From NCBI RefSeq assembly GCF_017356035.1, contig NZ_JAFIQX010000006.1:310001-374000 (forward strand): DNA of 64,000 nucleotides, given 5' to 3'. Source of the DNA: Longitalea luteola (GTDB taxonomy: Bacteria > Bacteroidota > Bacteroidia > Chitinophagales > Chitinophagaceae). A program made the translations under genes and the position numbers. Shown in pieces: positions 1-64,000 of the stretch (the first letter of the stretch is position 1; the number at the start of each line of letters is the position of its first letter). Under the pieces are notes generated by a model. That model was not told the DNA's origin, searched no databases, and saw nothing but the letters and a program-made list of their open reading frames with translations.

Positions 1-1
1 C

Positions 2-829
2 GATTTTCGTCCCTGGTTGAATTTTAACAGGGACAAACGTACGGGCATTGACTTTTCGGTCACCCTGAACAGTAAGCTAGGCCAGGTACACTATTCATTA
101 GGTGTTACAGGTATGTTCTTTTCCGCCAAAGCGGTTACCAGGGATGAGCTTCAGCCGGAGGAATATATGTATTCGGCCGGCAGGCGCCTGGATGTTGCCT
201 GGGGTTACATCAGCGAAGGCTTTTTCGAAAGCCAGGCAGATATTGATAAACATGCTTTTCAAACATTCGGTGAAGTGAAACCGGGTGACATCAAATATAG
301 AGATATCAATAATGATGGGATCATAGATTACCGCGACCGGATCGATCTGGGCAGTTATGGCTGGGGCGCCAATCCATTTACCTATGGCCTCAACCTCACC
401 CTGAAGTACAGGAATTTTACCCTGTTCGCTTTGGCGAATGGACAAACAGGGGCTATAGACTTTAAGAACAATGCCTATTTCTGGGTGCGCGGCACGGGCA
501 AATTTTCAGACGAGGTCTGGGGGCGCTGGACGGAAGCTACAAAAACTACGGCTACCTATCCACGCCTTACCAGCGGAGCGGGCAATAATAATTATCAAAA
601 CTCCACATTCTGGATCTTCAAAAACAACCGTTTTAATGTAAACAGGGTACAGCTCACCTATGATCTTAATAAGGATCTTTTTAAGCGCTCCGTTATTCAT
701 GGTGCAAGCCTGTATGTACTGGCAGACAACCCACTGGTTGTATCCAGGGAAAGTAAAATGATGGAGACCAATATAGGAGCAGCTCCGCAATACCGTTTCT
801 TTAACCTGGGGGTGAAAGCTTCTTTTTAA
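2..829 (+). CDS. SusC/RagA-family TonB-dependent outer-membrane receptor, C-terminal part
   Basis: The 3' end of a SusC-type gene; the frame is open to the window edge, so the N-terminal signal peptide, plug and most of the barrel lie upstream. About 275 residues are visible. They carry the usual late-barrel pattern of SusC proteins: the 'GDIKYRDINNDGIID' calcium-like loop, then 'IDLGSYGWGANPFTYGLNLTLKYRNF', a 'VWGRWTEAT...TYPRL' stretch, and a terminal beta strand ending in an aromatic residue ('LGVKASF'). SusC proteins form the TonB-driven outer-membrane channel that imports glycan fragments captured by the SusD lid. SusD follows 22 bases downstream, which fixes the pairing. The frame is certain; the substrate cannot be read from this fragment. 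Confidence 0.9.
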   Translation, partial: DFRPWLNFNRDKRTGIDFSVTLNSKLGQVHYSLGVTGMFFSAKAVTRDELQPEEYMYSAGRRLDVAWGYISEGFFESQADIDKHAFQTFGEVKPGDIKYRDINNDGIIDYRDRIDLGSYGWGANPFTYGLNLTLKYRNFTLFALANGQTGAIDFKNNAYFWVRGTGKFSDEVWGRWTEATKTTATYPRLTSGAGNNNYQNSTFWIFKNNRFNVNRVQLTYDLNKDLFKRSVIHGASLYVLADNPLVVSRESKMMETNIGAAPQYRFFNLGVKASF

Positions 830-851
830 CGAATTGTAAAGCGTTTACTAT

Positions 852-2621
852 ATGAAAAATAATTTGATAGCCATTGGAATGGCTGCCGTTCTGTTTACCG
901 GATGTAAAAAGTTGCTGAACGCCGACGAGGAAAATATGCGGACAATAGAACAGATGTATACCGATCCCAGTTATGCGCAGGGCTTTCTTATGAATGCATA
1001 CCGGTCAATTCCCGCTTATTACGACAATACCGAATATGCCACCGATGATGCCGTGACCAACCAGCGAACAAATGCCCTTTTGCAAATGGCTACCGGTTCC
1101 TGGACGGCTGCCAACAATCCGGTAGCTGTATGGAACCAGTCTTACGGCGCCCTTCAATACATCAACCTGTTCCTGGCGAATGCAGATAAGGTAAACTGGG
1201 CGGCCGATCCCGAAGCGGCCCGGCTTTTTCAAATGAGAATGAAAGGAGAGGCCTATGGGTTACGGGCGCTTTATATGTATTTTTTACTGCGTGCACATGC
1301 CGGTTTTACGGATGACGGCCAGTTAATGGGTGTGCCTGTCATTACAGAACTTCAGGCGATCAATGCAGATTTCAACGTTCCCCGCGCCCCTTTCGACGCC
1401 TGTTTAAAACAGATCAACAAAGACCTGGATAGCGCAGAGGCCAACCTGCCGGTAGAATATAAAGATGCGGGTGCGGTAACCCAGATCCCCGAACGCTTCC
1501 GAACGGTAACGGAAAAAACGGCGGTCTACAACCGGGTGATGGGGGTTTATTCGAACCAATTGTTCAATGGCCTTATAGCAAAGGCGTTCCGCGCAAGGGT
1601 AGGATTGCTGGCGGCCAGTCCGGCATTTCAACATTCATCCAATACAACTACCTGGGCCAATGCTGCCGACTATGCAGCCGCGTTGATAGACTACAAAGGT
1701 GGGGTGAATGCCTTACCAGCCAATGGCGGAACTTTTTATGCGAACAACAGTGAAATTGACGGGCTGAGCGGGGGGAACAATCCAGGTGAAATTATCTGGC
1801 GGGAAAATATACTTACGAATAACAGCGACCAGGAGGCGCAGCATTTCCCGCCTTCGCTTTTTGGCGCCGGGAATATGAACCCAACCCAGAACCTGGTAGA
1901 TGCATTTCCTATGGCCAATGGATATCCCATTGGGCATAGCAGCGGCAATTATGATCCCGCAAATCCGTATGCGGCCCGCGATCCGCGGCTTGGTCGGTAT
2001 ATCATTTACAATGGAAGTACGGCGGGCGTAGGCAATCCGGTCATTTATACCGGCAGCCAGTCCGGTTCGGATAACGGGATCAATGTAAGGCCAACATCCA
2101 CCCGTACCGGTTATTATATGAAAAAGCGGTTGCGCATGGATGTAAACCGGAATCCCGCCTCCATAACCGGCAAGAACCGGTATATACCCCGCATCAGGTA
2201 TACAGAAATGTATCTGGCGTATGCAGAAGCGGCCAATGAAGCGTGGGGACCGCTGGGCAGTGGCAGTCATGCTTATTCAGCTTATGACGTTATAAAAAGG
2301 ATCCGCAGCCGGGCAGGGGTTGGCAGTGGCAACGGCGATGCATACCTGGAGGAGTGTAAGGCGGATAAAGATAAAATGCGCGAATTGATCCGTAATGAAC
2401 GCCGGCTGGAGTTGTGCTTCGAAGGTTTCCGTTTCTGGGACCTTCGCCGCTGGAAAGCCAGCCTCAATGAAGCGGCCCGGGGTATGGATGTTAACACGAA
2501 CGGTTACCGGCCTCTTACTGTGGAGAGCCGTTCATTTGAAGATCACATGTATTACGGACCTATCCCTTTTTCGGAAGTGCTGAAGTACAGTAACCTGGTT
2601 CAAAATAAGGGATGGAGATAA
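852..2621 (+). CDS. SusD/RagB-family starch-binding-like outer-membrane lipoprotein
   Basis: A 589-residue SusD-family protein, the surface lipoprotein lid of the SusC channel encoded just upstream. The N-terminus is a lipoprotein signal with lipobox LFTGC (Cys18). The N-terminal SusD region has the TPR-type 'EAYGLRALYMYFLLRAHAG' helix. The C-terminal half has the typical 'RIRYTEMYLAYAEAANEAWGP' segment, 'RNERRLELCFEGFRFWDLRRWK' and a final 'GPIPFSEVLKYSNLVQNKGWR'. Length is normal for the family. The start is the ATG that gives a complete signal peptide. Gene order SusC-SusD-lipoprotein-GH43 makes this a small polysaccharide utilisation locus. The ligand is not predictable from sequence alone. 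Confidence 0.95.
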   Translation: MKNNLIAIGMAAVLFTGCKKLLNADEENMRTIEQMYTDPSYAQGFLMNAYRSIPAYYDNTEYATDDAVTNQRTNALLQMATGSWTAANNPVAVWNQSYGALQYINLFLANADKVNWAADPEAARLFQMRMKGEAYGLRALYMYFLLRAHAGFTDDGQLMGVPVITELQAINADFNVPRAPFDACLKQINKDLDSAEANLPVEYKDAGAVTQIPERFRTVTEKTAVYNRVMGVYSNQLFNGLIAKAFRARVGLLAASPAFQHSSNTTTWANAADYAAALIDYKGGVNALPANGGTFYANNSEIDGLSGGNNPGEIIWRENILTNNSDQEAQHFPPSLFGAGNMNPTQNLVDAFPMANGYPIGHSSGNYDPANPYAARDPRLGRYIIYNGSTAGVGNPVIYTGSQSGSDNGINVRPTSTRTGYYMKKRLRMDVNRNPASITGKNRYIPRIRYTEMYLAYAEAANEAWGPLGSGSHAYSAYDVIKRIRSRAGVGSGNGDAYLEECKADKDKMRELIRNERRLELCFEGFRFWDLRRWKASLNEAARGMDVNTNGYRPLTVESRSFEDHMYYGPIPFSEVLKYSNLVQNKGWR

Positions 2622-2649
2622 TTTTATTAAAAGCTAAAACTTGACTGCC

Positions 2650-3693
2650 ATGAATAGGAATACAGGTTTTACATGTTTAGTGGCCGCTATCCTTGCGTTC
2701 ACCTCATGTAATAAAAATAAAGACGTTTCCTTTCCTGATTTCGATTATACAACCGTTTATTTCGCTTCCCAGTTTCCGGTGCGAACGGTTGTGCTTGGAG
2801 AAGATCTCACGATGGATAATTCCCTGGACAATGAGGGTAAGGTAGCTATCAAAGCCACTATGGGCGGGGCTCGTGGCAATAGCAACGACATACGCATAGA
2901 TTTTGAAGTGGATGAGTCGCTTTGTAATAAGCTTTATTTTTCAGCGGCCGGAGCAAAAGTAGTGCCCCTGCCCACATCACATTATTCGCTGGCAGCCGAT
3001 AAGATCACAATTCCTGCCGGCAGTATTCTGGGAGGCGTGGAAGTTCAACTCACAAATGCATTTTTTGCGGATCCGTTGGCGCTCGTGAATACATACGCCA
3101 TTCCCCTGACGATGAAGCAGGTGCAGGGCGCCGATTCGATCCTGCGCGGTGTTCCATCCGTTGACAATCCCAATCGCTGTATAGACGCCAACTGGACAAC
3201 GAAACCACGCGACTTTATTGTGTATGCCGTAAAGTTTGTGAACCAGTGGCATGGCTTCTACCTGCGCAGGGGCGCTGACGTGATCACGGGTAAACCTGGT
3301 TATTCAAATCTAGATCGCACTGTTACGCGGAGAAAGCAATATGTTGAGCAGGACGAGGTGAAAGGAATGACCACAAGATCGCTGACGAGTGTAGAACTGC
3401 CGCTGGTATTTCAAAACAGCAGCGGAGGCAATATCCCGATGAACCTTTTATTGACCTTTGATGGTAAGACGAATGATTGCAGCATTTCGGCTGCGGGCAG
3501 TGGTTACACGGCCACCGGCAACGGAAAGTTTGTAAAAAGAGGGGAGAAGAACAGTTGGGGTGCGCAGGACCGGGATGCAGTTTACCTGGAATATACAATT
3601 GATCATCCGATGATGCAGATCCAATCAAAGGACACCCTTGTTATGCGCAACCGCGGGGTAACGCCTGAATATTTTTCGCCTGTGGTGAAATAA
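2650..3693 (+). CDS. DUF1735/DUF5627-like surface lipoprotein of a SusCD locus
   Basis: About 347 residues from the ATG chosen here; a TTG three codons upstream is also in frame, but the ATG directly precedes a clean lipoprotein signal with lipobox FTSC (Cys20). The middle part ('YAIPLTMKQVQGADSILRG') resembles the DUF1735 (BT_3987-like) beta-sandwich domain. The part around 'VKFVNQWHGFYLRRGADVI' resembles DUF5627. Such proteins are commonly the third gene of SusC-SusD loci and are thought to be cell-surface glycan-binding or accessory lipoproteins. It starts 28 bases after SusD and belongs to the same operon. The domain names are from memory of the families. The role in binding glycan is inferred from position. 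Confidence 0.7.
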   Translation: MNRNTGFTCLVAAILAFTSCNKNKDVSFPDFDYTTVYFASQFPVRTVVLGEDLTMDNSLDNEGKVAIKATMGGARGNSNDIRIDFEVDESLCNKLYFSAAGAKVVPLPTSHYSLAADKITIPAGSILGGVEVQLTNAFFADPLALVNTYAIPLTMKQVQGADSILRGVPSVDNPNRCIDANWTTKPRDFIVYAVKFVNQWHGFYLRRGADVITGKPGYSNLDRTVTRRKQYVEQDEVKGMTTRSLTSVELPLVFQNSSGGNIPMNLLLTFDGKTNDCSISAAGSGYTATGNGKFVKRGEKNSWGAQDRDAVYLEYTIDHPMMQIQSKDTLVMRNRGVTPEYFSPVVK

Positions 3694-3771
3694 CTGTGTG
3701 GCAATAAATTTTATAAGGTATCAACACGATACACGGATTAACTGTGTTAAAATCAAAGTAAAAGAACAAAG

Positions 3772-5130
3772 ATGAAAAAAGCCGGATCAATATTAGCATG
3801 GCATTTAATACTCAACGGTGCAGTTGACGCCCAAAATCCGATCGTGCAAACAAATTACACGGCTGATCCGGCGCCGCTGGTTTACAATAATAAAATGTAT
3901 CTGTATACCAGCCATGATGAAAATAATTCCACGTGGTTCGTAATGAACAACTGGAAACTTTATACAACACAGGATATGGTCAATTGGACCGACCATGGAG
4001 CAGTGGCTTCCTATAAGATCTTTGACTGGGCTATAGGCGATGCCTGGGCCATTCACGTAGTGGAAAGGAACGGTAAGTTCTATCTGTATGCCCCGGTAAA
4101 ATCAGGCGAGAAAAGGCGTTCAGCCATTGGAGTTGCAGTGGCTGATAATCCTTACGGACCGTTTATTGACCCGCTGGGAAAACCACTCGTAAGCGTTGGT
4201 GGTGGAGATATAGACCCTTCGGTATTTATTGATGACGACGGGCAGGCTTATTTGTATTGGGGAAATCCAGATTGTTATTACGCTAAACTGAATGAAGACA
4301 TGATCTCATTAAAAGGAGAAGCGGTACCTGTTCCCATGACGGACCGGTCATTTGGCAAACGCGAAGGTAATGTAAAGGGAAGGCCTACTTTATACGAAGA
4401 AGGTCCGTGGTTGTATAAACGCAAGGATGTGTATTACCTGCTTTGGGCGGGTGGGCCTATTCCTGAACATATCGGGTATTCTACCAGCAAAAGTCCAACA
4501 GGACCCTGGAAGTATGGAGGAACGCTGATGCCTAATGAAGGCAAAAGTTTTACTAACCATCCGGGCATTGCCGATTACAAGGGTAAAACCTACTTCTTTT
4601 ATCACAATGGCGCATTGCCTGGAGGCAGTGGCTTTAACCGTTCGGTATGTGTACAGGAAGCGGAATTTAATAAGGATGGCGCCATAAACCCGATGAAGAT
4701 GACCGCCGGTATTGAAAAACCTTTACAAGTATTGGACCCATATCAGAAAACAGAAGCAGAAACAATTGCCTGGTCTGAAGGTGTGCAGGCTTCGCAAAAC
4801 AAAGAAGTAGGTGTTTTCATTAACGTTATGCAGAATAATGCATTCACACAGGTCAAAAATGTGAATCTCACCAGGGAAGGGGCCACCTCATTCAGGGCAA
4901 GAGTAGGTACAACGCATAACACAGGCGTAACTATGGAGGTGCGGCTGGATGCGAAAGATGGTCCGCTGCTGGCAACTGTAAAAGTGCCGTTAACGGGAGG
5001 CGACGACCGTTGGGCTGTAGTGCAGTCGCCTTTGCAAAAGGTAACCGGAATACACGATGTGTTTTTTGTATTTAAAGGTGAAAAGCCAGGTACGGTCATG
5101 TATTTCGACTATTGGATGTTCACAAAATAG
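3772..5130 (+). CDS. Glycoside hydrolase family 43 enzyme with C-terminal CBM6-like domain
   Basis: A 452-residue secreted enzyme with a signal peptide ending near 'VDAQ'. The five-bladed GH43 propeller shows its three acidic residues: general base Asp32 in '[16 protein letters not shown]', the pKa-modulating Asp148 in '[14 protein letters not shown]', and the general acid Glu210 in '[19 protein letters not shown]'. From about residue 322 ('[14 protein letters not shown]' to the end '[12 protein letters not shown]') the sequence looks like a CBM6-type jelly roll. GH43 enzymes act on arabinose, xylose or galactose linkages, most often as arabinofuranosidases or xylosidases. The combination with CBM6 favours arabinoxylan or arabinan, but this is inference. 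It is the last gene of the SusC-SusD locus; an intrinsic terminator lies about 270 bases downstream. Confidence 0.88.
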
Positions 5131-5403
5131 TCAGAAGTTTAGGGAGAGCTTCTTGTGTTTGGTGCATAGCGTTAATGGCTATGGCCATGATGGTCATGCA
5201 TGGCAACCCACACAAAAGTATCATTTCCAATACCGATAAAATGACAACATCTTACAAATCCTGACGACACTCATAGAAAACAGGCAAAAAAAAATTTGTT
5301 GGTTCAGGCTATATTTACCCAGGGAGCAGTGGGATCCAGGCAACTTTAATTGGACAAAGACAATAAGTCAATGTATATCTAACACAAATTCTCAATTAGC
5401 TAT

Positions 5404-5432
5404 AAACTGTGTCAAGACGACACAGTTTTTTT
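5404..5432 (+). terminator. Intrinsic terminator downstream of the GH43 operon
   Basis: A perfect 10-bp stem, AAACTGTGTC / GACACAGTTT, with a 5-base loop (AAGAC), followed by a run of T that continues to 5432 (seven T in all, the first three pairing in the stem). It is the strongest rho-independent terminator seen in the window. Because of the A tract on the other side it could also act on minus-strand transcripts. It lies about 270 bases after the GH43 stop and insulates that operon from the island. Confidence 0.8.
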
Positions 5433-5748
5433 ATGTACCAGTAAAGAAATATCTGGTTATAATAAGCTCAAGCACAAGCCCGCGTGCGCTATTGCGTTCC
5501 ACATCACGATCAGGCGGCATTCGCTCCGTTATCTCGCTCGCAATCTATATCGATATAGCATGCCTTTGTTTCCACAACTTTGTCAAACTCACGCCGGAAT
5601 ACCTCTTTTATCGAAACGTCCAACTACAGCGCTATAGCATAACTAACCGATAGCTATAGTTCAAGTAAATGGAGCACATATGGGAAAGGGCTACGGGTAA
5701 AAACAATTGTATTTTAGCCAAGTCACAAGTCAATTTTCTTCGCAACTT

Positions 5749-5825
5749 CTTTTAGACTTCTCTTAGACTGCCCTTAGGCTTCTTCGCAAATTTGCGAAGA
5801 ACTTGCGAAGGATTTGCGAAGAAGG
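5749..5825. repeat. Seven contiguous degenerate 11-bp units
   Basis: Reading from 5749 in steps of 11 gives CTTTTAGACTT, CTCTTAGACTG, CCCTTAGGCTT, CTTCGCAAATT, TGCGAAGAACT, TGCGAAGGATT, TGCGAAGAAGG. The first three are variants of one unit. The last three are variants of another, with TTGCGAAG recurring exactly every 11 bases (5792, 5803, 5814). The fourth is the inverted form of the latter, so 5780-5801 is a perfect 22-base palindrome. A further inverted copy, CTTCGCAA, lies at 5738-5745. Not coding in any frame over a useful length. Confidence 0.8.
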
Positions 5826-6404
5826 GTAAGCTCTGCCTTTGCTCAGTCCCGAAGAAGGTTAACAGCGCGTTCGGCTGTTAGCCGGTCTATTCATTGGTCG
5901 GCGTTTTTAAAACGCATTCACTAAAGATGTGGAGGTGACACGTATCAGCAATCTTCTTGCGTTTGATGTGCTGCAAAAGCGTTTCAGTTTGTTCTCTCAT
6001 TTTATTACTATTTGAAATTAAAGGGCGTAGGCGAAACTAGAATTACCGTGGCGTTACGAGTGAAAAATCCGTGAGACCAGCATCCAAATAAAATTGGCGC
6101 TGCGAAAAATTGAATGACGCAATGTTATTGTTTTATTTGACCAAAGAAGCTTTAATTATTTTTTTAAATAAATTGATTTACATCAAGTCGATAAATTGGT
6201 TGTAAACATAAATATATATAATATTGAAGTTTGTGTAGTGCGCAAGCATTGCCAGACGAGTTTCCCTTTTTAGTCTACAAGAGATTCCCCGTAACGCGCA
6301 ATACGTTGGCAATTATATATTGCCCATTTGGAATTAGCCAAAGTGCTCTCATAATTATCGAATTACTAATCATTGGAAAAGAAAAATTCAAAAGAGTATA
6401 GTAT

Positions 6405-9400
6405 ATGTCAATACGTGTAGGGCAGATTGTCAAAAATTTGATCCCAACTGAGGCTGTAACAATTGATAAAATACAACCTCTGGGAAACGACATGGTTTCA
6501 CTTAAGTTTACTGGTATAAACTCTAACAGAGCTAACTCGAAAATTATTGCTATAGATGACTTTGATAGGTTGGAAATGCTTACCGAAGAAGGAACATTTA
6601 ATTTTAAAGGTGACCCAACCAGATTTGCATTATTCGCCGAAGCTGAAAGAATTAATTCCGCTTACCAGTTTGATCCCTTATTCGCAGTTAATTGTAGCAT
6701 CGTAGACCCTTTGCCTCATCAGGTTGAAGCAGTATATAAGTTTCTACTACCATTACCTAAAATTCGTTTCTTACTGGCCGATGATACTGGAGCCGGAAAA
6801 ACGATTATGACAGGATTGCTCATCAAGGAATTAATGATGCGGGGTTTAGCTGATCGCATATTGATTGTAACGCCCGGAGGACTTACCAAACAATGGCAAG
6901 AGGATGAAATGGGCGTCAAATTCAACATCAGCTTTCAGCTTGTAAACAGAGCAAGATTTGCTACAGATCCAAATGTTTTTCAAACCTCACAAAGAGTTGT
7001 TACATCGATAGACTTTATATCTCGCGAAGACGTTCTAAATGTAGCAAGCAATTCCCATTGGGATTTAATCGTGTTTGACGAATGCCACAAATTGTCGGCG
7101 TATGATTATGGTATAAAGCAATACCTGTCTCAACGTTATAAAGCGGCAGAGGCACTTTCACAACAATGCGAGCACATTCTTTTGCTTACAGCTACTCCGC
7201 ACAGAGGCAGAACTGATACATTTAAAAAGTTATTGCAGCTGCTGGACCCAGATATATTTGCAACCGATGAAATAGCATCAACAAGAATAAAAGAATTAGA
7301 ACGCAATGGGATAAATAAGTTTTTTATTCGCCGCCTTAAAGAAGACATGAAAGATTGGCAAGGAAAACCGCTATTTAAGGAGCGCCATACAAGAACCGTC
7401 GCTTATGAGTTGACAGCGGAGGAAAAGGAACTTTACGATGCCGTTACAAACTACTTGATGAAAAAGAAGGAAGAGGCGTCAGAAACAAAGAACATACATG
7501 TTTCATTAGCCTTAACGGTTATGCAACGCAGGTTAGTAAGTTCCATTTTTGCAATAAAAAACACATTAGAAAGAAGATGGAAAGCGCTACAGGGGATCGT
7601 TGAAGAACTAATTCAAAACCCTAACCTTTGGAATCAGCGGCACAAAATGGAAGCTGCTTATAACCAGGTTGGAGATATTGACGATTTCGAAGATCTTGAA
7701 GATGATGAAAGAGATGCTCTAGAAAGTATATTATCAGACCCTAAAAAATTCAAGCTCTTTACAACAGCTAAAAATCCTCAAGAACTGCATCAGGAGGCCA
7801 AAGAAGTGAAAAGGTTGTTTGAGATGGCAGAGTCTCTATACAATAGAAAGCAGGAGGAAAAAAAATTCCAAAAACTACAGGAATTACTTAAATCAAATGG
7901 AGTACTCGAGGATGGCGAAAAGCTGGTAATTTTCACTGAACATAAGGATACGTTATTATATCTGGAAGACAGGCTAAGTAAAAGTGGAGGTTATAAAGTA
8001 GCGACGATACATGGCGGAAAGCAAGTGGACGAACGTAGAGAAGCACAAGCACAATTTTCAAAGCCTGATACTCAAATTTTAATAGCTACAGATGCTGCAG
8101 GCGAAGGTATAAATCTTCAATTCTGCCGCTTATTGATCAACTGGGATATTCCCTGGAATCCGAACAGACTGGAACAGCGTATGGGGCGCATCCATCGCTA
8201 CGGTCAAAAACAAGATGTTGTTGTTTCCAACCTGGTAGCCAGCAATACGAAAGAAGGCAAAGTGCTTGAAAGGCTGCTTACAAAGTTGGACGTTATCCGT
8301 GAGAGCATGGGTGACGACAGAGTCTATGACGTAATTCAGGATGTTTTAGAAAATGTAAGTCTGGATGCTGTTATTAATTCGGTATTTAATGGAAAAGAAT
8401 CGGCTCTTGATGAGTTTTTATCCCAGGATGACGAAGTTTTAAAGCTTAAATTTAGCGAAAAGATTAAGGAACAAAAAGAAAAGCTGGCCCATAGTACTGT
8501 TGACTATAGAGATGCCCGTTTACTTAAAGAGCACTCGGATGAAAAACGGCTACAACCGATATATATCCGACTTTTCTTTGAAAAAGCATTTAGACATATC
8601 GGAGGCGAATTTACCGAACTAAGGTCATCTATTTATCGAATGGATAAATTGCCAGAATCAATAGCCTCAACACTCCGCAAGAACCATACTATTTACGCCG
8701 ACAATATCAGGCAAATCCAATTTTGTTTTGATAAGCAAGTTTTTCTTGACTATCAGAATCTTGGAGATTTGGGCAAAGTTCATTATATCAATCCAGGCAA
8801 TCCAGTTTTCGATAGTTTAATTAAGGTCATTCGCAGCCAATACCGGGAAGACATGATAAAGGGTACTATTCTAATCTCTCCGGAGGATAAAGAAGGATAT
8901 TTTGCCTTCTTCGTAAAGTCCCAAATAATAGATAACAGGGAGAGCAAGAAGGAAGACAGCATAGCTGACGAGAGATTAATGATGGTCTACCAAACGAACG
9001 ATAAGTCTTTTCATATCACTTCGCCTGCCAAGTTCATAGATCTTCATGCTCCGGTTGGCTTTGCTAAAACAATCGCTCCGCCCGAAACAGTGAACACAAA
9101 TGAAGTAGTTCAGTGGAGCTTTGAAAATATCACGTTTCCACAATTTAATGAAACAAAAGTGCATGTCAAACAGGATTCCGTCGATAGGAGGAGGTTTTTA
9201 GAATCAGCTTTTACACAGGTGATCATGGATATGCAAATGGAAATACAGGAATTGCAAGGCAAAGTATTATTGGGCGATGCTAAAGTGCAGGATAAAATAT
9301 CGAAGCTACAAGAACGCATTAACGAAAAGATTAACAAAAAGAAGCAACGTTTAGAAAATTTGGCGCTAATGGAGCAATTAAGCCCTAAAGAACCAGAAAT

Positions 9401-9845
9401 TTTAGGCTGCGCTTACGTAGTACCATTAACGCAGGTTGAATATCATGCTCATTACGGAATGAGCCGGGATGATGAAGCCGAAGCGATTGCGATGCAAAAA
9501 GCAATGAATTATGAAGAAGTGCAGGGTTGGCTCCCTGAAGATGTATCATCCAACAATGAAGGGTATGACATACGAAGTATTAGTAGAGACGAATTGAAAC
9601 GATACATCGAAGTAAAGGGACGAAGTGGCGCCGACGGAAGTGTAATGTTAAGTGAGAATGAAATGAATCGGCTGGCTCAATTAGGTAACTCCGCATGGTT
9701 GTATATCATATTGAATTGCAAAGGTACACCTGAAATACATCGTATACAAAACCCTGCCAAACAGTTGACTTTTCAACAAATATCTAAGGGGGTTCAATAC
9801 TTTTTACCAATGACAGAATGGATAAACAAAGCTAGTGCCATATGA
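6405..9845 (+). CDS. SNF2/DEAD-type helicase with C-terminal DUF3883 domain, defence-associated
   Basis: A 1146-residue superfamily 2 ATPase. Motif I is 'LADDTGAGKT' (Lys132), motif II is DECH (Asp225-His228), motif III is 'LLLTATPHRG', and motifs V-VI are 'ILIATDAAGEGINLQ' and 'QRMGRIHRYGQ' (arginines 595 and 598). A charged helical stretch runs through about residues 350-500. The C-terminus resembles DUF3883, with Asp1055 in 'GYDIRS' and 'YIEVKGRSG' (Glu1069-Val-Lys1071), an arrangement like PD-(D/E)xK nucleases. Related helicases occur in DISARM (DrmD) and in the DUF1156/DUF499 cassette. Its stop overlaps the next start (ATGA), so translation is coupled. Codon and base use are much more AT-rich than in the flanking glycan genes, which suggests transfer. 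Role inferred: a DNA-translocating motor of an anti-phage or modification system. Confidence 0.88.
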   Translation: MSIRVGQIVKNLIPTEAVTIDKIQPLGNDMVSLKFTGINSNRANSKIIAIDDFDRLEMLTEEGTFNFKGDPTRFALFAEAERINSAYQFDPLFAVNCSIVDPLPHQVEAVYKFLLPLPKIRFLLADDTGAGKTIMTGLLIKELMMRGLADRILIVTPGGLTKQWQEDEMGVKFNISFQLVNRARFATDPNVFQTSQRVVTSIDFISREDVLNVASNSHWDLIVFDECHKLSAYDYGIKQYLSQRYKAAEALSQQCEHILLLTATPHRGRTDTFKKLLQLLDPDIFATDEIASTRIKELERNGINKFFIRRLKEDMKDWQGKPLFKERHTRTVAYELTAEEKELYDAVTNYLMKKKEEASETKNIHVSLALTVMQRRLVSSIFAIKNTLERRWKALQGIVEELIQNPNLWNQRHKMEAAYNQVGDIDDFEDLEDDERDALESILSDPKKFKLFTTAKNPQELHQEAKEVKRLFEMAESLYNRKQEEKKFQKLQELLKSNGVLEDGEKLVIFTEHKDTLLYLEDRLSKSGGYKVATIHGGKQVDERREAQAQFSKPDTQILIATDAAGEGINLQFCRLLINWDIPWNPNRLEQRMGRIHRYGQKQDVVVSNLVASNTKEGKVLERLLTKLDVIRESMGDDRVYDVIQDVLENVSLDAVINSVFNGKESALDEFLSQDDEVLKLKFSEKIKEQKEKLAHSTVDYRDARLLKEHSDEKRLQPIYIRLFFEKAFRHIGGEFTELRSSIYRMDKLPESIASTLRKNHTIYADNIRQIQFCFDKQVFLDYQNLGDLGKVHYINPGNPVFDSLIKVIRSQYREDMIKGTILISPEDKEGYFAFFVKSQIIDNRESKKEDSIADERLMMVYQTNDKSFHITSPAKFIDLHAPVGFAKTIAPPETVNTNEVVQWSFENITFPQFNETKVHVKQDSVDRRRFLESAFTQVIMDMQMEIQELQGKVLLGDAKVQDKISKLQERINEKINKKKQRLENLALMEQLSPKEPEILGCAYVVPLTQVEYHAHYGMSRDDEAEAIAMQKAMNYEEVQGWLPEDVSSNNEGYDIRSISRDELKRYIEVKGRSGADGSVMLSENEMNRLAQLGNSAWLYIILNCKGTPEIHRIQNPAKQLTFQQISKGVQYFLPMTEWINKASAI

Positions 9846-12800
9846 ACAAACCCAAAAAGTTAATTGAGGTCGCCATGCCGATCAAAGAAATATCGGCTGA
9901 AAGTGTTAGAGATAAATCTATAAGACATGGTCACATATCTACCCTTCATTTATGGTGGGCAAGGCGGCCTTTACCTGTATGCCGCGCCGTTGTATTTGCA
10001 AGTTTAGTTCCTGATCCATTGGACCCCCATTGTCCCCTGGCATTCAAGGAAGCAATTGAAATATTATTAGGTAGAGAGCACAACTTCGGCGATCCTTATA
10101 AACCTTATAAAGATATCCCCTGGACTTCTGTTTATGATCCAATGGAAGATAACTTGCGTAATCGGTTACAAATGTTTATAGGGAAGTTTACTGATGAAAT
10201 GCAACAACATTTATTGCATCAGAAACCCAAGCCTGGAGCCAATAACCAATTGAGTAATTATAGTTTAATAAAATGGGACAATAAGAATGATGAGGAAATT
10301 ATTAACAAGGCTCGAAAACTCATTTGGGTTGCTCATAACAGTGTAAATGACTCTGAAGTAAACGCTGTAACTCTCCTTGCTGGATATGATGAACATTATA
10401 AAGCCATAAAAACGGCGGAACAGGAGCTATATAGTATCCCGGATAGGCATATTCTTACTAAAGAAGTTAATGAGAAAACAGAAAAGCTAGAAAATGCCAT
10501 TGAAGCTTTTTTAAATAAAATGCCGAAGGTGTTTGACCCCTTCGCTGGTGGAGGCGCAATCCCGTTGGAAGCAGCCAGGTTAGGCTGCAAAAGCTTTGGA
10601 AATGACATTAACCCTGTTGCTCATATTATCCAGAAAGGCAGTTTAGAATTCCCTCAAAAGTTTGGCAAGCCTATTACTTATAGCAAAAGAGCATTTATTG
10701 AAACTTATGGCATAAAAGAATGGAGTAAGCAACCACATGAAAATCTAATTTATAAAAACGGTGAGCCAATTGCTGTTAACATATCAAACCGCCTAAGTTT
10801 TGACGTACAATTTTATGCTAAACAAATATTGGCAGAAACCGAAAAAGAAATAGGCCATTTATACCCGTCAGATAAGGATAACAACAAGCCAATCGCTTAT
10901 TATTGGGCAAGAGTAGGCACATGTAGTAATCCAAGTTGCAACGGGAAAATCCCTTTATTAAAAACTTTCTATTTGGCTAATACAAAGACTAAGCAAGTTT
11001 ACCTAAAACCCAAAATCAAAAACAAATCAATAACGTTTGATATCCAAAAAGGAGAATGCAAAGAAGACAGCTGGTTATCTCGAGGCAATTTACATTGCCC
11101 AATATGTGGCAATATCACTGATGTGAACACCCTAAAGCAGCAATTCGTAAATTATAAAACCACTGAAACACTAATTGCGGTTATTTGTGAAGGGAAAGAA
11201 GGAAAGGAATATCGGTTGCCATACAAAAGTGAAATTGACATATTAAACAAAATCCCTTTAACTTCCGAGAAACCACCTGAAATAATGCCGGTGAAATACA
11301 CTCAAGCCCTTCCTTCATGTACTTGGGGAATTACGAAATGGAGTGACATGTTTACTGACAGGCAGATAGCAATGCTTCAAAAATTAAACAATAGTTTAAA
11401 TCGTTTAAAGAAAGATTTACCAGATAAAACGACTGAGTATGCAAAAGCGATAATTTGCTATTTGGGAATATTTTTCGACAGGATTGCAGTGGCGAATACT
11501 TCCTTCGGCGTTTGGCATACTGGCGGCGAAAAATTAGAAAGGATAATGGGGAGGCAAGCCATCTCAATGGTATTCGACTACCCAGAGAGTAATCCATTTT
11601 GCAATTCTTCAGGCAGTGCGTTAAATCAATTGGAATGGATAACAAGATATATAGAAAACGAATGTCAACACCCATTCTCGACCGTTTTACATAATGCTTC
11701 AAGCGGGGAGAAATCACAGTTTCAGGATAAATATTTAACAACCGTTGTTACAGACCCTCCTTATTACGACGCTATAGCTTATGCAGACTTATCCGACTTC
11801 TTTTATGTTTGGCTAAAAAGAACATTGGGAGATGTTTTCCCAATGAATTTTGCTACGCCCCAAACACCAAAATCGGAAGAATGTACAGCATTGAAACATC
11901 ATCATGACGGCAATGCTCAAAAGGCTAAAACACATTTTGAAAACAAATTATTACAAATATTTGACGCCATCGAACACCAAACATCAGACTTAGTTTCCAT
12001 AATGTTCGCACACCAGAGTACAGAGGCTTGGACTACACTCTGCAATTCTATTTTAGGAGCCAGAATGAATATTACTGGTTCTTGGGCTACCGATACAGAA
12101 ATGACAGGCGCATTAAAGAGTGACAAGTCATTTTTATCATCTTCCGTTACTGTTTCTTGTATGCCTACAAACAAAAAAAATGTTGGCAGCTTTAAAGCAG
12201 TGGAAAAAGAAATAAAACAAAAGGTCGAAAAAGAGGTGGAATTGTTATATAGTTTAGGTTTCAGGGGCGCCGATTTATTAACAGCGTGCTTTGGACAGGC
12301 TGTTAGTGTTTTTGGAATGTATGAAATGGTTGAACGAGGTGATGGCGAAGAGGTAACGGTTAAAAAGCTGCTAGAAATTGCAAAGGAAAGCGCTTTTAAT
12401 GCGTTACTGAAGGGATTTAACGGAGATGACTTTACGAAATTCTATATCGGATGGCTACAGTTATATGGTTTCGCAGAAAGTGAATTTGACGATGCTGCAA
12501 AGTTCAGTCGTGTAGGTTTAAACATAGACGTACAGGAACTTTTTACAGAACATATTTTAATAAAAGATGGCAATAAGCAAAAGCTGAGCAACTTCGACCA
12601 GCGTTTGAGCCGTAACAAAGCATTGGGCGAAAAACCTAATGGCTTTTTAATAGATCAGGTACATAGAGCTATGGCACTCTTTAAAGGCACCAATCGATCG
12701 GCTTTATTGCTTTACATAGATAAAGTAGCATCACAGCCTGAATGCAAATTCTGGAGAGTTATTACTTCTCTTTGTGAAGTATTGCCATCAGGATGTGATG

Positions 12801-12907
12801 ATCACAAGCAAGCAACTGGTTTACTTTTTAATAAAGACATCGTAATAAGAGAGAGCAAAATTATTAAAGCAGGAACTACTGAACAAGCTAAACTTTTTGA
12901 TAATTAA
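9842..12907 (+). CDS. DUF1156-domain DNA methyltransferase, defence-associated
   Basis: A 1021-residue predicted amino-methyltransferase for DNA adenine-N6 or cytosine-N4. The N-terminus has the DUF1156 signature 'PIKEISAESVRDKSIRHGHIS' followed by 'LHLWWARRPLP'. The SAM-binding motif is 'VFDPFAGGG' (Asp232-Gly238), and the catalytic motif is DPPY (Asp638-Tyr641) in 'TVVTDPPYYDAIAYAD'. The 400 residues between them hold two cysteine pairs (Cys361/Cys366 and Cys419/Cys422), probably a zinc ribbon, and could contain target recognition. The order of SAM motif, long insert, then DPPY is alpha-like. The start overlaps the helicase stop; DUF499 follows after 11 bases. DUF1156 methylases are known companions of DUF499 ATPases and SNF2 helicases in predicted defence loci. 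The modified site is unknown. Confidence 0.88.
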   Translation: MNKPKKLIEVAMPIKEISAESVRDKSIRHGHISTLHLWWARRPLPVCRAVVFASLVPDPLDPHCPLAFKEAIEILLGREHNFGDPYKPYKDIPWTSVYDPMEDNLRNRLQMFIGKFTDEMQQHLLHQKPKPGANNQLSNYSLIKWDNKNDEEIINKARKLIWVAHNSVNDSEVNAVTLLAGYDEHYKAIKTAEQELYSIPDRHILTKEVNEKTEKLENAIEAFLNKMPKVFDPFAGGGAIPLEAARLGCKSFGNDINPVAHIIQKGSLEFPQKFGKPITYSKRAFIETYGIKEWSKQPHENLIYKNGEPIAVNISNRLSFDVQFYAKQILAETEKEIGHLYPSDKDNNKPIAYYWARVGTCSNPSCNGKIPLLKTFYLANTKTKQVYLKPKIKNKSITFDIQKGECKEDSWLSRGNLHCPICGNITDVNTLKQQFVNYKTTETLIAVICEGKEGKEYRLPYKSEIDILNKIPLTSEKPPEIMPVKYTQALPSCTWGITKWSDMFTDRQIAMLQKLNNSLNRLKKDLPDKTTEYAKAIICYLGIFFDRIAVANTSFGVWHTGGEKLERIMGRQAISMVFDYPESNPFCNSSGSALNQLEWITRYIENECQHPFSTVLHNASSGEKSQFQDKYLTTVVTDPPYYDAIAYADLSDFFYVWLKRTLGDVFPMNFATPQTPKSEECTALKHHHDGNAQKAKTHFENKLLQIFDAIEHQTSDLVSIMFAHQSTEAWTTLCNSILGARMNITGSWATDTEMTGALKSDKSFLSSSVTVSCMPTNKKNVGSFKAVEKEIKQKVEKEVELLYSLGFRGADLLTACFGQAVSVFGMYEMVERGDGEEVTVKKLLEIAKESAFNALLKGFNGDDFTKFYIGWLQLYGFAESEFDDAAKFSRVGLNIDVQELFTEHILIKDGNKQKLSNFDQRLSRNKALGEKPNGFLIDQVHRAMALFKGTNRSALLLYIDKVASQPECKFWRVITSLCEVLPSGCDDHKQATGLLFNKDIVIRESKIIKAGTTEQAKLFDN

Positions 12908-12918
12908 TAGAATATCAT

Positions 12919-15711
12919 ATGCTACCTTGGTTTAAAAATGTGAAACCCCACAAAGATATTCAAAACGGATATCTTGATGAATCTATTTTTGCTGCTAACC
13001 TGGCTGACGTGGCAGCAGGAAATGGTCGAGAGATTTACAGTAATCCTGAGATGTTTTTTTCCAAAACTTTTTTCACATCCGGCTTAAAGAATATAGCCAA
13101 GCGGGTGATACAGGGCTTAAATGGTGGTCAGGACTCAGACAATCGCGTCGTTTCCTTACAAACTGGATTTGGTGGTGGTAAAACACATACAATGATCTCT
13201 CTTTATCATCTGGCAAAATGGGGTGAAAAAGCGAGTGAAAGTGTTTATACAAAAGGTCTATTGAACGATATTGGAAAACCTGAATTTAGTTCAGCAAACA
13301 TTGCTGTTTTTACCAACACAACGAATGATCCTGAACAAGGAAGAAAGGTAGAAGGTCTCTCGATCAGAACAATATGGGGAGAATTGGCCTTTCAATTAGG
13401 TGGACTGGAGGCCTATGATATTATCAAAGCCAATGATCAAAAGTTAGTAGCGCCTAAAGGATTATTTAAAGCTGTTCTGGAAAAATGCAAACCAGCCTTA
13501 ATATTAATTGATGAACTAGCGGATTACTGTGGAAGTGCTGCTGGTGTAAAGGTCGTTGCTTCCAACTTGGGTGATCAAACGATCAGCTTTATGCAGGAAT
13601 TGACAGAGGCTGTTTCCGGTACCGACAATTGTGTATTAATTGTTACGCTGCCTGCTAGTGCGCATGAACTGGCGTCTTCACCAAATTCCGCTCAAATTCT
13701 TACTGCTCTTGAAAATAGAATAACTAGGATTGGGGCTAATATGAAACCCGTTGAAGATGAAGAGATTTTTGAAGTAGTAAGAAAACGTCTTTTTGAGGAT
13801 TTGGGTAATGAGGATGAAATAGAAAAAGTAGTTTCAGCCTATTCCTTGATGTATCAATCATTGTTGACAGAAATCCCAAGTTATGCAATGAAGTTGGATT
13901 ATAGAGCAAAATTAAAGAAATCATATCCATTTCACCCGGAATTAATAGATATGTTCCGGTTACGGTGGGCTAGCAATCCTTATTTTCAACGTACAAGAGG
14001 TGTTTTAAGAATATTAGCGGCGGTAATATTCGATCTTTGGAAAAGGCAAACATCTTTATCGGGAAGTCATTTTCTCATTCACACATCTGATGTTGTATTA
14101 TCGAATATCGAAGCTATTACCAGCCAAATTACAATTTTAAATGGAACCGGTTGGGATTCTGTTATCGATGCCGATGTTTCAGGAACATCTTCCAACGCAT
14201 TCCGAATCGATAATGAAGTTAAAGAACTAGGAAAATACGATTTAACTCAAGGATTAGCAGCTACCATCCTGCTAGGAACTTTTGGATCTAAAGGCCAGAA
14301 CAAAGGCATGGGAATTGATGAACTAAAATTATGTATGGTTAAACCAGAAAGCTTTAATCATAACGACATTAATGGCACACTAGATCGCATTGAAAGAATC
14401 GCCCATTATTTATATTTTAGCTCATCCGGTCAAAAAAGGTATTGGTTTGACACAACACCTAACATAAATATTCTTATTAATCAGGCTAAAGGGGAAATTG
14501 AAAAAAACAAAAATGATATATTTTCAGAAGTAATAAAACGTATTAAAGAGAAAACAAAGTCAGTAGTATTATTTACTGTTTTAGTTGATCCCCTGGACGA
14601 AATACCTGAGCAAATCAAACCGACATTAATAATTTTGAGTCCAAAATATTTAGCTAATCCAAATGAAGTAAATGGTAAAACTAAACCAGTTATTGAAAAG
14701 ATAGCAACAAAAAAAGGGAATAGCGAAAGGATATACCGCAATACCATAGTTTTTTTAATATGTTCGGAAATTGGTATTGGTAAACTTCAAGAAGATATAA
14801 AAAATTACCTGGCCTGTCAAAAGATCAACAGCGAATACAGCACCCAATTAAACGCAGAACAAAAAACAGATATTGGTAAACGAATCAAAAATGCCAGTGA
14901 ACAAATTGACTGTTCCATAGTTTCAGCCTATTCTATAGTCGCAAAGTACTCAGCAAATAACGGTGTAGAAAAATTAATTATAAAGCAGTTTAAGGACAGC
15001 TTTGAAAACCAAATAAACACAAACATCATTAGTGCTTTGAAAGAGGAAGAATGGCTTTTGGAATCGGTCGGATTAGGAATTTTAAAATCCAACAACTTAC
15101 TTCCCTCGCTCGAAAGATCAATAAAGGTAAAAGATGTTTATGAAGCATTTCTGCGATTCGATGATAAACCAATGATAACAGGGCCTGATGCCATTTCTAA
15201 AAGCATCTTACGATATTGCATGAATGGTGAAATTTGCATTGCAACAGGAGATGGCATTTCATTCACCAAGTATTTTTTCCAGGAAAATGTTCCTTTTTTT
15301 GATGTCACTGATATTACTTATTGGCTTGTCGATAAAAGTTTAAAACCAGGGAAAAATTCAACTAAATCATCTTTTGCAACATATGGAAGTGAAGAAAACG
15401 ATATTTCCCTTTCGCTAATAAATGAGGCAGGTGGTTCTGATATGTATAGAAACTCAATTTACTCTGGCATTTCAGCTGTAAAGCAACTTAAATCAATAAC
15501 TATTTCAGGAAGGGTTCCTTTAGAACGTTATACGGAATTATTTAATTACTTCATAACACCATTTGCTATGTCTGGGAACAAAATTGAGATAGACGTAAAA
15601 TTCAAGATTTCTTCAAATGCAGGAAATCCTATTGATGAAAGCAAGCAGCAATACAAATCGGCCAAGGAAGCTAGTAAGCAATTGGGATTAAACTTTGAAG
15701 AAGAAAATTAG
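12919..15711 (+). CDS. DUF499-domain P-loop ATPase, defence-associated
   Basis: A 930-residue AAA-type ATPase. Walker A is 'TGFGGGKTHTM' (residues 82-92, Lys88) and Walker B is 'ALILIDELADYCG' (Asp198-Glu199). A sensor-like 'NCVLIVTLPASAHELASSPN' follows at about 235-255, then a winged or helical C-terminal half without a motif I can name. No signal peptide or membrane segment is visible. DUF499 proteins are found beside DUF1156 methylases and helicases in predicted phage-defence cassettes; by size and layout they recall the large ATPases of BREX, though that comparison is only structural intuition. It is the last gene of the operon. No DUF3780 gene, which I recall as a frequent partner, lies downstream before the next glycan gene. 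Confidence 0.85.
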   Translation: MLPWFKNVKPHKDIQNGYLDESIFAANLADVAAGNGREIYSNPEMFFSKTFFTSGLKNIAKRVIQGLNGGQDSDNRVVSLQTGFGGGKTHTMISLYHLAKWGEKASESVYTKGLLNDIGKPEFSSANIAVFTNTTNDPEQGRKVEGLSIRTIWGELAFQLGGLEAYDIIKANDQKLVAPKGLFKAVLEKCKPALILIDELADYCGSAAGVKVVASNLGDQTISFMQELTEAVSGTDNCVLIVTLPASAHELASSPNSAQILTALENRITRIGANMKPVEDEEIFEVVRKRLFEDLGNEDEIEKVVSAYSLMYQSLLTEIPSYAMKLDYRAKLKKSYPFHPELIDMFRLRWASNPYFQRTRGVLRILAAVIFDLWKRQTSLSGSHFLIHTSDVVLSNIEAITSQITILNGTGWDSVIDADVSGTSSNAFRIDNEVKELGKYDLTQGLAATILLGTFGSKGQNKGMGIDELKLCMVKPESFNHNDINGTLDRIERIAHYLYFSSSGQKRYWFDTTPNINILINQAKGEIEKNKNDIFSEVIKRIKEKTKSVVLFTVLVDPLDEIPEQIKPTLIILSPKYLANPNEVNGKTKPVIEKIATKKGNSERIYRNTIVFLICSEIGIGKLQEDIKNYLACQKINSEYSTQLNAEQKTDIGKRIKNASEQIDCSIVSAYSIVAKYSANNGVEKLIIKQFKDSFENQINTNIISALKEEEWLLESVGLGILKSNNLLPSLERSIKVKDVYEAFLRFDDKPMITGPDAISKSILRYCMNGEICIATGDGISFTKYFFQENVPFFDVTDITYWLVDKSLKPGKNSTKSSFATYGSEENDISLSLINEAGGSDMYRNSIYSGISAVKQLKSITISGRVPLERYTELFNYFITPFAMSGNKIEIDVKFKISSNAGNPIDESKQQYKSAKEASKQLGLNFEEEN

Positions 15712-15734
15712 GCATCACATTTTCTTTACAGATT

Positions 15735-15752
15735 GCAAAGTCTTTGCTTTTT
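15735..15752 (+). terminator. Weak intrinsic terminator candidate after DUF499
   Basis: A short hairpin GCAAA-GTC-TTTGC followed by five T, 24 bases after the DUF499 stop. The stem has only five pairs with a three-base loop, so it is weak; position is the main argument. Confidence 0.35.
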
Positions 15753-16122
15753 AAAGAAGATCATTTTCCAGATTAACTCTTTGTTCTAGCTAGAATATTA
15801 TCCGATAGTTTGGAAATTATTTTAGTAATTCTAGAATAAGGAATTAATTAGTTTATGTGCAGGTGGAAGATTTGCAGCATTTTTTGTTTTGCTAAGGTAA
15901 TCGTCAAAATTCAAAACAACCAATATAAGAGTTTTCTACCGGGCCATGATTACCGGTTTTACCTGCATAAAAAAATAGATCTCGCAATTTTCTCGGGAAA
16001 GAGCGCTCCATTACCCATTGCCAGAGCTGCAACATGTTTCTTCGCAGATCCGGATACAAGTATCTAGTCTCGCACGAAGATCGGATTCGCCAGCTTCAGG
16101 ATCCTATAAAAACAGCTGCCAT

Positions 16123-16243
16123 GATCGGGTCGATTGAAAGGAACGCATAGTATATTGTTTGTTTACTGTTAGAGTATCAGTTATAGTAAAATCAAAAATA
16201 ATGACCATACAATAGCAATCCACCTGTTATTCACGACCCGATC
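16123..16243. repeat. Perfect 10-bp inverted repeat bracketing about 100 bases
   Basis: GATCGGGTCG at 16123-16132 and its exact reverse complement CGACCCGATC at 16234-16243. The match does not extend either way. It could be a long stem-loop leader, a binding-site pair, or the ends of a small remnant element at the island border. No coding capacity lies between the arms. Confidence 0.6.
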
Positions 16244-16251
16244 TAAAAGAA

Positions 16252-16267
16252 TAGCGGTAAACCGCTA
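16252..16267. promoter_or_regulatory. Palindrome in the leader of the GH2 operon
   Basis: TAGCGGT-AA-ACCGCTA, two perfect 7-base arms with a two-base centre, ending 19 bases before the GH2 start codon. The symmetry fits either a dimeric repressor site or an RNA hairpin close to the ribosome-binding region. No regulator gene is adjacent to support one reading. Confidence 0.45.
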
Positions 16268-16286
16268 ATCAAGTGACTTTGGCAAT

Positions 16287-18995
16287 ATGACGAAACTTAC
16301 CCTAAGCTTTTTTGCCCTGCTGTCGTTTTACCTGATGCTCTGCCCGGTCACCGCTCATCCACAAACCAGGCAATCCTTGAATAGTACCAGCCCCGGAATA
16401 GTATGGCAAATTACGCCCCAGGCCGACCTGAAAAACTCCGGCGCCGACATCTCCACACCAGGTTTTAAGATCCCTGGTCATATAAAGGGTATTGTGCCTG
16501 GCACCGTGTTCACCGCCTATGTAAACGCCGGCATCGTGCCCGATCCCAACTATGCCGATAATATTTACAAAGTTGACGAATCCTTCTTTAACCGTCCATT
16601 TTGGTACAGGACCGAATTTGAACTCCCCGCCACTTACGTCAACGGCCAACGCGTATGGCTTCATTTTGACAATACCAACCGCTTTGCTGATTTCTATTGC
16701 AACGGGACCAAATTATCGGGAACTCCTACATCCACTAAAGACGTCAGCGGCCACATGCTGCGCACAAAATATGATATAACCGATCTGGTTAACAGATCCG
16801 GCAAAAATGCGGTGGCCGTTTTGATCACGGATGCTGATCAAAAAAAGAAGCGCAACTCCAAAGAAAGCTTTGGCGTTGCCGCCAGTCCCACCTACCTGTC
16901 GGCAGCCAGTTGGGACTGGATGCCTTATGTACCGGGCAGACTAGCCGGTATTACCGGCAATGCGTATCTCGAGATCACCGGCGATGTGACCATGGAAGAT
17001 CCCTGGATCAGGTCAGAACTGGAGTCGAATGATATTGCTTATTTATACATCTCTTCAACCCTGAAAAACGCGTCTGCTGCCAAACAGGATGTTACCATTT
17101 CGGGCGTAATTCAGCCCGGAAACATCCGGTTCTCCAAAAAGATCACCCTCGATGCGGGCGCTGCTTCAACAATCTACCTCGACCGGAAAGATTTTCCGGA
17201 ATTCATCATCAACCATCCCAAACTCTGGTGGCCCAATGGGTATGGCGAACCGAATTTGTATACCTGTACCCTAACCTGCAGTACAGGCAATAACGTGTCG
17301 CAGGTAAAAGAGATCTCTTTCGGTATCAGGAAATACGAATACCAGTTTGTAAAAAATGCCGCCGGATGGCCGGTGATGACCTTTTTTATCAATGGTCAGA
17401 AATTATTTTTAAAAGGAGGTAACTGGGGAATGAGTGAATACCTGCTTCGTTGTCATGGCGAAGAATATGAAACAAAGGTGCGGTTACACAAAGACATGAA
17501 CTATAATATGATCAGGTTATGGACCGGCTGCGTTACCGACGATGAGTTGTACGACTATTGCGACAGGTACGGTATTATGATCTGGGACGATTTCTGGTTA
17601 TACGTGGCCTACGACGACGTTGCCAGTGATGATGACTTTAAAGCCAATGCCCTTGATAAAGTAAAACGGTTGAGAAACCACCCCAGTATTGCCTTGTGGT
17701 GCGGCGCCAATGAAACACATCCCAAACCTGAATTGGATAATTACCTCAGATCGATCGTGGCGCTGGAAGACCATAACGACAGGATGTATAAATCCAGCTC
17801 CAACCAGGATGGTCTCTCGGGCAGTGGATGGTGGGGCAATCAGCCGCCCAAACACCACTTTGAGACTTCCGGCAGCAACCTGGCCTGGAACAAACCGCCT
17901 TATCCGTATGGGTCAGACCGCGGTTATGGCTTGCGGTCAGAGATAGGGACAGCTACCTTCCCAACCTATGAGAGTGTAAAGAAATTCATTCCTGCCGGCC
18001 AGTTATGGCCGTTGCCAACAGACGATGCTTTAAAAAACTCGGATACCAGGGTCTGGAACAGGCATTATTTTGGTAAAGAAGCTTCCAATGCCAATCCGCT
18101 CAATTACAAAGCTGCCGTAAATAAACAATTTGGTGAATCGGCCGGGCTCGAAGAGTTCTGCGAAAAAGCGCAATACCTGAATATTGAAGTGATGAAAGGT
18201 ATGTACGAGGCCTGGAACGATAAAATGGGACACGATGCTTCGGGACTGCTGATCTGGATGAGCCAGTCGGCTTATCCTTCCTTCGTATGGCAAACCTATG
18301 ACTACTACTACGATGCCACCGGGGCCTACTGGGGCGCCAGAAAGGCCTGTGAGCCTTTGCATATTCAATGGAACGCTTCCAACAACAGTATCAAGGCAGT
18401 TAATACAACGTCAAAAGACCTCCAGGGCGCAACCGCAAAAGCCACCATCTATAATCTCCATGGTAAAGAACTTACGCAGCTGGGCAAACAGGCGCTAATA
18501 AATGTTGCGTCCGGCAATATAACCGAAGCATTTACCCTCGACCTCAATGGAAAAAATACCGGAGCGGATCTTACGCCCCTTCATTTTATCAAACTGGAAC
18601 TAAAAGATGCTGCAGGTAACCTGTTGTCTGATAACTTCTATTGGCGAAACGGCGTTTATGACCTGGATTACACCAGCCTTAATACCTTGCCGGCGGCTCA
18701 ACTGTCATGTAAGCTGATTGGTAAAGAGTCGCTTGACGGAACCGGAAAGCTGCAGGTGCTGGTGAAAAACAATTCCAACACCGTAGCCTTCGGAAACCGC
18801 TTGCGATTGATCAACAAAACCACACAGGAACGGGTGCTGCCGGTGATCATGTCGGAAAACTATTTCACCTTACTGCCTGGTGAAGAAAAACGGGTGACCA
18901 TAGAAGCAGCTGCCAAACTGCTTACAGGCGGCGTAACGGTGCTGTTGAAGCAATACGGGCAAAAAGAAAAAAAGCAATTTTCTGTTGATCGCTGA
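16287..18995 (+). CDS. Glycoside hydrolase family 2, beta-mannosidase / exo-beta-glucosaminidase type
   Basis: A 902-residue secreted enzyme with a signal peptide ending near 'CPVTAHPQT'. It has the GH2 order: sugar-binding jelly roll ('RPFWYRTEFELPATYVNGQRVWLHFDNTNRFADFYCNGT'), immunoglobulin-like domain, then TIM barrel. The acid/base is Glu476 in 'LWCGANETHPKPELDNYL' and the nucleophile is Glu552 in 'GLRSEIGTA'. The SEIG motif and overall length match the branch containing exo-beta-D-glucosaminidases and plant mannosylglycoprotein endo-beta-mannosidases more than LacZ. The next three genes are alpha-mannosidases, so cleavage of the core Man-beta-GlcNAc bond of N-glycans, or of beta-mannosides, is the likeliest job. 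Substrate is inferred from context; GH2 assignment is secure. Confidence 0.88.
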   Translation: MTKLTLSFFALLSFYLMLCPVTAHPQTRQSLNSTSPGIVWQITPQADLKNSGADISTPGFKIPGHIKGIVPGTVFTAYVNAGIVPDPNYADNIYKVDESFFNRPFWYRTEFELPATYVNGQRVWLHFDNTNRFADFYCNGTKLSGTPTSTKDVSGHMLRTKYDITDLVNRSGKNAVAVLITDADQKKKRNSKESFGVAASPTYLSAASWDWMPYVPGRLAGITGNAYLEITGDVTMEDPWIRSELESNDIAYLYISSTLKNASAAKQDVTISGVIQPGNIRFSKKITLDAGAASTIYLDRKDFPEFIINHPKLWWPNGYGEPNLYTCTLTCSTGNNVSQVKEISFGIRKYEYQFVKNAAGWPVMTFFINGQKLFLKGGNWGMSEYLLRCHGEEYETKVRLHKDMNYNMIRLWTGCVTDDELYDYCDRYGIMIWDDFWLYVAYDDVASDDDFKANALDKVKRLRNHPSIALWCGANETHPKPELDNYLRSIVALEDHNDRMYKSSSNQDGLSGSGWWGNQPPKHHFETSGSNLAWNKPPYPYGSDRGYGLRSEIGTATFPTYESVKKFIPAGQLWPLPTDDALKNSDTRVWNRHYFGKEASNANPLNYKAAVNKQFGESAGLEEFCEKAQYLNIEVMKGMYEAWNDKMGHDASGLLIWMSQSAYPSFVWQTYDYYYDATGAYWGARKACEPLHIQWNASNNSIKAVNTTSKDLQGATAKATIYNLHGKELTQLGKQALINVASGNITEAFTLDLNGKNTGADLTPLHFIKLELKDAAGNLLSDNFYWRNGVYDLDYTSLNTLPAAQLSCKLIGKESLDGTGKLQVLVKNNSNTVAFGNRLRLINKTTQERVLPVIMSENYFTLLPGEEKRVTIEAAAKLLTGGVTVLLKQYGQKEKKQFSVDR

Positions 18996-19075
18996 TCTTT
19001 TATGAACAGCATCCTGATTAATTTATGGCTCCCGACTGGCGGTAAAAGCCGTTTAATGCGACTTTAGTCTGTACC

Positions 19076-21370
19076 ATGCTAAATATGAATAAACGTAAGA
19101 CAGGTTTGGCGGCCTTGTTGCTGCTCTCACTCGGGGCTGCCTATGCACAGAAGGACCTGGCCGACTATGTGAACACCCTGCAAGGCACCAATTCACATTG
19201 GGGCCTTTCGTATGGCAATACCTATCCAACCATTGCCGTGCCATTTCCCATGCACTCCTGGTCGCCGCAAACCGGCAAAAATGGCGATGGCTGGAAGTAT
19301 ACCTGGAATGCAACATCGATCCGTGGCTTTCAGCAGGTGCATCAATGCAGTCCCTGGATGGGTGACTATGCCGTGTTCTCGCTCATGCCGGTCACCGGCG
19401 CCCTGGAAGTCAGCGAAGACAAAAGGGCTTCCTCTTTTACGCATGCCGATGAAATAGCCAAACCACACTATTACAAAGTAAAACTGGGCAATGGCGTTAC
19501 CGCTGAGATTGCGCCCACAGAGCGCAGCGGGCACATGCGGTTCGCATTCCCAAAAGGGAAAGAGGCTTACCTGGTGCTCGATGGTTATACCAAAACCAGC
19601 GGTGTCACCATTCATCCGGATCAACGGAAAATTACCGGCTGGGTGCGCAACGGCACTTTTATTCCCGCAGGTTTCCGGTGCTATTTTGAGATGCAGTTCG
19701 ATCAACCTTTTCTGTCATACGGCACCTGGGAGAACCGGTCAAACAGCATTCAACAAAAAAAGCTGACCGATTCCGGGGACGGTAAGGGCGCCTATCTTCA
19801 ATTTAAACCCGGCGCCGTGGTGCAGGTAAAGATCGCTTCCTCTTATATCAGTGCCGGTCAGGCAGCGCTTACCCTGCAGCAGGAGCTGGGCAGCTATAAA
19901 AATCTAGCGCAAACCAGCGAAGCAGCGAAAAGATCGTGGAATGAACTGCTGGGCCGGATCGCAGTGGAAGGCGGCACTGAAGGGCAAAAAGCAACCTTTT
20001 ATTCCTGCCTGTTCCGCGCCAGCCTGTTCTCACATAAGTTTTATGAATTCGATAAAAGCGGCAACCCGTATTACTTCAGTCCCTACGACAGTAAAATACA
20101 TACTGGTTACATGTATACCGACAATGGTTTCTGGGATACCTTCCGGGCGCAGTTCCCGCTAAGCAATATCCTGCATCCAACGATGCAGGGACGGTATATG
20201 CAATCCCTGCTCGATGCACAACAGCAATGCGGCTGGCTGCCGACCTGGTCTAACCCCGGCATGTCGGGCGTAATGGTGGGCAATCATGCGATCTCCCTGC
20301 TGACCGATGCCTGGGTAAAAGGCATTCGTACGTTTGATCCTGATTCTGCTTTGAAAGCCTATTACCACGAAGCCACCAGCCGCAGCCTGATGGGCGGTTC
20401 CAGCGGTCGGGAGGGACACGAATATTATTTCCAGTTAGGTTTTATTCCGCAGGATAAAGTGCATGAAAGCGCCGCAAAGACCCTGGAATATGCCTACGAC
20501 GATTTCTGTGCTTACCAGCTTGCCAGACTAACCGGCAATAGATTTTATGAGCACATTTTTGCCCGTCAGATGTACAACTACAGAAATGTGTTTGACAGCA
20601 CAGCGGGTTTTGTTCGCGGCCGTAACAGCAACGGCGAATGGATCCCAACTCATTTTGACCCTGTTGAATGGGGCGGCGCTTTTACCGAAGGCAATCCCTG
20701 GCAGTGGACCTGGTCGGTGTTTCACAATACCAGGGATCTCATCAACATGCTCGGCGGCGAAGCCGTCTTCAATCAAAAGCTGGATAGTTTATTTCATGGC
20801 TCCAATGCCGTAAAGTATGGCTCCTATAAACAGGAGATCCATGAGATGAAGGAAATGGTGCTGGCCGGCATGGGTCAATATGCGCACGGCAATCAGCCGG
20901 TGCAGCATGCGCCGTATTTGTACAATTACAGCGGCCAGCCCTGGAAAACGCAAAAGCAGGTACGCGAAGTGATGTCCCGGCTGTACAACGCCACCGAAAA
21001 CGGTTATCCCGGCGACGAAGACCAGGGGCAGATGTCTTCCTGGTATGTCATCAGCGCCCTGGGCTTGTATAGTGTTTGTCCGGGTACCGATGAATATGTA
21101 ATTGGCAGTCCCGTGTTTCAAAAAGCAACCATCAGTCTTGAGAACGGAAAGAAGTTTACCGTAGAGGCGGTGAACAATAGCAAAGACAATGTATACATTC
21201 AATCGGCCACGCTGAACGGCAAACCCTTACAAAAGAATTTCATCAGGTATGCCGATATCAGCCATGGCGGAAGACTTCGTTTAGTGATGGGCAGCAGTCC
21301 GAATAAACAACGGGGCATCCGGGAAGAAGACAGGCCTTATTCGCTGCTTCCACCCGGCATCGTCCGGTAA
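19076..21370 (+). CDS. GH92 alpha-1,2-mannosidase
   Basis: A 764-residue secreted, calcium-dependent inverting exo-alpha-mannosidase. A signal peptide ends near 'GAAYAQ'; an in-frame ATG three codons later is an equally good start. The general acid is Glu538 in 'FTEGNPWQWTW'. The general-base aspartates are Asp647 and Asp649 in 'GDEDQGQMSSWY'. The 111-residue spacing between acid and base equals that recalled for the studied enzyme BT3990 (Glu533/Asp644). 'IHEMKEM' places His589-Glu590 where BT3990 has the His584-Glu585 pair that selects alpha-1,2 linkages. The family and catalytic residues are clear; the linkage call rests on this alignment by spacing. It lies in the GH2-GH92-GH92-GH38 run and would trim terminal alpha-1,2-mannose from N-glycans or yeast-type mannan. 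Confidence 0.9.
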   Translation: MLNMNKRKTGLAALLLLSLGAAYAQKDLADYVNTLQGTNSHWGLSYGNTYPTIAVPFPMHSWSPQTGKNGDGWKYTWNATSIRGFQQVHQCSPWMGDYAVFSLMPVTGALEVSEDKRASSFTHADEIAKPHYYKVKLGNGVTAEIAPTERSGHMRFAFPKGKEAYLVLDGYTKTSGVTIHPDQRKITGWVRNGTFIPAGFRCYFEMQFDQPFLSYGTWENRSNSIQQKKLTDSGDGKGAYLQFKPGAVVQVKIASSYISAGQAALTLQQELGSYKNLAQTSEAAKRSWNELLGRIAVEGGTEGQKATFYSCLFRASLFSHKFYEFDKSGNPYYFSPYDSKIHTGYMYTDNGFWDTFRAQFPLSNILHPTMQGRYMQSLLDAQQQCGWLPTWSNPGMSGVMVGNHAISLLTDAWVKGIRTFDPDSALKAYYHEATSRSLMGGSSGREGHEYYFQLGFIPQDKVHESAAKTLEYAYDDFCAYQLARLTGNRFYEHIFARQMYNYRNVFDSTAGFVRGRNSNGEWIPTHFDPVEWGGAFTEGNPWQWTWSVFHNTRDLINMLGGEAVFNQKLDSLFHGSNAVKYGSYKQEIHEMKEMVLAGMGQYAHGNQPVQHAPYLYNYSGQPWKTQKQVREVMSRLYNATENGYPGDEDQGQMSSWYVISALGLYSVCPGTDEYVIGSPVFQKATISLENGKKFTVEAVNNSKDNVYIQSATLNGKPLQKNFIRYADISHGGRLRLVMGSSPNKQRGIREEDRPYSLLPPGIVR

Positions 21371-21407
21371 CGCTATTCATCAACAATCGGTATGAACAGA
21401 AAGGATC

Positions 21408-23717
21408 ATGAGAAATAAATATTGGTTAAGTTGTATTGGGTTATTGCTGGCCGCGCTTTCCTGCCTTGCGCAGCAGCCGGTTGATCTTGTCAACCCCTTT
21501 ATTGGCGCCAGCACCAGCGAAGGCGCCGCCGGAATTTATCACGGCCTGGGAAAAACATTTCCCGGCGCCACCACGCCATACGGCCTGGTGCAGGTTAGTC
21601 CCAACACCATTACCGGGGGTGACAATGGTTCTGGTTACAGCTATGAACATACGAGCATAGAAGGATTTGCCTTTACCCAAATGAGCGGGGTGGGCTGGTT
21701 TGGCGACCTGGGTAATTTACTGGTAATGCCATCTACGGGAGCATTGCAAACGGCTTCGGGCAGTTTGAAAGATCCGGCTACAGGATATCGATCGCGTTAT
21801 GATAAAAAGACCGAAAAAGCCAGTGCCGGTTATTATGCTGTTTCGCTTTCTGATCACAACATCAAAGCAGAAATGACGGCTGCGCCGCATAGTGGTTTGC
21901 TCCGGTTTACTTTCCCAAAACACGCTTTATCCCGCATCCAGATCGACCTCGCGAGGAGGGTGGGCGGTACATCGGTGCTGCAGGAAGTGGAAGTAGTTAA
22001 TGAGCACACCATCCAGGGGTGGATGAAATGTACGCCGGAAGGCGGGGGCTGGGGGAATGGCGAAGGCAATGCCGATTATACCGTTTACTTCTATGCGCAG
22101 TTCAGTAAACCGTTAAAGAATTATGGGGTATGGAGTGCCGGCATCCCCGACAGCTGGGGCCGGAAACGGCAGGATGTGGAAAGCGGGAAATACCAGCAAC
22201 GGATAGCAGACGCTACGGTAACAAAAGGTATAAGAAAAATGCAGGGCAAACACCTTGGCTTTTTTACCGAATTCGAAACAAAAAAAGGGGAAGAAGTGCT
22301 GCTGAAAAGCGGAATTTCTTTTGTGAGTTTAGCAGGGGCCCGGAAAAACCTGGAGGCCGAAATACCTGGCTGGGATTTTGACAAACTGCACGCGCAGGCT
22401 CGTGCAACATGGAATGCAGCCCTGTCGAAAATGCAGGTAACCGGCGGCTCGAAAGCGCAAAAAACAATTTTCTATACTGCGCTTTATCATACCATGATCG
22501 ATCCCCGGATGTTGGAAGATGTAGATGGCAATTACCCGGGTGGCGATGGAAAAGTACATCAGTCGAAACATTTTACCAAACGCACGATCTTCAGCGGCTG
22601 GGATGTCTTCAGAAGCCAGATGCCGCTGCAAACCATCATCAACCCTTCCCTGGTAAATGATCTCATCAATTCCCTGATCACGCTGGCGGATGAAAAAGGG
22701 AAAGATCATTTTGAACGCTGGGAGTTGTTGAATGCCTATAGTGGTTGTATGCTGGGTAATCCTGCGGTATCGGTCATTGCCGATGCGTATGCCAAGGGCA
22801 TCAGGAATTACGATCTAAACAAAGCCTATCAGTTATCGGTAGGTTCAGTGGAACGGTTCGGGAACAAAGAGGCGGGGTACACGCCCAATCCTTTAAGTAT
22901 TTCGTATACGTTGGAATATGCGTATTTCGACTGGTGCGTATCTCAATTGGCGAAGCAGCTGGGAAACTCCGCGGACGCCGACAAATACGCCAAACGCGCC
23001 CAGTATTACCACAACATCTTTGATAAAGAAAAGGGCTGGTTCAGGCCCCGCCTGAAAGACGGCAGTTGGGAACCGTGGCCGGCGGAAGGGCGGTTGAAAC
23101 AATGGTATGGATGTATGGAAAGCAATGCCTGGCAGCAGGGATGGTTTGTGCCACACGATGTAGCCGGTATGGTGGCCCTGATGGGCGGCAAAGAAAAAGT
23201 ACTGGCTGATCTCACCAACTTTTTTGAAAAGGTACCCCATAACATGATGTGGAACGACTATTACAACCATGCCAACGAACCGGTTCATCATGTGCCCTTT
23301 CTTTTTAACCGTTTAGGTGTTCCTTCGCTTACCCAAAAATGGACAAGGGCCATTTGCGAACGCGCTTATAAGAACGCTGTTGAAGGGTTGGTAGGCAATG
23401 AGGATGTAGGACAGCTATCGGCCTGGTATGTGCTGGCCGCAAGCGGTTTGCACCCCGTTTGTCCGGGCGATACCCGTTATGAAATAACCAGCCCGGTATT
23501 TAACAAGATCACCATTGCCCTGGATGCTGCTTATAGCCAGGGAAAGACCTTTACCATTTCTACCGTAAATAACAGTTCACAAAATGTGTACATACAAAGT
23601 GCAACCTTAAATGGCAAACCCTACAACAACTGTTTCATCGATCATAGCGACCTGGTGAAAGGCGGCGTGCTGGAGCTGGTAATGGGTCCGAATCCGGGCA
23701 GGTTATGGGGCAATTGA
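21408..23717 (+). CDS. GH92 alpha-mannosidase, second paralogue with different subsite residues
   Basis: A 769-residue secreted GH92 enzyme with an N-terminal export signal ('LLLAALSCLAQQP'; the cysteine could make it a lipoprotein). The opening 'VNPFIGAS...G.GKTFPGATTPYGLVQVSPNT' is classic for the family. The general acid is Glu571 in 'CMESNAWQQGWFVPHD', and the base motif is 'GNEDVGQLSAWYV' (Asn664, Asp666). Acid-base spacing is 95 residues against 111 in the neighbour, and the His-Glu pair linked to alpha-1,2 specificity is absent. Instead it has 'YYNHANEPVHHVPFLFN' (Glu624). A preference other than alpha-1,2, such as alpha-1,3, 1,4 or 1,6, is therefore likely. The two GH92 genes are 37 bases apart and probably act in sequence on one glycan. 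Confidence 0.9.
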   Translation: MRNKYWLSCIGLLLAALSCLAQQPVDLVNPFIGASTSEGAAGIYHGLGKTFPGATTPYGLVQVSPNTITGGDNGSGYSYEHTSIEGFAFTQMSGVGWFGDLGNLLVMPSTGALQTASGSLKDPATGYRSRYDKKTEKASAGYYAVSLSDHNIKAEMTAAPHSGLLRFTFPKHALSRIQIDLARRVGGTSVLQEVEVVNEHTIQGWMKCTPEGGGWGNGEGNADYTVYFYAQFSKPLKNYGVWSAGIPDSWGRKRQDVESGKYQQRIADATVTKGIRKMQGKHLGFFTEFETKKGEEVLLKSGISFVSLAGARKNLEAEIPGWDFDKLHAQARATWNAALSKMQVTGGSKAQKTIFYTALYHTMIDPRMLEDVDGNYPGGDGKVHQSKHFTKRTIFSGWDVFRSQMPLQTIINPSLVNDLINSLITLADEKGKDHFERWELLNAYSGCMLGNPAVSVIADAYAKGIRNYDLNKAYQLSVGSVERFGNKEAGYTPNPLSISYTLEYAYFDWCVSQLAKQLGNSADADKYAKRAQYYHNIFDKEKGWFRPRLKDGSWEPWPAEGRLKQWYGCMESNAWQQGWFVPHDVAGMVALMGGKEKVLADLTNFFEKVPHNMMWNDYYNHANEPVHHVPFLFNRLGVPSLTQKWTRAICERAYKNAVEGLVGNEDVGQLSAWYVLAASGLHPVCPGDTRYEITSPVFNKITIALDAAYSQGKTFTISTVNNSSQNVYIQSATLNGKPYNNCFIDHSDLVKGGVLELVMGPNPGRLWGN

Positions 23718-23748
23718 TGTAAGAAGAAGCGAAAGTTAATCCTCTCAA

Positions 23749-26307
23749 ATGAAGCCGTATCTAAAAATACTTTATTGCACCTGTTTATTTATCTGCACGT
23801 TTGGGTCTCATGCGCAGAACGCCTACTTTATCGATGGTTATCATGGGGGCGTTTATGGCCATTATCCCAAAGGGTATACGCAGTTTATAGTAGGCAAATT
23901 GAATGAACATCCTTTCTGGAAGATCAATCTGGAAATTGAGCCCGAAACCTGGGATTCGGTTGCCGTGTGGGAACCTGCTGCGTTGAAACAATTGCAGCAG
24001 CTTTTCAGGGATCAATCCGCCACCGGCAGGATCGAGTATGTTAGTCCGGCCTATGGGCAAAGTTATTTCTTCAACACGTCCGGCGAAAGCATCATCCGGC
24101 ATTTTTCCTATGGAATAAAAAAAGTAAAAGCATACTTTCCCAATGCCGTTTTTACCACCTATTCGTCTGAAGAACCCTGTTTTACCAGTGCCTTGCCCCA
24201 GATCTTACGATCATTTGGGTTTAGATACGCTTCGTTGAAAAACCCCAATACCTGCTGGGGTGGCTATACCCGCGCTTATGGTGGCGAGCTGGTGAACTGG
24301 ATCGGCCCCGATGGTACAAAACTCATAACTGTACCCCGGTATGCCACCGAAAAGCTGCTGCCAAATTCAACCTGGCAAACAGCGGGCTGGACCAATTCGC
24401 CCCAATACATCAGGGATGCGTTTGCTTATGGTATAAAAAATCCGGTGGCCATGTGCCTGCAGGATGCGGGTTGGAAAAATGGCCCCTGGATTGGTAATGG
24501 CAACAGGGGCTATCAGCCCACTTACTACAAAACATGGCGCGATTATATAGAGAACCATTCTATTAAAACACCCAGGCAAAACTGGAAACTCAGCCAGGAA
24601 GACATCCTGGTAAGCCTGGTATGGGGCTCACAGGTTTTACAACAACTGGCACAGCGGGTTCGGACAGCCGAAAACAAGCTGGTAATGGCCGAGAAACTCG
24701 CAGCGCTGGCAGCCGTCTATGATCACAGGCCCTGGCCGAAAGCTGCCATTGACGAAGCCTGGCGCACATTACTCTTGTCGCAACATCACGATTGCTGGAT
24801 TGTTCCGTACAATGGCAAAAGGGGCGATACCTGGGCCGATAAAGTGAACGTATGGACGAAAAGAACAAACGATGTCAGCGACAGTATCATGCATAGCGCA
24901 GCCACTCTAAATGATCAGGGCGCTATCAGCGCCATCCGGGTGTATAATACCACCGGTACTACCAGGCAGGAACTAGTGCAACTGAAACTACCGGTGGGAA
25001 CGGCATCGAACGAGGTAGTTGTTGTGGATGAACAGCGGAACGAAATGTTTACGCAGTTGGCCAGGTCATCCGCTGATCATGAATTGTATTTTAAAGCAGC
25101 TGTTCCTGCTATGGGTTTTAAAACGTACAGGATGGAGCACAGGCGCCCTTCCGTAATGAAAGGGGCAACAGCTGCTTTTACAGCTGAAGGCAATATTATT
25201 TTAGAGTCCGATCTGTACAGGCTGATCATTGACAGATCGAGCGGCGGTGTTATTAAAAGCCTTATTGCAAAGAAGTTAAACAATAAAGAGTTTGTTGATC
25301 AAAAAAATGAAAAAGGATTTAATGCATTGAGCGGACATTTTTTTAATAACGGTGGTTTTTACACTACTTCCCAAAACCCGGTTACCCTTACTATGCTGGA
25401 AAATGGGCCTCTTGTAGTAAAAGCTGCCATTAAAGGAATGATCTTCGACCATCCTTTTACCCAAACCATTACATTGAAACAGGGGGACAGCAGAATTGAT
25501 TGCAGCCTGACCATAACATGGAAAAATAATACCGGCATTGGTGATGCGTATAAACAAAGCGGCGGCCCGGACGCCAGTGATTACCACAAGCCTTTTTATG
25601 ACGACAGCAAAAAATTGCTGGCGCTCTTCCCTGTAAATTTTTCTTCTCAAAAGATCTATAAAGATGCGCCTTTTGATGTTACCGAAAGCAGGCTCGATAA
25701 TACCTTCTTCACTACCTGGGACAGCATCAAAAACAATATTCTGTTGAATTGGGTGGATGTGTATGATGCCAAAGAAGATTATGGTCTGGCCCTTTTTACC
25801 GATCATACGACCACCTATGCCCATGGCAAAGGTTTTCCGTTAGGTTTGAATGTTCAGTATTCAGGCGCCGGCTTATGGGGAAGGGATCATCCTGTTACCG
25901 GTACTACCGAAATGAAATATGCTTTGATCCCGCATAAAGGAAAATGGGATGAAGGTGGCATCAGTGAGTTAGCTGTGCACTGGAACGAGCCGCTGGTGGC
26001 GTTGCCTTCTTCACCAGTAAAAACTGCAGAAAGATCATTGGTAGATGTAACCGGCACCGGTTACCAGGTAACGGCCGTCCTCGTGGAGGGCGATGATCTG
26101 CTGGTGCGTCTTTTCAATGCAGCAGGCAATAATAAACTTCAAAAGATCGCCTTTGGCGGAAAAGCGACCAGCGCCCGGCTGGAAGAACTGAACGGTGCAG
26201 TGAAGCAGCACTTAAAGATCCATACCGGTAAAACGACTGCCATTCATCTTGTTATACCCAGGTTTGGCATAAGGACCATTCGATTGAAAAACTTCGCCTC
26301 TTCTTAA
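23749..26307 (+). CDS. Divergent GH38-like alpha-mannosidase
   Basis: An 852-residue secreted protein with a signal peptide ending 'FGSHAQ'. The overall plan is GH38: an N-terminal alpha/beta barrel, a helical bundle around 'LLLSQHHDCWIVPYNG' (His346-His347-Asp348, matching the QxHD region that supplies a zinc ligand), then a long beta-rich C-terminal half with 'LIIDRSSGGVIKSL'. The usual zinc motif HxHxDxxW is not present. At that place stands 'FIDGYHGGVYGHYP' (Asp29, His32). The region where the catalytic aspartate is expected has 'TYSSEEPCF' (Glu141/Glu142). It is therefore a distant subgroup, and metal use or mechanism may differ. Position after two GH92 genes supports action on alpha-mannosides. 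Confidence 0.72.
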   Translation: MKPYLKILYCTCLFICTFGSHAQNAYFIDGYHGGVYGHYPKGYTQFIVGKLNEHPFWKINLEIEPETWDSVAVWEPAALKQLQQLFRDQSATGRIEYVSPAYGQSYFFNTSGESIIRHFSYGIKKVKAYFPNAVFTTYSSEEPCFTSALPQILRSFGFRYASLKNPNTCWGGYTRAYGGELVNWIGPDGTKLITVPRYATEKLLPNSTWQTAGWTNSPQYIRDAFAYGIKNPVAMCLQDAGWKNGPWIGNGNRGYQPTYYKTWRDYIENHSIKTPRQNWKLSQEDILVSLVWGSQVLQQLAQRVRTAENKLVMAEKLAALAAVYDHRPWPKAAIDEAWRTLLLSQHHDCWIVPYNGKRGDTWADKVNVWTKRTNDVSDSIMHSAATLNDQGAISAIRVYNTTGTTRQELVQLKLPVGTASNEVVVVDEQRNEMFTQLARSSADHELYFKAAVPAMGFKTYRMEHRRPSVMKGATAAFTAEGNIILESDLYRLIIDRSSGGVIKSLIAKKLNNKEFVDQKNEKGFNALSGHFFNNGGFYTTSQNPVTLTMLENGPLVVKAAIKGMIFDHPFTQTITLKQGDSRIDCSLTITWKNNTGIGDAYKQSGGPDASDYHKPFYDDSKKLLALFPVNFSSQKIYKDAPFDVTESRLDNTFFTTWDSIKNNILLNWVDVYDAKEDYGLALFTDHTTTYAHGKGFPLGLNVQYSGAGLWGRDHPVTGTTEMKYALIPHKGKWDEGGISELAVHWNEPLVALPSSPVKTAERSLVDVTGTGYQVTAVLVEGDDLLVRLFNAAGNNKLQKIAFGGKATSARLEELNGAVKQHLKIHTGKTTAIHLVIPRFGIRTIRLKNFASS

Positions 26308-26432
26308 AGCCCGCTTTTTTTACGCACACAAAGGGGGTAGCTGTTAGCTTAAGTGACAGCAGATGTAAGCTGCCGGCGCCCGGCTGTGAACGAACACAGT
26401 CATTACGCTAACCATTTATAAACTTTGATTGC

Positions 26433-28061
26433 ATGAAAAAACGATTGCTATGCCGCCGTCCGATCTGGACGGCCGCCCTTCTTTGCCTGCTCTTACTTCA
26501 ACACTGTACGAAAATAGATGCGCCGGTAAACGACAACGCAGCTGAATATTCAGGTACGGTCTCGGTCCGTTCTGTAATCGGTCCGGGTACGAATGGCTTT
26601 TACAGTATTACCAATGTGTTTAGTGGCCATGCCATGGAAGTGTTTGCCAGCTCCACGGCCGATGGCGGCCCCGTAGTGCAGTATGCGAATTTCAACTTTC
26701 AAAACCAGAAATGGGTGGTGAAAGATCTTGGCTCCGGTTATTTCTCCATCATGAACGGGTTCAGCGGAAAAGTGCTGGATGTACCCGGCAGTACCAATGA
26801 AACGGGACGACAATTGCAACAATACACCTGGAATACCACCAATGCGCAGCAATGGCGGATCGAGGATGTGGGCGGGGGTGCATACAGGATCATTAACCGC
26901 GGTAACGGACTGGCAGTTACCAATCAAAACAATGCTACCGGCAGCGGTACCGCCATTACGCAGCAGCCTTATACCGGCAGTAATGCCCAGAAATGGATCT
27001 TTACCCTGGATACACGGATGACCTTCGCAGTTAACAATGGCTGGGTAAACAGCGCACAGGTATATATCGACAATGACTATAATAATTACCTTACCCGCTA
27101 CAGCGGCTGGAACGGCGGCGACGGCTGCGTAACTACATTATTACCCAATGGCAGCCTGTTGTGGTCGTTCCAGGACAGCTTCTTTGGCGAAGTAACACCC
27201 AACCGGGCAAGGATCGATAATGTGTTTGTACGTAATGCCGGGTTCATCCAGGTGAACAGGTCACTTTCGAGCTATCAGCAATTGAATCCCATCGGTGCCG
27301 ATGGCAGGGCGAAGACCTGGGTACTGGTGCCGGGCGCCGCCAATGGCGACCAGGACCTTTATTGGGGCGGGCCTGCCCAGGTACTGGGCAACGAAGTACA
27401 AATGGTGATGGGGCACATGCACCTCAATGCCAGTAATGAGCTTGAACACCAGCGTACCGATGTGGTGGTTTTCGATGCAGCCAGTATGCAGCAAAAGCGG
27501 GTAGTGCACAACAGGTATACCGGCAGCCTGCCTTTCGATGCCAGTTTGTTTAAAGCAAATGACGGCTACACTTATATGTACACCACCCAGAATGTGGGTA
27601 TCTGTGGCTCCCGGTTATACGTAGCCCGGGCCGCCAACCATAATATTACCGGCGCCTGGGAGTTTTACAGCAATACCGGCTGGACAACCAACCAGCCTGC
27701 TGACGCCAATCTGCAGCCGATCCTGGAAGCCAATGCCACACAGCCGAATGTGTTTTATAAAGACGGCAAATATTACCTTGTATCCCAAACCACCTGTTAT
27801 GGCCTCGATATTAACATTTGGGAAAGCAATAGTCCGGTTGGCCCTTTTGTTAACCAAAGGACCATTTACCGCATACCGCAGCAATACACCCTGCCTGAAT
27901 TTGTTACGTATAATGCCGTGGTGCATCATGCATTGTCGCGTGAGGGGGAACTGGTAGTATCTTACAATATCAACCCGACCGATTTCTGGAGTAATTTCAA
28001 CAACCCGGGCAGTGCAGACAGGTACCGCCCATGGGTAGTGCGGATCTATAACTGGAAATGA
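26433..28061 (+). CDS. Lipoprotein with ricin-type beta-trefoil lectin and propeller-like domain
   Basis: A 542-residue surface lipoprotein with Cys25 after 'LLLLQH'. Residues about 52-190 form a ricin-B/CBM13-like trefoil with the three expected QxW repeats (residues 92-94, 139-141 and 186-188). From about 200 on, 'GWNGGDGCVTTLLPNGSLLWSFQDSFFGEV', 'VMGHMHLN' and later 'YKDGKYYLVSQTT' look like a five-bladed propeller of the DUF4185/DUF5005 kind related in fold to GH43-type proteins. I cannot name catalytic residues with confidence. It ends the mannose-directed enzyme operon and converges with the Lgt-like gene, leaving six bases between stops. The likely role is glycan binding or an uncharacterised hydrolase acting on exposed galactose or mannose. 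Confidence 0.75.
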   Translation: MKKRLLCRRPIWTAALLCLLLLQHCTKIDAPVNDNAAEYSGTVSVRSVIGPGTNGFYSITNVFSGHAMEVFASSTADGGPVVQYANFNFQNQKWVVKDLGSGYFSIMNGFSGKVLDVPGSTNETGRQLQQYTWNTTNAQQWRIEDVGGGAYRIINRGNGLAVTNQNNATGSGTAITQQPYTGSNAQKWIFTLDTRMTFAVNNGWVNSAQVYIDNDYNNYLTRYSGWNGGDGCVTTLLPNGSLLWSFQDSFFGEVTPNRARIDNVFVRNAGFIQVNRSLSSYQQLNPIGADGRAKTWVLVPGAANGDQDLYWGGPAQVLGNEVQMVMGHMHLNASNELEHQRTDVVVFDAASMQQKRVVHNRYTGSLPFDASLFKANDGYTYMYTTQNVGICGSRLYVARAANHNITGAWEFYSNTGWTTNQPADANLQPILEANATQPNVFYKDGKYYLVSQTTCYGLDINIWESNSPVGPFVNQRTIYRIPQQYTLPEFVTYNAVVHHALSREGELVVSYNINPTDFWSNFNNPGSADRYRPWVVRIYNWK

Positions 28062-28067
28062 AAATAA

Positions 28068-29141
28068 TTACGGAACAGCAGCGGGTGCATGAACGGTATT
28101 CATGCGCCCGTTCCTTTTTAAAGCTGTAGCCAATAAAAAAATAATCCCTGTGACGATAAAGAGGCTGCCGATCAATTCGGCCTGGGTAAAGCGGATAAAA
28201 CCGGCCCTATACACCGGGTTGACCCTGATCTGTTCAATCAGCAGCCGCTCCGTTCCATTGAGTAAACAATAAACAGCAAACAGTTTACCGGGCGTAATAA
28301 AACGATGGCGCAATTGCCATAGCAGCAGAAATAACAACAAACAGGCGATGCCTTCATATAAAGAGGTGGGAAATACCGGTTGACCGCTTAACGGGTATTG
28401 GTACGCCCAGCAACCCGATGGCAAAAAAGACAGCCAGTTCGGCATGGGAGCCGTATTCACAATGCCCCAATCGCCATCGCCCGACAAATGACAGCCTAAC
28501 CGCCCAATGCCATAAGCCAGCATCATGGCCGGGCTGCCCATATCGAGCATGTGCACCAATGGGATCTTGTGCCGGTACGCGATGTATAAAGCAACGCCGA
28601 TACCACACAGCAGACCGCCATAATACGTGAACCCTTCACCGGTCGCATTTTCCAACCGGTGAAAAACTACTGCACCCGCAAAACCGGCGAGGCCGCACCA
28701 CCATAACAGGGAAGGCATCAATTGATAAGGATGCACCATGATCTTTTCAACAACAGCCGCTTTTTTTCTTTTTGTCCGGTACAATAAACCGGCTGCCAGC
28801 AAAGCGGTCAATAGTCCAACCGGCCAATGACCCACACGGGAGAACAATATGCGATCGGGATGCGCTGCAAAAGAGCGGTAATGCATAATGGCAGGGATCA
28901 GCTTAGCCGACACTATACCGGCCAGCAGGGCGTATCCGGCCAATGCAGGCCATCCCGTGCTGCCGGCGATTTTTTCAATGGCTTTTATTTGTCCTGCTGC
29001 TTCTTTCCGTTTCAGTTCAACGCCGTAAGCCCAATAAGCACCGGCAAATGCCAACGCCATCATGGTCCCGAATGTTTGAAAGGGCAGGGGTAACCGCCAG
29101 CCGGTAAGGTATTGCAACAGGTCTGAAATAGTGGGGAACAT
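28068..29141 (-). CDS. lgt: Prolipoprotein diacylglyceryl transferase (Lgt) family protein
   Basis: A 357-residue polytopic inner-membrane protein with about seven hydrophobic segments. The centre has 'FTYYGGLLCGIGVALYIAYRH' and then the Lgt-like signature 'MLAYGIGRLGCHLSGDGDWG'. The C-terminal part has 'YCLLNGTERLLIEQIRVNP'. Lgt moves a diacylglyceryl group from phosphatidylglycerol to the lipobox cysteine, the first step of lipoprotein maturation. The signature arginine is kept, but the surrounding residues (GCHLSGDGD) differ from the enterobacterial form; I recall this variant from Bacteroidota. It is the only minus-strand gene in the first 53 kb. Many of the surrounding gene products are lipoproteins, yet a functional link is not required. 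It could be a second Lgt paralogue. Confidence 0.75.
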   Translation of the reverse strand: MFPTISDLLQYLTGWRLPLPFQTFGTMMALAFAGAYWAYGVELKRKEAAGQIKAIEKIAGSTGWPALAGYALLAGIVSAKLIPAIMHYRSFAAHPDRILFSRVGHWPVGLLTALLAAGLLYRTKRKKAAVVEKIMVHPYQLMPSLLWWCGLAGFAGAVVFHRLENATGEGFTYYGGLLCGIGVALYIAYRHKIPLVHMLDMGSPAMMLAYGIGRLGCHLSGDGDWGIVNTAPMPNWLSFLPSGCWAYQYPLSGQPVFPTSLYEGIACLLLFLLLWQLRHRFITPGKLFAVYCLLNGTERLLIEQIRVNPVYRAGFIRFTQAELIGSLFIVTGIIFLLATALKRNGRMNTVHAPAAVP

Positions 29142-29378
29142 CTTTGTAGTTAGTCACGCAAGTGCCCCTTTTCCGCAGTTTTCGTGCTAAAAAAAAATGC
29201 TGTGCATTAGCGGCATCCATCCATTCCCGTGACTTAGGAATAGGGGCGTACAGGTGAAAAGCTTTATGTATATTGAGCCGCATTTAATCAACAACATCCC
29301 GCCATTAAACAGACTTCCGCAGAGATGCAGGGGAACCGGCATGGCCAGTAACATCCCTTATTGAAAAACGAATTGCCC

Positions 29379-32300
29379 ATGATGGAAAAGCTCACCGAAA
29401 AACTCGTTCTGCTGGTTATTTTGCCCAATGGCTGGTGGCGGCCGAATACCCTGTTACTGCTCATTGGCTGTTTACTCGCCAAAACTACCCAATCGCAACA
29501 TGCGCCGCGTTTACAGGATGTTGTCGTTAACCTTACAGCAAGGAACAGGCCGCTGGACAAAGTATTGCAGGAAATAGAAACCCAGACACCGTTCCGTTTT
29601 GTATACAACAGCGCCGAACTGGAAGCGGTGGGCAAGATCTCCATCAACCGGCGGCACACCGCTGTAAGCCAGGTATTATATGAATTGTTACCGGCGCATT
29701 TCGAATTCCGGCAAAGAGGTTATAACATAATTATACTCGAAAAGGAGCAGCACACTGACAGATCATCCGCCGGCCCTTTTATCGCAAGCGGGCGCGTTGT
29801 AGATAGCAATGGGCAGCCCCTGCCTGGCGTAACTGTAATTGTCAAAAATACAGATCGTTTGACCATAACCGGCGATCAGGGCCGGTTTGTGATCAACGCC
29901 ACGAGACCCGACAGCCTGCATATAACTTCCATAGGTTTTGCACCCGTGACCATGGCAGTGCCGGTACATCCTGTGACCATCGTGTTACAACCTCACCACG
30001 CACAGGCTTTACAGGAAGTGACCGTGATCGGCTATGGCCGCCTGCAGCGAAAACAATTATCAACAGCCATAGTAACGGTTCCCCGCAGCCAGTTGAATGA
30101 ACGCTCGGCCGCATTGAACATTGTTGAAGCCATGGCCGGTAAAGTGCCCGGCGCCAGCATCATGCTCAATTCCGGCAAACCCGGCAGCAGTCCGGTCATT
30201 AAGATCAGGGGAACCGGCTCTATCAACGCATCCAATGCGCCCCTGTTTGTGCTCGATGGCATTGTTGGTATCGAGCCTATGCTCATCAATCCGAATATCA
30301 TTCAGTCGGTAGACATCCTGAAAGATGCGGCTTCCGCCGCTATTTATGGTTCACGGGGCAGCAATGGGGTGGTATTGATGACCAGTAAACAGGGTGCAAA
30401 AAACAGATCGAATATTTTGTTCAATCAACGGATCAGCGCAGGCACGCCGGCCCGCAGCATAGACCTGCTGAATGCCCGCGAAGCACTGGAAATGATCGAA
30501 CGGCAATATGCCTATGTCCCCGGCCGGCTGGCGCCGCATAAAGACCCTTCCAATAATTTTGCGCGTAAAAATGAGCTGTTTTATGCCGACGGCTCGCCAA
30601 AGTATGATATCGACTGGCAGCAGGAAGCCACCCAAACGGCGCTGTCTGCCGGCAGTTCCATCACTTTCTCAGGCGGCAAAGAAAATATGACAAGCCTGCT
30701 CGATATAACGTACAACAACCAGCAGGGCATCCTGAAGAACAGCCGCCAGCAGCAGTTGAACGTATTTGCCAACCTGGGCTGGAATGTAAAACCATGGTTG
30801 TCGATAAAAACGATCCTGAACGGCGGCGGCCTGCAATCCCGGAATGTTGATCTGAATGCCCTTGGCCTCAACGCCATTCGTGAAATGTACGAATACCTTC
30901 CTTTCATCCCGGTGAAATACAGCGACGGCAGCTGGTCGCGCAAAGGCGATTATCCGGGCGCAGAAAATTCTGAAAATCCGGTTCGGCTGGTGAATGACGT
31001 AAAGTGGGTAACGGGTCAAACGTTTTTAATGGGCAATTTCACCGGCACCGTTCATTTGCATAAAAAAATAGACCTGGTCACCAGCTTCAGCGGTCAGTTG
31101 GGCGGCAATTACAGCAATTACTATTCGGGCATCGACGTGTATGGTTTTTCCGATCTGCAAAACGGGGTGGCGCAACGCCTCAATGGTAATGCAGCGGCCT
31201 GGATGAATGAAGACTATCTAACATACAATGATGTTTTCGGCAAAAGCAAACTGAACGCCGTGATGGGCGCCAGCTGGTATTACAATGTGGGTACGTGGAC
31301 GTATGCCGGTTCAGAGAATTTCTTTGATGACTTTTTTGGATATAATAACCTGGGCGCCGGAACCGTGCGGCAACAGCCTGGTTCGGGCCGGCAACAACAC
31401 CAGGTGAATTCCTTTTATACCCGTTTACAGCATGAATATGATAACCGTTATGTGGCCGGCGCTTCTTTCAGGGTAGACGGATCTTCCCGTTTTGGCGCCA
31501 ATAACAAATACGGCTATTTTCCGGCGGTATGGGCTTCCTGGTTGATCTCCAACGAACGTTTCTTTGCGCGTTATTTACCGGTGGTGAATTTTTTAAAGTT
31601 CAGGGCGAATATGGGAGTTACCGGCAATGCCGAGATCGGTAATTATGTAACGCTTTCAAGACTTAACCCCACCCAGATCGTTTTTAACGGACAATTACAA
31701 CCAGCAGTGGAATTAGCCAATCCCGGCAACGACAACCTGAAATGGGAACGGGAGCGGCAGTGGAATATCGGCCTGGATGCCGGCTTTTTCAGCGACCGTA
31801 TACAGTTTACCGCCGATGTATACCGGAAACTGACATTCGACCTGCTGTATAATAAACAATTGCCGGCGACCACAGGCTATTCAGGGTTATATGATAACAT
31901 CGGTTCCATTCGCAACCAGGGACTTGAGTTAAGTGTGCGGTCAAGAAATATCGTTTCGAAAAAATTCAGCTGGAACAGCAGCGTGAGCTTTTACCTGAAC
32001 CGTTCCAAGGTATTGCATTTGAATGGCGACATTTTATACAACTGGGCAGGGCGTGTTAAGGAAGGCGCTCCGATAGATCAATGGTTCGGCTACCTGCGTG
32101 ATGGCACCTGGAGCACGGATGAGGCCAGCGAAGCCGCTGCACATGGCCGCAGGCCAGGCGATGTAAAATGGGTAGATGTAAACAACAACGGGGTGAAAGA
32201 TGCCGGCGACCGCGTGCCCCTTGGCAATAAGATGCCGCGTTACCAGGCGGACATCACCAATGTTCTTTCAGTGGGCCCTTTTCAGTTGTTCATTGATGTG

Positions 32301-32732
32301 AGCGCCATGACCGGGCACAAACTGGCCAACTATCCGCGATTCATTATGGAAAGCGCCACCACCAATGTGAACAGCTTTGGCAGCATCTTACGGTCATGGA
32401 CGGTTGACAACCAGAAAGCAGCTATCGGACAATTGCGTTTGCCATCAGATGGTGGGGAAAATGAAATGGACAATTATTACATCGAGGATGGTTCTTTTGT
32501 GAGGGTAAGGAACATAGCATTCAGTTATACATTGCCTGTAAGCATGCTGCAAAGAATGCGAATGGAAAAATGCACCCTAACGCTGAATGCTGAAAATTAT
32601 TTACTGTTCACCAGGTACAGGGGCTATGACCCTGAGACCTCTTCCTTCGATGGAGACCTGAACCAGGGCGTGGATCTGTATCAATATCCAAAAGCAAAGA
32701 CCATATCGTTGACCATGCAGGTAACGTTTTAA
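29379..32732 (+). CDS. SusC-family TonB-dependent receptor with N-terminal STN signalling domain
   Basis: About 1117 residues from the ATG chosen here; a TTG six codons upstream is in frame but less likely, and ATG at 29382 is also possible. After a signal segment comes an STN (secretin/TonB N-terminal) domain at about 47-117 ('RPLDKVLQEIETQTPFRFVYNS'). It is followed by a carboxypeptidase-regulatory-like beta domain at about 130-215 ('GRVVDSNGQPLPGVTVIVKNTD'), the plug ('VTVIGYGRLQRKQLSTAIVTVP') and the barrel with 'GSRGSNGVVLMTSK' and 'GDVKWVDVNNNGVKDAGD'. STN domains pass occupancy of the transporter to a periplasmic FecR anti-sigma protein. A FecR gene lies two genes downstream, so this receptor probably signals as well as imports. 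Confidence 0.93.
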   Translation: MMEKLTEKLVLLVILPNGWWRPNTLLLLIGCLLAKTTQSQHAPRLQDVVVNLTARNRPLDKVLQEIETQTPFRFVYNSAELEAVGKISINRRHTAVSQVLYELLPAHFEFRQRGYNIIILEKEQHTDRSSAGPFIASGRVVDSNGQPLPGVTVIVKNTDRLTITGDQGRFVINATRPDSLHITSIGFAPVTMAVPVHPVTIVLQPHHAQALQEVTVIGYGRLQRKQLSTAIVTVPRSQLNERSAALNIVEAMAGKVPGASIMLNSGKPGSSPVIKIRGTGSINASNAPLFVLDGIVGIEPMLINPNIIQSVDILKDAASAAIYGSRGSNGVVLMTSKQGAKNRSNILFNQRISAGTPARSIDLLNAREALEMIERQYAYVPGRLAPHKDPSNNFARKNELFYADGSPKYDIDWQQEATQTALSAGSSITFSGGKENMTSLLDITYNNQQGILKNSRQQQLNVFANLGWNVKPWLSIKTILNGGGLQSRNVDLNALGLNAIREMYEYLPFIPVKYSDGSWSRKGDYPGAENSENPVRLVNDVKWVTGQTFLMGNFTGTVHLHKKIDLVTSFSGQLGGNYSNYYSGIDVYGFSDLQNGVAQRLNGNAAAWMNEDYLTYNDVFGKSKLNAVMGASWYYNVGTWTYAGSENFFDDFFGYNNLGAGTVRQQPGSGRQQHQVNSFYTRLQHEYDNRYVAGASFRVDGSSRFGANNKYGYFPAVWASWLISNERFFARYLPVVNFLKFRANMGVTGNAEIGNYVTLSRLNPTQIVFNGQLQPAVELANPGNDNLKWERERQWNIGLDAGFFSDRIQFTADVYRKLTFDLLYNKQLPATTGYSGLYDNIGSIRNQGLELSVRSRNIVSKKFSWNSSVSFYLNRSKVLHLNGDILYNWAGRVKEGAPIDQWFGYLRDGTWSTDEASEAAAHGRRPGDVKWVDVNNNGVKDAGDRVPLGNKMPRYQADITNVLSVGPFQLFIDVSAMTGHKLANYPRFIMESATTNVNSFGSILRSWTVDNQKAAIGQLRLPSDGGENEMDNYYIEDGSFVRVRNIAFSYTLPVSMLQRMRMEKCTLTLNAENYLLFTRYRGYDPETSSFDGDLNQGVDLYQYPKAKTISLTMQVTF

Positions 32733-32741
32733 AATAAGTAT

Positions 32742-34235
32742 ATGAAGCAGATCGTAACCAGGGCAGGGTGGGCAATATTGCTGCTGTTCAGTGCCTGCAC
32801 AAAGTTTTTGAAAGAGGAGCCGGATGGTTTTTTAACGACTGACAAGTATTATACCACGGAAAGCCAGGTAAAAGCAGCGGTGAATGGCGCTTATGCAGGG
32901 CTGGATGATATATTCGCTACGGGCATTGGTGTTGCTACCAGTCCGGCCTTTGTGCCCGAGTACCTGACCGGCTACAGCACGCGGCTGCGGCCAGGGGATG
33001 GAGATGCCGAGAACCAGTTCCTGCGACTCGATTACATCGATCCGGCCAATGGCCGCCTGGAGCCCTGGTGGACGGCCATTTATTATCCGCTGGAGAATTG
33101 CAACAGTGTATTGGACAATTTATCGCGCACCACATTTCTGCCCGAAGCGGCGCGTAAGCAATATATGGGTGAAGTGTATTTTTTGCGCGCCTGGTATTAT
33201 TTCCAGGGCGTACGCCTGTTTGGCGATATACCGCTTAAAACGACACCTACCACCGATCTCAGCAATACCCGGATCCCGAAGGCTCCTCAGGAAAAGATCT
33301 ATGATCAGATCGTTGCCGATCTGCTGAAGGCGGAGGAAGCGGGGTTGCCATGGACGGCTATAAGCGGCCATGTAACGATGGGCGCCGTAAAATCGTTGCT
33401 TGCCAAGGTATATATAACGATGGCAGGTTATCCCCTGCAAAAAGGAAATGATCATTACCGGAAGGCCTACGAGAAGGCGAGGGAAGTGATCGAAAGCAAT
33501 GCATTCACCTTGTTTCCCCGGTACAGTGATCTGCGGCAGGTTTCCCTGCAAAACACCGGGGAATTCATTTTCATGCTCCAGCGCGATCCGGTAAATGCCG
33601 GAAATTTCATGCACTTCTTTTTAATGCCTTTCCCCGAACAGCCCATAAGCATTCAGCCAACCTATGGAGGGGCATTGGCGCCGCGCAAGGAATTTTACGA
33701 TGCTTTTGCGGCCGATGACCAGCGCAAACAGGAGCGGGTATTCTTTTATACGCAGGCTGCGCAATACAACAATCCTTCCAATATGATCAACCTGCCCGGG
33801 CCATTGATCTATAAATATTGGGATGAGGAGGCCGAAAGGACCGGTAAAGCCGGGCAGAATTTTTGCCTGCTGCGTTATGCAGATGTACTGTTATTATGCG
33901 CAGAAGCCAGGGCGTATGCCGATGGCGGCAGCACTACAAACGCAACTGCTATAGACGCTTATTACCAGGTGCTGCGCCGGGCATTTCCTGCTGCATCAAA
34001 ACCTGCGGTGATCAGCGCAGACGAAGTGTTGAAAGAACGTTTTTTTGAGCTGTGCTTTGAATGGCAAACCTGGTACGATATGCTGCGTACGCGCAAAACA
34101 TTGGATGTGGCAGGCGGGCAAATGGTGAATTTGATCGGTTACAAAGCGCCCAATCATTTGAAAGCTTTTGCCGAAACAGACCTGTTGCTGCCGATCCCCC
34201 TGAGTGAAGTACAAAAGAACCCGTTATTGCAATGA
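32742..34235 (+). CDS. SusD/RagB-family lipoprotein
   Basis: A 497-residue SusD with lipobox LFSAC and the early 'FLKEEPDGFLTTDKYYTTESQVKAAVNGAYAGLDD' segment typical of the family. Later come 'EVYFLRAWYYFQGVRLFGDIPLKT', 'LLRYADVLLLCAEARAYADGG' and the terminal 'LLPIPLSEVQKNPLLQ'. It starts nine bases after the STN-type SusC stop and forms the ligand-binding lid for that channel. It is shorter than the other SusD proteins of the window and belongs to a different subgroup from those at 35.4 and 41.4 kb. Ligand unknown. Confidence 0.93.
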   Translation: MKQIVTRAGWAILLLFSACTKFLKEEPDGFLTTDKYYTTESQVKAAVNGAYAGLDDIFATGIGVATSPAFVPEYLTGYSTRLRPGDGDAENQFLRLDYIDPANGRLEPWWTAIYYPLENCNSVLDNLSRTTFLPEAARKQYMGEVYFLRAWYYFQGVRLFGDIPLKTTPTTDLSNTRIPKAPQEKIYDQIVADLLKAEEAGLPWTAISGHVTMGAVKSLLAKVYITMAGYPLQKGNDHYRKAYEKAREVIESNAFTLFPRYSDLRQVSLQNTGEFIFMLQRDPVNAGNFMHFFLMPFPEQPISIQPTYGGALAPRKEFYDAFAADDQRKQERVFFYTQAAQYNNPSNMINLPGPLIYKYWDEEAERTGKAGQNFCLLRYADVLLLCAEARAYADGGSTTNATAIDAYYQVLRRAFPAASKPAVISADEVLKERFFELCFEWQTWYDMLRTRKTLDVAGGQMVNLIGYKAPNHLKAFAETDLLLPIPLSEVQKNPLLQ

Positions 34236-34311
34236 TGGGCCGGCCTGCGAAAAAAAAGCATTATGTTATTTATTCAGAATACCTTTGCACGGGTTCCATA
34301 ACAAGAGCAGC

Positions 34312-35292
34312 ATGGAAAATCAACGCATACAGCAATTGATCAATAAGGTTTTAAGCGGCCGTGCTTCTGCAGAAGAGCAGCAGGAGCTGGACGATTGGTA
34401 TGCTGCCCAGGAAACAGGCAACGGGCTCACCAGCGACCTGGATGAGCAACACAAAAGCGCCATGGGCGAACAATTATTTGAATCCATTCATCAACGCATT
34501 CAATACGAACAAACATCATCCGCGACTAACTACCGTAAATGGGTAATGGCTGCCGCTGTATTGTTGGTGCTGGCAGCCGGAGCGCTGTATTTTTCTGTAA
34601 ACAAGCGGGCTTATGCACCGCCGGCACTAACATCAGTATGGAAAGAAGAAAGATCCTATCATGAAATAAGGAAGATCCGGTTGCCGGACAGTTCTTTTGT
34701 TTGGTTGAATGCAGGTTCTATCATACGCTACGACAGTAATTTTGTGAGCGGCAAAAGAGCATTTTGGATGCAGGGAGAAGCATTTTTTGACGTTGCCCAC
34801 AGGGAAGGGGAACCCTTTGAAGTGCACACCGGCAAGATCACGACCCGAGTGCTGGGTACCGCCTTTAACATTGACGCCTATTCGCCTGAAGAGGCAATTG
34901 CCGTAACGGTAAAACGTGGCAGGGTGGCAGTAACTGATTCCCTGCACAACAGTGGTATCCTGCTGCCCGATCAGCGCATATTGTATAAATCAGATGGAAC
35001 ATTCGAGAAAGACAGTGCCATGGCCGGTAATGTCACCGCCTGGACAACCGGGCAACTGGTGTTCCGCGACATGCCTTTCAGCGGGGTAGCCAAACGCCTC
35101 GAAAAAAGATTCGGTATACAACTCACCTTTAAAGATACCAGTATCGGCCATTGCCGCATCACAGCGAGCTTTCATCAAAACACGCCTTTGAACGATATAC
35201 TCGACATGCTGGCGCTTGCCAATGGCAGTACCATTGAATTTGCCAGGCCTGCAAATACCTACTTCATTTCCGGCAAAAAAAGCTGTAAGTAG
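34312..35292 (+). CDS. FecR-type anti-sigma factor
   Basis: A 326-residue protein from ATG 34312 (MENQRIQQLINKVLSG); the open frame extends further upstream, but without a plausible start, and that part is rich in atypical residues. The short cytoplasmic N-terminus (about 1-76) would bind an ECF sigma factor. One membrane segment runs at about 77-95. A periplasmic FecR domain ('SFVWLNAGSIIRYDSNF...GEAFFDVAHREGEPFEVHTG') follows at about 115-215, and a DUF4974-like tail holds 'FSGVAKRLEKRFGIQLTF'. FecR proteins release their sigma factor when the STN domain of a TonB receptor signals substrate. The STN-SusC two genes upstream is the natural partner. No sigma gene is adjacent, and placement after SusD rather than before SusC is unusual. 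Confidence 0.88.
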   Translation: MENQRIQQLINKVLSGRASAEEQQELDDWYAAQETGNGLTSDLDEQHKSAMGEQLFESIHQRIQYEQTSSATNYRKWVMAAAVLLVLAAGALYFSVNKRAYAPPALTSVWKEERSYHEIRKIRLPDSSFVWLNAGSIIRYDSNFVSGKRAFWMQGEAFFDVAHREGEPFEVHTGKITTRVLGTAFNIDAYSPEEAIAVTVKRGRVAVTDSLHNSGILLPDQRILYKSDGTFEKDSAMAGNVTAWTTGQLVFRDMPFSGVAKRLEKRFGIQLTFKDTSIGHCRITASFHQNTPLNDILDMLALANGSTIEFARPANTYFISGKKSCK

Positions 35293-35363
35293 TCATCACA
35301 AATAATGCACAAGCAGTAGCGGTTTACAGCAGCCTGCGTGACTAACTGTAATCTTTGCTGCTT

Positions 35364-37055
35364 ATGATTAAACCTAATATTGCTGCCGGTATCATTATAC
35401 TGTGTTGCCTGGTGGCCTGTAAAAAAGGCGACTTTCTTGATAAAACGGCTACGTCTGATCTTACGGAACGGTCTGTATTTTCCGACAGTACCCGTACCAT
35501 GCAATTCCTTACAGGTATTTACGCCGATATTGGATTTAGCTTCAATCCCTTTCGTTTTGGTGGGGCGGGGCTCGAAGCGGCCTGCGATGAAGCAGAGGGG
35601 CCGGCTTCCGCCAGCGCCAGTGCTTATATTCAATGGGCGGGCGCGTCAGTCAACGCATCCAGTGTAACCAGCGATGCATGGGCTGTTTGTTATGCCAATA
35701 TCCGGCGGGTAAATGTGTTCCTGAAAAATGCACCGAACTCCCCGTTTTCATCTTCGCTCAAAACCACTGCGCTTGCAGAAGCCCGTTTTCTCCGTGCCTG
35801 GTATTACTTTAATCTGATGAAACATTACGGCGGTGTGCCACTCATTGGCGATACAATTTACAGTACAGAAGCGCCTATCGAGGTAAAGCGTAACAGCTTT
35901 GAAGAAACTGTTAATTACATTGTAGCCGAATGCGATGCAGTAACACCCTTGCTGCCCGCCTCGCAGTTCACGGTCAACTTCGGCCGCATCACCTCGGGCG
36001 CCTGCATGGCGTTGAAGGCTAAAGTATTGTTATATGCTGCCAGTCCGCTCTTCAATGGCGAACAGCTGGCTACAACCGAACCGCTGCGTTCGCTCACCGG
36101 TTACCCAGTGGCCGATCAGCAGCGGTGGCGTAAAGCGGCCGATGCCGCCAGGGCAGTCATCGATCTCAATCGTTACAAGCTGAACGAAGACAATACCACG
36201 GCGCCCGGTTACGGCTTCTATAAATTATTTACGCTGCGTAAGAACGATGAATACATTTTGCAGGAAATGCGCGCTGCTAACAGAGAACTGGAAGGCATGT
36301 GGCTGCCGCCAAGCCGCGGCGCCGGCGATGGTTCCAATCCTTATCTGGAACTGGCCGAAGCGTTTCCCATGCGCAATGGCAAACCCATCACCGATCCCGC
36401 CTCGGGCTACGACCCGGCCAACCCATACCAAAACCGTGACCCCCGCTTTGATTATACTATTATCCGCAATGGATCCATGATATGGAAGAACAACGGTCCC
36501 AAACAACCTTTGTATACCTATGTGGGAGAACCACAGGATGGCATATACGTAGGAACGCCTACCGGTTTTTACATCAATAAAATGCTGCAGGAAGATATCG
36601 TGCCCAACAATTTTGGTCAAACCCAGCGCTGTTTTCCGCTCATTCGCTATGCAGAGATCTTACTCGATTATGCGGAAGCGCTCAATGAGATCGATGGCCC
36701 GGTTCAGGAGGTGTACAATGCCGTGGAAGCCATTCGCAAAAGAGCGGGCTTAGATCCATATGAGCTAACGGCAGGCCTCACCAGGGAACAAATGCGCAGC
36801 GCCATTCAAAATGAACGTCGCATAGAACTGGCATTTGAAGAACAGCGCTTCTGGGATGTGCGGCGCTGGAAAATAGCTGAACAAACCGATAACAAACGCA
36901 TGCATGGACAGGAGGTTACGAAAAACGGCGGGGTGTACAGCTATAAAACGATTGACGTTCGGCCGCATGTGTTCAGGCCTGCCATGTATTTGTGGCCATT
37001 GCCACAGGGCGAGTTGTCTAAATCGCCCGAACTGATCCAGAATACCGGTTGGTAA
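35364..37055 (+). CDS. SusD/RagB-family lipoprotein
   Basis: A 563-residue SusD from ATG 35364 (a TTG three codons upstream is in frame). The lipobox is LVAC. Family landmarks are 'EARFLRAWYYFNLMKHYGGVPLIGD', 'FPLIRYAEILLDYAEALNEIDGP', 'NERRIELAFEEQRFWDVRRWKIAEQ' and the terminal 'MYLWPLPQGELSKSPELIQNTGW'. It resembles the SusD at 41439 closely in the C-terminal half, so the two are paralogues of the same subgroup. No SusC directly precedes it; the next SusC is three genes downstream, after the DUF5004 and DUF4961 lipoproteins. It opens a long tightly spaced gene run. Confidence 0.92.
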   Translation: MIKPNIAAGIIILCCLVACKKGDFLDKTATSDLTERSVFSDSTRTMQFLTGIYADIGFSFNPFRFGGAGLEAACDEAEGPASASASAYIQWAGASVNASSVTSDAWAVCYANIRRVNVFLKNAPNSPFSSSLKTTALAEARFLRAWYYFNLMKHYGGVPLIGDTIYSTEAPIEVKRNSFEETVNYIVAECDAVTPLLPASQFTVNFGRITSGACMALKAKVLLYAASPLFNGEQLATTEPLRSLTGYPVADQQRWRKAADAARAVIDLNRYKLNEDNTTAPGYGFYKLFTLRKNDEYILQEMRAANRELEGMWLPPSRGAGDGSNPYLELAEAFPMRNGKPITDPASGYDPANPYQNRDPRFDYTIIRNGSMIWKNNGPKQPLYTYVGEPQDGIYVGTPTGFYINKMLQEDIVPNNFGQTQRCFPLIRYAEILLDYAEALNEIDGPVQEVYNAVEAIRKRAGLDPYELTAGLTREQMRSAIQNERRIELAFEEQRFWDVRRWKIAEQTDNKRMHGQEVTKNGGVYSYKTIDVRPHVFRPAMYLWPLPQGELSKSPELIQNTGW

Positions 37056-37078
37056 TTAATGAAGTTTAACAACTCCAA

Positions 37079-37504
37079 ATGAAAAAAATAAAATATGCGC
37101 TGGTGTTTGCGCTGGTGACCCTTTTCGCCTGTCAGAAAAAAGAGCTCGTGTTCACAGAGGCTGATAAACCATTGACTGGCGCCTGGAAAATTGTAAAAGT
37201 GATCCGCAATGGCGAAGACATAACGGCGCGGTTTGATTTCAGCGCTTTCCGCATCACCTTTACCGACAGTAGTTATACCCTTACGGATCCTGTACCATTC
37301 GTAGTGGCCAGGAACGGGCGATGGCATTTTGATGATCCGCAATATCCGCAGGCACTCAGCCTGTTGCCCGAGGGGTCGGCTACGCCGGTGAACCCCATCT
37401 TCCGATACCCGGTGGTGAAAGGCAAAAGAAGCCTCCTGCTCACGTTCAGTCCGGGTTGTACTTCCAACAAATACGAATATACCCTTGAACCATTGCCCCT
37501 ATAG
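37079..37504 (+). CDS. DUF5004-like small lipoprotein
   Basis: A 141-residue lipoprotein with lipobox LFAC. The body 'GAWKIVKVIRNGEDITARFDFSAFRITFTDSSYTL' matches the small lipocalin-like beta-barrel pattern I know as DUF5004, a family met almost only beside SusD genes of Bacteroidota. No enzymatic motif is visible. It begins 23 bases after the SusD stop and is followed after 14 bases by the DUF4961 gene. DUF5004 and DUF4961 lipoproteins often sit together in one SusCD locus. Function is unknown; a surface accessory or binding role is inferred from the company. Confidence 0.7.
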   Translation: MKKIKYALVFALVTLFACQKKELVFTEADKPLTGAWKIVKVIRNGEDITARFDFSAFRITFTDSSYTLTDPVPFVVARNGRWHFDDPQYPQALSLLPEGSATPVNPIFRYPVVKGKRSLLLTFSPGCTSNKYEYTLEPLPL

Positions 37505-37518
37505 CATAAATAATTACT

Positions 37519-38490
37519 ATGAAACGATTGCTTAAAAAAGAAAAGCTGCGCATCCTGTTTTTCCTCTTTGCAGTTGCTATCATTGTCGCCAACTGTATCG
37601 AAATACGCGGCCTTACCCAACCTTCTTCCACAAACGCCGGGGATACACTCACAGCGGTTGTAAAAGCCTGGATGGATCCCTATTGGGACCAGCCACAGTC
37701 GAGGCTGGTGATTGGTTTTCTGGCGCCCCGCAGCTGGAATGCACGCCAGAACATGCGCATGTATTATACAAGCAGCTTCGACAATGGCACCATGAGCCCC
37801 GTACCGGCCAATGCTGCCCCGAAAGGATCCAGTACCACCTGGGCGGAGGCCATACAGGAGCGTTTAGGCATTGGCGGCAACTATATCAACGATCTGGAAT
37901 GGATAGTATTTCAGTCTGACAAAGCCTTTGACATGAGCGATCTGCCGCCCATTGAGGCCGATGTAACTATCAAAGTGAAGGTCGGTGCGCAAAACCTGCG
38001 GGTGAAACTGGGTTATTTCAGCGCTTCGAGTCAGCAGGAGCTCAGCGAACCCAAATTTTACGGCAAATGGTTCAGCGATTGTTTTGAGGTGATCAATGGC
38101 AGCGGCCCGCTGATCGATTTTTGCAGCCCCCAAATCAGCGCCATCGATCCCGTACAAAGCACAGATAACGATATCATTACTATCAACTATGATGAAGACG
38201 CTATTGCTACCAACCTGTCAGGCGCCGATAAAGTCTTTCTCTGCGCCAAAGCGTATACTTCCGACAACCAGGAAATAACCATCTGCAAACAGGACGACGC
38301 TACTGCCTTTACGGCATTAGGCGGTAAAAAATGGCGCAAGGATCTCTGGCCCCGTAAATACTTTGGACTAACCGAAGGACAAACCCTGGACAGAATAGAA
38401 TACTATTTCACCGATGTAACGGGAACCATTAAAGTATTTAAACAGGGGAACACAGGTGATCCCTTCGTATTTACGTTCAGTTGCCAGTGA
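37519..38490 (+). CDS. DUF4961-like lipoprotein
   Basis: A 323-residue protein with a basic N-terminus, a hydrophobic stretch and Cys26 in 'IIVANC', so a likely lipoprotein. The central part 'LVIGFLAPRSWNARQNMRMYYTSSFDNGTMSPVP' and the end 'LDRIEYYFTDVTGTIKVFKQGN' match what I recall as the DUF4961 family, composed of beta-sandwich repeats. No active-site motif is apparent. It is flanked by the DUF5004 gene and a SusC gene in one transcription unit. Role unknown; probably a surface glycan-binding accessory of the SusC/SusD complex. Confidence 0.68.
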   Translation: MKRLLKKEKLRILFFLFAVAIIVANCIEIRGLTQPSSTNAGDTLTAVVKAWMDPYWDQPQSRLVIGFLAPRSWNARQNMRMYYTSSFDNGTMSPVPANAAPKGSSTTWAEAIQERLGIGGNYINDLEWIVFQSDKAFDMSDLPPIEADVTIKVKVGAQNLRVKLGYFSASSQQELSEPKFYGKWFSDCFEVINGSGPLIDFCSPQISAIDPVQSTDNDIITINYDEDAIATNLSGADKVFLCAKAYTSDNQEITICKQDDATAFTALGGKKWRKDLWPRKYFGLTEGQTLDRIEYYFTDVTGTIKVFKQGNTGDPFVFTFSCQ

Positions 38491-38535
38491 TCGTTCTAAA
38501 AACTATACCCCTGTAGATCCTCTAAAAAATTAACT

Positions 38536-41433
38536 ATGGCTTGCAGCTTCTATAAACATATCATGGCCTCCGGGTGTGGGTTGCTGTTGATGAGCATTGG
38601 CACGTTACGGGCGCAAACCGGTAAAGCCACCGCCGATACACTGCCGTCCGGTACTGCCGATACCATTATTATCGGAAAGGCGCAACACGCCCAACGCATT
38701 AATATCCTCTATGGTGAAAAAAGCAATGCCCATCTGATCCAGGCAACCGCTACTATTTATACCCATCAGCTCACCACAACGCCTGCCTCGTTATATGCCT
38801 ATGCCTTACCGGGCCGCCTGGCCGGGTTGTATGCACAGCAAAGCAGTGGATTTACGTTTACGCCCACGACCGGCATCACGCAGCAGGAAATATTGTTCAA
38901 TATACCGAATGCGGCTTCAGTGGGAACAACAGGAACCACTGATAACACCGAGATCAATCTTTCGCTGCGCGGGCAAAACCCGGTAACGGTGATCGACGGT
39001 GTACAGCGCGATATCTTTTCACTTGATCCCGAAACGATCGAATCCATATCGGTACAGAAGGACGCGCTGTCGTCTATCCTGCTGGGGCAAAAAAGTTCAA
39101 GAGGCCTGTTACTGGTTACCACGAAAAGACCACAACAGGGGGCCCCACAGATCTCATTGACCGCACAATCTGGGTGGCAGTCGCCGCTGGGCCTGCTGGA
39201 TCCGTTACCTGCATACCAGTTTGCCTACCTGATGAATGAAGCGTTGATCAACAGCGGCCAGCCGCCTGCTTACACCAAAGAGCAATTTGAAGGTTACCGC
39301 AATCACGTGGACCCTTATTTGTATCCCGATATCAACTGGCAGCACGAGCTGATTGAAAAGAGTGCTCCATTAAACCGGTATTCGTTAAATATCACGGGCG
39401 GTTCAAGGGTAGCACGCTACCTGGTAGGTTTGAATTACACGGGTCAGCAGGGGATGCTGAAGGAAGGCGGCAACAATTCCTATAATACAAGGCTGGAACT
39501 AAAACGCTACCTGATAAACACCAAAGTAGACGTTGATCTTACCAAAAACTTCAATATCTCCTTACAGATCTTCGGCCGCATCCAGGATGGGAACCAGCCA
39601 GGCGCCGGCTATCTGAATATCTTCAGGACCATGCTCGGTACACCTAATAACGCTTATCCCAAATTCAACCCCAATAACAGTTTTGGCGGCACCTCCACCT
39701 ATACCAACAATGTGTATGCGCAGCTGGCCAATTCGGGGTATATCATGAATAACGACAAAGAATTGTTAAGCACCCTGGACCTTTCTTACAAATTAGACAA
39801 TTGGGTAAAGGGTTTGTGGTTCAAAGGAAAAGCCAGCACTTCGGTGCTTACGTCAACCGTTGTAAACAGGAGCAAGGTATCGCCGGTGTTCAAAATGAAT
39901 ACTGCCGGGAACGATACTTCCTATACGCAATATGGAACTCTTTTCAACCAGGCCAACAACTTCAGTATTACCTCCAGCGGCCAGTTCTGGTTTTATCAGG
40001 CCTCGCTGGGTTATACAAAGGCATTCGGCCGCCACCATGTTGAAGCTGTCACCTTATTCGATCAGCAACAAACCACTTACAATTTCGATCTGCCATCCAA
40101 ATACACCAATATGGCAGCAAAGCTGCAGTACGATCTTGCCCATAAGTACTTTTTGGAAGGCGCCGTAACATATAGTGGTTATGATCGCTTCAAGCCCGGC
40201 CATCGTTTTGGCGTTTTTTACGCAGGGGGCATAGGATGGAATATGGCTGAAGAACCCTTTATCAAAAGCAACCTGCAATGGCTGAACATGTTTAAATGGC
40301 GGGTGAATTATGGATTGACCGGCCATGCAAATGTGGGCTATTTCACCTGGCGGCCTTCTTACAGCGATCGCTTTCAGTCCTACGGCTACGGCGTGAACAA
40401 TACACCGATAAACGGCGTATACGAATTACCGCTGGTGAATGAACATGCGGAAGCGGAAAAGGCGCATAAATTCAATGCCGGCGTTGACATTGGCATGCTG
40501 AAGGGCCGGCTGCAGATCACAGCCGACTATTACCGCGATGAATACTTTGACCTGATGCAGGTACGCGGACGCAGCATTGCCCTGATCGGCAATAGTTATC
40601 CCGCTGAGAACATTGGCCGCAACCGGTATACAGGTACCGAGTTCTCCGTTGGCTGGCACGATGCTGTCAAAGGCTTCCGGTATTTCATCAGCGCCAATGG
40701 CAGTTTTATCAATTCCAAAGTGCTGTTTATGGATGAGATCGGCCGCCGCTATTCCTGGAATGAAAGAACAGGCCAGCGGGTAAGTGCGAACTTCGGATAT
40801 ATTGCCGATGGACTGATCCAGTCTCAGGAAGAAGCGAATTCATCGGCATCCATCGCCGGTTATACGCTGCAACCCGGCGATATCAGATACCGCGACCTGA
40901 ACGTGGATGGCGTGATAGACCAGTTCGATGAGACCAATATCGGCGGCAACAAACCATTTTTCTTTTATGGCGTTAGCGCCGGTATCGGGTTTAAGGGGTT
41001 TGACATCAGCATCCTGCTGCAGGGCGTGGAAAACCGGACCTTCCTGCTCAACTCGTGGGAAACACAATTCGAATTCGGTGCGTTGAACAGGACCGGGCAA
41101 TTGTATAACCACCATCTCGGCCGCTGGACACCCGAGAACGCCGCCACTGCTAGCTATCCGCGGCTTACTTATGGCTTTAATGCGAACAATCATATTACCA
41201 GCAGTACCTACTGGTTGTATTCCGGCGATTACATCCGCATAAAGAACATCGACCTTGGTTATATACTTCCGCAATCGTGGACGAAAAAGCTGAAGCTGCA
41301 GCAGGTGCGGGTATTTGCCAATGCGCAAAACCTGTTCACCCATGCCGATGTGCCCTATGGCGATCCCGAGGTGTATGGCAAGGAATATCCTATTCAGCGG
41401 GTGATCAACACAGGTATCAATATCAAATTATAG
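38536..41433 (+). CDS. SusC-family TonB-dependent receptor lacking the N-terminal regulatory-like domain
   Basis: A 965-residue outer-membrane receptor. After the signal peptide ('MSIGTLRAQ') there is only about 60 residues of low-similarity sequence before the plug ('YALPGRLAGLYAQQSSG'). The carboxypeptidase-regulatory-like beta domain found in the other SusC proteins of the window is missing. The plug also differs from the standard pattern: 'VIDGVQRDIFSLDPETIESISVQKDALSSILLGQKSSRGLLLVTTK'. The barrel is normal ('GDIRYRDLNVDGVIDQFDETNIGG') and the protein ends in a beta strand. SusD follows after five bases. Import of a glycan fragment is the expected role. Alternative starts exist at the second and third Met, which would trim the signal peptide. 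Confidence 0.92.
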   Translation: MACSFYKHIMASGCGLLLMSIGTLRAQTGKATADTLPSGTADTIIIGKAQHAQRINILYGEKSNAHLIQATATIYTHQLTTTPASLYAYALPGRLAGLYAQQSSGFTFTPTTGITQQEILFNIPNAASVGTTGTTDNTEINLSLRGQNPVTVIDGVQRDIFSLDPETIESISVQKDALSSILLGQKSSRGLLLVTTKRPQQGAPQISLTAQSGWQSPLGLLDPLPAYQFAYLMNEALINSGQPPAYTKEQFEGYRNHVDPYLYPDINWQHELIEKSAPLNRYSLNITGGSRVARYLVGLNYTGQQGMLKEGGNNSYNTRLELKRYLINTKVDVDLTKNFNISLQIFGRIQDGNQPGAGYLNIFRTMLGTPNNAYPKFNPNNSFGGTSTYTNNVYAQLANSGYIMNNDKELLSTLDLSYKLDNWVKGLWFKGKASTSVLTSTVVNRSKVSPVFKMNTAGNDTSYTQYGTLFNQANNFSITSSGQFWFYQASLGYTKAFGRHHVEAVTLFDQQQTTYNFDLPSKYTNMAAKLQYDLAHKYFLEGAVTYSGYDRFKPGHRFGVFYAGGIGWNMAEEPFIKSNLQWLNMFKWRVNYGLTGHANVGYFTWRPSYSDRFQSYGYGVNNTPINGVYELPLVNEHAEAEKAHKFNAGVDIGMLKGRLQITADYYRDEYFDLMQVRGRSIALIGNSYPAENIGRNRYTGTEFSVGWHDAVKGFRYFISANGSFINSKVLFMDEIGRRYSWNERTGQRVSANFGYIADGLIQSQEEANSSASIAGYTLQPGDIRYRDLNVDGVIDQFDETNIGGNKPFFFYGVSAGIGFKGFDISILLQGVENRTFLLNSWETQFEFGALNRTGQLYNHHLGRWTPENAATASYPRLTYGFNANNHITSSTYWLYSGDYIRIKNIDLGYILPQSWTKKLKLQQVRVFANAQNLFTHADVPYGDPEVYGKEYPIQRVINTGINIKL

Positions 41434-41438
41434 TTACT

Positions 41439-43136
41439 ATGAGTCGTCTTAATAAATCATTCTCTTTAACAATGCTGGTTGTTCTCACGGCGCTGGTGAA
41501 CACCGGTTGCAAAAAAACATGGGAAGATGTGCCCCTGGAGCAATTCACCGAAGAATATGTTTGGGATGTGAACGACTCGCTGGGAACAAAGGCCCGTGGT
41601 TTTCTGGCCGACATGTACCGCAATTTACCAGGCGGTTACAACAGGGTCAGCACCGACCTGCTCGATGCTGCCTCCGACGATGCCATATCATCGGCTACCG
41701 GCAACACCATGATCCAGAAAATAGCTACTTCCAGTTTCACTTCGCTCACCAACCCGGAGGATATCTGGGATAACGCGTATAATACCATTCGCAAGGCGAC
41801 CGTGTTCCTGAACAACTTCGACAAAGTGCCACTGAATACCCTGTTGGCCGATGGCCGTCCGGCCAAACCAGCGTGGCGGGGAGAAGCCCGTTTTTTACGG
41901 GCCTTCGCTTATTTTGAGCTGTTGAAAAGATATGGCGGTGTACCCATCATGGGCGATTGGGTGCGACAGGTAAACGATGATGTAAGTGTAGCCAGAAGTT
42001 CGTTTGAAGCAACCGTCAGCTATATAGTATCAGAATGTAATATGGCTGCCGACAGTTTATACATCGATCCAATAGAAGACAGCAAACTGGGTTATGTTAC
42101 CAAAGGAGCGGCCATGGCTTTAAAGGCCAGAACGCTGTTATATGCCGCCAGCCCTTTGTTCAATGGCGGCAATATTGAAGCCGGCAATACACTAACAGGG
42201 TATACAGACTATAATGCCGAACGCTGGAAACTGGCCGCCGATGCAGCCAGAGAACTGATCGATTACGGCAGGTTTGCCCTGGAAGATCAATTTAAAAATA
42301 TTTTCATCATTCCCAATAGCCGTGAGGTCATTTTTTCGAAGGTGCAGGGCCCTAACCAGGACCTGGAAAAAAATAATGGTCCGGTTGGCTATGCAGCGGC
42401 TGTTTCGGTTGGCCGTACCAGTCCTACCCAGGAACTGGTAGACGCTTTTCCTATGAGCAACGGCCTGCCCATAAATGACCCTGCCTCGGGCTACGATGCA
42501 GCTTTTCCCTATGCCAATCGCGATCCGCGGCTAACGTTCACCATTTTCTACAATGGTTCGCAATGGATGAACAGACCGGTGCAAACGTTCGAAGGCGGCC
42601 TCGATAAGCCTAACACCAACGTGCAACAAACCCGCAGCGGTTACTATATGCGTAAGTTCATGGGCAATTTCGAGAATGAGAACAACCTGGCCAACACTTC
42701 GCACAATTTTGCATTTTTTCGTTACGGCGAAGTATTGCTGAATTATGCCGAAGCTTTGAATGAGTACACAGGACCGGTACAGGAAGTGTATGATGCATTG
42801 GCCGCCATTCGCCGCCGTGCCGGCCTTAACCCGTATACACTGGCGGCCGGATTGACCAAAGAGCAGATGCGCGCTATCATCCGCAATGAAAGGCGAGTGG
42901 AGCTGGCATTTGAAGAGCACCGTTTCTTCGACATCCGCCGCTGGAAGATAGCAGAACAGGTTATGAACACGCCCTTGCATGGCATGCGCATAGACGTTTC
43001 CAGCGCCGGCACCAAAACGTACCAGCGCATTCAAATACAGCACCCACAGTTCAAAGCGCCGGCCATGTATCTGTATCCCATCCGGTACGACGAAGTGGCC
43101 AAAAACCCGAACATGCAACAAAATCCCGGCTGGTAA
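41439..43136 (+). CDS. SusD/RagB-family lipoprotein
   Basis: A 565-residue SusD from ATG 41439; the open frame reaches back into the SusC gene, but that part is a shadow of the SusC frame. The signal peptide ends with the lipoprotein cysteine in 'LTALVNTGCKKTWEDVP'. Landmarks are 'EARFLRAFAYFELLKRYGGVPIMGD', 'FFRYGEVLLNYAEALNEYTGPVQEVYDAL', 'RNERRVELAFEEHRFFDIRRWKIAEQ' and the end 'MYLYPIRYDEVAKNPNMQQNPGW'. It is paralogous to the SusD at 35364. It stands between two SusC genes, five bases after one and 29 before the other, so which channel it serves cannot be decided by position alone. Confidence 0.93.
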   Translation: MSRLNKSFSLTMLVVLTALVNTGCKKTWEDVPLEQFTEEYVWDVNDSLGTKARGFLADMYRNLPGGYNRVSTDLLDAASDDAISSATGNTMIQKIATSSFTSLTNPEDIWDNAYNTIRKATVFLNNFDKVPLNTLLADGRPAKPAWRGEARFLRAFAYFELLKRYGGVPIMGDWVRQVNDDVSVARSSFEATVSYIVSECNMAADSLYIDPIEDSKLGYVTKGAAMALKARTLLYAASPLFNGGNIEAGNTLTGYTDYNAERWKLAADAARELIDYGRFALEDQFKNIFIIPNSREVIFSKVQGPNQDLEKNNGPVGYAAAVSVGRTSPTQELVDAFPMSNGLPINDPASGYDAAFPYANRDPRLTFTIFYNGSQWMNRPVQTFEGGLDKPNTNVQQTRSGYYMRKFMGNFENENNLANTSHNFAFFRYGEVLLNYAEALNEYTGPVQEVYDALAAIRRRAGLNPYTLAAGLTKEQMRAIIRNERRVELAFEEHRFFDIRRWKIAEQVMNTPLHGMRIDVSSAGTKTYQRIQIQHPQFKAPAMYLYPIRYDEVAKNPNMQQNPGW

Positions 43137-43165
43137 CATTCATAACCATTGCTAATTCATGCATT

Positions 43166-46100
43166 ATGAAAAGTATTTCTCTCCATTTAATTATAATCAT
43201 ACTGGTATTGCCTGTGTTCACAATGGCGCAGCGGACCGTTACAGGAATTGTAAAAGACGACAACGGCCCTGTGGCCAATGCCACCATCAGCGAAAAAGGC
43301 AACGGCGCCAATGGTACCACCGCAGGTAACGACGGAAGATTCCGGCTTACCCTGCGGTCGAAATCGAATATCCTGGTCGTTTCCTATATTGGCTATGTAA
43401 CGCAGGAAGTAACTGTAAAAAGCGATAATATCGAAATTACGCTGCAGGCCAGCCGCGGCGCCATGGAAGATGTGATCGTAGTGGGCTTTGGTAAAAAGCA
43501 ACGCATCACAAATACAGGATCCGTAAGCACGATCAAAGCCGAGGAGATCAGGCTGGTGCCAACTGCCAATGTACAAAACGCCTTGTCGGGCAGGTTGCCG
43601 GGATTCTTTTCGCAGCAACGGTCCGGCCAGCCGGGTAATGATGCAGCGGATTATTTTATCAGGGGCGTCAGCTCACTGAATGCCGAAGGCAACCGGCCGC
43701 TGATCATTGTAGATGATATTGAATATACGTACGTGCAACTGTCGCAAATAAACGTAAACGAAATAGAAAGTATCTCCATTCTCAAAGATGCTTCCACTAC
43801 CGCCATTTATGGTATCAAAGGCGCTAATGGCGTACTGGTTGTTACCACCCGCCGCGGCAGCCTGGGCAAACCCCGGGTAAACGTACGGTCAGAAGCCGGC
43901 GCACAGGTGCCTACTTTTAAACCAAAATTTCTGAACGCCTATCAAACTGCTCTGCTGGTAAATGAGGCACGCGCCAACGACGGACTGGCCCCGCAGTTCA
44001 CACCGGAAGAACTGCAGCATTTCCAAAATGGCGACGATCCCTATGGCCATCCTGACGTGAACTGGTACGATGCCATCTTTAAAAATTATTCCGTGCAGGC
44101 CAACACCAATGTAGACATTTCCGGAGGTACTGGAACTGTAAAATATTTCACCTCTTTTGGGGCGCTTACCCAAAACGGCGCCATTAAAGATTTTTCCGGG
44201 AACAAGGAGAACCTGAACACGAATTACTTTTTCCGCCGCTTCAACTTCCGGACCAATCTTGATATCCAGGCAACCAGAACACTGAGCCTTCGCCTCGATG
44301 TGACCGGCCGTTTCGGGATGATCAACACGCCCAATACCAGTAATATTATGGAAGAGATCTACAACTTTGATAAAATTACTCCGTATGCGGCGCCCTTTAT
44401 GAATCCCAATGGCACTTATGCCTATGCCTATAATACAAAACACAGTTTACCTACATTGAATGCCAGGCTTGCCTTATCGGGTTATACCCGTACCAAGCAA
44501 AATGATCTGAACATTTTGTTTGGCGGCACGCAAAAGCTCGATGCTGTATTGCGCGGCCTCTCGTTCACCGGTCGCATCGCCTATGCCAGCACCTGGGATG
44601 TATGGCGCAAACTGCTGCGCGATCTGCCGCCCAGTTACCATTACGACGCAGCCACCGGTTCTTACAGCATAGATCCCCGTGGCCGCTACAGCATGCCTAC
44701 GTATGCCGTAAGCGCCGGCAGTAATGTTTCAGATAAACGGGTGAATATCCAGGCCTACCTGAACTACGACCGCATTTTTGGCGATCACCAGGTGCGGGCG
44801 ATGGTGCTGCTGAATCAAAGCAGTTATACCAACCAGGCATCCGTGCCCGAAAATTTCCGCGGTTATAGTTTGTCTGCCGGCTACAACTACAAAAGAAAAT
44901 ACCTCGTAGATCTAAACATGGCTTATAACGGTTCAGACCGTTTTCAAAGCGACAACCGCTACGGTCTTTTCCCGGCAGTGTCAGCCGGTTGGAACATAGC
45001 CGCCGAACCATTCTTTGAGAACCTGCTGCCTTTTGTCAAGCTGTTCAAACTGCGGGCTTCTTATGGCATGGTAGGCTCAGATGCCGTTTTGAGCAATCGT
45101 TACATTTATGAACAGGTATATGAACCGGGAGGCCATTATTCATTTGGAGAGACCAGCGGGGCGAGCCAGGGCATCAGGGAAGGAACGCTGGGTAATGATC
45201 GTGTAACCTGGGAAAAGAAAAAATCGCAGAACTATGCGCTGGATGTGAACCTGCTGCAGGACCGGCTGTCGTTTACGGTGGAATATTTCCGGGACCTTCG
45301 CATAGACCAGCTCGTATACCGCGGTTCGATCCCGATGGTCCTCGGTATTGGCACGCCGCCCGTGAACATTGGCTCTGTAAGGAACAGGGGCTGGGAACTG
45401 ATAGCCACTTACCAGGATAAGATCGGCAATGTACAATTCAATATTACACCTACCATTTCCGTAGCCAGGAATATTGTTCTGTTCAAAGACGAAGCCGCGC
45501 AAAGATATCCCTGGTTAACCGCAACCGGTCATCCCATTAACCAGCCCTTTGGCTACAGATGGATCGGCTTTTACCAGAACCAGGCCGATATCGACAAAAG
45601 CGCCAAACCGAATACCGGCAGTGTGAAGCCCGGCGACCTTAAGTATGAAGACCTGAACGGCGACGATGTCATAGACCAGCTGGATATGGCGCCCATCGGC
45701 AAACCCAACCTGCCATCAACGAATGTGGGATTGACACTGGGAGCGCGCTATAAGGGATTCAGCATGAACGTGCTTTTCCAGGGCGCCTATGATTACAGTT
45801 TCAGTATCATCGGCAGCGGTATCGAGCCCTTTAAAAGCCAGTTCCAGCCCATACACTTACAACGATGGACACCTGATAATCCGGAAGGCGCCCTGTTTCC
45901 CCGTTTAACAACCGATGCCGCCAGCGTGAACAGCGGAACCAATTATATGTCCGATTTCTGGCTTATCAATGCACATTATATCAGGTTGAAAACGGTAGAG
46001 CTGAGTTACCAGGTACCCGACAGCTGGTTGCCTTTGAAAATAAACAACGCCCGTTTTTACATAAGCGGTTATAACCTGTTTACCTGGACGAATTATAAAA

Positions 46101-46195
46101 AATACCAGCAGGACCCCGAAACTGCGAGTAACTCTGTGGGAGATTCATACCTTAACCAGCGGGTATTGAACCTGGGGTTACAGATCGGCTTATAA
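43166..46195 (+). CDS. SusC-family TonB-dependent receptor
   Basis: A 1009-residue receptor with a signal peptide ending 'VFTMAQ'. A carboxypeptidase-regulatory-like domain lies at about 22-100 ('RTVTGIVKDDNGPVANATISEKGNG'), then the plug 'VIVVGFGKKQRITNTGSVSTIKAEEI' with 'LIIVDDIEYTYVQLSQINVNEIESISILKDAS', and a barrel with 'GDLKYEDLNGDDVIDQLDMAPIGKP'. The normal SusC-before-SusD order is not followed: no SusD gene comes after it. Its partner must be the SusD just upstream (41439) or the one at 35364. The SGNH hydrolase gene begins two bases after the stop, which implies one transcript. Confidence 0.94.
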   Translation: MKSISLHLIIIILVLPVFTMAQRTVTGIVKDDNGPVANATISEKGNGANGTTAGNDGRFRLTLRSKSNILVVSYIGYVTQEVTVKSDNIEITLQASRGAMEDVIVVGFGKKQRITNTGSVSTIKAEEIRLVPTANVQNALSGRLPGFFSQQRSGQPGNDAADYFIRGVSSLNAEGNRPLIIVDDIEYTYVQLSQINVNEIESISILKDASTTAIYGIKGANGVLVVTTRRGSLGKPRVNVRSEAGAQVPTFKPKFLNAYQTALLVNEARANDGLAPQFTPEELQHFQNGDDPYGHPDVNWYDAIFKNYSVQANTNVDISGGTGTVKYFTSFGALTQNGAIKDFSGNKENLNTNYFFRRFNFRTNLDIQATRTLSLRLDVTGRFGMINTPNTSNIMEEIYNFDKITPYAAPFMNPNGTYAYAYNTKHSLPTLNARLALSGYTRTKQNDLNILFGGTQKLDAVLRGLSFTGRIAYASTWDVWRKLLRDLPPSYHYDAATGSYSIDPRGRYSMPTYAVSAGSNVSDKRVNIQAYLNYDRIFGDHQVRAMVLLNQSSYTNQASVPENFRGYSLSAGYNYKRKYLVDLNMAYNGSDRFQSDNRYGLFPAVSAGWNIAAEPFFENLLPFVKLFKLRASYGMVGSDAVLSNRYIYEQVYEPGGHYSFGETSGASQGIREGTLGNDRVTWEKKKSQNYALDVNLLQDRLSFTVEYFRDLRIDQLVYRGSIPMVLGIGTPPVNIGSVRNRGWELIATYQDKIGNVQFNITPTISVARNIVLFKDEAAQRYPWLTATGHPINQPFGYRWIGFYQNQADIDKSAKPNTGSVKPGDLKYEDLNGDDVIDQLDMAPIGKPNLPSTNVGLTLGARYKGFSMNVLFQGAYDYSFSIIGSGIEPFKSQFQPIHLQRWTPDNPEGALFPRLTTDAASVNSGTNYMSDFWLINAHYIRLKTVELSYQVPDSWLPLKINNARFYISGYNLFTWTNYKKYQQDPETASNSVGDSYLNQRVLNLGLQIGL

Positions 46196-46197
46196 TT

Positions 46198-47592
46198 ATG
46201 AAGAAGCATTACATAACAAAAGCTGCCCTGGTAATAGCCCTGGCAGTTTGCAGCACAACACAGGCGCAGATAACGCCTTTTAAGAAAGGCGACCGCATCG
46301 TATTCGCAGGTAACAGCATTACCGATGGCGGCCATTATCATTCGTATATCTGGTTGTATTACATGACGCGTTTTCCCAACCGGCGAATAGATATTTTCAA
46401 TGCAGGTATTGGCGGCGATGTGGCCGGCCAGATCTATGACCGGTTCGATGGAGATGTTGCTGCCAAAAAGCCTACGGTTATTGCATTGACCTTTGGCATG
46501 AATGATACGAAGTATGGAGAATACCTGCAACCCGATGCCGATGAAGTGGCGCGTAAGGCGATAGCACAATCCCATGCAAGTTATTTGAAGATTGAACAAA
46601 AGTTGAAAGCGTTGCCTGCAGTGCGCAAGATCCTGATGTCGTCTTCGCCGTACGATGAAACGGTAAAGGGCAGGGGCAATTACTTCCCCAAAAAAAGCCT
46701 GGCCATGCTGCAGGTGGCCAAGTTTCAGGAAGAGGCGGCCAACAAAAACCAATGGGGATTCGTGGATTTTAACCGGCCGATGACAGCCATTAATCAACAA
46801 TGGCAGCAAAATGATTCCACATTTACGATATGCGGCAGCGACCGTGTTCATCCCGGCCTGGACGGACATATGATAATGGCTTACATTTTCCTGAAGGCAC
46901 AGGGATTCGCCAATAAAGAGGTAGCTACCGTAGTTGTTGATGCGGCCAATAAAAAGCTGCAAAAGGCATCCAATTGTGCAGTGACCAATCTTACCGCTAC
47001 AGCCAATTCGGTGCAATTCGATTACCTGGCCAATGCATTGCCTTATCCGCTGGATACCGTTCCCAGGGGTTGGAACAATACCACCCGGCAATCAGATGCT
47101 GTCAGGTATATTCCTTTTATGGAGGAAATGAACCGGGAATTGTTTACCGTAAAAGGATTGAAGCCAGCTAAGAACTATGTGTTGCAGATAGATGGAGAAA
47201 CCATTGGCAGTTTCTCCGGCGCGCAATGGAGTGAAGGCATTAACCTGGCAGCACAAAACAGAACGCCCCAATACCAACAGGCTTCCGCCGTGCTGTTATT
47301 GAACGAGGAACGCTGGGAGCTGGAACGGCGTTTTCGCATGCACGCCTGGATGGAGTACAATATTCTGAAAGAACATGGCCTGTTGCATAAAGATGACCTT
47401 AACTCAATGGACACGATCAGGGTGCTGGCAGAAAAGAACGGATGGATAAAAGGGAATATGGACAACTATACCCGTTCACGCGTACCCGCCATTCGCCAGG
47501 CATGGCAAAAAGAAATGGAAGTGTTGATCAGCACTATTTATACGATTAATAAACCGGTAAACAGGCATTGCATTATTAAACAACTTGATTAG
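46198..47592 (+). CDS. Secreted SGNH/GDSL-family hydrolase
   Basis: A 464-residue exported enzyme (signal ending 'STTQAQ'). All SGNH blocks are visible: nucleophile Ser40 in 'VFAGNSITDGGHY', the glycine block 'NAGIGGDVAGQIYDR', Asn102 in 'LTFGMNDTKYG', and the Asp215/His218 pair in 'CGSDRVHPGLDGHMIMAY'. The family contains esterases that remove acetyl or other acyl groups from polysaccharides. The C-terminal third (about 270-464) is a separate part without a motif I know. It sits at the end of the SusC/SusD run and is the only recognisable carbohydrate-active enzyme there, so deacylation of the imported glycan is a fair inference; the substrate is not. Confidence 0.85.
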   Translation: MKKHYITKAALVIALAVCSTTQAQITPFKKGDRIVFAGNSITDGGHYHSYIWLYYMTRFPNRRIDIFNAGIGGDVAGQIYDRFDGDVAAKKPTVIALTFGMNDTKYGEYLQPDADEVARKAIAQSHASYLKIEQKLKALPAVRKILMSSSPYDETVKGRGNYFPKKSLAMLQVAKFQEEAANKNQWGFVDFNRPMTAINQQWQQNDSTFTICGSDRVHPGLDGHMIMAYIFLKAQGFANKEVATVVVDAANKKLQKASNCAVTNLTATANSVQFDYLANALPYPLDTVPRGWNNTTRQSDAVRYIPFMEEMNRELFTVKGLKPAKNYVLQIDGETIGSFSGAQWSEGINLAAQNRTPQYQQASAVLLLNEERWELERRFRMHAWMEYNILKEHGLLHKDDLNSMDTIRVLAEKNGWIKGNMDNYTRSRVPAIRQAWQKEMEVLISTIYTINKPVNRHCIIKQLD

Positions 47593-47632
47593 GGCAATAG
47601 CGGGTATCCGTAACTGGTGTGACTATAGCGGT

Positions 47633-48520
47633 ATGAACAATACATTGATGGGTGCAGCAGACATAGGCGGGTCACATATAACAGCGGCTTTGGTAGAAGC
47701 AGAAACAGGAATGGTGTTGCATAATACATGGCAACGCAATATGGTGCCCGCAACAGGCACCGTTGATGAGATTATCGATGCCTGGAGCCGCGTGATCACC
47801 GGCTGTTACGTGCACCAGCATTCGAAACCGGTGAAATGGGGCATTGCCATGCCGGGGCCGTTTGATTATGAGAGCGGCATTTCTTATATCCGCGGACAAA
47901 ACAAGTATGATGCATTGTATGGTTTGAATGTAAAAATGTTGCTGGCGGATAAACTGGGCATAAAAAAGGAAACCATTCACTTTACCAACGATGCCGCCTG
48001 TTTTCTGCAGGGAGAAGTAGTGGCAGGCGCTGCCATGTCGATGAACGAGGTGATCGGTTTAACCCTGGGAACCGGCCTGGGATCTGCTACCTTCCAAAAT
48101 GGCAAAGTGCTGGATGCAGGGTGGTGGAGTATGCCGTTCAGGGAAGGCATTGCCGAAGATTATTTGTCGACCCGCTGGTTTACCAAACGCTATCGCGAAC
48201 TGTCGGGAAACACAATTGATAATGTAAGGCAGTTGTTGGAGGTCAGCGACCGCCTTTTACTGCAAAATATCTTTAACGAATTCGGGCATAACCTGGGGCA
48301 TTTTCTGTTGCAGGCCATTTCGCAGGAGCGGATACAACTGGTAGTACTCGGCGGTAATATCGCCCAGACCTTCCATTTATTTGAGAAGGCGTTATTGCAT
48401 TGTTTAACACAGGCGGGGAGTAATACATCAGTAAAACCCGCTGTGCTTGGCGAACAGGCGGCATTGATAGGAGCAGCTGCCGCAGCCATGGAGGAACAGG
48501 AAGTCCATGCCGGTAAATGA
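47633..48520 (+). CDS. ROK-family sugar kinase
   Basis: A 295-residue cytoplasmic ROK protein from ATG 47633, with 'MGAADIGGSHITAALVEAETG' as the phosphate-binding opening. 'WGIAMPGPFDYESGI' follows, then 'IHFTNDAACFLQGEVVAGAA' with the catalytic Asp, and 'GLTLGTGLGSATFQNGKV'. The zinc motif with clustered cysteines that marks many ROK glucokinases and repressors is absent, and there is no N-terminal helix-turn-helix, so this is a kinase rather than a regulator. It should phosphorylate the monosaccharide released from the glycan handled by the preceding genes; glucose, fructose, allose or N-acetylmannosamine are possible. Its last four bases (ATGA) overlap a possible upstream start of the LacI gene. 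Confidence 0.85.
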   Translation: MNNTLMGAADIGGSHITAALVEAETGMVLHNTWQRNMVPATGTVDEIIDAWSRVITGCYVHQHSKPVKWGIAMPGPFDYESGISYIRGQNKYDALYGLNVKMLLADKLGIKKETIHFTNDAACFLQGEVVAGAAMSMNEVIGLTLGTGLGSATFQNGKVLDAGWWSMPFREGIAEDYLSTRWFTKRYRELSGNTIDNVRQLLEVSDRLLLQNIFNEFGHNLGHFLLQAISQERIQLVVLGGNIAQTFHLFEKALLHCLTQAGSNTSVKPAVLGEQAALIGAAAAAMEEQEVHAGK

Positions 48521-48555
48521 TCATGGCGTTTTACAAACCTTTGACCAGAGTCACT

Positions 48556-49566
48556 ATGAAAGTCACCATCAGGGATATTGCCAGAAAAGCCGGCGTGGCC
48601 CCGTCCACCGTTTCAGCCGTATTGAATGGCAAAGCAAAGGAATCACGCATCAGCGAACAACTGGCTGATCGAATAAGATTGATCGCTTCGGATATGGACT
48701 ATCAGCCTAACTATACAGCGGTAAGTTTGCGAACCGGCAAAACGCGGGTGTTGGGCTTGATCGTGGAAGATATTTCCAACGTGTTCTTTGCTACCCTCGC
48801 CAAGATCATAGAAGAGGAAGCCGACAGGGTTGGTTACAAGGTATTGTATTGCAGTACCGAGAACAATGAAGCAAAAGCACGTGAACGCATCCGCATTTTC
48901 AATCAGCGGCAGGTAGATGGCTTTCTTATTACACCAACTGCCGGCATGCGGCCATTTATCAGTGATCTGTTGAAGCAACAAAAACCCGTGGTGCTCATGG
49001 ATCGCTATTTTCCGGAGCTGGACGCACCGCATGTACTGGTAGATAATTATAATGGCGCGCGCCTGGCTATGGATCATTTGCTTGAAAAGGGATACCGGAA
49101 TATAGGATTTGTGACCATCAGCCTCGATCAGGTGCAGATGCACCAGCGGAGGCAGGCCTGGGAGCGGTCGCTGGCCGAATTTGGTGTGCCGGCAGCACCG
49201 CATCAGGTACTGGAATTGTGTTACCACAGCAGGCCGCAGGATTCCATTGAACAGATAAAGGCATTTATCAGCAGCACGCAGCTCGACGCCGTATTTTTCG
49301 CTACCAATTATATTGGGGTATACGGACTGCAGGCCCTCAAGCAACTGGAAATTTCGATCCCGCAGCAGCTGGCCGTGGTGTGTTTCGATGACCATGATAT
49401 TTTCGGTTTATTTTCACCCGGTATTACCATTGTCGAGCAGCCGGTACAGCAGATCGCCCATACGGCCATGCAGCTGTTGATGAGGCAGTTTGAGGGATCG
49501 CCCATGATGATCAAAGAATTGCAGGTGCTCAAATCCGGGAGACTGATTGTCAGGGCTTCTACCTGA
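48556..49566 (+). CDS. LacI-family transcriptional regulator
   Basis: A 336-residue regulator from ATG 48556, placed so that the helix-turn-helix 'VTIRDIARKAGVAPSTVSAVLNGKAKE' opens the protein, as is usual. An in-frame ATG at 48517 overlaps the ROK stop and would add 13 residues. The hinge and periplasmic-binding-protein-like effector domain follow ('RVLGLIVEDISNVFFATLAKIIEEEADRVGYKVLYC', 'PVVLMDRYFPELD', 'VVCFDDHDIFGLFSPGITIVEQPV'). Such regulators bind a sugar or sugar phosphate and repress the neighbouring uptake genes. Position after the ROK kinase suggests that the kinase's substrate or product is the effector. No operator palindrome was securely identified near 35.3 kb. Confidence 0.9.
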   Translation: MKVTIRDIARKAGVAPSTVSAVLNGKAKESRISEQLADRIRLIASDMDYQPNYTAVSLRTGKTRVLGLIVEDISNVFFATLAKIIEEEADRVGYKVLYCSTENNEAKARERIRIFNQRQVDGFLITPTAGMRPFISDLLKQQKPVVLMDRYFPELDAPHVLVDNYNGARLAMDHLLEKGYRNIGFVTISLDQVQMHQRRQAWERSLAEFGVPAAPHQVLELCYHSRPQDSIEQIKAFISSTQLDAVFFATNYIGVYGLQALKQLEISIPQQLAVVCFDDHDIFGLFSPGITIVEQPVQQIAHTAMQLLMRQFEGSPMMIKELQVLKSGRLIVRAST

Positions 49567-49683
49567 AAAAGAAAAAAAATTTTTATCAGCAGTGGGGGTG
49601 GCCGGGCGGTCGTGTGACTTTAAAAGGAAGAAGCATTTATTATTTTGTTGATATTTCTTAAGTTTATATTCAAATACGTTTGC

Positions 49684-50256
49684 ATGCCCCAATCTGTGCT
49701 TTATGCCGGTCTTTCAGATTCCCAGCTTTTTCACCTGGTAAAAAAAGATGATATCAAGGCATTTGAAGAACTGTATAATCGACACTGGCCCGGCCTCATA
49801 GATGCCGCTTATCGCCGTTTGCAGTCGCGCCAGAAAGCAGAAGATCTGATCCAGGACATCTTTGTTAGCCTTTACCAAAAGCGGCATACGCGGGAAATCA
49901 CTACTTCTGTTAAAGCATATCTATACCAGGCGCTTAAATTTAAAGTTTTGAATATCTACCGGGATGAGTTTACCCGTTCAGCGTGCCGTAAGGACCTTTT
50001 TTTAAACGACAATTGCAAAACCGATTCTGCGGATTATTGTGAGGCGCGTGAACTGAACACCCGCATTATGAAAACATTACATTCATTGCCCCAAAAATGC
50101 CGCGAGGCGTTCCTGCTTAGCCGGGAAGCGAATCTTTCCAACAGGGATATTTCAGTAGGGATGAATATTTCGGTAAGTACCGTTGAAAAGCATATCGGCA
50201 AGGCGCTGCGCATCCTGAAGAACAATCTGCGCGACTATAGCTTTATGGTAGATTAG
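49684..50256 (+). CDS. ECF-type RNA polymerase sigma factor
   Basis: A 190-residue sigma factor from ATG 49684 (MPQSVLYAGLSDSQLFHLVKKDD). Region 2 is 'FEELYNRHWPGLIDAAYRRLQSRQKAEDLIQDIFVSLYQK'. Region 4 is 'LPQKCREAFLLSREANLSNRDISVGMNISVSTVEKHIGKALRILKNN'. It belongs to the group that in Bacteroidota works with FecR anti-sigma proteins and SusC receptors. Here no FecR gene follows; the only FecR of the window is 14 kb upstream. The next gene on either side is a LacI or an AraC regulator. It may control the STN-SusC locus in trans, or a locus elsewhere. Confidence 0.9.
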   Translation: MPQSVLYAGLSDSQLFHLVKKDDIKAFEELYNRHWPGLIDAAYRRLQSRQKAEDLIQDIFVSLYQKRHTREITTSVKAYLYQALKFKVLNIYRDEFTRSACRKDLFLNDNCKTDSADYCEARELNTRIMKTLHSLPQKCREAFLLSREANLSNRDISVGMNISVSTVEKHIGKALRILKNNLRDYSFMVD

Positions 50257-50502
50257 GGTGAGTATGGAGTTCCCGACACGATTATGCTGCAACTATTATT
50301 TCATTTTCTCAAAACTATCAATTGAAGATTGAATATCAATTAACCGGGCATGAACGGTTCCCAGTTGCTTCTTTTTAGCCGCTGCGCTGTCGTATTATCT
50401 GGTAAACAGGTTACAAGTTTGATTTCTGCAGGAAAAAACGTAATATAGCGGCGCAGTGAGACAACCAGATTCAGCGGAAAAAAGAAAGAAAATAAGGACA
50501 GG

Positions 50503-51240
50503 ATGACCAAACAGAAAATTAATCCCTTCATTCTTGCTCTTAAAGCTTACAATCTTACGGTAGAAATTCATCACCACTCGGCATATCAAATTGTTTTATC
50601 CAATGATACTCCATTTACTTCCACTATCAGCGGTCAGGTGTGTGAGCAAATTCACGGCTTTTTGCTTAAACCGCATGTGCGGCATTCCTGTGTTGCAGAA
50701 AAAGGGAGTTTAAATGTTTTGAACATAGAACCATACTCAAATATTGGTCTGGAGTTATCCCGCAGGTTTCATAATAATCAGGACTACATAACTTTCAATT
50801 CCCCGGCTGAAATAAATACTTTCTTTGAAACAGGTAAAGATGCTTTCGACGTTCACACCATTATAAATACGCTGCTATCCAAACTGCCTGTTGTTCATTA
50901 TGATGAAAGGGTAATAAAAATAGTTGAGTATATTAATGCTAATTACTTCAAACAGGACATAACACCAAATACCTTTGCCGATGTAGTCTTTCTTTCTCCA
51001 TCCCGTTTAGCTTCCCTGTTCAAAGAACAAACAGGCAGCAGCTTGTCTAAATATTTATTATGGACAAGATTACGCCAGGTTACTTATCTTATTCTTTCAG
51101 ATAAAGACAGAACCCTTACAGACATTGCTTATGACACCGGTTTTTATGATTTGCCGCAAATGAATAAGTACATGTATGAAATGTTTGGGATGCCGCCAAA
51201 AGCCTTGAAGAACAATAGTGATCTGATACAAGTTTACTAA
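50503..51240 (+). CDS. AraC-family transcriptional regulator
   Basis: A 245-residue protein. The N-terminal half (about 1-135) is a small beta-rich sensory region ('VEIHHHSAYQIVLSNDTPFTSTISGQ'). The C-terminal half carries the two helix-turn-helix motifs of AraC/XylS regulators: 'FADVVFLSPSRLASLFKEQTGSSLSKYLLWTRLRQV' and 'LTDIAYDTGFYDLPQMNKYMYEMFGMPPKALKNN'. It lies 53 bases before the MDR oxidoreductase gene in the same direction and probably regulates it. Base composition in this block is lower in GC than in the glycan loci. The effector cannot be guessed. Confidence 0.88.
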   Translation: MTKQKINPFILALKAYNLTVEIHHHSAYQIVLSNDTPFTSTISGQVCEQIHGFLLKPHVRHSCVAEKGSLNVLNIEPYSNIGLELSRRFHNNQDYITFNSPAEINTFFETGKDAFDVHTIINTLLSKLPVVHYDERVIKIVEYINANYFKQDITPNTFADVVFLSPSRLASLFKEQTGSSLSKYLLWTRLRQVTYLILSDKDRTLTDIAYDTGFYDLPQMNKYMYEMFGMPPKALKNNSDLIQVY

Positions 51241-51293
51241 TCTGGCAGATTGCAAATTTGTGCTATCAAAATAAACGATAAAAAAATAGCACA

Positions 51294-52238
51294 ATGAAAG
51301 CAATAGTTTATCAAAAGTTTGGAAACGCCGACGTTTTACAAACTATTGAAATGACAACGCCCTTTATTCAGCCAAACCAGGTTTTAGTAAAAGTAAAAGC
51401 AGTCTCCATTAACCCTTTAGACTGGAAGATCAGGAAAGGACAAATGAAACTGATGTCAGGATCCGGATTCCCAAAGAGCACAGGGGTTGATTTTGCCGGT
51501 ATTATTGAAGATACCGGATCCGCTGTAACCAATTTTAAAAAAGGCGATGAAGTTTTTGGCGTAGTAAAAAATATTATGAAAGAGGGCGCCCTGGCAGAAT
51601 ATGTGGCTGTGCCTTCCTCAACCGTTTGGAAAAAACCAAAACACCTGAATTTTTCCCAGGCAGCCTCTATTCCTGTTGTTGGCGCAGCCGCTGTCACTGC
51701 ATTGGAAAAAATGGGTAACATACATTCACAGACTCAAATTTTGGTAAATGGTGCAACTGGCGGTTTTAGTTTATTGCTCCTGCAACTACTCAAAAAAACA
51801 GGCGCGCGGGTAACGGCAGTTACAAGCACCAAAGCAATGGATTTTGCAAAAGAACAGGGAGCTTCTTTTGTAATTGACTACACAAAAGAAAATGTGCTTG
51901 CACAGAAAAACAAGTATGACATTGTAGTTGATCTGTCGGGCAAAATGAGTTATGCGAGTGCCAGGCCAATAATGAAACGCAAAGCCCTGTTCTTAAACGC
52001 TACCCCAAAGCCAATTGAAATTCCCACATCACTTATCAAAAACTTATTTACCGGCAAAAAACATCTCGTCATCCTCTCGAACCCATCTGCAAACAATATG
52101 GAGATCTTGTTAAACGCCATCGATGCCGGCCTGCAAATTGTAGTAAGCAAAGTGTTCCGGTTCGCTCAATACAGAGAAGCCTATCAATATGCTGAAAATG
52201 GCGGTTACGTTGGCAAAATAGCTGTAGAACTAAATTAA
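51294..52238 (+). CDS. MDR-family NAD(P)H-dependent alcohol dehydrogenase / quinone oxidoreductase
   Basis: A 314-residue medium-chain dehydrogenase/reductase without the zinc-binding residues of classical alcohol dehydrogenases. The catalytic domain opens 'MKAIVYQKFGNADVLQTIEMTTP' and includes 'VSINPLDWKIRKGQMKLMSG' and 'STGVDFAGIIEDTGSAV'. The Rossmann domain has the nucleotide-binding loop 'ILVNGATGGFSLLLLQLLKKTGARVTAVTS'. These enzymes reduce quinones or reactive enones in the cytoplasm. Control by the preceding AraC regulator is likely from position. The physiological substrate cannot be inferred. Confidence 0.9.
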   Translation: MKAIVYQKFGNADVLQTIEMTTPFIQPNQVLVKVKAVSINPLDWKIRKGQMKLMSGSGFPKSTGVDFAGIIEDTGSAVTNFKKGDEVFGVVKNIMKEGALAEYVAVPSSTVWKKPKHLNFSQAASIPVVGAAAVTALEKMGNIHSQTQILVNGATGGFSLLLLQLLKKTGARVTAVTSTKAMDFAKEQGASFVIDYTKENVLAQKNKYDIVVDLSGKMSYASARPIMKRKALFLNATPKPIEIPTSLIKNLFTGKKHLVILSNPSANNMEILLNAIDAGLQIVVSKVFRFAQYREAYQYAENGGYVGKIAVELN

Positions 52239-52372
52239 ACCACTTTTACATTATAATAAATCGAAAAGCAAGGTCAACGCAGCGATCTGTGGGAGCCTCC
52301 CTTTGTTTCGTACCAGATCCTTTGCTCGTTACGTTGCCCACTTATTTCAAATTAACAGAGAATAATACGCTA

Positions 52373-52849
52373 ATGTATCTACAAACCATACGACAGTTAC
52401 TGCTCATTATCCATCTTTCCGGTCTTACACTGATGGCCGGCACCACGGTTGCCGCCTTCGTCACTTTTCGTGCTTTCATAAACAGGTTTAACATAAAAAG
52501 TGAAGGTACATCAGCGCTTTTAAAACTTTTATCGAACCTGGGCGCAATAAAAGGGATAGGTGGTATTTTGCTGATACTTTCCGGTATCGGACTTACGATC
52601 GTAACCGGTTCAGTGTTCTTACACATGCTCTGGCTTCAGCTCAAACTATCCATTATTCTGCTGATGGTGCTTAATGAAATGCTGATAGGGAACAGGCAAC
52701 TAAAAAAGTTGACAACCGCTTTTTCTGAGAATAATTCCGATGGCGCTACCGTGATAAAAATGACAGTTCCTAAGATCGTTGTTTTTTACACGATTCAACT
52801 GTTGCTGTTTTTGGGAATCATTGTACTGGCGGTTTTCAAATTTAATTAA
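52373..52849 (+). CDS. Small integral membrane protein, four predicted helices
   Basis: A 158-residue hydrophobic protein from ATG 52373 (MYLQTIRQLLLIIHLSG); the open frame begins earlier, but that part has no good start and no similarity to a membrane protein. Four hydrophobic stretches are visible at about 5-30, 55-80, 83-103 and 132-156, with short charged loops. The opening 'LLIIHLSGLTLMAGTTVAAFVTFRAF' recalls small proteins of unknown function such as DUF2214-like families. No catalytic or transport motif is seen. It lies between the oxidoreductase and the ArsR pair, in the same direction as both. Confidence 0.65.
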   Translation: MYLQTIRQLLLIIHLSGLTLMAGTTVAAFVTFRAFINRFNIKSEGTSALLKLLSNLGAIKGIGGILLILSGIGLTIVTGSVFLHMLWLQLKLSIILLMVLNEMLIGNRQLKKLTTAFSENNSDGATVIKMTVPKIVVFYTIQLLLFLGIIVLAVFKFN

Positions 52850-52964
52850 GCTGCTCATTAAATGCTCCTGAAACGCGGGGGTTTTGGGCATTTCTTCTTC
52901 TTGCCATCCGAGCCTATACGCCTGACATTTACTTCCGCTCTCAATTTCAACGTGAAAAAAAATA

Positions 52965-53012
52965 TTGCGCAACCAGATAATTGCACATATATTTGCAACC
53001 AGATAGTTGCAA
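52965..53012 (+). promoter_or_regulatory. Promoter with two operator repeats before the arsR-type gene
   Basis: A near-consensus Bacteroidota promoter: TTG at 52965-52967 (-33 type) and TATATTTG at 52988-52995 (-7 type, TAnnTTTG) with 20 bases between. Two 17-base near-identical repeats overlie it: GCAACCAGATAATTGCA at 52969-52985 and GCAACCAGATAGTTGCA at 52995-53011, 26 bases apart. The second lies in a perfect inverted repeat, TTGCAAC-CAGATA-GTTGCAA (52993-53012), that ends 12 bases before the start codon. The layout fits autorepression by the ArsR-type protein. Confidence 0.72.
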
Positions 53013-53024
53013 ATAGATCCAAAG

Positions 53025-53351
53025 ATGGAAACAAGAAGAGATATATTTCAGGCAATTGCCGACCCTACCAGGCGGGCAATCATCGCCCTGATTGCAGTGC
53101 AGGCAATGACGCCCAATGACCTTGCCGAACATTTTCATACAAGCAGACAGGCTGTGTCAAAACATATTAAAATCCTGACAGAGTGCGAACTGGTAAAACA
53201 GGAACAGCAGGGCAGGGAGATCTACTACTCACTCCAGATCCAAAAAATGAAAGAGATTGATAAATGGTTAGACCAATTCAGAAAGCTGTGGGAAACCCAA
53301 TTCAATCAACTAGATAAAGTATTAGCAACACTTAAAAAACAAAAAAAATGA
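53025..53351 (+). CDS. ArsR-family winged-helix regulator
   Basis: A 108-residue regulator from ATG 53025 ([23 protein letters not shown]). The frame could begin at a TTG six codons upstream, but that codon is inside the operator palindrome. The winged helix-turn-helix is '[43 protein letters not shown]'. No metal-binding cysteines are present, so it is of the non-metal type usually encoded with a SRPBCC protein. The stop overlaps the next start (ATGA), which couples their translation. Autorepression through the palindromes directly upstream is likely. Confidence 0.9.
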
Positions 53352-53851
53352 CATCCAATCTGCTATTTGATTTTACTGTTGACAAAACTGCAAAAAAAGT
53401 GTTCATCACCAGAGAATTTGATGCCGAACTTTCGCTGGTATGGGATGCTTTTACCAAACCGGAGCTTTTAGACCAGTGGGGGGCGCCTAAACCGTGGACG
53501 GCAAAAACAAAGTACATGAACTTTGAGGTGGGTGGACGCAGGTTTTATGCGATGGTGAGCCCGGAAGGCCATGAACGTTGGGCCATTCAGGAATACACTT
53601 CCATTACCCCAAAGACCAACTTCAAGATGTTCAATACATTTGCAGACAAGGATGAAAACCCTGAATTACCAGGTTCTGATTGGGATTTTAATTTCAGCGA
53701 ACAGGGGGAAAGAACCAAAGTGGACATTATTATTTATAACGAATCGCTTGCCCGGCTGGAGAAGATGATTGAAATGGGCTTCAAAGAAGGATATACTATG
53801 TCGATGCAAAACCTCGAAGATTTGTTGAAAACTTTGTCGCAACAGCAATAA
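53348..53851 (+). CDS. SRPBCC/AHSA1-family (START-like) protein
   Basis: A 167-residue protein of the AHSA1 branch of the SRPBCC fold: '[33 protein letters not shown]' at the start, '[43 protein letters not shown]' in the middle, and a long C-terminal helix '[29 protein letters not shown]'. The fold forms a deep hydrophobic pocket for small lipophilic ligands. It overlaps the ArsR-type gene by four bases, the common arrangement in many bacteria. The ligand is unknown. It converges with the hybrid two-component gene. Confidence 0.9.
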
Positions 53852-53920
53852 CAAACAAAAAATAGAACGGGCAAAACCACCGTGTTCATGATTTGACAGC
53901 TTTTGGGATGGCTTAATAAC

Positions 53921-56900
53921 CTATTTCCTCAATTCCTGTAAATACTGCGAGGGCGTTTTGCCAAATTCTTTTTTGAATGCTTTTGTAAAATAGGATTGTG
54001 TTTGCATGCCTACCCGGTACATTACTTCAGTGATAAGCACATCTTCTTCCGTCATGATCTGTATAGCTTTACGAAGACGCACCGTGCGTACAAAATCGCT
54101 GATCGCCTGGCCGGTTACGTTTTTGATCATCTGGTGAAGTTTTGTGCGGCTCATTCCCATCTGCCGGCAGATGTATTCAACGTCCAGTTCAGGATTGCTG
54201 AGCTGTTCTTCCACCACAGACAATAATTGATCTATAAAATCCTTGTCCTTAGCTGCATGCACCAGGGCTTTTGTTTCATGATGCAGGTCTTTTGAGCAGT
54301 GATCTTTAATAATTTGGTGATGGTTGAAAATGTTCCTGATGGTCAAAAGCATAAGCTCGGTGTTCAGCGGCTTTGAAAAGTAAAAATCGGCGCCCGATTC
54401 AACGCCCTCTATATTAGACCTTATGGCTGCCTTTGCGGTAAGCATGATAAATGGTATGTGTTTCGTTTGTTCATCTTCTTTTATCTTCTTACAGAACTCC
54501 GTCCCATTCATTACAGGCATCATTACGTCGCTGATGATCAGGTCCGGTGTTTTTTCCCTGGCCATCAGGAAGCCGGTATGCCCGTCTTCTGCTTCCCATA
54601 CAAAGAACTCCGCTGAAAGCGTTTCCTTCAAAAACTGACGTAGCTCTTCATTATCGTCCACGATGAGCAGGTGTTTTACCTGTTGTGTACCTTTTTCTTT
54701 TTTTCTTTCTTCCGGTTGTGTCAGGAATGGCCCTTCGTATTTATAATCCAGGCTTTCTATATTCACTACCGGTTCTTTTTTGTTTTGCATCCATTTCTCA
54801 TCGATTGTGTAGTCGTTTTCACTTACCGGGAGGGCAACGATAAATTCCGTACCCTTATGCCTTTCGCTATATACACTGATCGATCCTTTGTGTAAAAAAG
54901 TCAGGCTCCTGACAAAGGCAAGGCCTATGCCGGAACCTAAATGGGAATCCGTGATCTTGTAATAGCGCTCAAACAGGTGTTTTATAGAGTCCCTGGAAAT
55001 GCCGGTACCGTTGTCGCTTACCTGAATAAAAATATATTCTTTTCCATGATAGTTGTTTTTAAGAATAAGTTCATTTTCAAAGGAGGGTGTCAGTTCATGC
55101 AGTGTTTTTGTTGCCTTTACTGTGATTGTTCCTCCGTTTGCAGTGTATTTGAACGCATTACTGATCAGGTTCATGAGGATCTTTTCCAGCACCTGCCTGT
55201 CGAACCACAGTTGCGGCAGTTTATCCGGCACGTGAACGGAAAAATCGATATTTTTCGCTTCTGCCAAACCGGTGAACTCATCGGCTATTTCCTCCAGAAA
55301 TATTTCCAGGCTCCCCGGCATTACCTTTAGTTTAAGCACACCCGATTCGGCCTTCCGGAAATCCATGAGTTCATTCACGAGACCTAATAAACGGCTTGCG
55401 TTCCGGTGCATGGTCTGGTAATGATGCTGGAACCGGCTGGCAGGTTCTTCCTTTTGCAGTATTTCCAGCGGTCCCAGTATCAATGATAACGGGGTCCTGA
55501 ATTCATGTGAAATATTGGTGAAGAACTGCAGCTGCATCCGGTGCATTTCAATACGTTTTGTTTCTTCCAGCTTCTGCAGTTCGAGTCTTCGTTTCAAAAA
55601 TAAATATGCAGCTGCTGCTGCAAGCAGTATTGCTGCAATCAATGTTTTAAACCACCAGGTGTTCCAGAAAGGGGGCGTCACGATAACCCGGATAGCAGTA
55701 GGAACCTCGTTCCATACACCATCATCATTCGAAGCTTTTACTTCAAAAGTATAACTGCCAGGCGGCAAATTGGTGTAAGTAGCCTTATGTTCATTGCCGG
55801 CATAATTCCATTCATCATTTAAACCGAGCAGGCGGTAAGCGTATTGATTGTTTTCAGGCACGCTGAAATTCAGGGCGGCAAAATCGAAAGAGAAGGTAGA
55901 CTGGGTATACGAAAGTTTGATCTTTTTCGTGTAGCTGATGTCGTTTGCTAATAGAGAAGGGTTATTAGCCGGTGTTATCTTTTCATTGGAAATCTGAAAG
56001 CCGGTTATGTATACCGGAGGTACAAACGGGTCTGGCTGAATATCCCCGGGATCAAACATATTAAATCCGTTTACTCCACCAAATAACAACTGGCCACTTC
56101 GCGTTCTCAGGTAGGCATTGGCTTCAAACTCCAGTCCCTGTAACCCGTCTGCCGTATTAAATTTTTTAATTGATTTTTTCTCCGGATGAAACCTGGTCAG
56201 GCCATTCGAAGTAGCGATCCAGAAATAGCCATCGTTGTCTTCACAAATACCTTTGATGAATTCATTTGACAATCCGGCCTGACCGGTAAAAAGCGCGAAA
56301 GATCTTTTTTCTTCGTTAAAGAGGTATAATCCTGCATGGCCCGCCCATAAACGGCCTTTACTATCTACGAACAATACCCGCAGGTCAGGCATTTTCTCTT
56401 CGTTAATAAAATAGTTTACGAACTTTTGTGTCTGCTGCTCCAGGCAGTTGAGGCCGCCGTCATCGGTACCGAACCAAAGGTTTCCTTTTTTGTCCTGGCA
56501 AATGGAAACAAAATTATTGCCCATCGGGTGGGTGAGGTGCTGGTCGTCGCTTTCTACCCGTTTGAACGTTTGTGTTTTCCGGTCAAAGAGGTTAAGGCCG
56601 CCATAATAAGTAGCCACCCAAAGACGCCGCTGATCATCTTCAAATACCTGTTGTACATAATTAGAGCTGATGGAACCGGGTTCTGCCGGGTTATGAAGGA
56701 AACGGCTAAAGGTGCCGGATTTCCGGTTAAACAAATTCAGCCCGCCGCCCCATGTGCTTACCCATAAATTACCATATGAATCCTCCGAAACGTGAAGAAC
56801 TGCGTCGGAGCCAAGGCTTTTGGCGTTGAAAGGATTGTAACGGTAGTGCACGAACCGTTTCGAGCCAGGGTCAAATGCGTTCAGGCCGCCACAATCGGTG

Positions 56901-58036
56901 CCAATCCAGATCTTTCCGTCCCGGTCTTCAAAAAAACATTTGACATCGTTATAGCTCAGGCTGTTTGGATGGAATTCTTTTTGAAATAGTCCGAAGTTTT
57001 GCTGTTTTGGAACATACAGGTTAACGCCGCCGCGATGTGTACCTATCCAGAGGTTTCCCTGCCGGTCTTCCAAAAGTGCCGAAACCGTACGTTGAGAGAG
57101 GGTGGCCGGGTTCGCCGGCTCGTTTTGAAAGCGCTGAAAAGTTCCGTCATTTAAAAGCAGGTTCAACCCACCGTTGACGGTGCCCACCCAAAGGTTGCCA
57201 TGTTTATCTATTTCGATACTTCTTACCAGGTTGCTGCCGAGGCTCGACGGATCTTTATCGATGTGGTAATAATGTTGCCAGAGTTCTTTTTGCGAATGAT
57301 ATGCATACAGCCCATCATCAACCGTACCTAACCACAGTGTAGCGCCATCGCCGGAATGGATGACCCGGATACCCTTCGGTAATGTGCCACCATGGTAGGT
57401 GTTCAGGGAAACAAGGGACCTTGTTTTGTTATCAAGATAAAAAAGGCCTTTTTCCGAACCAGCCCATATCCTGCCCGACGAATCCTGGTACATGCAATTC
57501 AACTGGTTTTCCGGCGCTGTATGGATTTCCTTTGCATACACCCGTAAAAAAGACTTTGTCTCCGGCTGATAAAGGTTCAAACCGCTCCAGGTGCCGATCC
57601 ATAACTCGCCGGTTTTGCTCTCACAAATACTGGTGATGAGATTATGGCTGATGCTGGATAAGTTCCCGGGCCTGGATTTAAAACGGGTGAACCGACCGGT
57701 TTTCGGATCGAAGCGGTTAAGGCCGTTACTGGTTCCTACCCAGATAACGCCCGATTTATCCTGACTGATACAACGCACATAATTGTCACTGATACTGTTG
57801 GTGTCTGAGGAATTGTAGCGGTAAACTACCATATGGTTCCCATCGAACCGGTTCAACCCGTCGCGGGTGCCGAACCAAAGGAATCCCCGGTCGTCCTGGA
57901 AAATACATTCAATGGTGCTGTTCGAAAGCCCCTGTTCACCCGAAATGTGTTTAAAGCGAAGGTTGGTGAATTGCGGCAAACAAACGGCCGGCCAAAAAGC
58001 CAGGACAAACATCCAAAAAACAAAATGGCAACGCAT
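53921..58036 (-). CDS. Hybrid two-component system regulator (HTCS) of a glycan locus
   Basis: A 1371-residue one-protein sensor-regulator from the ATG that begins a signal or membrane segment (MRCHFVFWMFVLAFWPAVCLPQ); the frame extends 34 codons upstream without need. The periplasmic part is a double propeller of about fourteen 'G.LWIGT..GGLN.F' repeats (about 30-700) followed by a Y_Y_Y domain. A membrane helix runs at about 795-814. Then come histidine kinase (His844 in 'NISHEFRTPLSL'), ATPase, receiver (Asp1170 in 'DLIISDVMMPVMNG') and an AraC-type DNA-binding domain at the C-terminus. Such proteins bind a specific oligosaccharide in the periplasm and activate the adjacent SusC/SusD operon, here divergent at 58259. 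Confidence 0.95.
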   Translation of the reverse strand: MRCHFVFWMFVLAFWPAVCLPQFTNLRFKHISGEQGLSNSTIECIFQDDRGFLWFGTRDGLNRFDGNHMVVYRYNSSDTNSISDNYVRCISQDKSGVIWVGTSNGLNRFDPKTGRFTRFKSRPGNLSSISHNLITSICESKTGELWIGTWSGLNLYQPETKSFLRVYAKEIHTAPENQLNCMYQDSSGRIWAGSEKGLFYLDNKTRSLVSLNTYHGGTLPKGIRVIHSGDGATLWLGTVDDGLYAYHSQKELWQHYYHIDKDPSSLGSNLVRSIEIDKHGNLWVGTVNGGLNLLLNDGTFQRFQNEPANPATLSQRTVSALLEDRQGNLWIGTHRGGVNLYVPKQQNFGLFQKEFHPNSLSYNDVKCFFEDRDGKIWIGTDCGGLNAFDPGSKRFVHYRYNPFNAKSLGSDAVLHVSEDSYGNLWVSTWGGGLNLFNRKSGTFSRFLHNPAEPGSISSNYVQQVFEDDQRRLWVATYYGGLNLFDRKTQTFKRVESDDQHLTHPMGNNFVSICQDKKGNLWFGTDDGGLNCLEQQTQKFVNYFINEEKMPDLRVLFVDSKGRLWAGHAGLYLFNEEKRSFALFTGQAGLSNEFIKGICEDNDGYFWIATSNGLTRFHPEKKSIKKFNTADGLQGLEFEANAYLRTRSGQLLFGGVNGFNMFDPGDIQPDPFVPPVYITGFQISNEKITPANNPSLLANDISYTKKIKLSYTQSTFSFDFAALNFSVPENNQYAYRLLGLNDEWNYAGNEHKATYTNLPPGSYTFEVKASNDDGVWNEVPTAIRVIVTPPFWNTWWFKTLIAAILLAAAAAYLFLKRRLELQKLEETKRIEMHRMQLQFFTNISHEFRTPLSLILGPLEILQKEEPASRFQHHYQTMHRNASRLLGLVNELMDFRKAESGVLKLKVMPGSLEIFLEEIADEFTGLAEAKNIDFSVHVPDKLPQLWFDRQVLEKILMNLISNAFKYTANGGTITVKATKTLHELTPSFENELILKNNYHGKEYIFIQVSDNGTGISRDSIKHLFERYYKITDSHLGSGIGLAFVRSLTFLHKGSISVYSERHKGTEFIVALPVSENDYTIDEKWMQNKKEPVVNIESLDYKYEGPFLTQPEERKKEKGTQQVKHLLIVDDNEELRQFLKETLSAEFFVWEAEDGHTGFLMAREKTPDLIISDVMMPVMNGTEFCKKIKEDEQTKHIPFIMLTAKAAIRSNIEGVESGADFYFSKPLNTELMLLTIRNIFNHHQIIKDHCSKDLHHETKALVHAAKDKDFIDQLLSVVEEQLSNPELDVEYICRQMGMSRTKLHQMIKNVTGQAISDFVRTVRLRKAIQIMTEEDVLITEVMYRVGMQTQSYFTKAFKKEFGKTPSQYLQELRK

Positions 58037-58258
58037 GTATAAAGCAAGTTTAAGATAGCACAGCCGTGCCATGGTTTGGAACCGTGGCACGGCTCGTATA
58101 ACTGCTAAAATAGCTTCAAAAGCGATAGCAGCGGTCAAACAACCGCGAATTTGAACACCAGGACCAAAGGAATGAACAGGACGACAAGTCTTTGGCGGCC
58201 TTCCAATGTAGTTTAGTCCGTCTGATTCAGTCTCTTCTATATTTATAAAACTGCCAAA
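58037..58258. promoter_or_regulatory. Divergent intergenic region between HTCS and its SusC operon
   Basis: About 220 bases between the two divergent starts. It must contain the promoters of both genes and the site bound by the HTCS output domain. I see no exact TAnnTTTG box and no clear palindrome; 'TCTATATTTATAAAA' at 58232-58246 is the most promoter-like stretch on the plus strand. Confidence 0.4.
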
Positions 58259-61200
58259 ATGAAAAACAAACGACTGCTTCGCTTTTCGCTTTTTTGTATG
58301 GTTTTAATGACCGGTATAAGCACCTATGCACAGAAGGCCATAACCGGAAAAGTAAAGGATGCCGCAAACCAACCTTTAACTAATGTTACCGTAAGCGTGA
58401 AAGACCGCCCGACGGCAACGACGAAAACCAATGAAAACGGGGATTTTACAATATCTGCCTCCCCGGGTGAAACACTTCAATTTACTTCAGTTGGATTTCT
58501 GGCCAGGGAATTGAAACTGGGCAATGACGGCGCCCTTACAGTTGTTTTGAACACAAATCCCGCCAGTATGGATGAGGTAGTGGTAATAGGTTATGGCAAC
58601 ACTTCGCGCCGGAACCTTACCACCGCCGTTTCTAAAATTGACCCCAAAGGCGTACCACAGGCTGCGAATAACTCGGTGACCCAACTCATATTTGGCCGGG
58701 CGCCGGGCACCGTGGCAGTACAAAACAGCGCTGAACCCGGCGGAAATATTGATGTATCCATCCGCGGCAGGGGTAACCCGCTCGTTGTAGTAGATGGTGT
58801 GCTGCTGCCGTTTTCGGGCCTGGAACCGGGCAGCGGTAACCGCACCATGAATGGCAACGTAAACCGCGGTGGTTTTGCCGGCATCAACCCGAATGACATT
58901 GAATCCATTGAATTCCTGAAAGACGCCAGCGCTTCCATTTACGGTGTGAATGCAGAAAATGGGGTGATGATCATCACTACCAAAAAAGGCCGTGGCCGCA
59001 AAACCAGTGTGAGCTATGACGGCAGCCGGTCGGTAGTTAAGAATATGGATTATTTCCAGCCGCTGAACGCCACTGAATACATGAATTATTACAATCAGCT
59101 AACGCTCGACAAGTATTTGTTTGATAATAAAATGGCGCCCTTTGGAACGACGCCGGTCAATCTTACCAATTATTATAACAGTCCTACCATAAAGCCTTTC
59201 ACCGAAGACCAGATCAACAACGCCGGCGCAGGCACCGATTGGCTGGGTCATGTGTTGCGGGACGGCAGCATCGACAATCACAATATCAGCATCAGTGGGG
59301 CTACCGACAAAGTGAATTACTATTTTTCCGGCGGCTTTTTCAATCAAAAAGGCACGGTTCATAACTCCGGAATGAAACGTTATACCGGCCGTATGAACCT
59401 TACATTTAATCTGACTTCTTTTCTGTCTTTAACTGCCAATGTGAATTATGGCCGTAACGATTACCAGAATTCACAGGCCGGGGCGCAGACTGCCAGCGTC
59501 GGCCCCGAGGGCTTTGGTGCCGTGCAGGCGGCAATCGCTTACCCCGCCTATTTACCTGTATATGAACCGGGCACCAGTAAATACACCCAGTTCCGCATTA
59601 TCGGTAACCCGCTTTCCCTAATGAACATTAGCGACAAAACAAATAATACCAGCCTGTTTGCCAGCTTTTCGGCCGACATCAAATTGATCCCAAAGCTGTT
59701 GACCGCCCGGCTGCTGTATGGTAATAATACCGAAAATGCCGAACGTAACTTTTTTATTCCTTCCACCACCTATTTCGATCAGTTGAATCGTTCACGCGGT
59801 GCATTGTCCACTTCCAAACGGCAGAACCAGACGCTGGAGGCGACCGTTTCGTATAAACAGCGGCTGCTGAACGCCGTTAATGTGGATGCAATGGTTGGTA
59901 TGGGACAATACCCGACGGCCAGTTTCGGTTTTACTGCCACCGGCGCCGATATGATGGATGCGATCGGCACCGATGCATTGGGTACGGCATCGCTTGGTTC
60001 CCAAACTGTTTCTTCCTCCCGGAACGAGACCAAATTACGGTCCTACTTTGCCAGAACTTCTTTTGACGTTCTGGACCGTTATATGCTATCGCTTTCTTTC
60101 CGCTACGACGGCTATAGCCAGTTCTTCCCGCAAAACAAATACGCTGCTTTCCCCAGCGCCTCGCTCGGTTGGAAAATTTCAAACGAGTCTTTCTTTGAAA
60201 ACATAAAGTTTATCAATCTGCTGAAATTGCGGGCCAGTATCGGCGTTACCGGAAGTGCCGGTTCGCAGGCTTATGGCACCTTCAGTCCCGACGGCTATGT
60301 AGTTACCTTCAACAATGGTGCAGTGGCTTATGTGCCTTATTACTTAACCCAGTTGGATAATCCGGATCTGCAATGGCCCAGAACGGTAAACAAAAACCTT
60401 GGGGTTGATTTCAGCTTTTTAGGCGAACGCATTACCGGGTCCTTCGATGTTTTTCGCGATGACCTTACCCGTTTGATCACGAACGTGAACACCCCCATGT
60501 TGTCACAAATTTCCACGGCACCGGTAAACAGCGGCCACCGCGTACGTCAGGGATGGGAGTTGGGCATCAACACCGTCAACGTTCGCAAAGCCTCTTTTGA
60601 GTGGACAAGCCTTATCACCCTTTCGCGCACCACGTTACGGTGGGAAGAACGTTTTGTAAATACGTTCCTGCGAGGCTGGCAAAGCGAAAAGGACCTCGTT
60701 AATTCCTATTATGTTTATAAAACTGATGGTATTCTTGACGGGGTGAAAGCCATCCCTGAATCGCAACCGGCCAGCGCCCGCCAGCCAGGTACACCGATCT
60801 TTGTGGACCGCAACGACGATAAAAAATTAGATACGGCTGATGTATACCGAATCGACCCTGACCCAAAGCTGGCCATTGGTTTTGGCAATACCTTCCGGTA
60901 TAAGGGATTTGACCTCGGTTTGATGTTTTACGGGCAGATAGGCGGAAAAGCCACCACGCCGGCTGCTGCCTGGAGCAATGCCGTGGATTTTGTTGTAGGC
61001 AGTCAGAATGGTGTTCGGGAACTGAATGAAGTGTGGGCAACCTCCAATCCCACCGGCTCCCGCCCGGGTGTGGCGTATAACGAAAGCGCATTGGGTTTAC
61101 CGGTAGGTACCGATATCGGCTTGCAAAAAACCGATTTCTTACGCTGCCGGAACATTACCCTGGGTTACACCTTTAACTCAGGCAAACTCACCCGCTATAT

Positions 61201-61357
61201 TTCGAATTTGCGCTTGTATGCAGACGTACAAAATGCATTTATTATCACCAATTTCAAATATGTAGACCCGGAAGTAACCGTTGCCAGTGTAAAGGGCGGC
61301 CCTGCGCCGTATCCTATGGCAAGAACCTGTTCCCTTGGTGTAAGAGCAAATTTCTAA
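58259..61357 (+). CDS. SusC-family TonB-dependent receptor
   Basis: A 1032-residue receptor with signal peptide 'FCMVLMTGISTYAQ'. A carboxypeptidase-regulatory-like domain lies at about 25-105 ('KAITGKVKDAANQPLTNVTVSVKDRP'), then the plug 'VVVIGYGNTSRRNLTTAVSKIDPKG' with 'PLVVVDGVLLPFSGLEPGSGNRTMNGN' and 'ESIEFLKDASASIYGVNAENGVMIITTKKG'. The barrel ends in the expected aromatic strand 'LGVRANF'. It starts the operon divergent from the HTCS. SusD follows after 22 bases and a GH5-like lipoprotein after that, so this is a complete small utilisation locus whose substrate should equal that of the glycosidase. Confidence 0.95.
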   Translation: MKNKRLLRFSLFCMVLMTGISTYAQKAITGKVKDAANQPLTNVTVSVKDRPTATTKTNENGDFTISASPGETLQFTSVGFLARELKLGNDGALTVVLNTNPASMDEVVVIGYGNTSRRNLTTAVSKIDPKGVPQAANNSVTQLIFGRAPGTVAVQNSAEPGGNIDVSIRGRGNPLVVVDGVLLPFSGLEPGSGNRTMNGNVNRGGFAGINPNDIESIEFLKDASASIYGVNAENGVMIITTKKGRGRKTSVSYDGSRSVVKNMDYFQPLNATEYMNYYNQLTLDKYLFDNKMAPFGTTPVNLTNYYNSPTIKPFTEDQINNAGAGTDWLGHVLRDGSIDNHNISISGATDKVNYYFSGGFFNQKGTVHNSGMKRYTGRMNLTFNLTSFLSLTANVNYGRNDYQNSQAGAQTASVGPEGFGAVQAAIAYPAYLPVYEPGTSKYTQFRIIGNPLSLMNISDKTNNTSLFASFSADIKLIPKLLTARLLYGNNTENAERNFFIPSTTYFDQLNRSRGALSTSKRQNQTLEATVSYKQRLLNAVNVDAMVGMGQYPTASFGFTATGADMMDAIGTDALGTASLGSQTVSSSRNETKLRSYFARTSFDVLDRYMLSLSFRYDGYSQFFPQNKYAAFPSASLGWKISNESFFENIKFINLLKLRASIGVTGSAGSQAYGTFSPDGYVVTFNNGAVAYVPYYLTQLDNPDLQWPRTVNKNLGVDFSFLGERITGSFDVFRDDLTRLITNVNTPMLSQISTAPVNSGHRVRQGWELGINTVNVRKASFEWTSLITLSRTTLRWEERFVNTFLRGWQSEKDLVNSYYVYKTDGILDGVKAIPESQPASARQPGTPIFVDRNDDKKLDTADVYRIDPDPKLAIGFGNTFRYKGFDLGLMFYGQIGGKATTPAAAWSNAVDFVVGSQNGVRELNEVWATSNPTGSRPGVAYNESALGLPVGTDIGLQKTDFLRCRNITLGYTFNSGKLTRYISNLRLYADVQNAFIITNFKYVDPEVTVASVKGGPAPYPMARTCSLGVRANF

Positions 61358-61379
61358 CGAACGCTTAAACTTTTTATAA

Positions 61380-62903
61380 ATGAACAAATTATTAGTGCTT
61401 CTCACACTGGCTGCTGTTGCCATTGGCGCCGGTTGTAAAAAAGGACTCGACCGAACTTCATTTGGCGTGCTTTCTCCCGTGAATTTTCCAAAAACAGAGG
61501 CAGAATTTGAGACCTATGCACTGGAGGTGTATAAACCTTTTGGTTCTAAATGGTCGTATAGCGATGGAGGTAACCAGTACCTGTGGCATGGCATGGAATG
61601 GAGCAACACATTTATTAATGATCTTCCTTCCGACCTCATCGCATCTTTCCCTGAGTGGGGCGGGTATTGGACAGAAATGAGCGCCGCTAATTTTCTGCCG
61701 CGCATTAATCATGGCACCAATGGTCATTTTCAAAAAACAAGGTTTATCACCCGTATCACCAAGATCATCGCCGACCTGGAGAATGCTTCCATTTCCGACG
61801 CAAAGAAAAAACAATTAGTGACAGAGGCGCGCATGGCAAGAGGCTGGTTGATGTATTATTTGTATACGCTATACGGAACGGTGCCGGTAATATTGGATGC
61901 TTCAAAGATCGGAACCGAAGCGGAAGCGGATCTTACCCGGCCCGATAAAGCCACCTTCGTGGCGGCTGCAGCAGAAGACCTGCGCTATGCAGCGGATAAC
62001 CTGGTAAAAACGCCGGCGGAATATGGCCGCTTCAACAAGGGCATTGCCCTCGGCGTGCTGATGCGGCTGTATCTGTTTGATAAAAATTATCAAAAAGCGG
62101 AAGCCGTGGGCAGGGAGATCATGGCCATGGGTTATAATCTCATTCCCAACTACCAGGACCTGTTCAGGGTGGCCACCGAGAAAAACAATGAGACCATCTG
62201 GGCTGTTTCGGTTGACCCGGCGGGAGATGGCTCCGGAGCAAAAGGCAATTTTAATGCCTGGGGCTTTTATACCTATCCGTCCGACTATCCGGGTTTGTTA
62301 TCTACCGGCCCCAGAAAAGGCGGTTATTCAAATCCCTCATCGTTTACTGCTACCTGGGGTTTTTATGATTCATTCGATCCTTTGGATAAACGAAGAGCGC
62401 TACTTATCACTACTTACAATGCCGTCAATAGCGCCGGTAATCCAACCGGGGTAGTAAAAACAAGGGCCAGCCTGCGCGGGCCGGTAATAGCCAAATACCC
62501 CGATGATGATGCCACGGCTTTTCAGGGCAACGACATTCCCGTTCTCCGTTATGCAGATGTATTGTTAATGATGGCGGAAGCCATTAATGGACATGCAGGA
62601 CCGACCAGCGAAGCTATTGGTTTTGTGAACGAGGTAAGAGCCAGGGCTGGTGTAGGCGATCTGCCGCCTGCCGGCACGGCCACAAAAGAAGCCTTCGCTT
62701 CGTCCATTTTACAGGAAAGAGCCTGGGAGCTGTACTTCGAAGGATTCCGCCGTATCGACCTTATGCGTTTCGGTAAATGGAACGAATATTTACAAGCCGC
62801 CGGCAAAACACCGAACCCCATCGGGGCCAATGGTTATTTTCCTATCCCACAATATGTGTTGAGCGCCGGCAATGGAAAAATTCAGCAGAACGACGGCTAT
62901 TAA
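61380..62903 (+). CDS. SusD/RagB-family lipoprotein
   Basis: A 507-residue SusD. The lipoprotein cysteine is in 'LLTLAAVAIGAGCKKGLDRTSFGVLSP'. Landmarks are 'EARMARGWLMYYLYTLYGTVPVIL', 'VLRYADVLLMMAEAINGHAGPTSEAIGFVNEVRARAG', 'QERAWELYFEGFRRIDLMRFGKW' and the terminal 'FPIPQYVLSAGNGKIQQNDGY'. It is a normal-length member and the partner of the SusC just upstream. It differs in subgroup from the other SusD proteins of the window. Ligand presumably the substrate of the following GH5-like enzyme. Confidence 0.94.
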   Translation: MNKLLVLLTLAAVAIGAGCKKGLDRTSFGVLSPVNFPKTEAEFETYALEVYKPFGSKWSYSDGGNQYLWHGMEWSNTFINDLPSDLIASFPEWGGYWTEMSAANFLPRINHGTNGHFQKTRFITRITKIIADLENASISDAKKKQLVTEARMARGWLMYYLYTLYGTVPVILDASKIGTEAEADLTRPDKATFVAAAAEDLRYAADNLVKTPAEYGRFNKGIALGVLMRLYLFDKNYQKAEAVGREIMAMGYNLIPNYQDLFRVATEKNNETIWAVSVDPAGDGSGAKGNFNAWGFYTYPSDYPGLLSTGPRKGGYSNPSSFTATWGFYDSFDPLDKRRALLITTYNAVNSAGNPTGVVKTRASLRGPVIAKYPDDDATAFQGNDIPVLRYADVLLMMAEAINGHAGPTSEAIGFVNEVRARAGVGDLPPAGTATKEAFASSILQERAWELYFEGFRRIDLMRFGKWNEYLQAAGKTPNPIGANGYFPIPQYVLSAGNGKIQQNDGY

Positions 62904-62974
62904 ATCCTGGTAGCATAAGATGTAATATTTTTAGATGAACAATTATGACCAATCGCTAAAGGCAGAAAACGAAA

Positions 62975-64000
62975 ATGAAATTGAAAAAGGTATTGTTACC
63001 GGCACTTTTGATACTTTCAGGTTGTACATGGAGTTATGCCCAAAGAGCTACAAAGAACAATCTTGTTTATGTAGACAACAAAGGAGTGATTCGCTATACC
63101 AAAGGCGGGGCGGAAGCGGCTTTTTTTGGCGTTAATTATACCGTTCCCTTTGCATATGGGTACCGTTCGGTTAAAGCATTGAACCTGGATCTTAAGAAGG
63201 AAATAGACAAAGACGTTTATCATTTTGCCCGCCTTGGCATAGATGCATTCCGGGTACATGTATGGGACGTGGAAATTTCCGATTCGGCAGGTAATCTGCT
63301 GCAAAACGAACACCTGGAGCTGTTTGATTACCTGTTGGCCGCATTGAAAAAGCGGGGCATTAAAACCATCATCACGCCCATAGCTTATTGGGGCAATGGT
63401 TATCCGGAACGCGATGAACCCACACCCGGTTTTTCTGCCAAATGGGGAAAGGCAAGGGCCAATATAAACGACAGCGCTATCCGGGCGCAGGAAAATTATC
63501 TGCAGCAATTCTTCAGGCATGTAAATCCTTATACGAACAGCACCTGCCAGGGCGACCCGGATGTCATTGCAGTAGAGATCAACAACGAGCCCATCCATAG
63601 CGGACCAAAGGAAGGCGTTACCAGCTATATCAACCGCATGGTGTCGGCCATCAAAAGCACCGGTTTCACCAAACCGCTGTTTTACAATATCAGCCAGAAC
63701 ACTTCCTATGCAAGTGCTGTGGCTGCTGCCAGTGTAAATGGCTTTAGTATGCAATGGTATCCCAGCGGCCTGGTTGCCAATCGCGAAGTGAAAGGCAATT
63801 TTTTGCCGAATGTGGATGTATATGCTATTCCGTTTGATACCATCCCGGCTTACCGTAACAAAGCACGGATAGTATATGAATTTGACCCTGCCGACATTTT
63901 GCAGTCGAACATGCTTCCGGCCATGGCCCGCAGTTTTAAAACGGCCGGTTTTCAATGGGCTACACAGTTTGCCTACGATCCGCTGGCGACGGCCTATGGT
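62975..64000 (+). CDS. GH5-like (cellulase superfamily) secreted lipoprotein, truncated by window end
   Basis: An open frame from ATG 62975 to the window edge, 342 residues so far with no stop. The signal peptide 'MKLKKVLLPALLILSGCTW' has a lipobox (LSGC). The body is a TIM-barrel glycosidase of clan GH-A: 'FFGVNYTVPFAYGYRSVKALN', 'HFARLGIDAFRVHVWDVEISD', 'ALKKRGIKTIITPIAYWGNGYPER'. The acid/base is Glu205 in 'VIAVEINNEPIHSG' and the likely nucleophile is Glu302 in 'ARIVYEFDPADI'. GH5 is my best guess; GH2-like or GH26-type relatives are less likely. The third gene of the HTCS-controlled locus, it suggests a beta-linked glucan or mannan substrate, but the subfamily cannot be read from this part. 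Confidence 0.78.
   Translation, partial: MKLKKVLLPALLILSGCTWSYAQRATKNNLVYVDNKGVIRYTKGGAEAAFFGVNYTVPFAYGYRSVKALNLDLKKEIDKDVYHFARLGIDAFRVHVWDVEISDSAGNLLQNEHLELFDYLLAALKKRGIKTIITPIAYWGNGYPERDEPTPGFSAKWGKARANINDSAIRAQENYLQQFFRHVNPYTNSTCQGDPDVIAVEINNEPIHSGPKEGVTSYINRMVSAIKSTGFTKPLFYNISQNTSYASAVAAASVNGFSMQWYPSGLVANREVKGNFLPNVDVYAIPFDTIPAYRNKARIVYEFDPADILQSNMLPAMARSFKTAGFQWATQFAYDPLATAYG

Follow-up and report, generated by a model that had tools for sequence, protein, structure and literature searches.

Which kind of system do three large genes within a glycan-use gene cluster of Longitalea luteola encode, and which of their products would decide the DNA on which it acts? The genes lie in a 64,000-nucleotide stretch of the genome (the window; contig NZ_JAFIQX010000006.1, positions 310,001 to 374,000). 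A preliminary description had taken them for a SNF2-type helicase with a DUF3883 tail, a DUF1156 methylase and a DUF499 ATPase, and had read them as an unusual minimal form of a self-contained restriction-like system. Pfam and PADLOC both bore out these family calls. The top PADLOC matches of the three genes, which are adjacent and on one strand, were HmaA (1.6e-206), HmaB (2e-129) and HmaC (6.9e-146), so that homologues of all three proteins are encoded together, as defines Hma. The operon is a real and intact copy of the already catalogued three-gene Hma defence system, and adds one more example to a known kind.

Hma was named in 2021 as a candidate system by Payne et al. (PMC8565338), whose account counts 1,638 operons of three genes, spread over 26 phyla; the phage tests in the parts of that paper drawn on here concern systems other than Hma. 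It was renamed Type-1 BREX-Related (BR) by Rakesh and Krishnan in 2026 (PMC12839542), who describe Type-1 BR as ATPase, methylase and helicase only, the most widespread form (2446 taxa), with a helicase–nuclease fusion in 79% of these taxa and a HEPN fusion on the DUF499 protein in 1370 of the 2446. The arrangement of a SNF2–DUF3883 helicase beside HEPN–DUF499 proteins had been noted as restriction-modification-like already in 2013 (PMC3710099), and phage defence by an HmaA-type helicase–nuclease is credited to Liu et al. 2024, as cited in PMC12839542. A three-gene operon is therefore the usual Type-1 BR form rather than an unusual one, at least in that survey, while ‘self-contained restriction-like system’ appears a sound reading of the Pfam families and PADLOC matches. 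The family is widespread, while its mechanism is mostly inferred in the literature (PMC8565338 and PMC12839542, in the parts used here).

All three genes are on the + strand and uninterrupted, with no internal stop in the translated frames. hmaA (6405–9845; 1146 aa) encodes a SNF2-family helicase with a C-terminal PD-(D/E)xK-type nuclease domain, hmaB (9842–12907; 1021 aa) a DUF1156 amino-methyltransferase with a presumed target-recognition insert, and hmaC (12919–15711; 930 aa) a DUF499 P-loop ATPase with no N-terminal HEPN fusion. hmaA and hmaB overlap by ATGA at 9842–9845 and hmaC follows hmaB after 11 bases, the layout first described. The remark that nothing else fits around the operon holds for genes of ordinary size; the flanking gaps (5131–6404 and 15712–16286) still contain or overlap ORFs of 30–72 aa, when ORFs of at least 30 aa are counted. 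No Rfam family reached its gathering threshold between 5000 and 16500. Promoter-like sites (42, against 34.1 in shuffles, s.d. 5.1) and terminator-like sites (13, against 9.1, s.d. 3.2) exceeded expectation by amounts within about 1.6 s.d.

In HmaA, Pfam matched SNF2-rel_dom (2.3e-16), Helicase_C (8e-27) and, at residues 1025–1114, NOV_C (PF13020, 2.6e-19; formerly DUF3883), each above its cut-off. The helicase motifs are present (K132 in DDTGAGKT, and DECH), and GKT and DE[AC]H are conserved in 19 of 19 aligned helicases. So is the nuclease motif, G[YF]DI...IE[VI]K, which in the window reads EGYDI...RYIEVKGR (residues 1052–1073; 9558–9623, + strand) and by which HmaA has the predicted C-terminal PD-(D/E)xK nuclease that is a Type-1 BR trait. 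Among proteins of solved structure, RapA is the closest to HmaA in sequence (E 9.4e-42).

HmaC gave DUF499 (PF04465, 1.6e-54, residues 136–785) as its sole Pfam match, with no match to HEPN. Its Walker A (GFGGGKT) and Walker B (LILIDE) motifs are in place, and GGGKT is conserved in 29 of 29 aligned ATPases. Structure models built from four-row alignments were of low confidence for both proteins (mean pLDDT 34 for HmaA and 33 for HmaC), so that the published TUDOR, inactive REase and RRM parts are not visible in them; the ATPase of Type-1 BR is described with wHTH and RRM-like domains at its C-terminus.

HmaB matched DUF1156 at residues 11–60 (PF06634, 1e-22), so that both profiles by which the first reading could be checked, DUF1156 and DUF499, were found above their cut-offs; every active motif named for the three proteins was also located, including DPFAGGG and DPPY in HmaB. 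DPPY is conserved in 25 of 25 aligned methylases (as for the other two proteins, rows of at least 800 aa). The variable region of HmaB lies between motif I (DPFAGGG) and motif IV (DPPY), at residues ~300–600 (10739–11641, + strand). Between these motifs stand four cysteines, C361/C366 and C419/C422, a Type-1 BR trait that likely forms a Zn site; they are kept in six close rows and not in several more distant ones. HmaB is termed an m5C methylase in the relevant part of PMC8565338, a label that clashes with the DPPY motif and with the text of PADLOC's own HmaB profile, which reads DNA-adenine methylase.

How firmly the operon belongs to Type-1 BR can be judged against its nearest alternatives. 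It has the same three genes in name order, the helicase–nuclease fusion, the DUF1156 methylase, the DUF499 ATPase and no fourth gene, and differs from Type-1 BR in nothing categorical: an HmaC free of HEPN is also what PMC12839542 gives for those of the 2446 Type-1 taxa that are not among the 1370 with the fusion. DUF3780, correctly said at the outset to be absent, matched none of the three operon proteins in Pfam, and the three-gene form without it is likewise seen when the ORFs of the flanking gaps are considered. In PMC12839542, as far as drawn on here, DUF3780 occurs in 98% of Type-2 BR taxa, and in most (83%) the helicase has an HKD nuclease. Since DUF3780 marks that different subtype, its absence here is expected and normal, and we rejected the idea that this operon has lost it.

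Type-2 BR shares the homologous ATPase, methylase and helicase core, but where its helicase would carry an HKD nuclease, HmaA ends in a PD-(D/E)xK-type domain. Pfam matched no DUF3780 and no PLD/HKD domain in any of the three window proteins, and we rejected Type-2 membership on these grounds. In the methylase and ATPase trees the window is also far from three Type-2-like loci (L061–L063), of which L061 alone has a profile-confirmed DUF3780. Type-3 BREX, as described in the part of PMC12839542 used here, has a homologous ATPase, helicase and methylase with a nested recognition insert, but the operon contains no PglZ or other BREX gene. Type-3 BR and BREX were rejected since none of the three genes matched PglZ or iSTAND (BrxB/BrxF-like) profiles; at 1e-5 the PADLOC matches of the ATPase were confined to HmaC and DUF499. 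HmaA resembles the DISARM protein DrmD (PADLOC 1.7e-132, NCBIfam 2e-120), but scores 403.8 bits against an NCBIfam DrmD cut-off of 610, and in PADLOC 686.7 bits with the HmaA profile against 441.5 with DrmD. With DrmD below its cut-off and no other DISARM gene in the operon, DISARM was rejected too.

The operon sits between GH43 and GH2 genes, with no visible defence island, and stands out there by composition: its G+C is 36–39% against 48% in the flanking genes measured, and its GC3 0.29–0.37 against 0.45–0.60. Within the family, 4 of 294 genomes (the host is one of them) match HmaC, and the HmaC profile finds 34 of 395 genomes of a phylum sample; DUF499 is found once in the host genome and in two of ten genomes of the genus (the host and G003). 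No DUF499 match was obtained in G001, which among the genus members has the right flank most like the window's and a GH2 gene 90% identical to the one there. Over the 19.9 kb compared, G001 aligns with the window's first 26 kb only from position 16320 on, at 88%. To the left of the aligned region G001 has other genes, the host counterparts of which are on another contig (81%), and it holds no close counterparts of the genes left of the operon (best GH43 49%; best DNA matches to 17–5130 65–73%). Given the low G+C, the patchy presence and the absence from G001, the simplest reading is that the operon was probably acquired horizontally. No exact 12-mer is common to both flanks in the same orientation, and hence no attachment site was found. 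Among plasmid records, 143 of 72,556 match HmaC, one at 60–80% identity and 142 below 60%; phage records gave no HmaC match, and one tblastn scan of viral contigs no relative of it.

Relatives were drawn from 28 loci around DUF499 matches, 16 of which encode each of the three proteins with a length of at least 800 aa; a single scan of genome contigs with HmaC as the only query added close relatives alone, at three loci. Rows of the alignments and trees (19 for HmaA, 25 for HmaB and 29 for HmaC) had at least 800 aa and more than 60 bits to the window protein, with fragments and contig-end pieces excluded: L040, L045, L057 and L064, for instance, have no full HmaA, and L041, L049 and L058 just partial pieces of one gene. 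An HmaA-like piece of L050 was removed by hand. Operon order is conserved, at A-B-C in 15 of the 16 full loci and B-x-C-A in L059; four of the 15 are compact (L007, L008, L048 and L054) and 11 have at least 0.9 kb between core genes, an interval whose content varies from locus to locus (NsnABC in L009, PtuA/PtuB in L042, other ORFs in the rest).

The closest operons, with HmaC 71–75% identical to the window's, are in three MAGs and in G499, a genome of another family of the phylum (L054). The MAG loci are labelled Bacteroidetes (L007), Deltaproteobacteria (L008) and Sphingobacteriales (L009), labels that may be wrong. All three gene trees, made by a quick method with SH-aLRT support only and with long branches flagged, gave the same broad locus groups and placed the window with these four loci and then L053; the deeper joins, on long branches, are unsure. 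Within the group, the partner of L009 is L007 in the HmaA (91) and HmaB (99) trees and L008 in the HmaC tree (100), so that the genes have apparently not always travelled together and some reassortment is possible.

A conserved fourth gene had been named at the outset as a finding that would count against a three-gene system. An all-against-all blastp of 202 flanking ORFs of at least 60 aa found none common to the six closest loci within their flanks, which reach only 268 bases before hmaA in L009 and ~340 after hmaC in L054. One flanking-ORF match joined close loci, a DUF3987 gene in L007, where it lies upstream, and in L009, which also has an integrase. The profile scan covered part of the neighbour genes of these loci. 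Defence or mobile neighbours are clear in two of the five closest relatives, L007 and L009; L008 has weak candidate-defence neighbours only, and none was recognised among the few ORFs scanned in L053 and L054.

Where these close relatives differ most bears on which protein reads the DNA. Change is concentrated in the HmaB insert: among six close rows it is 40–54% identical, against 57–79% for HmaB residues 1–300 and 620–1021, and the five closest operons are pairwise 76–90% identical in the helicase–nuclease and 71–81% in the ATPase. Over the ten pairs of the five closest rows, mean identity is 47.5% for HmaB 301–600, 72.0% for HmaB 1–300, 73.2% for HmaB 620–1021, 80.8% for HmaA and 75.4% for HmaC. 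The lowest 100-residue stretches in the same rows fall to 38% in HmaB (at 431–560), 49% in HmaC (residues 811–910, a stretch that could also recognise something) and 67% in HmaA. Across six rows, identities of the insert did not follow those of HmaA (Spearman −0.32; 563 of 720 permutations as high), whereas those of HmaC did (0.92; 5 of 720), as did HmaB 1–300 (0.73; 31 of 720) and HmaB 620–1021 (0.87; 7 of 720). The same missing correlation could also result from saturation of a fast-changing insert, in place of exchange.

The pattern varies among groups of loci. Among L042, L043, L044 and L046, of a second group, all six pairs have their lowest identity in the insert (for L042/L043, identity is 91 for HmaA, 97 for HmaC, 98 for HmaB 1–300 and 72 for the insert). 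When these four are paired with L047 or L048 (eight pairs), the insert and the remaining HmaB vary to about the same degree, and between L047 and L048 the insert is 73% identical against 71% for HmaC. A third group (L056, L057 and L064; three pairs) has an insert that is no faster, at 66–76% against 66–73%, and is thus the one of the three groups examined that does not show the effect.

Fast divergence of recognition domains is established, and is cited for Type-3 BREX in the portion of PMC12839542 used here; what bears on mechanism in Hma is the contrast of a variable insert with a conserved effector. An insert that diverges independently of HmaA, while the helicase–nuclease and ATPase stay conserved, suggests that the methylase is the specificity determinant and that HmaB sets specificity for modification and restriction alike. 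We infer an effector with no fixed site of its own, for which HmaB picks the site, as in BREX, where methylation and defence both need site binding by the methylase, according to the part of PMC11842806 consulted. A bolder and tentative form of this idea, which we hold at somewhat less than even confidence, makes Hma a three-gene counterpart of Type I restriction: HmaB would be the sole specificity subunit, and exchange or rapid change of its insert would retarget both activities with the helicase–nuclease and ATPase unchanged. Close relatives that are HEPN-free, differ in their methylase inserts and conserve the other subunits would be a handy test bed for where specificity is located.

Our main reading, to which we give a probability of about 0.75, is that the window holds a complete, horizontally acquired Hma system that acts on unmodified DNA. 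In it, host DNA would be marked by HmaB, whose central insert would select a short site and which most likely methylates adenine there (or cytosine at N4). The most likely task of HmaC, a DUF499 AAA+ ATPase, is to assemble the complex on DNA or to license it. On meeting unmodified sites, HmaA would use its SNF2 motor to travel along the DNA and its C-terminal PD-(D/E)xK domain to cut it. Family membership, intact motifs, the conserved gene order and the clustering of change in the HmaB insert are observed, whereas methylation, cleavage, the part played by the ATPase and the double specificity of HmaB are inferred.

HmaA might instead respond to phage DNA structures or replication intermediates, in an abortive or damage-sensing system whose methylase merely protects the host. 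This has some footing in PMC12839542, which in the part used here proposes that DUF499 proteins sense invaders through their own domains and that HEPN fusions are suicide effectors; HmaC does have its own variable stretch, and in L053 a Swt1-like HEPN match reaches 26.4 bits, just below the 27.5-bit cut-off. We nevertheless consider it unlikely here, as the window's HmaC, which starts 11 bases past hmaB, lacks a HEPN match, and the strong diversification of the HmaB insert in close relatives fits site-based marking of self and non-self.

Much less probable still is that the operon methylates DNA mainly to regulate genes, its helicase and ATPase acting in remodelling. RapA, the nearest solved relative of HmaA, is an RNA polymerase-associated protein, and this copy is located among glycan-use genes; patchy presence (the 4 of 294 family genomes), low G+C, the nuclease motif in all 19 helicases and the defence or mobile neighbours of L007 and L009 all speak against a regulatory role. 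That the operon is a degenerate or inactive remnant seems least credible of all, given that the three frames are full length, keep their motifs intact and either overlap or lie 11 bases from each other.

Several features of individual loci complete the description. Other defence genes were seen beside or between core genes in some relatives. An Argonaute gene (12796–14883 in L007; PADLOC pAgo 5.8e-235, Pfam Piwi 6.3e-13) begins 17 bases past the hmaC stop codon. A complete NsnABC candidate set (6777–10001 in L009; PADLOC 5e-128, 5e-113 and 4e-51) lies between hmaB and hmaC; a literature search on the Nsn names gave nothing related among the matches listed. L042 has a Septu pair between hmaA and hmaB (5091–7147; PtuA 5.6e-174, PtuB 8.8e-40), and Septu-like ORFs were seen by eye in L041, L043, L044 and L046; a frequent link of Hma with Septu is noted in the part of PMC8565338 used here, and nuclease genes inside such loci in that of PMC12839542.

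L059 encodes a 1450-aa protein between its methylase and ATPase genes (8313–12665), which scores 40 bits to HmaA and near its end has, by eye, a stretch like the HmaA nuclease motif (NRGYDLVV...YFVVEVKG). In L061, from G003 of the same genus, DUF499 and DUF3780 proteins are encoded with a homologue of the DUF1156-type methylase (9580–16370), a Type-2 BREX-Related-like set. In the window itself, the interval between the GH43 gene and hmaA contains a repeat of ~135 bp (5732–5866) whose core is palindromic. This repeat has five further copies (112–135 bp, 92–96% identity) on four other host contigs, and folds strongly as RNA (−40.6 kcal/mol, an energy given without shuffle comparison).
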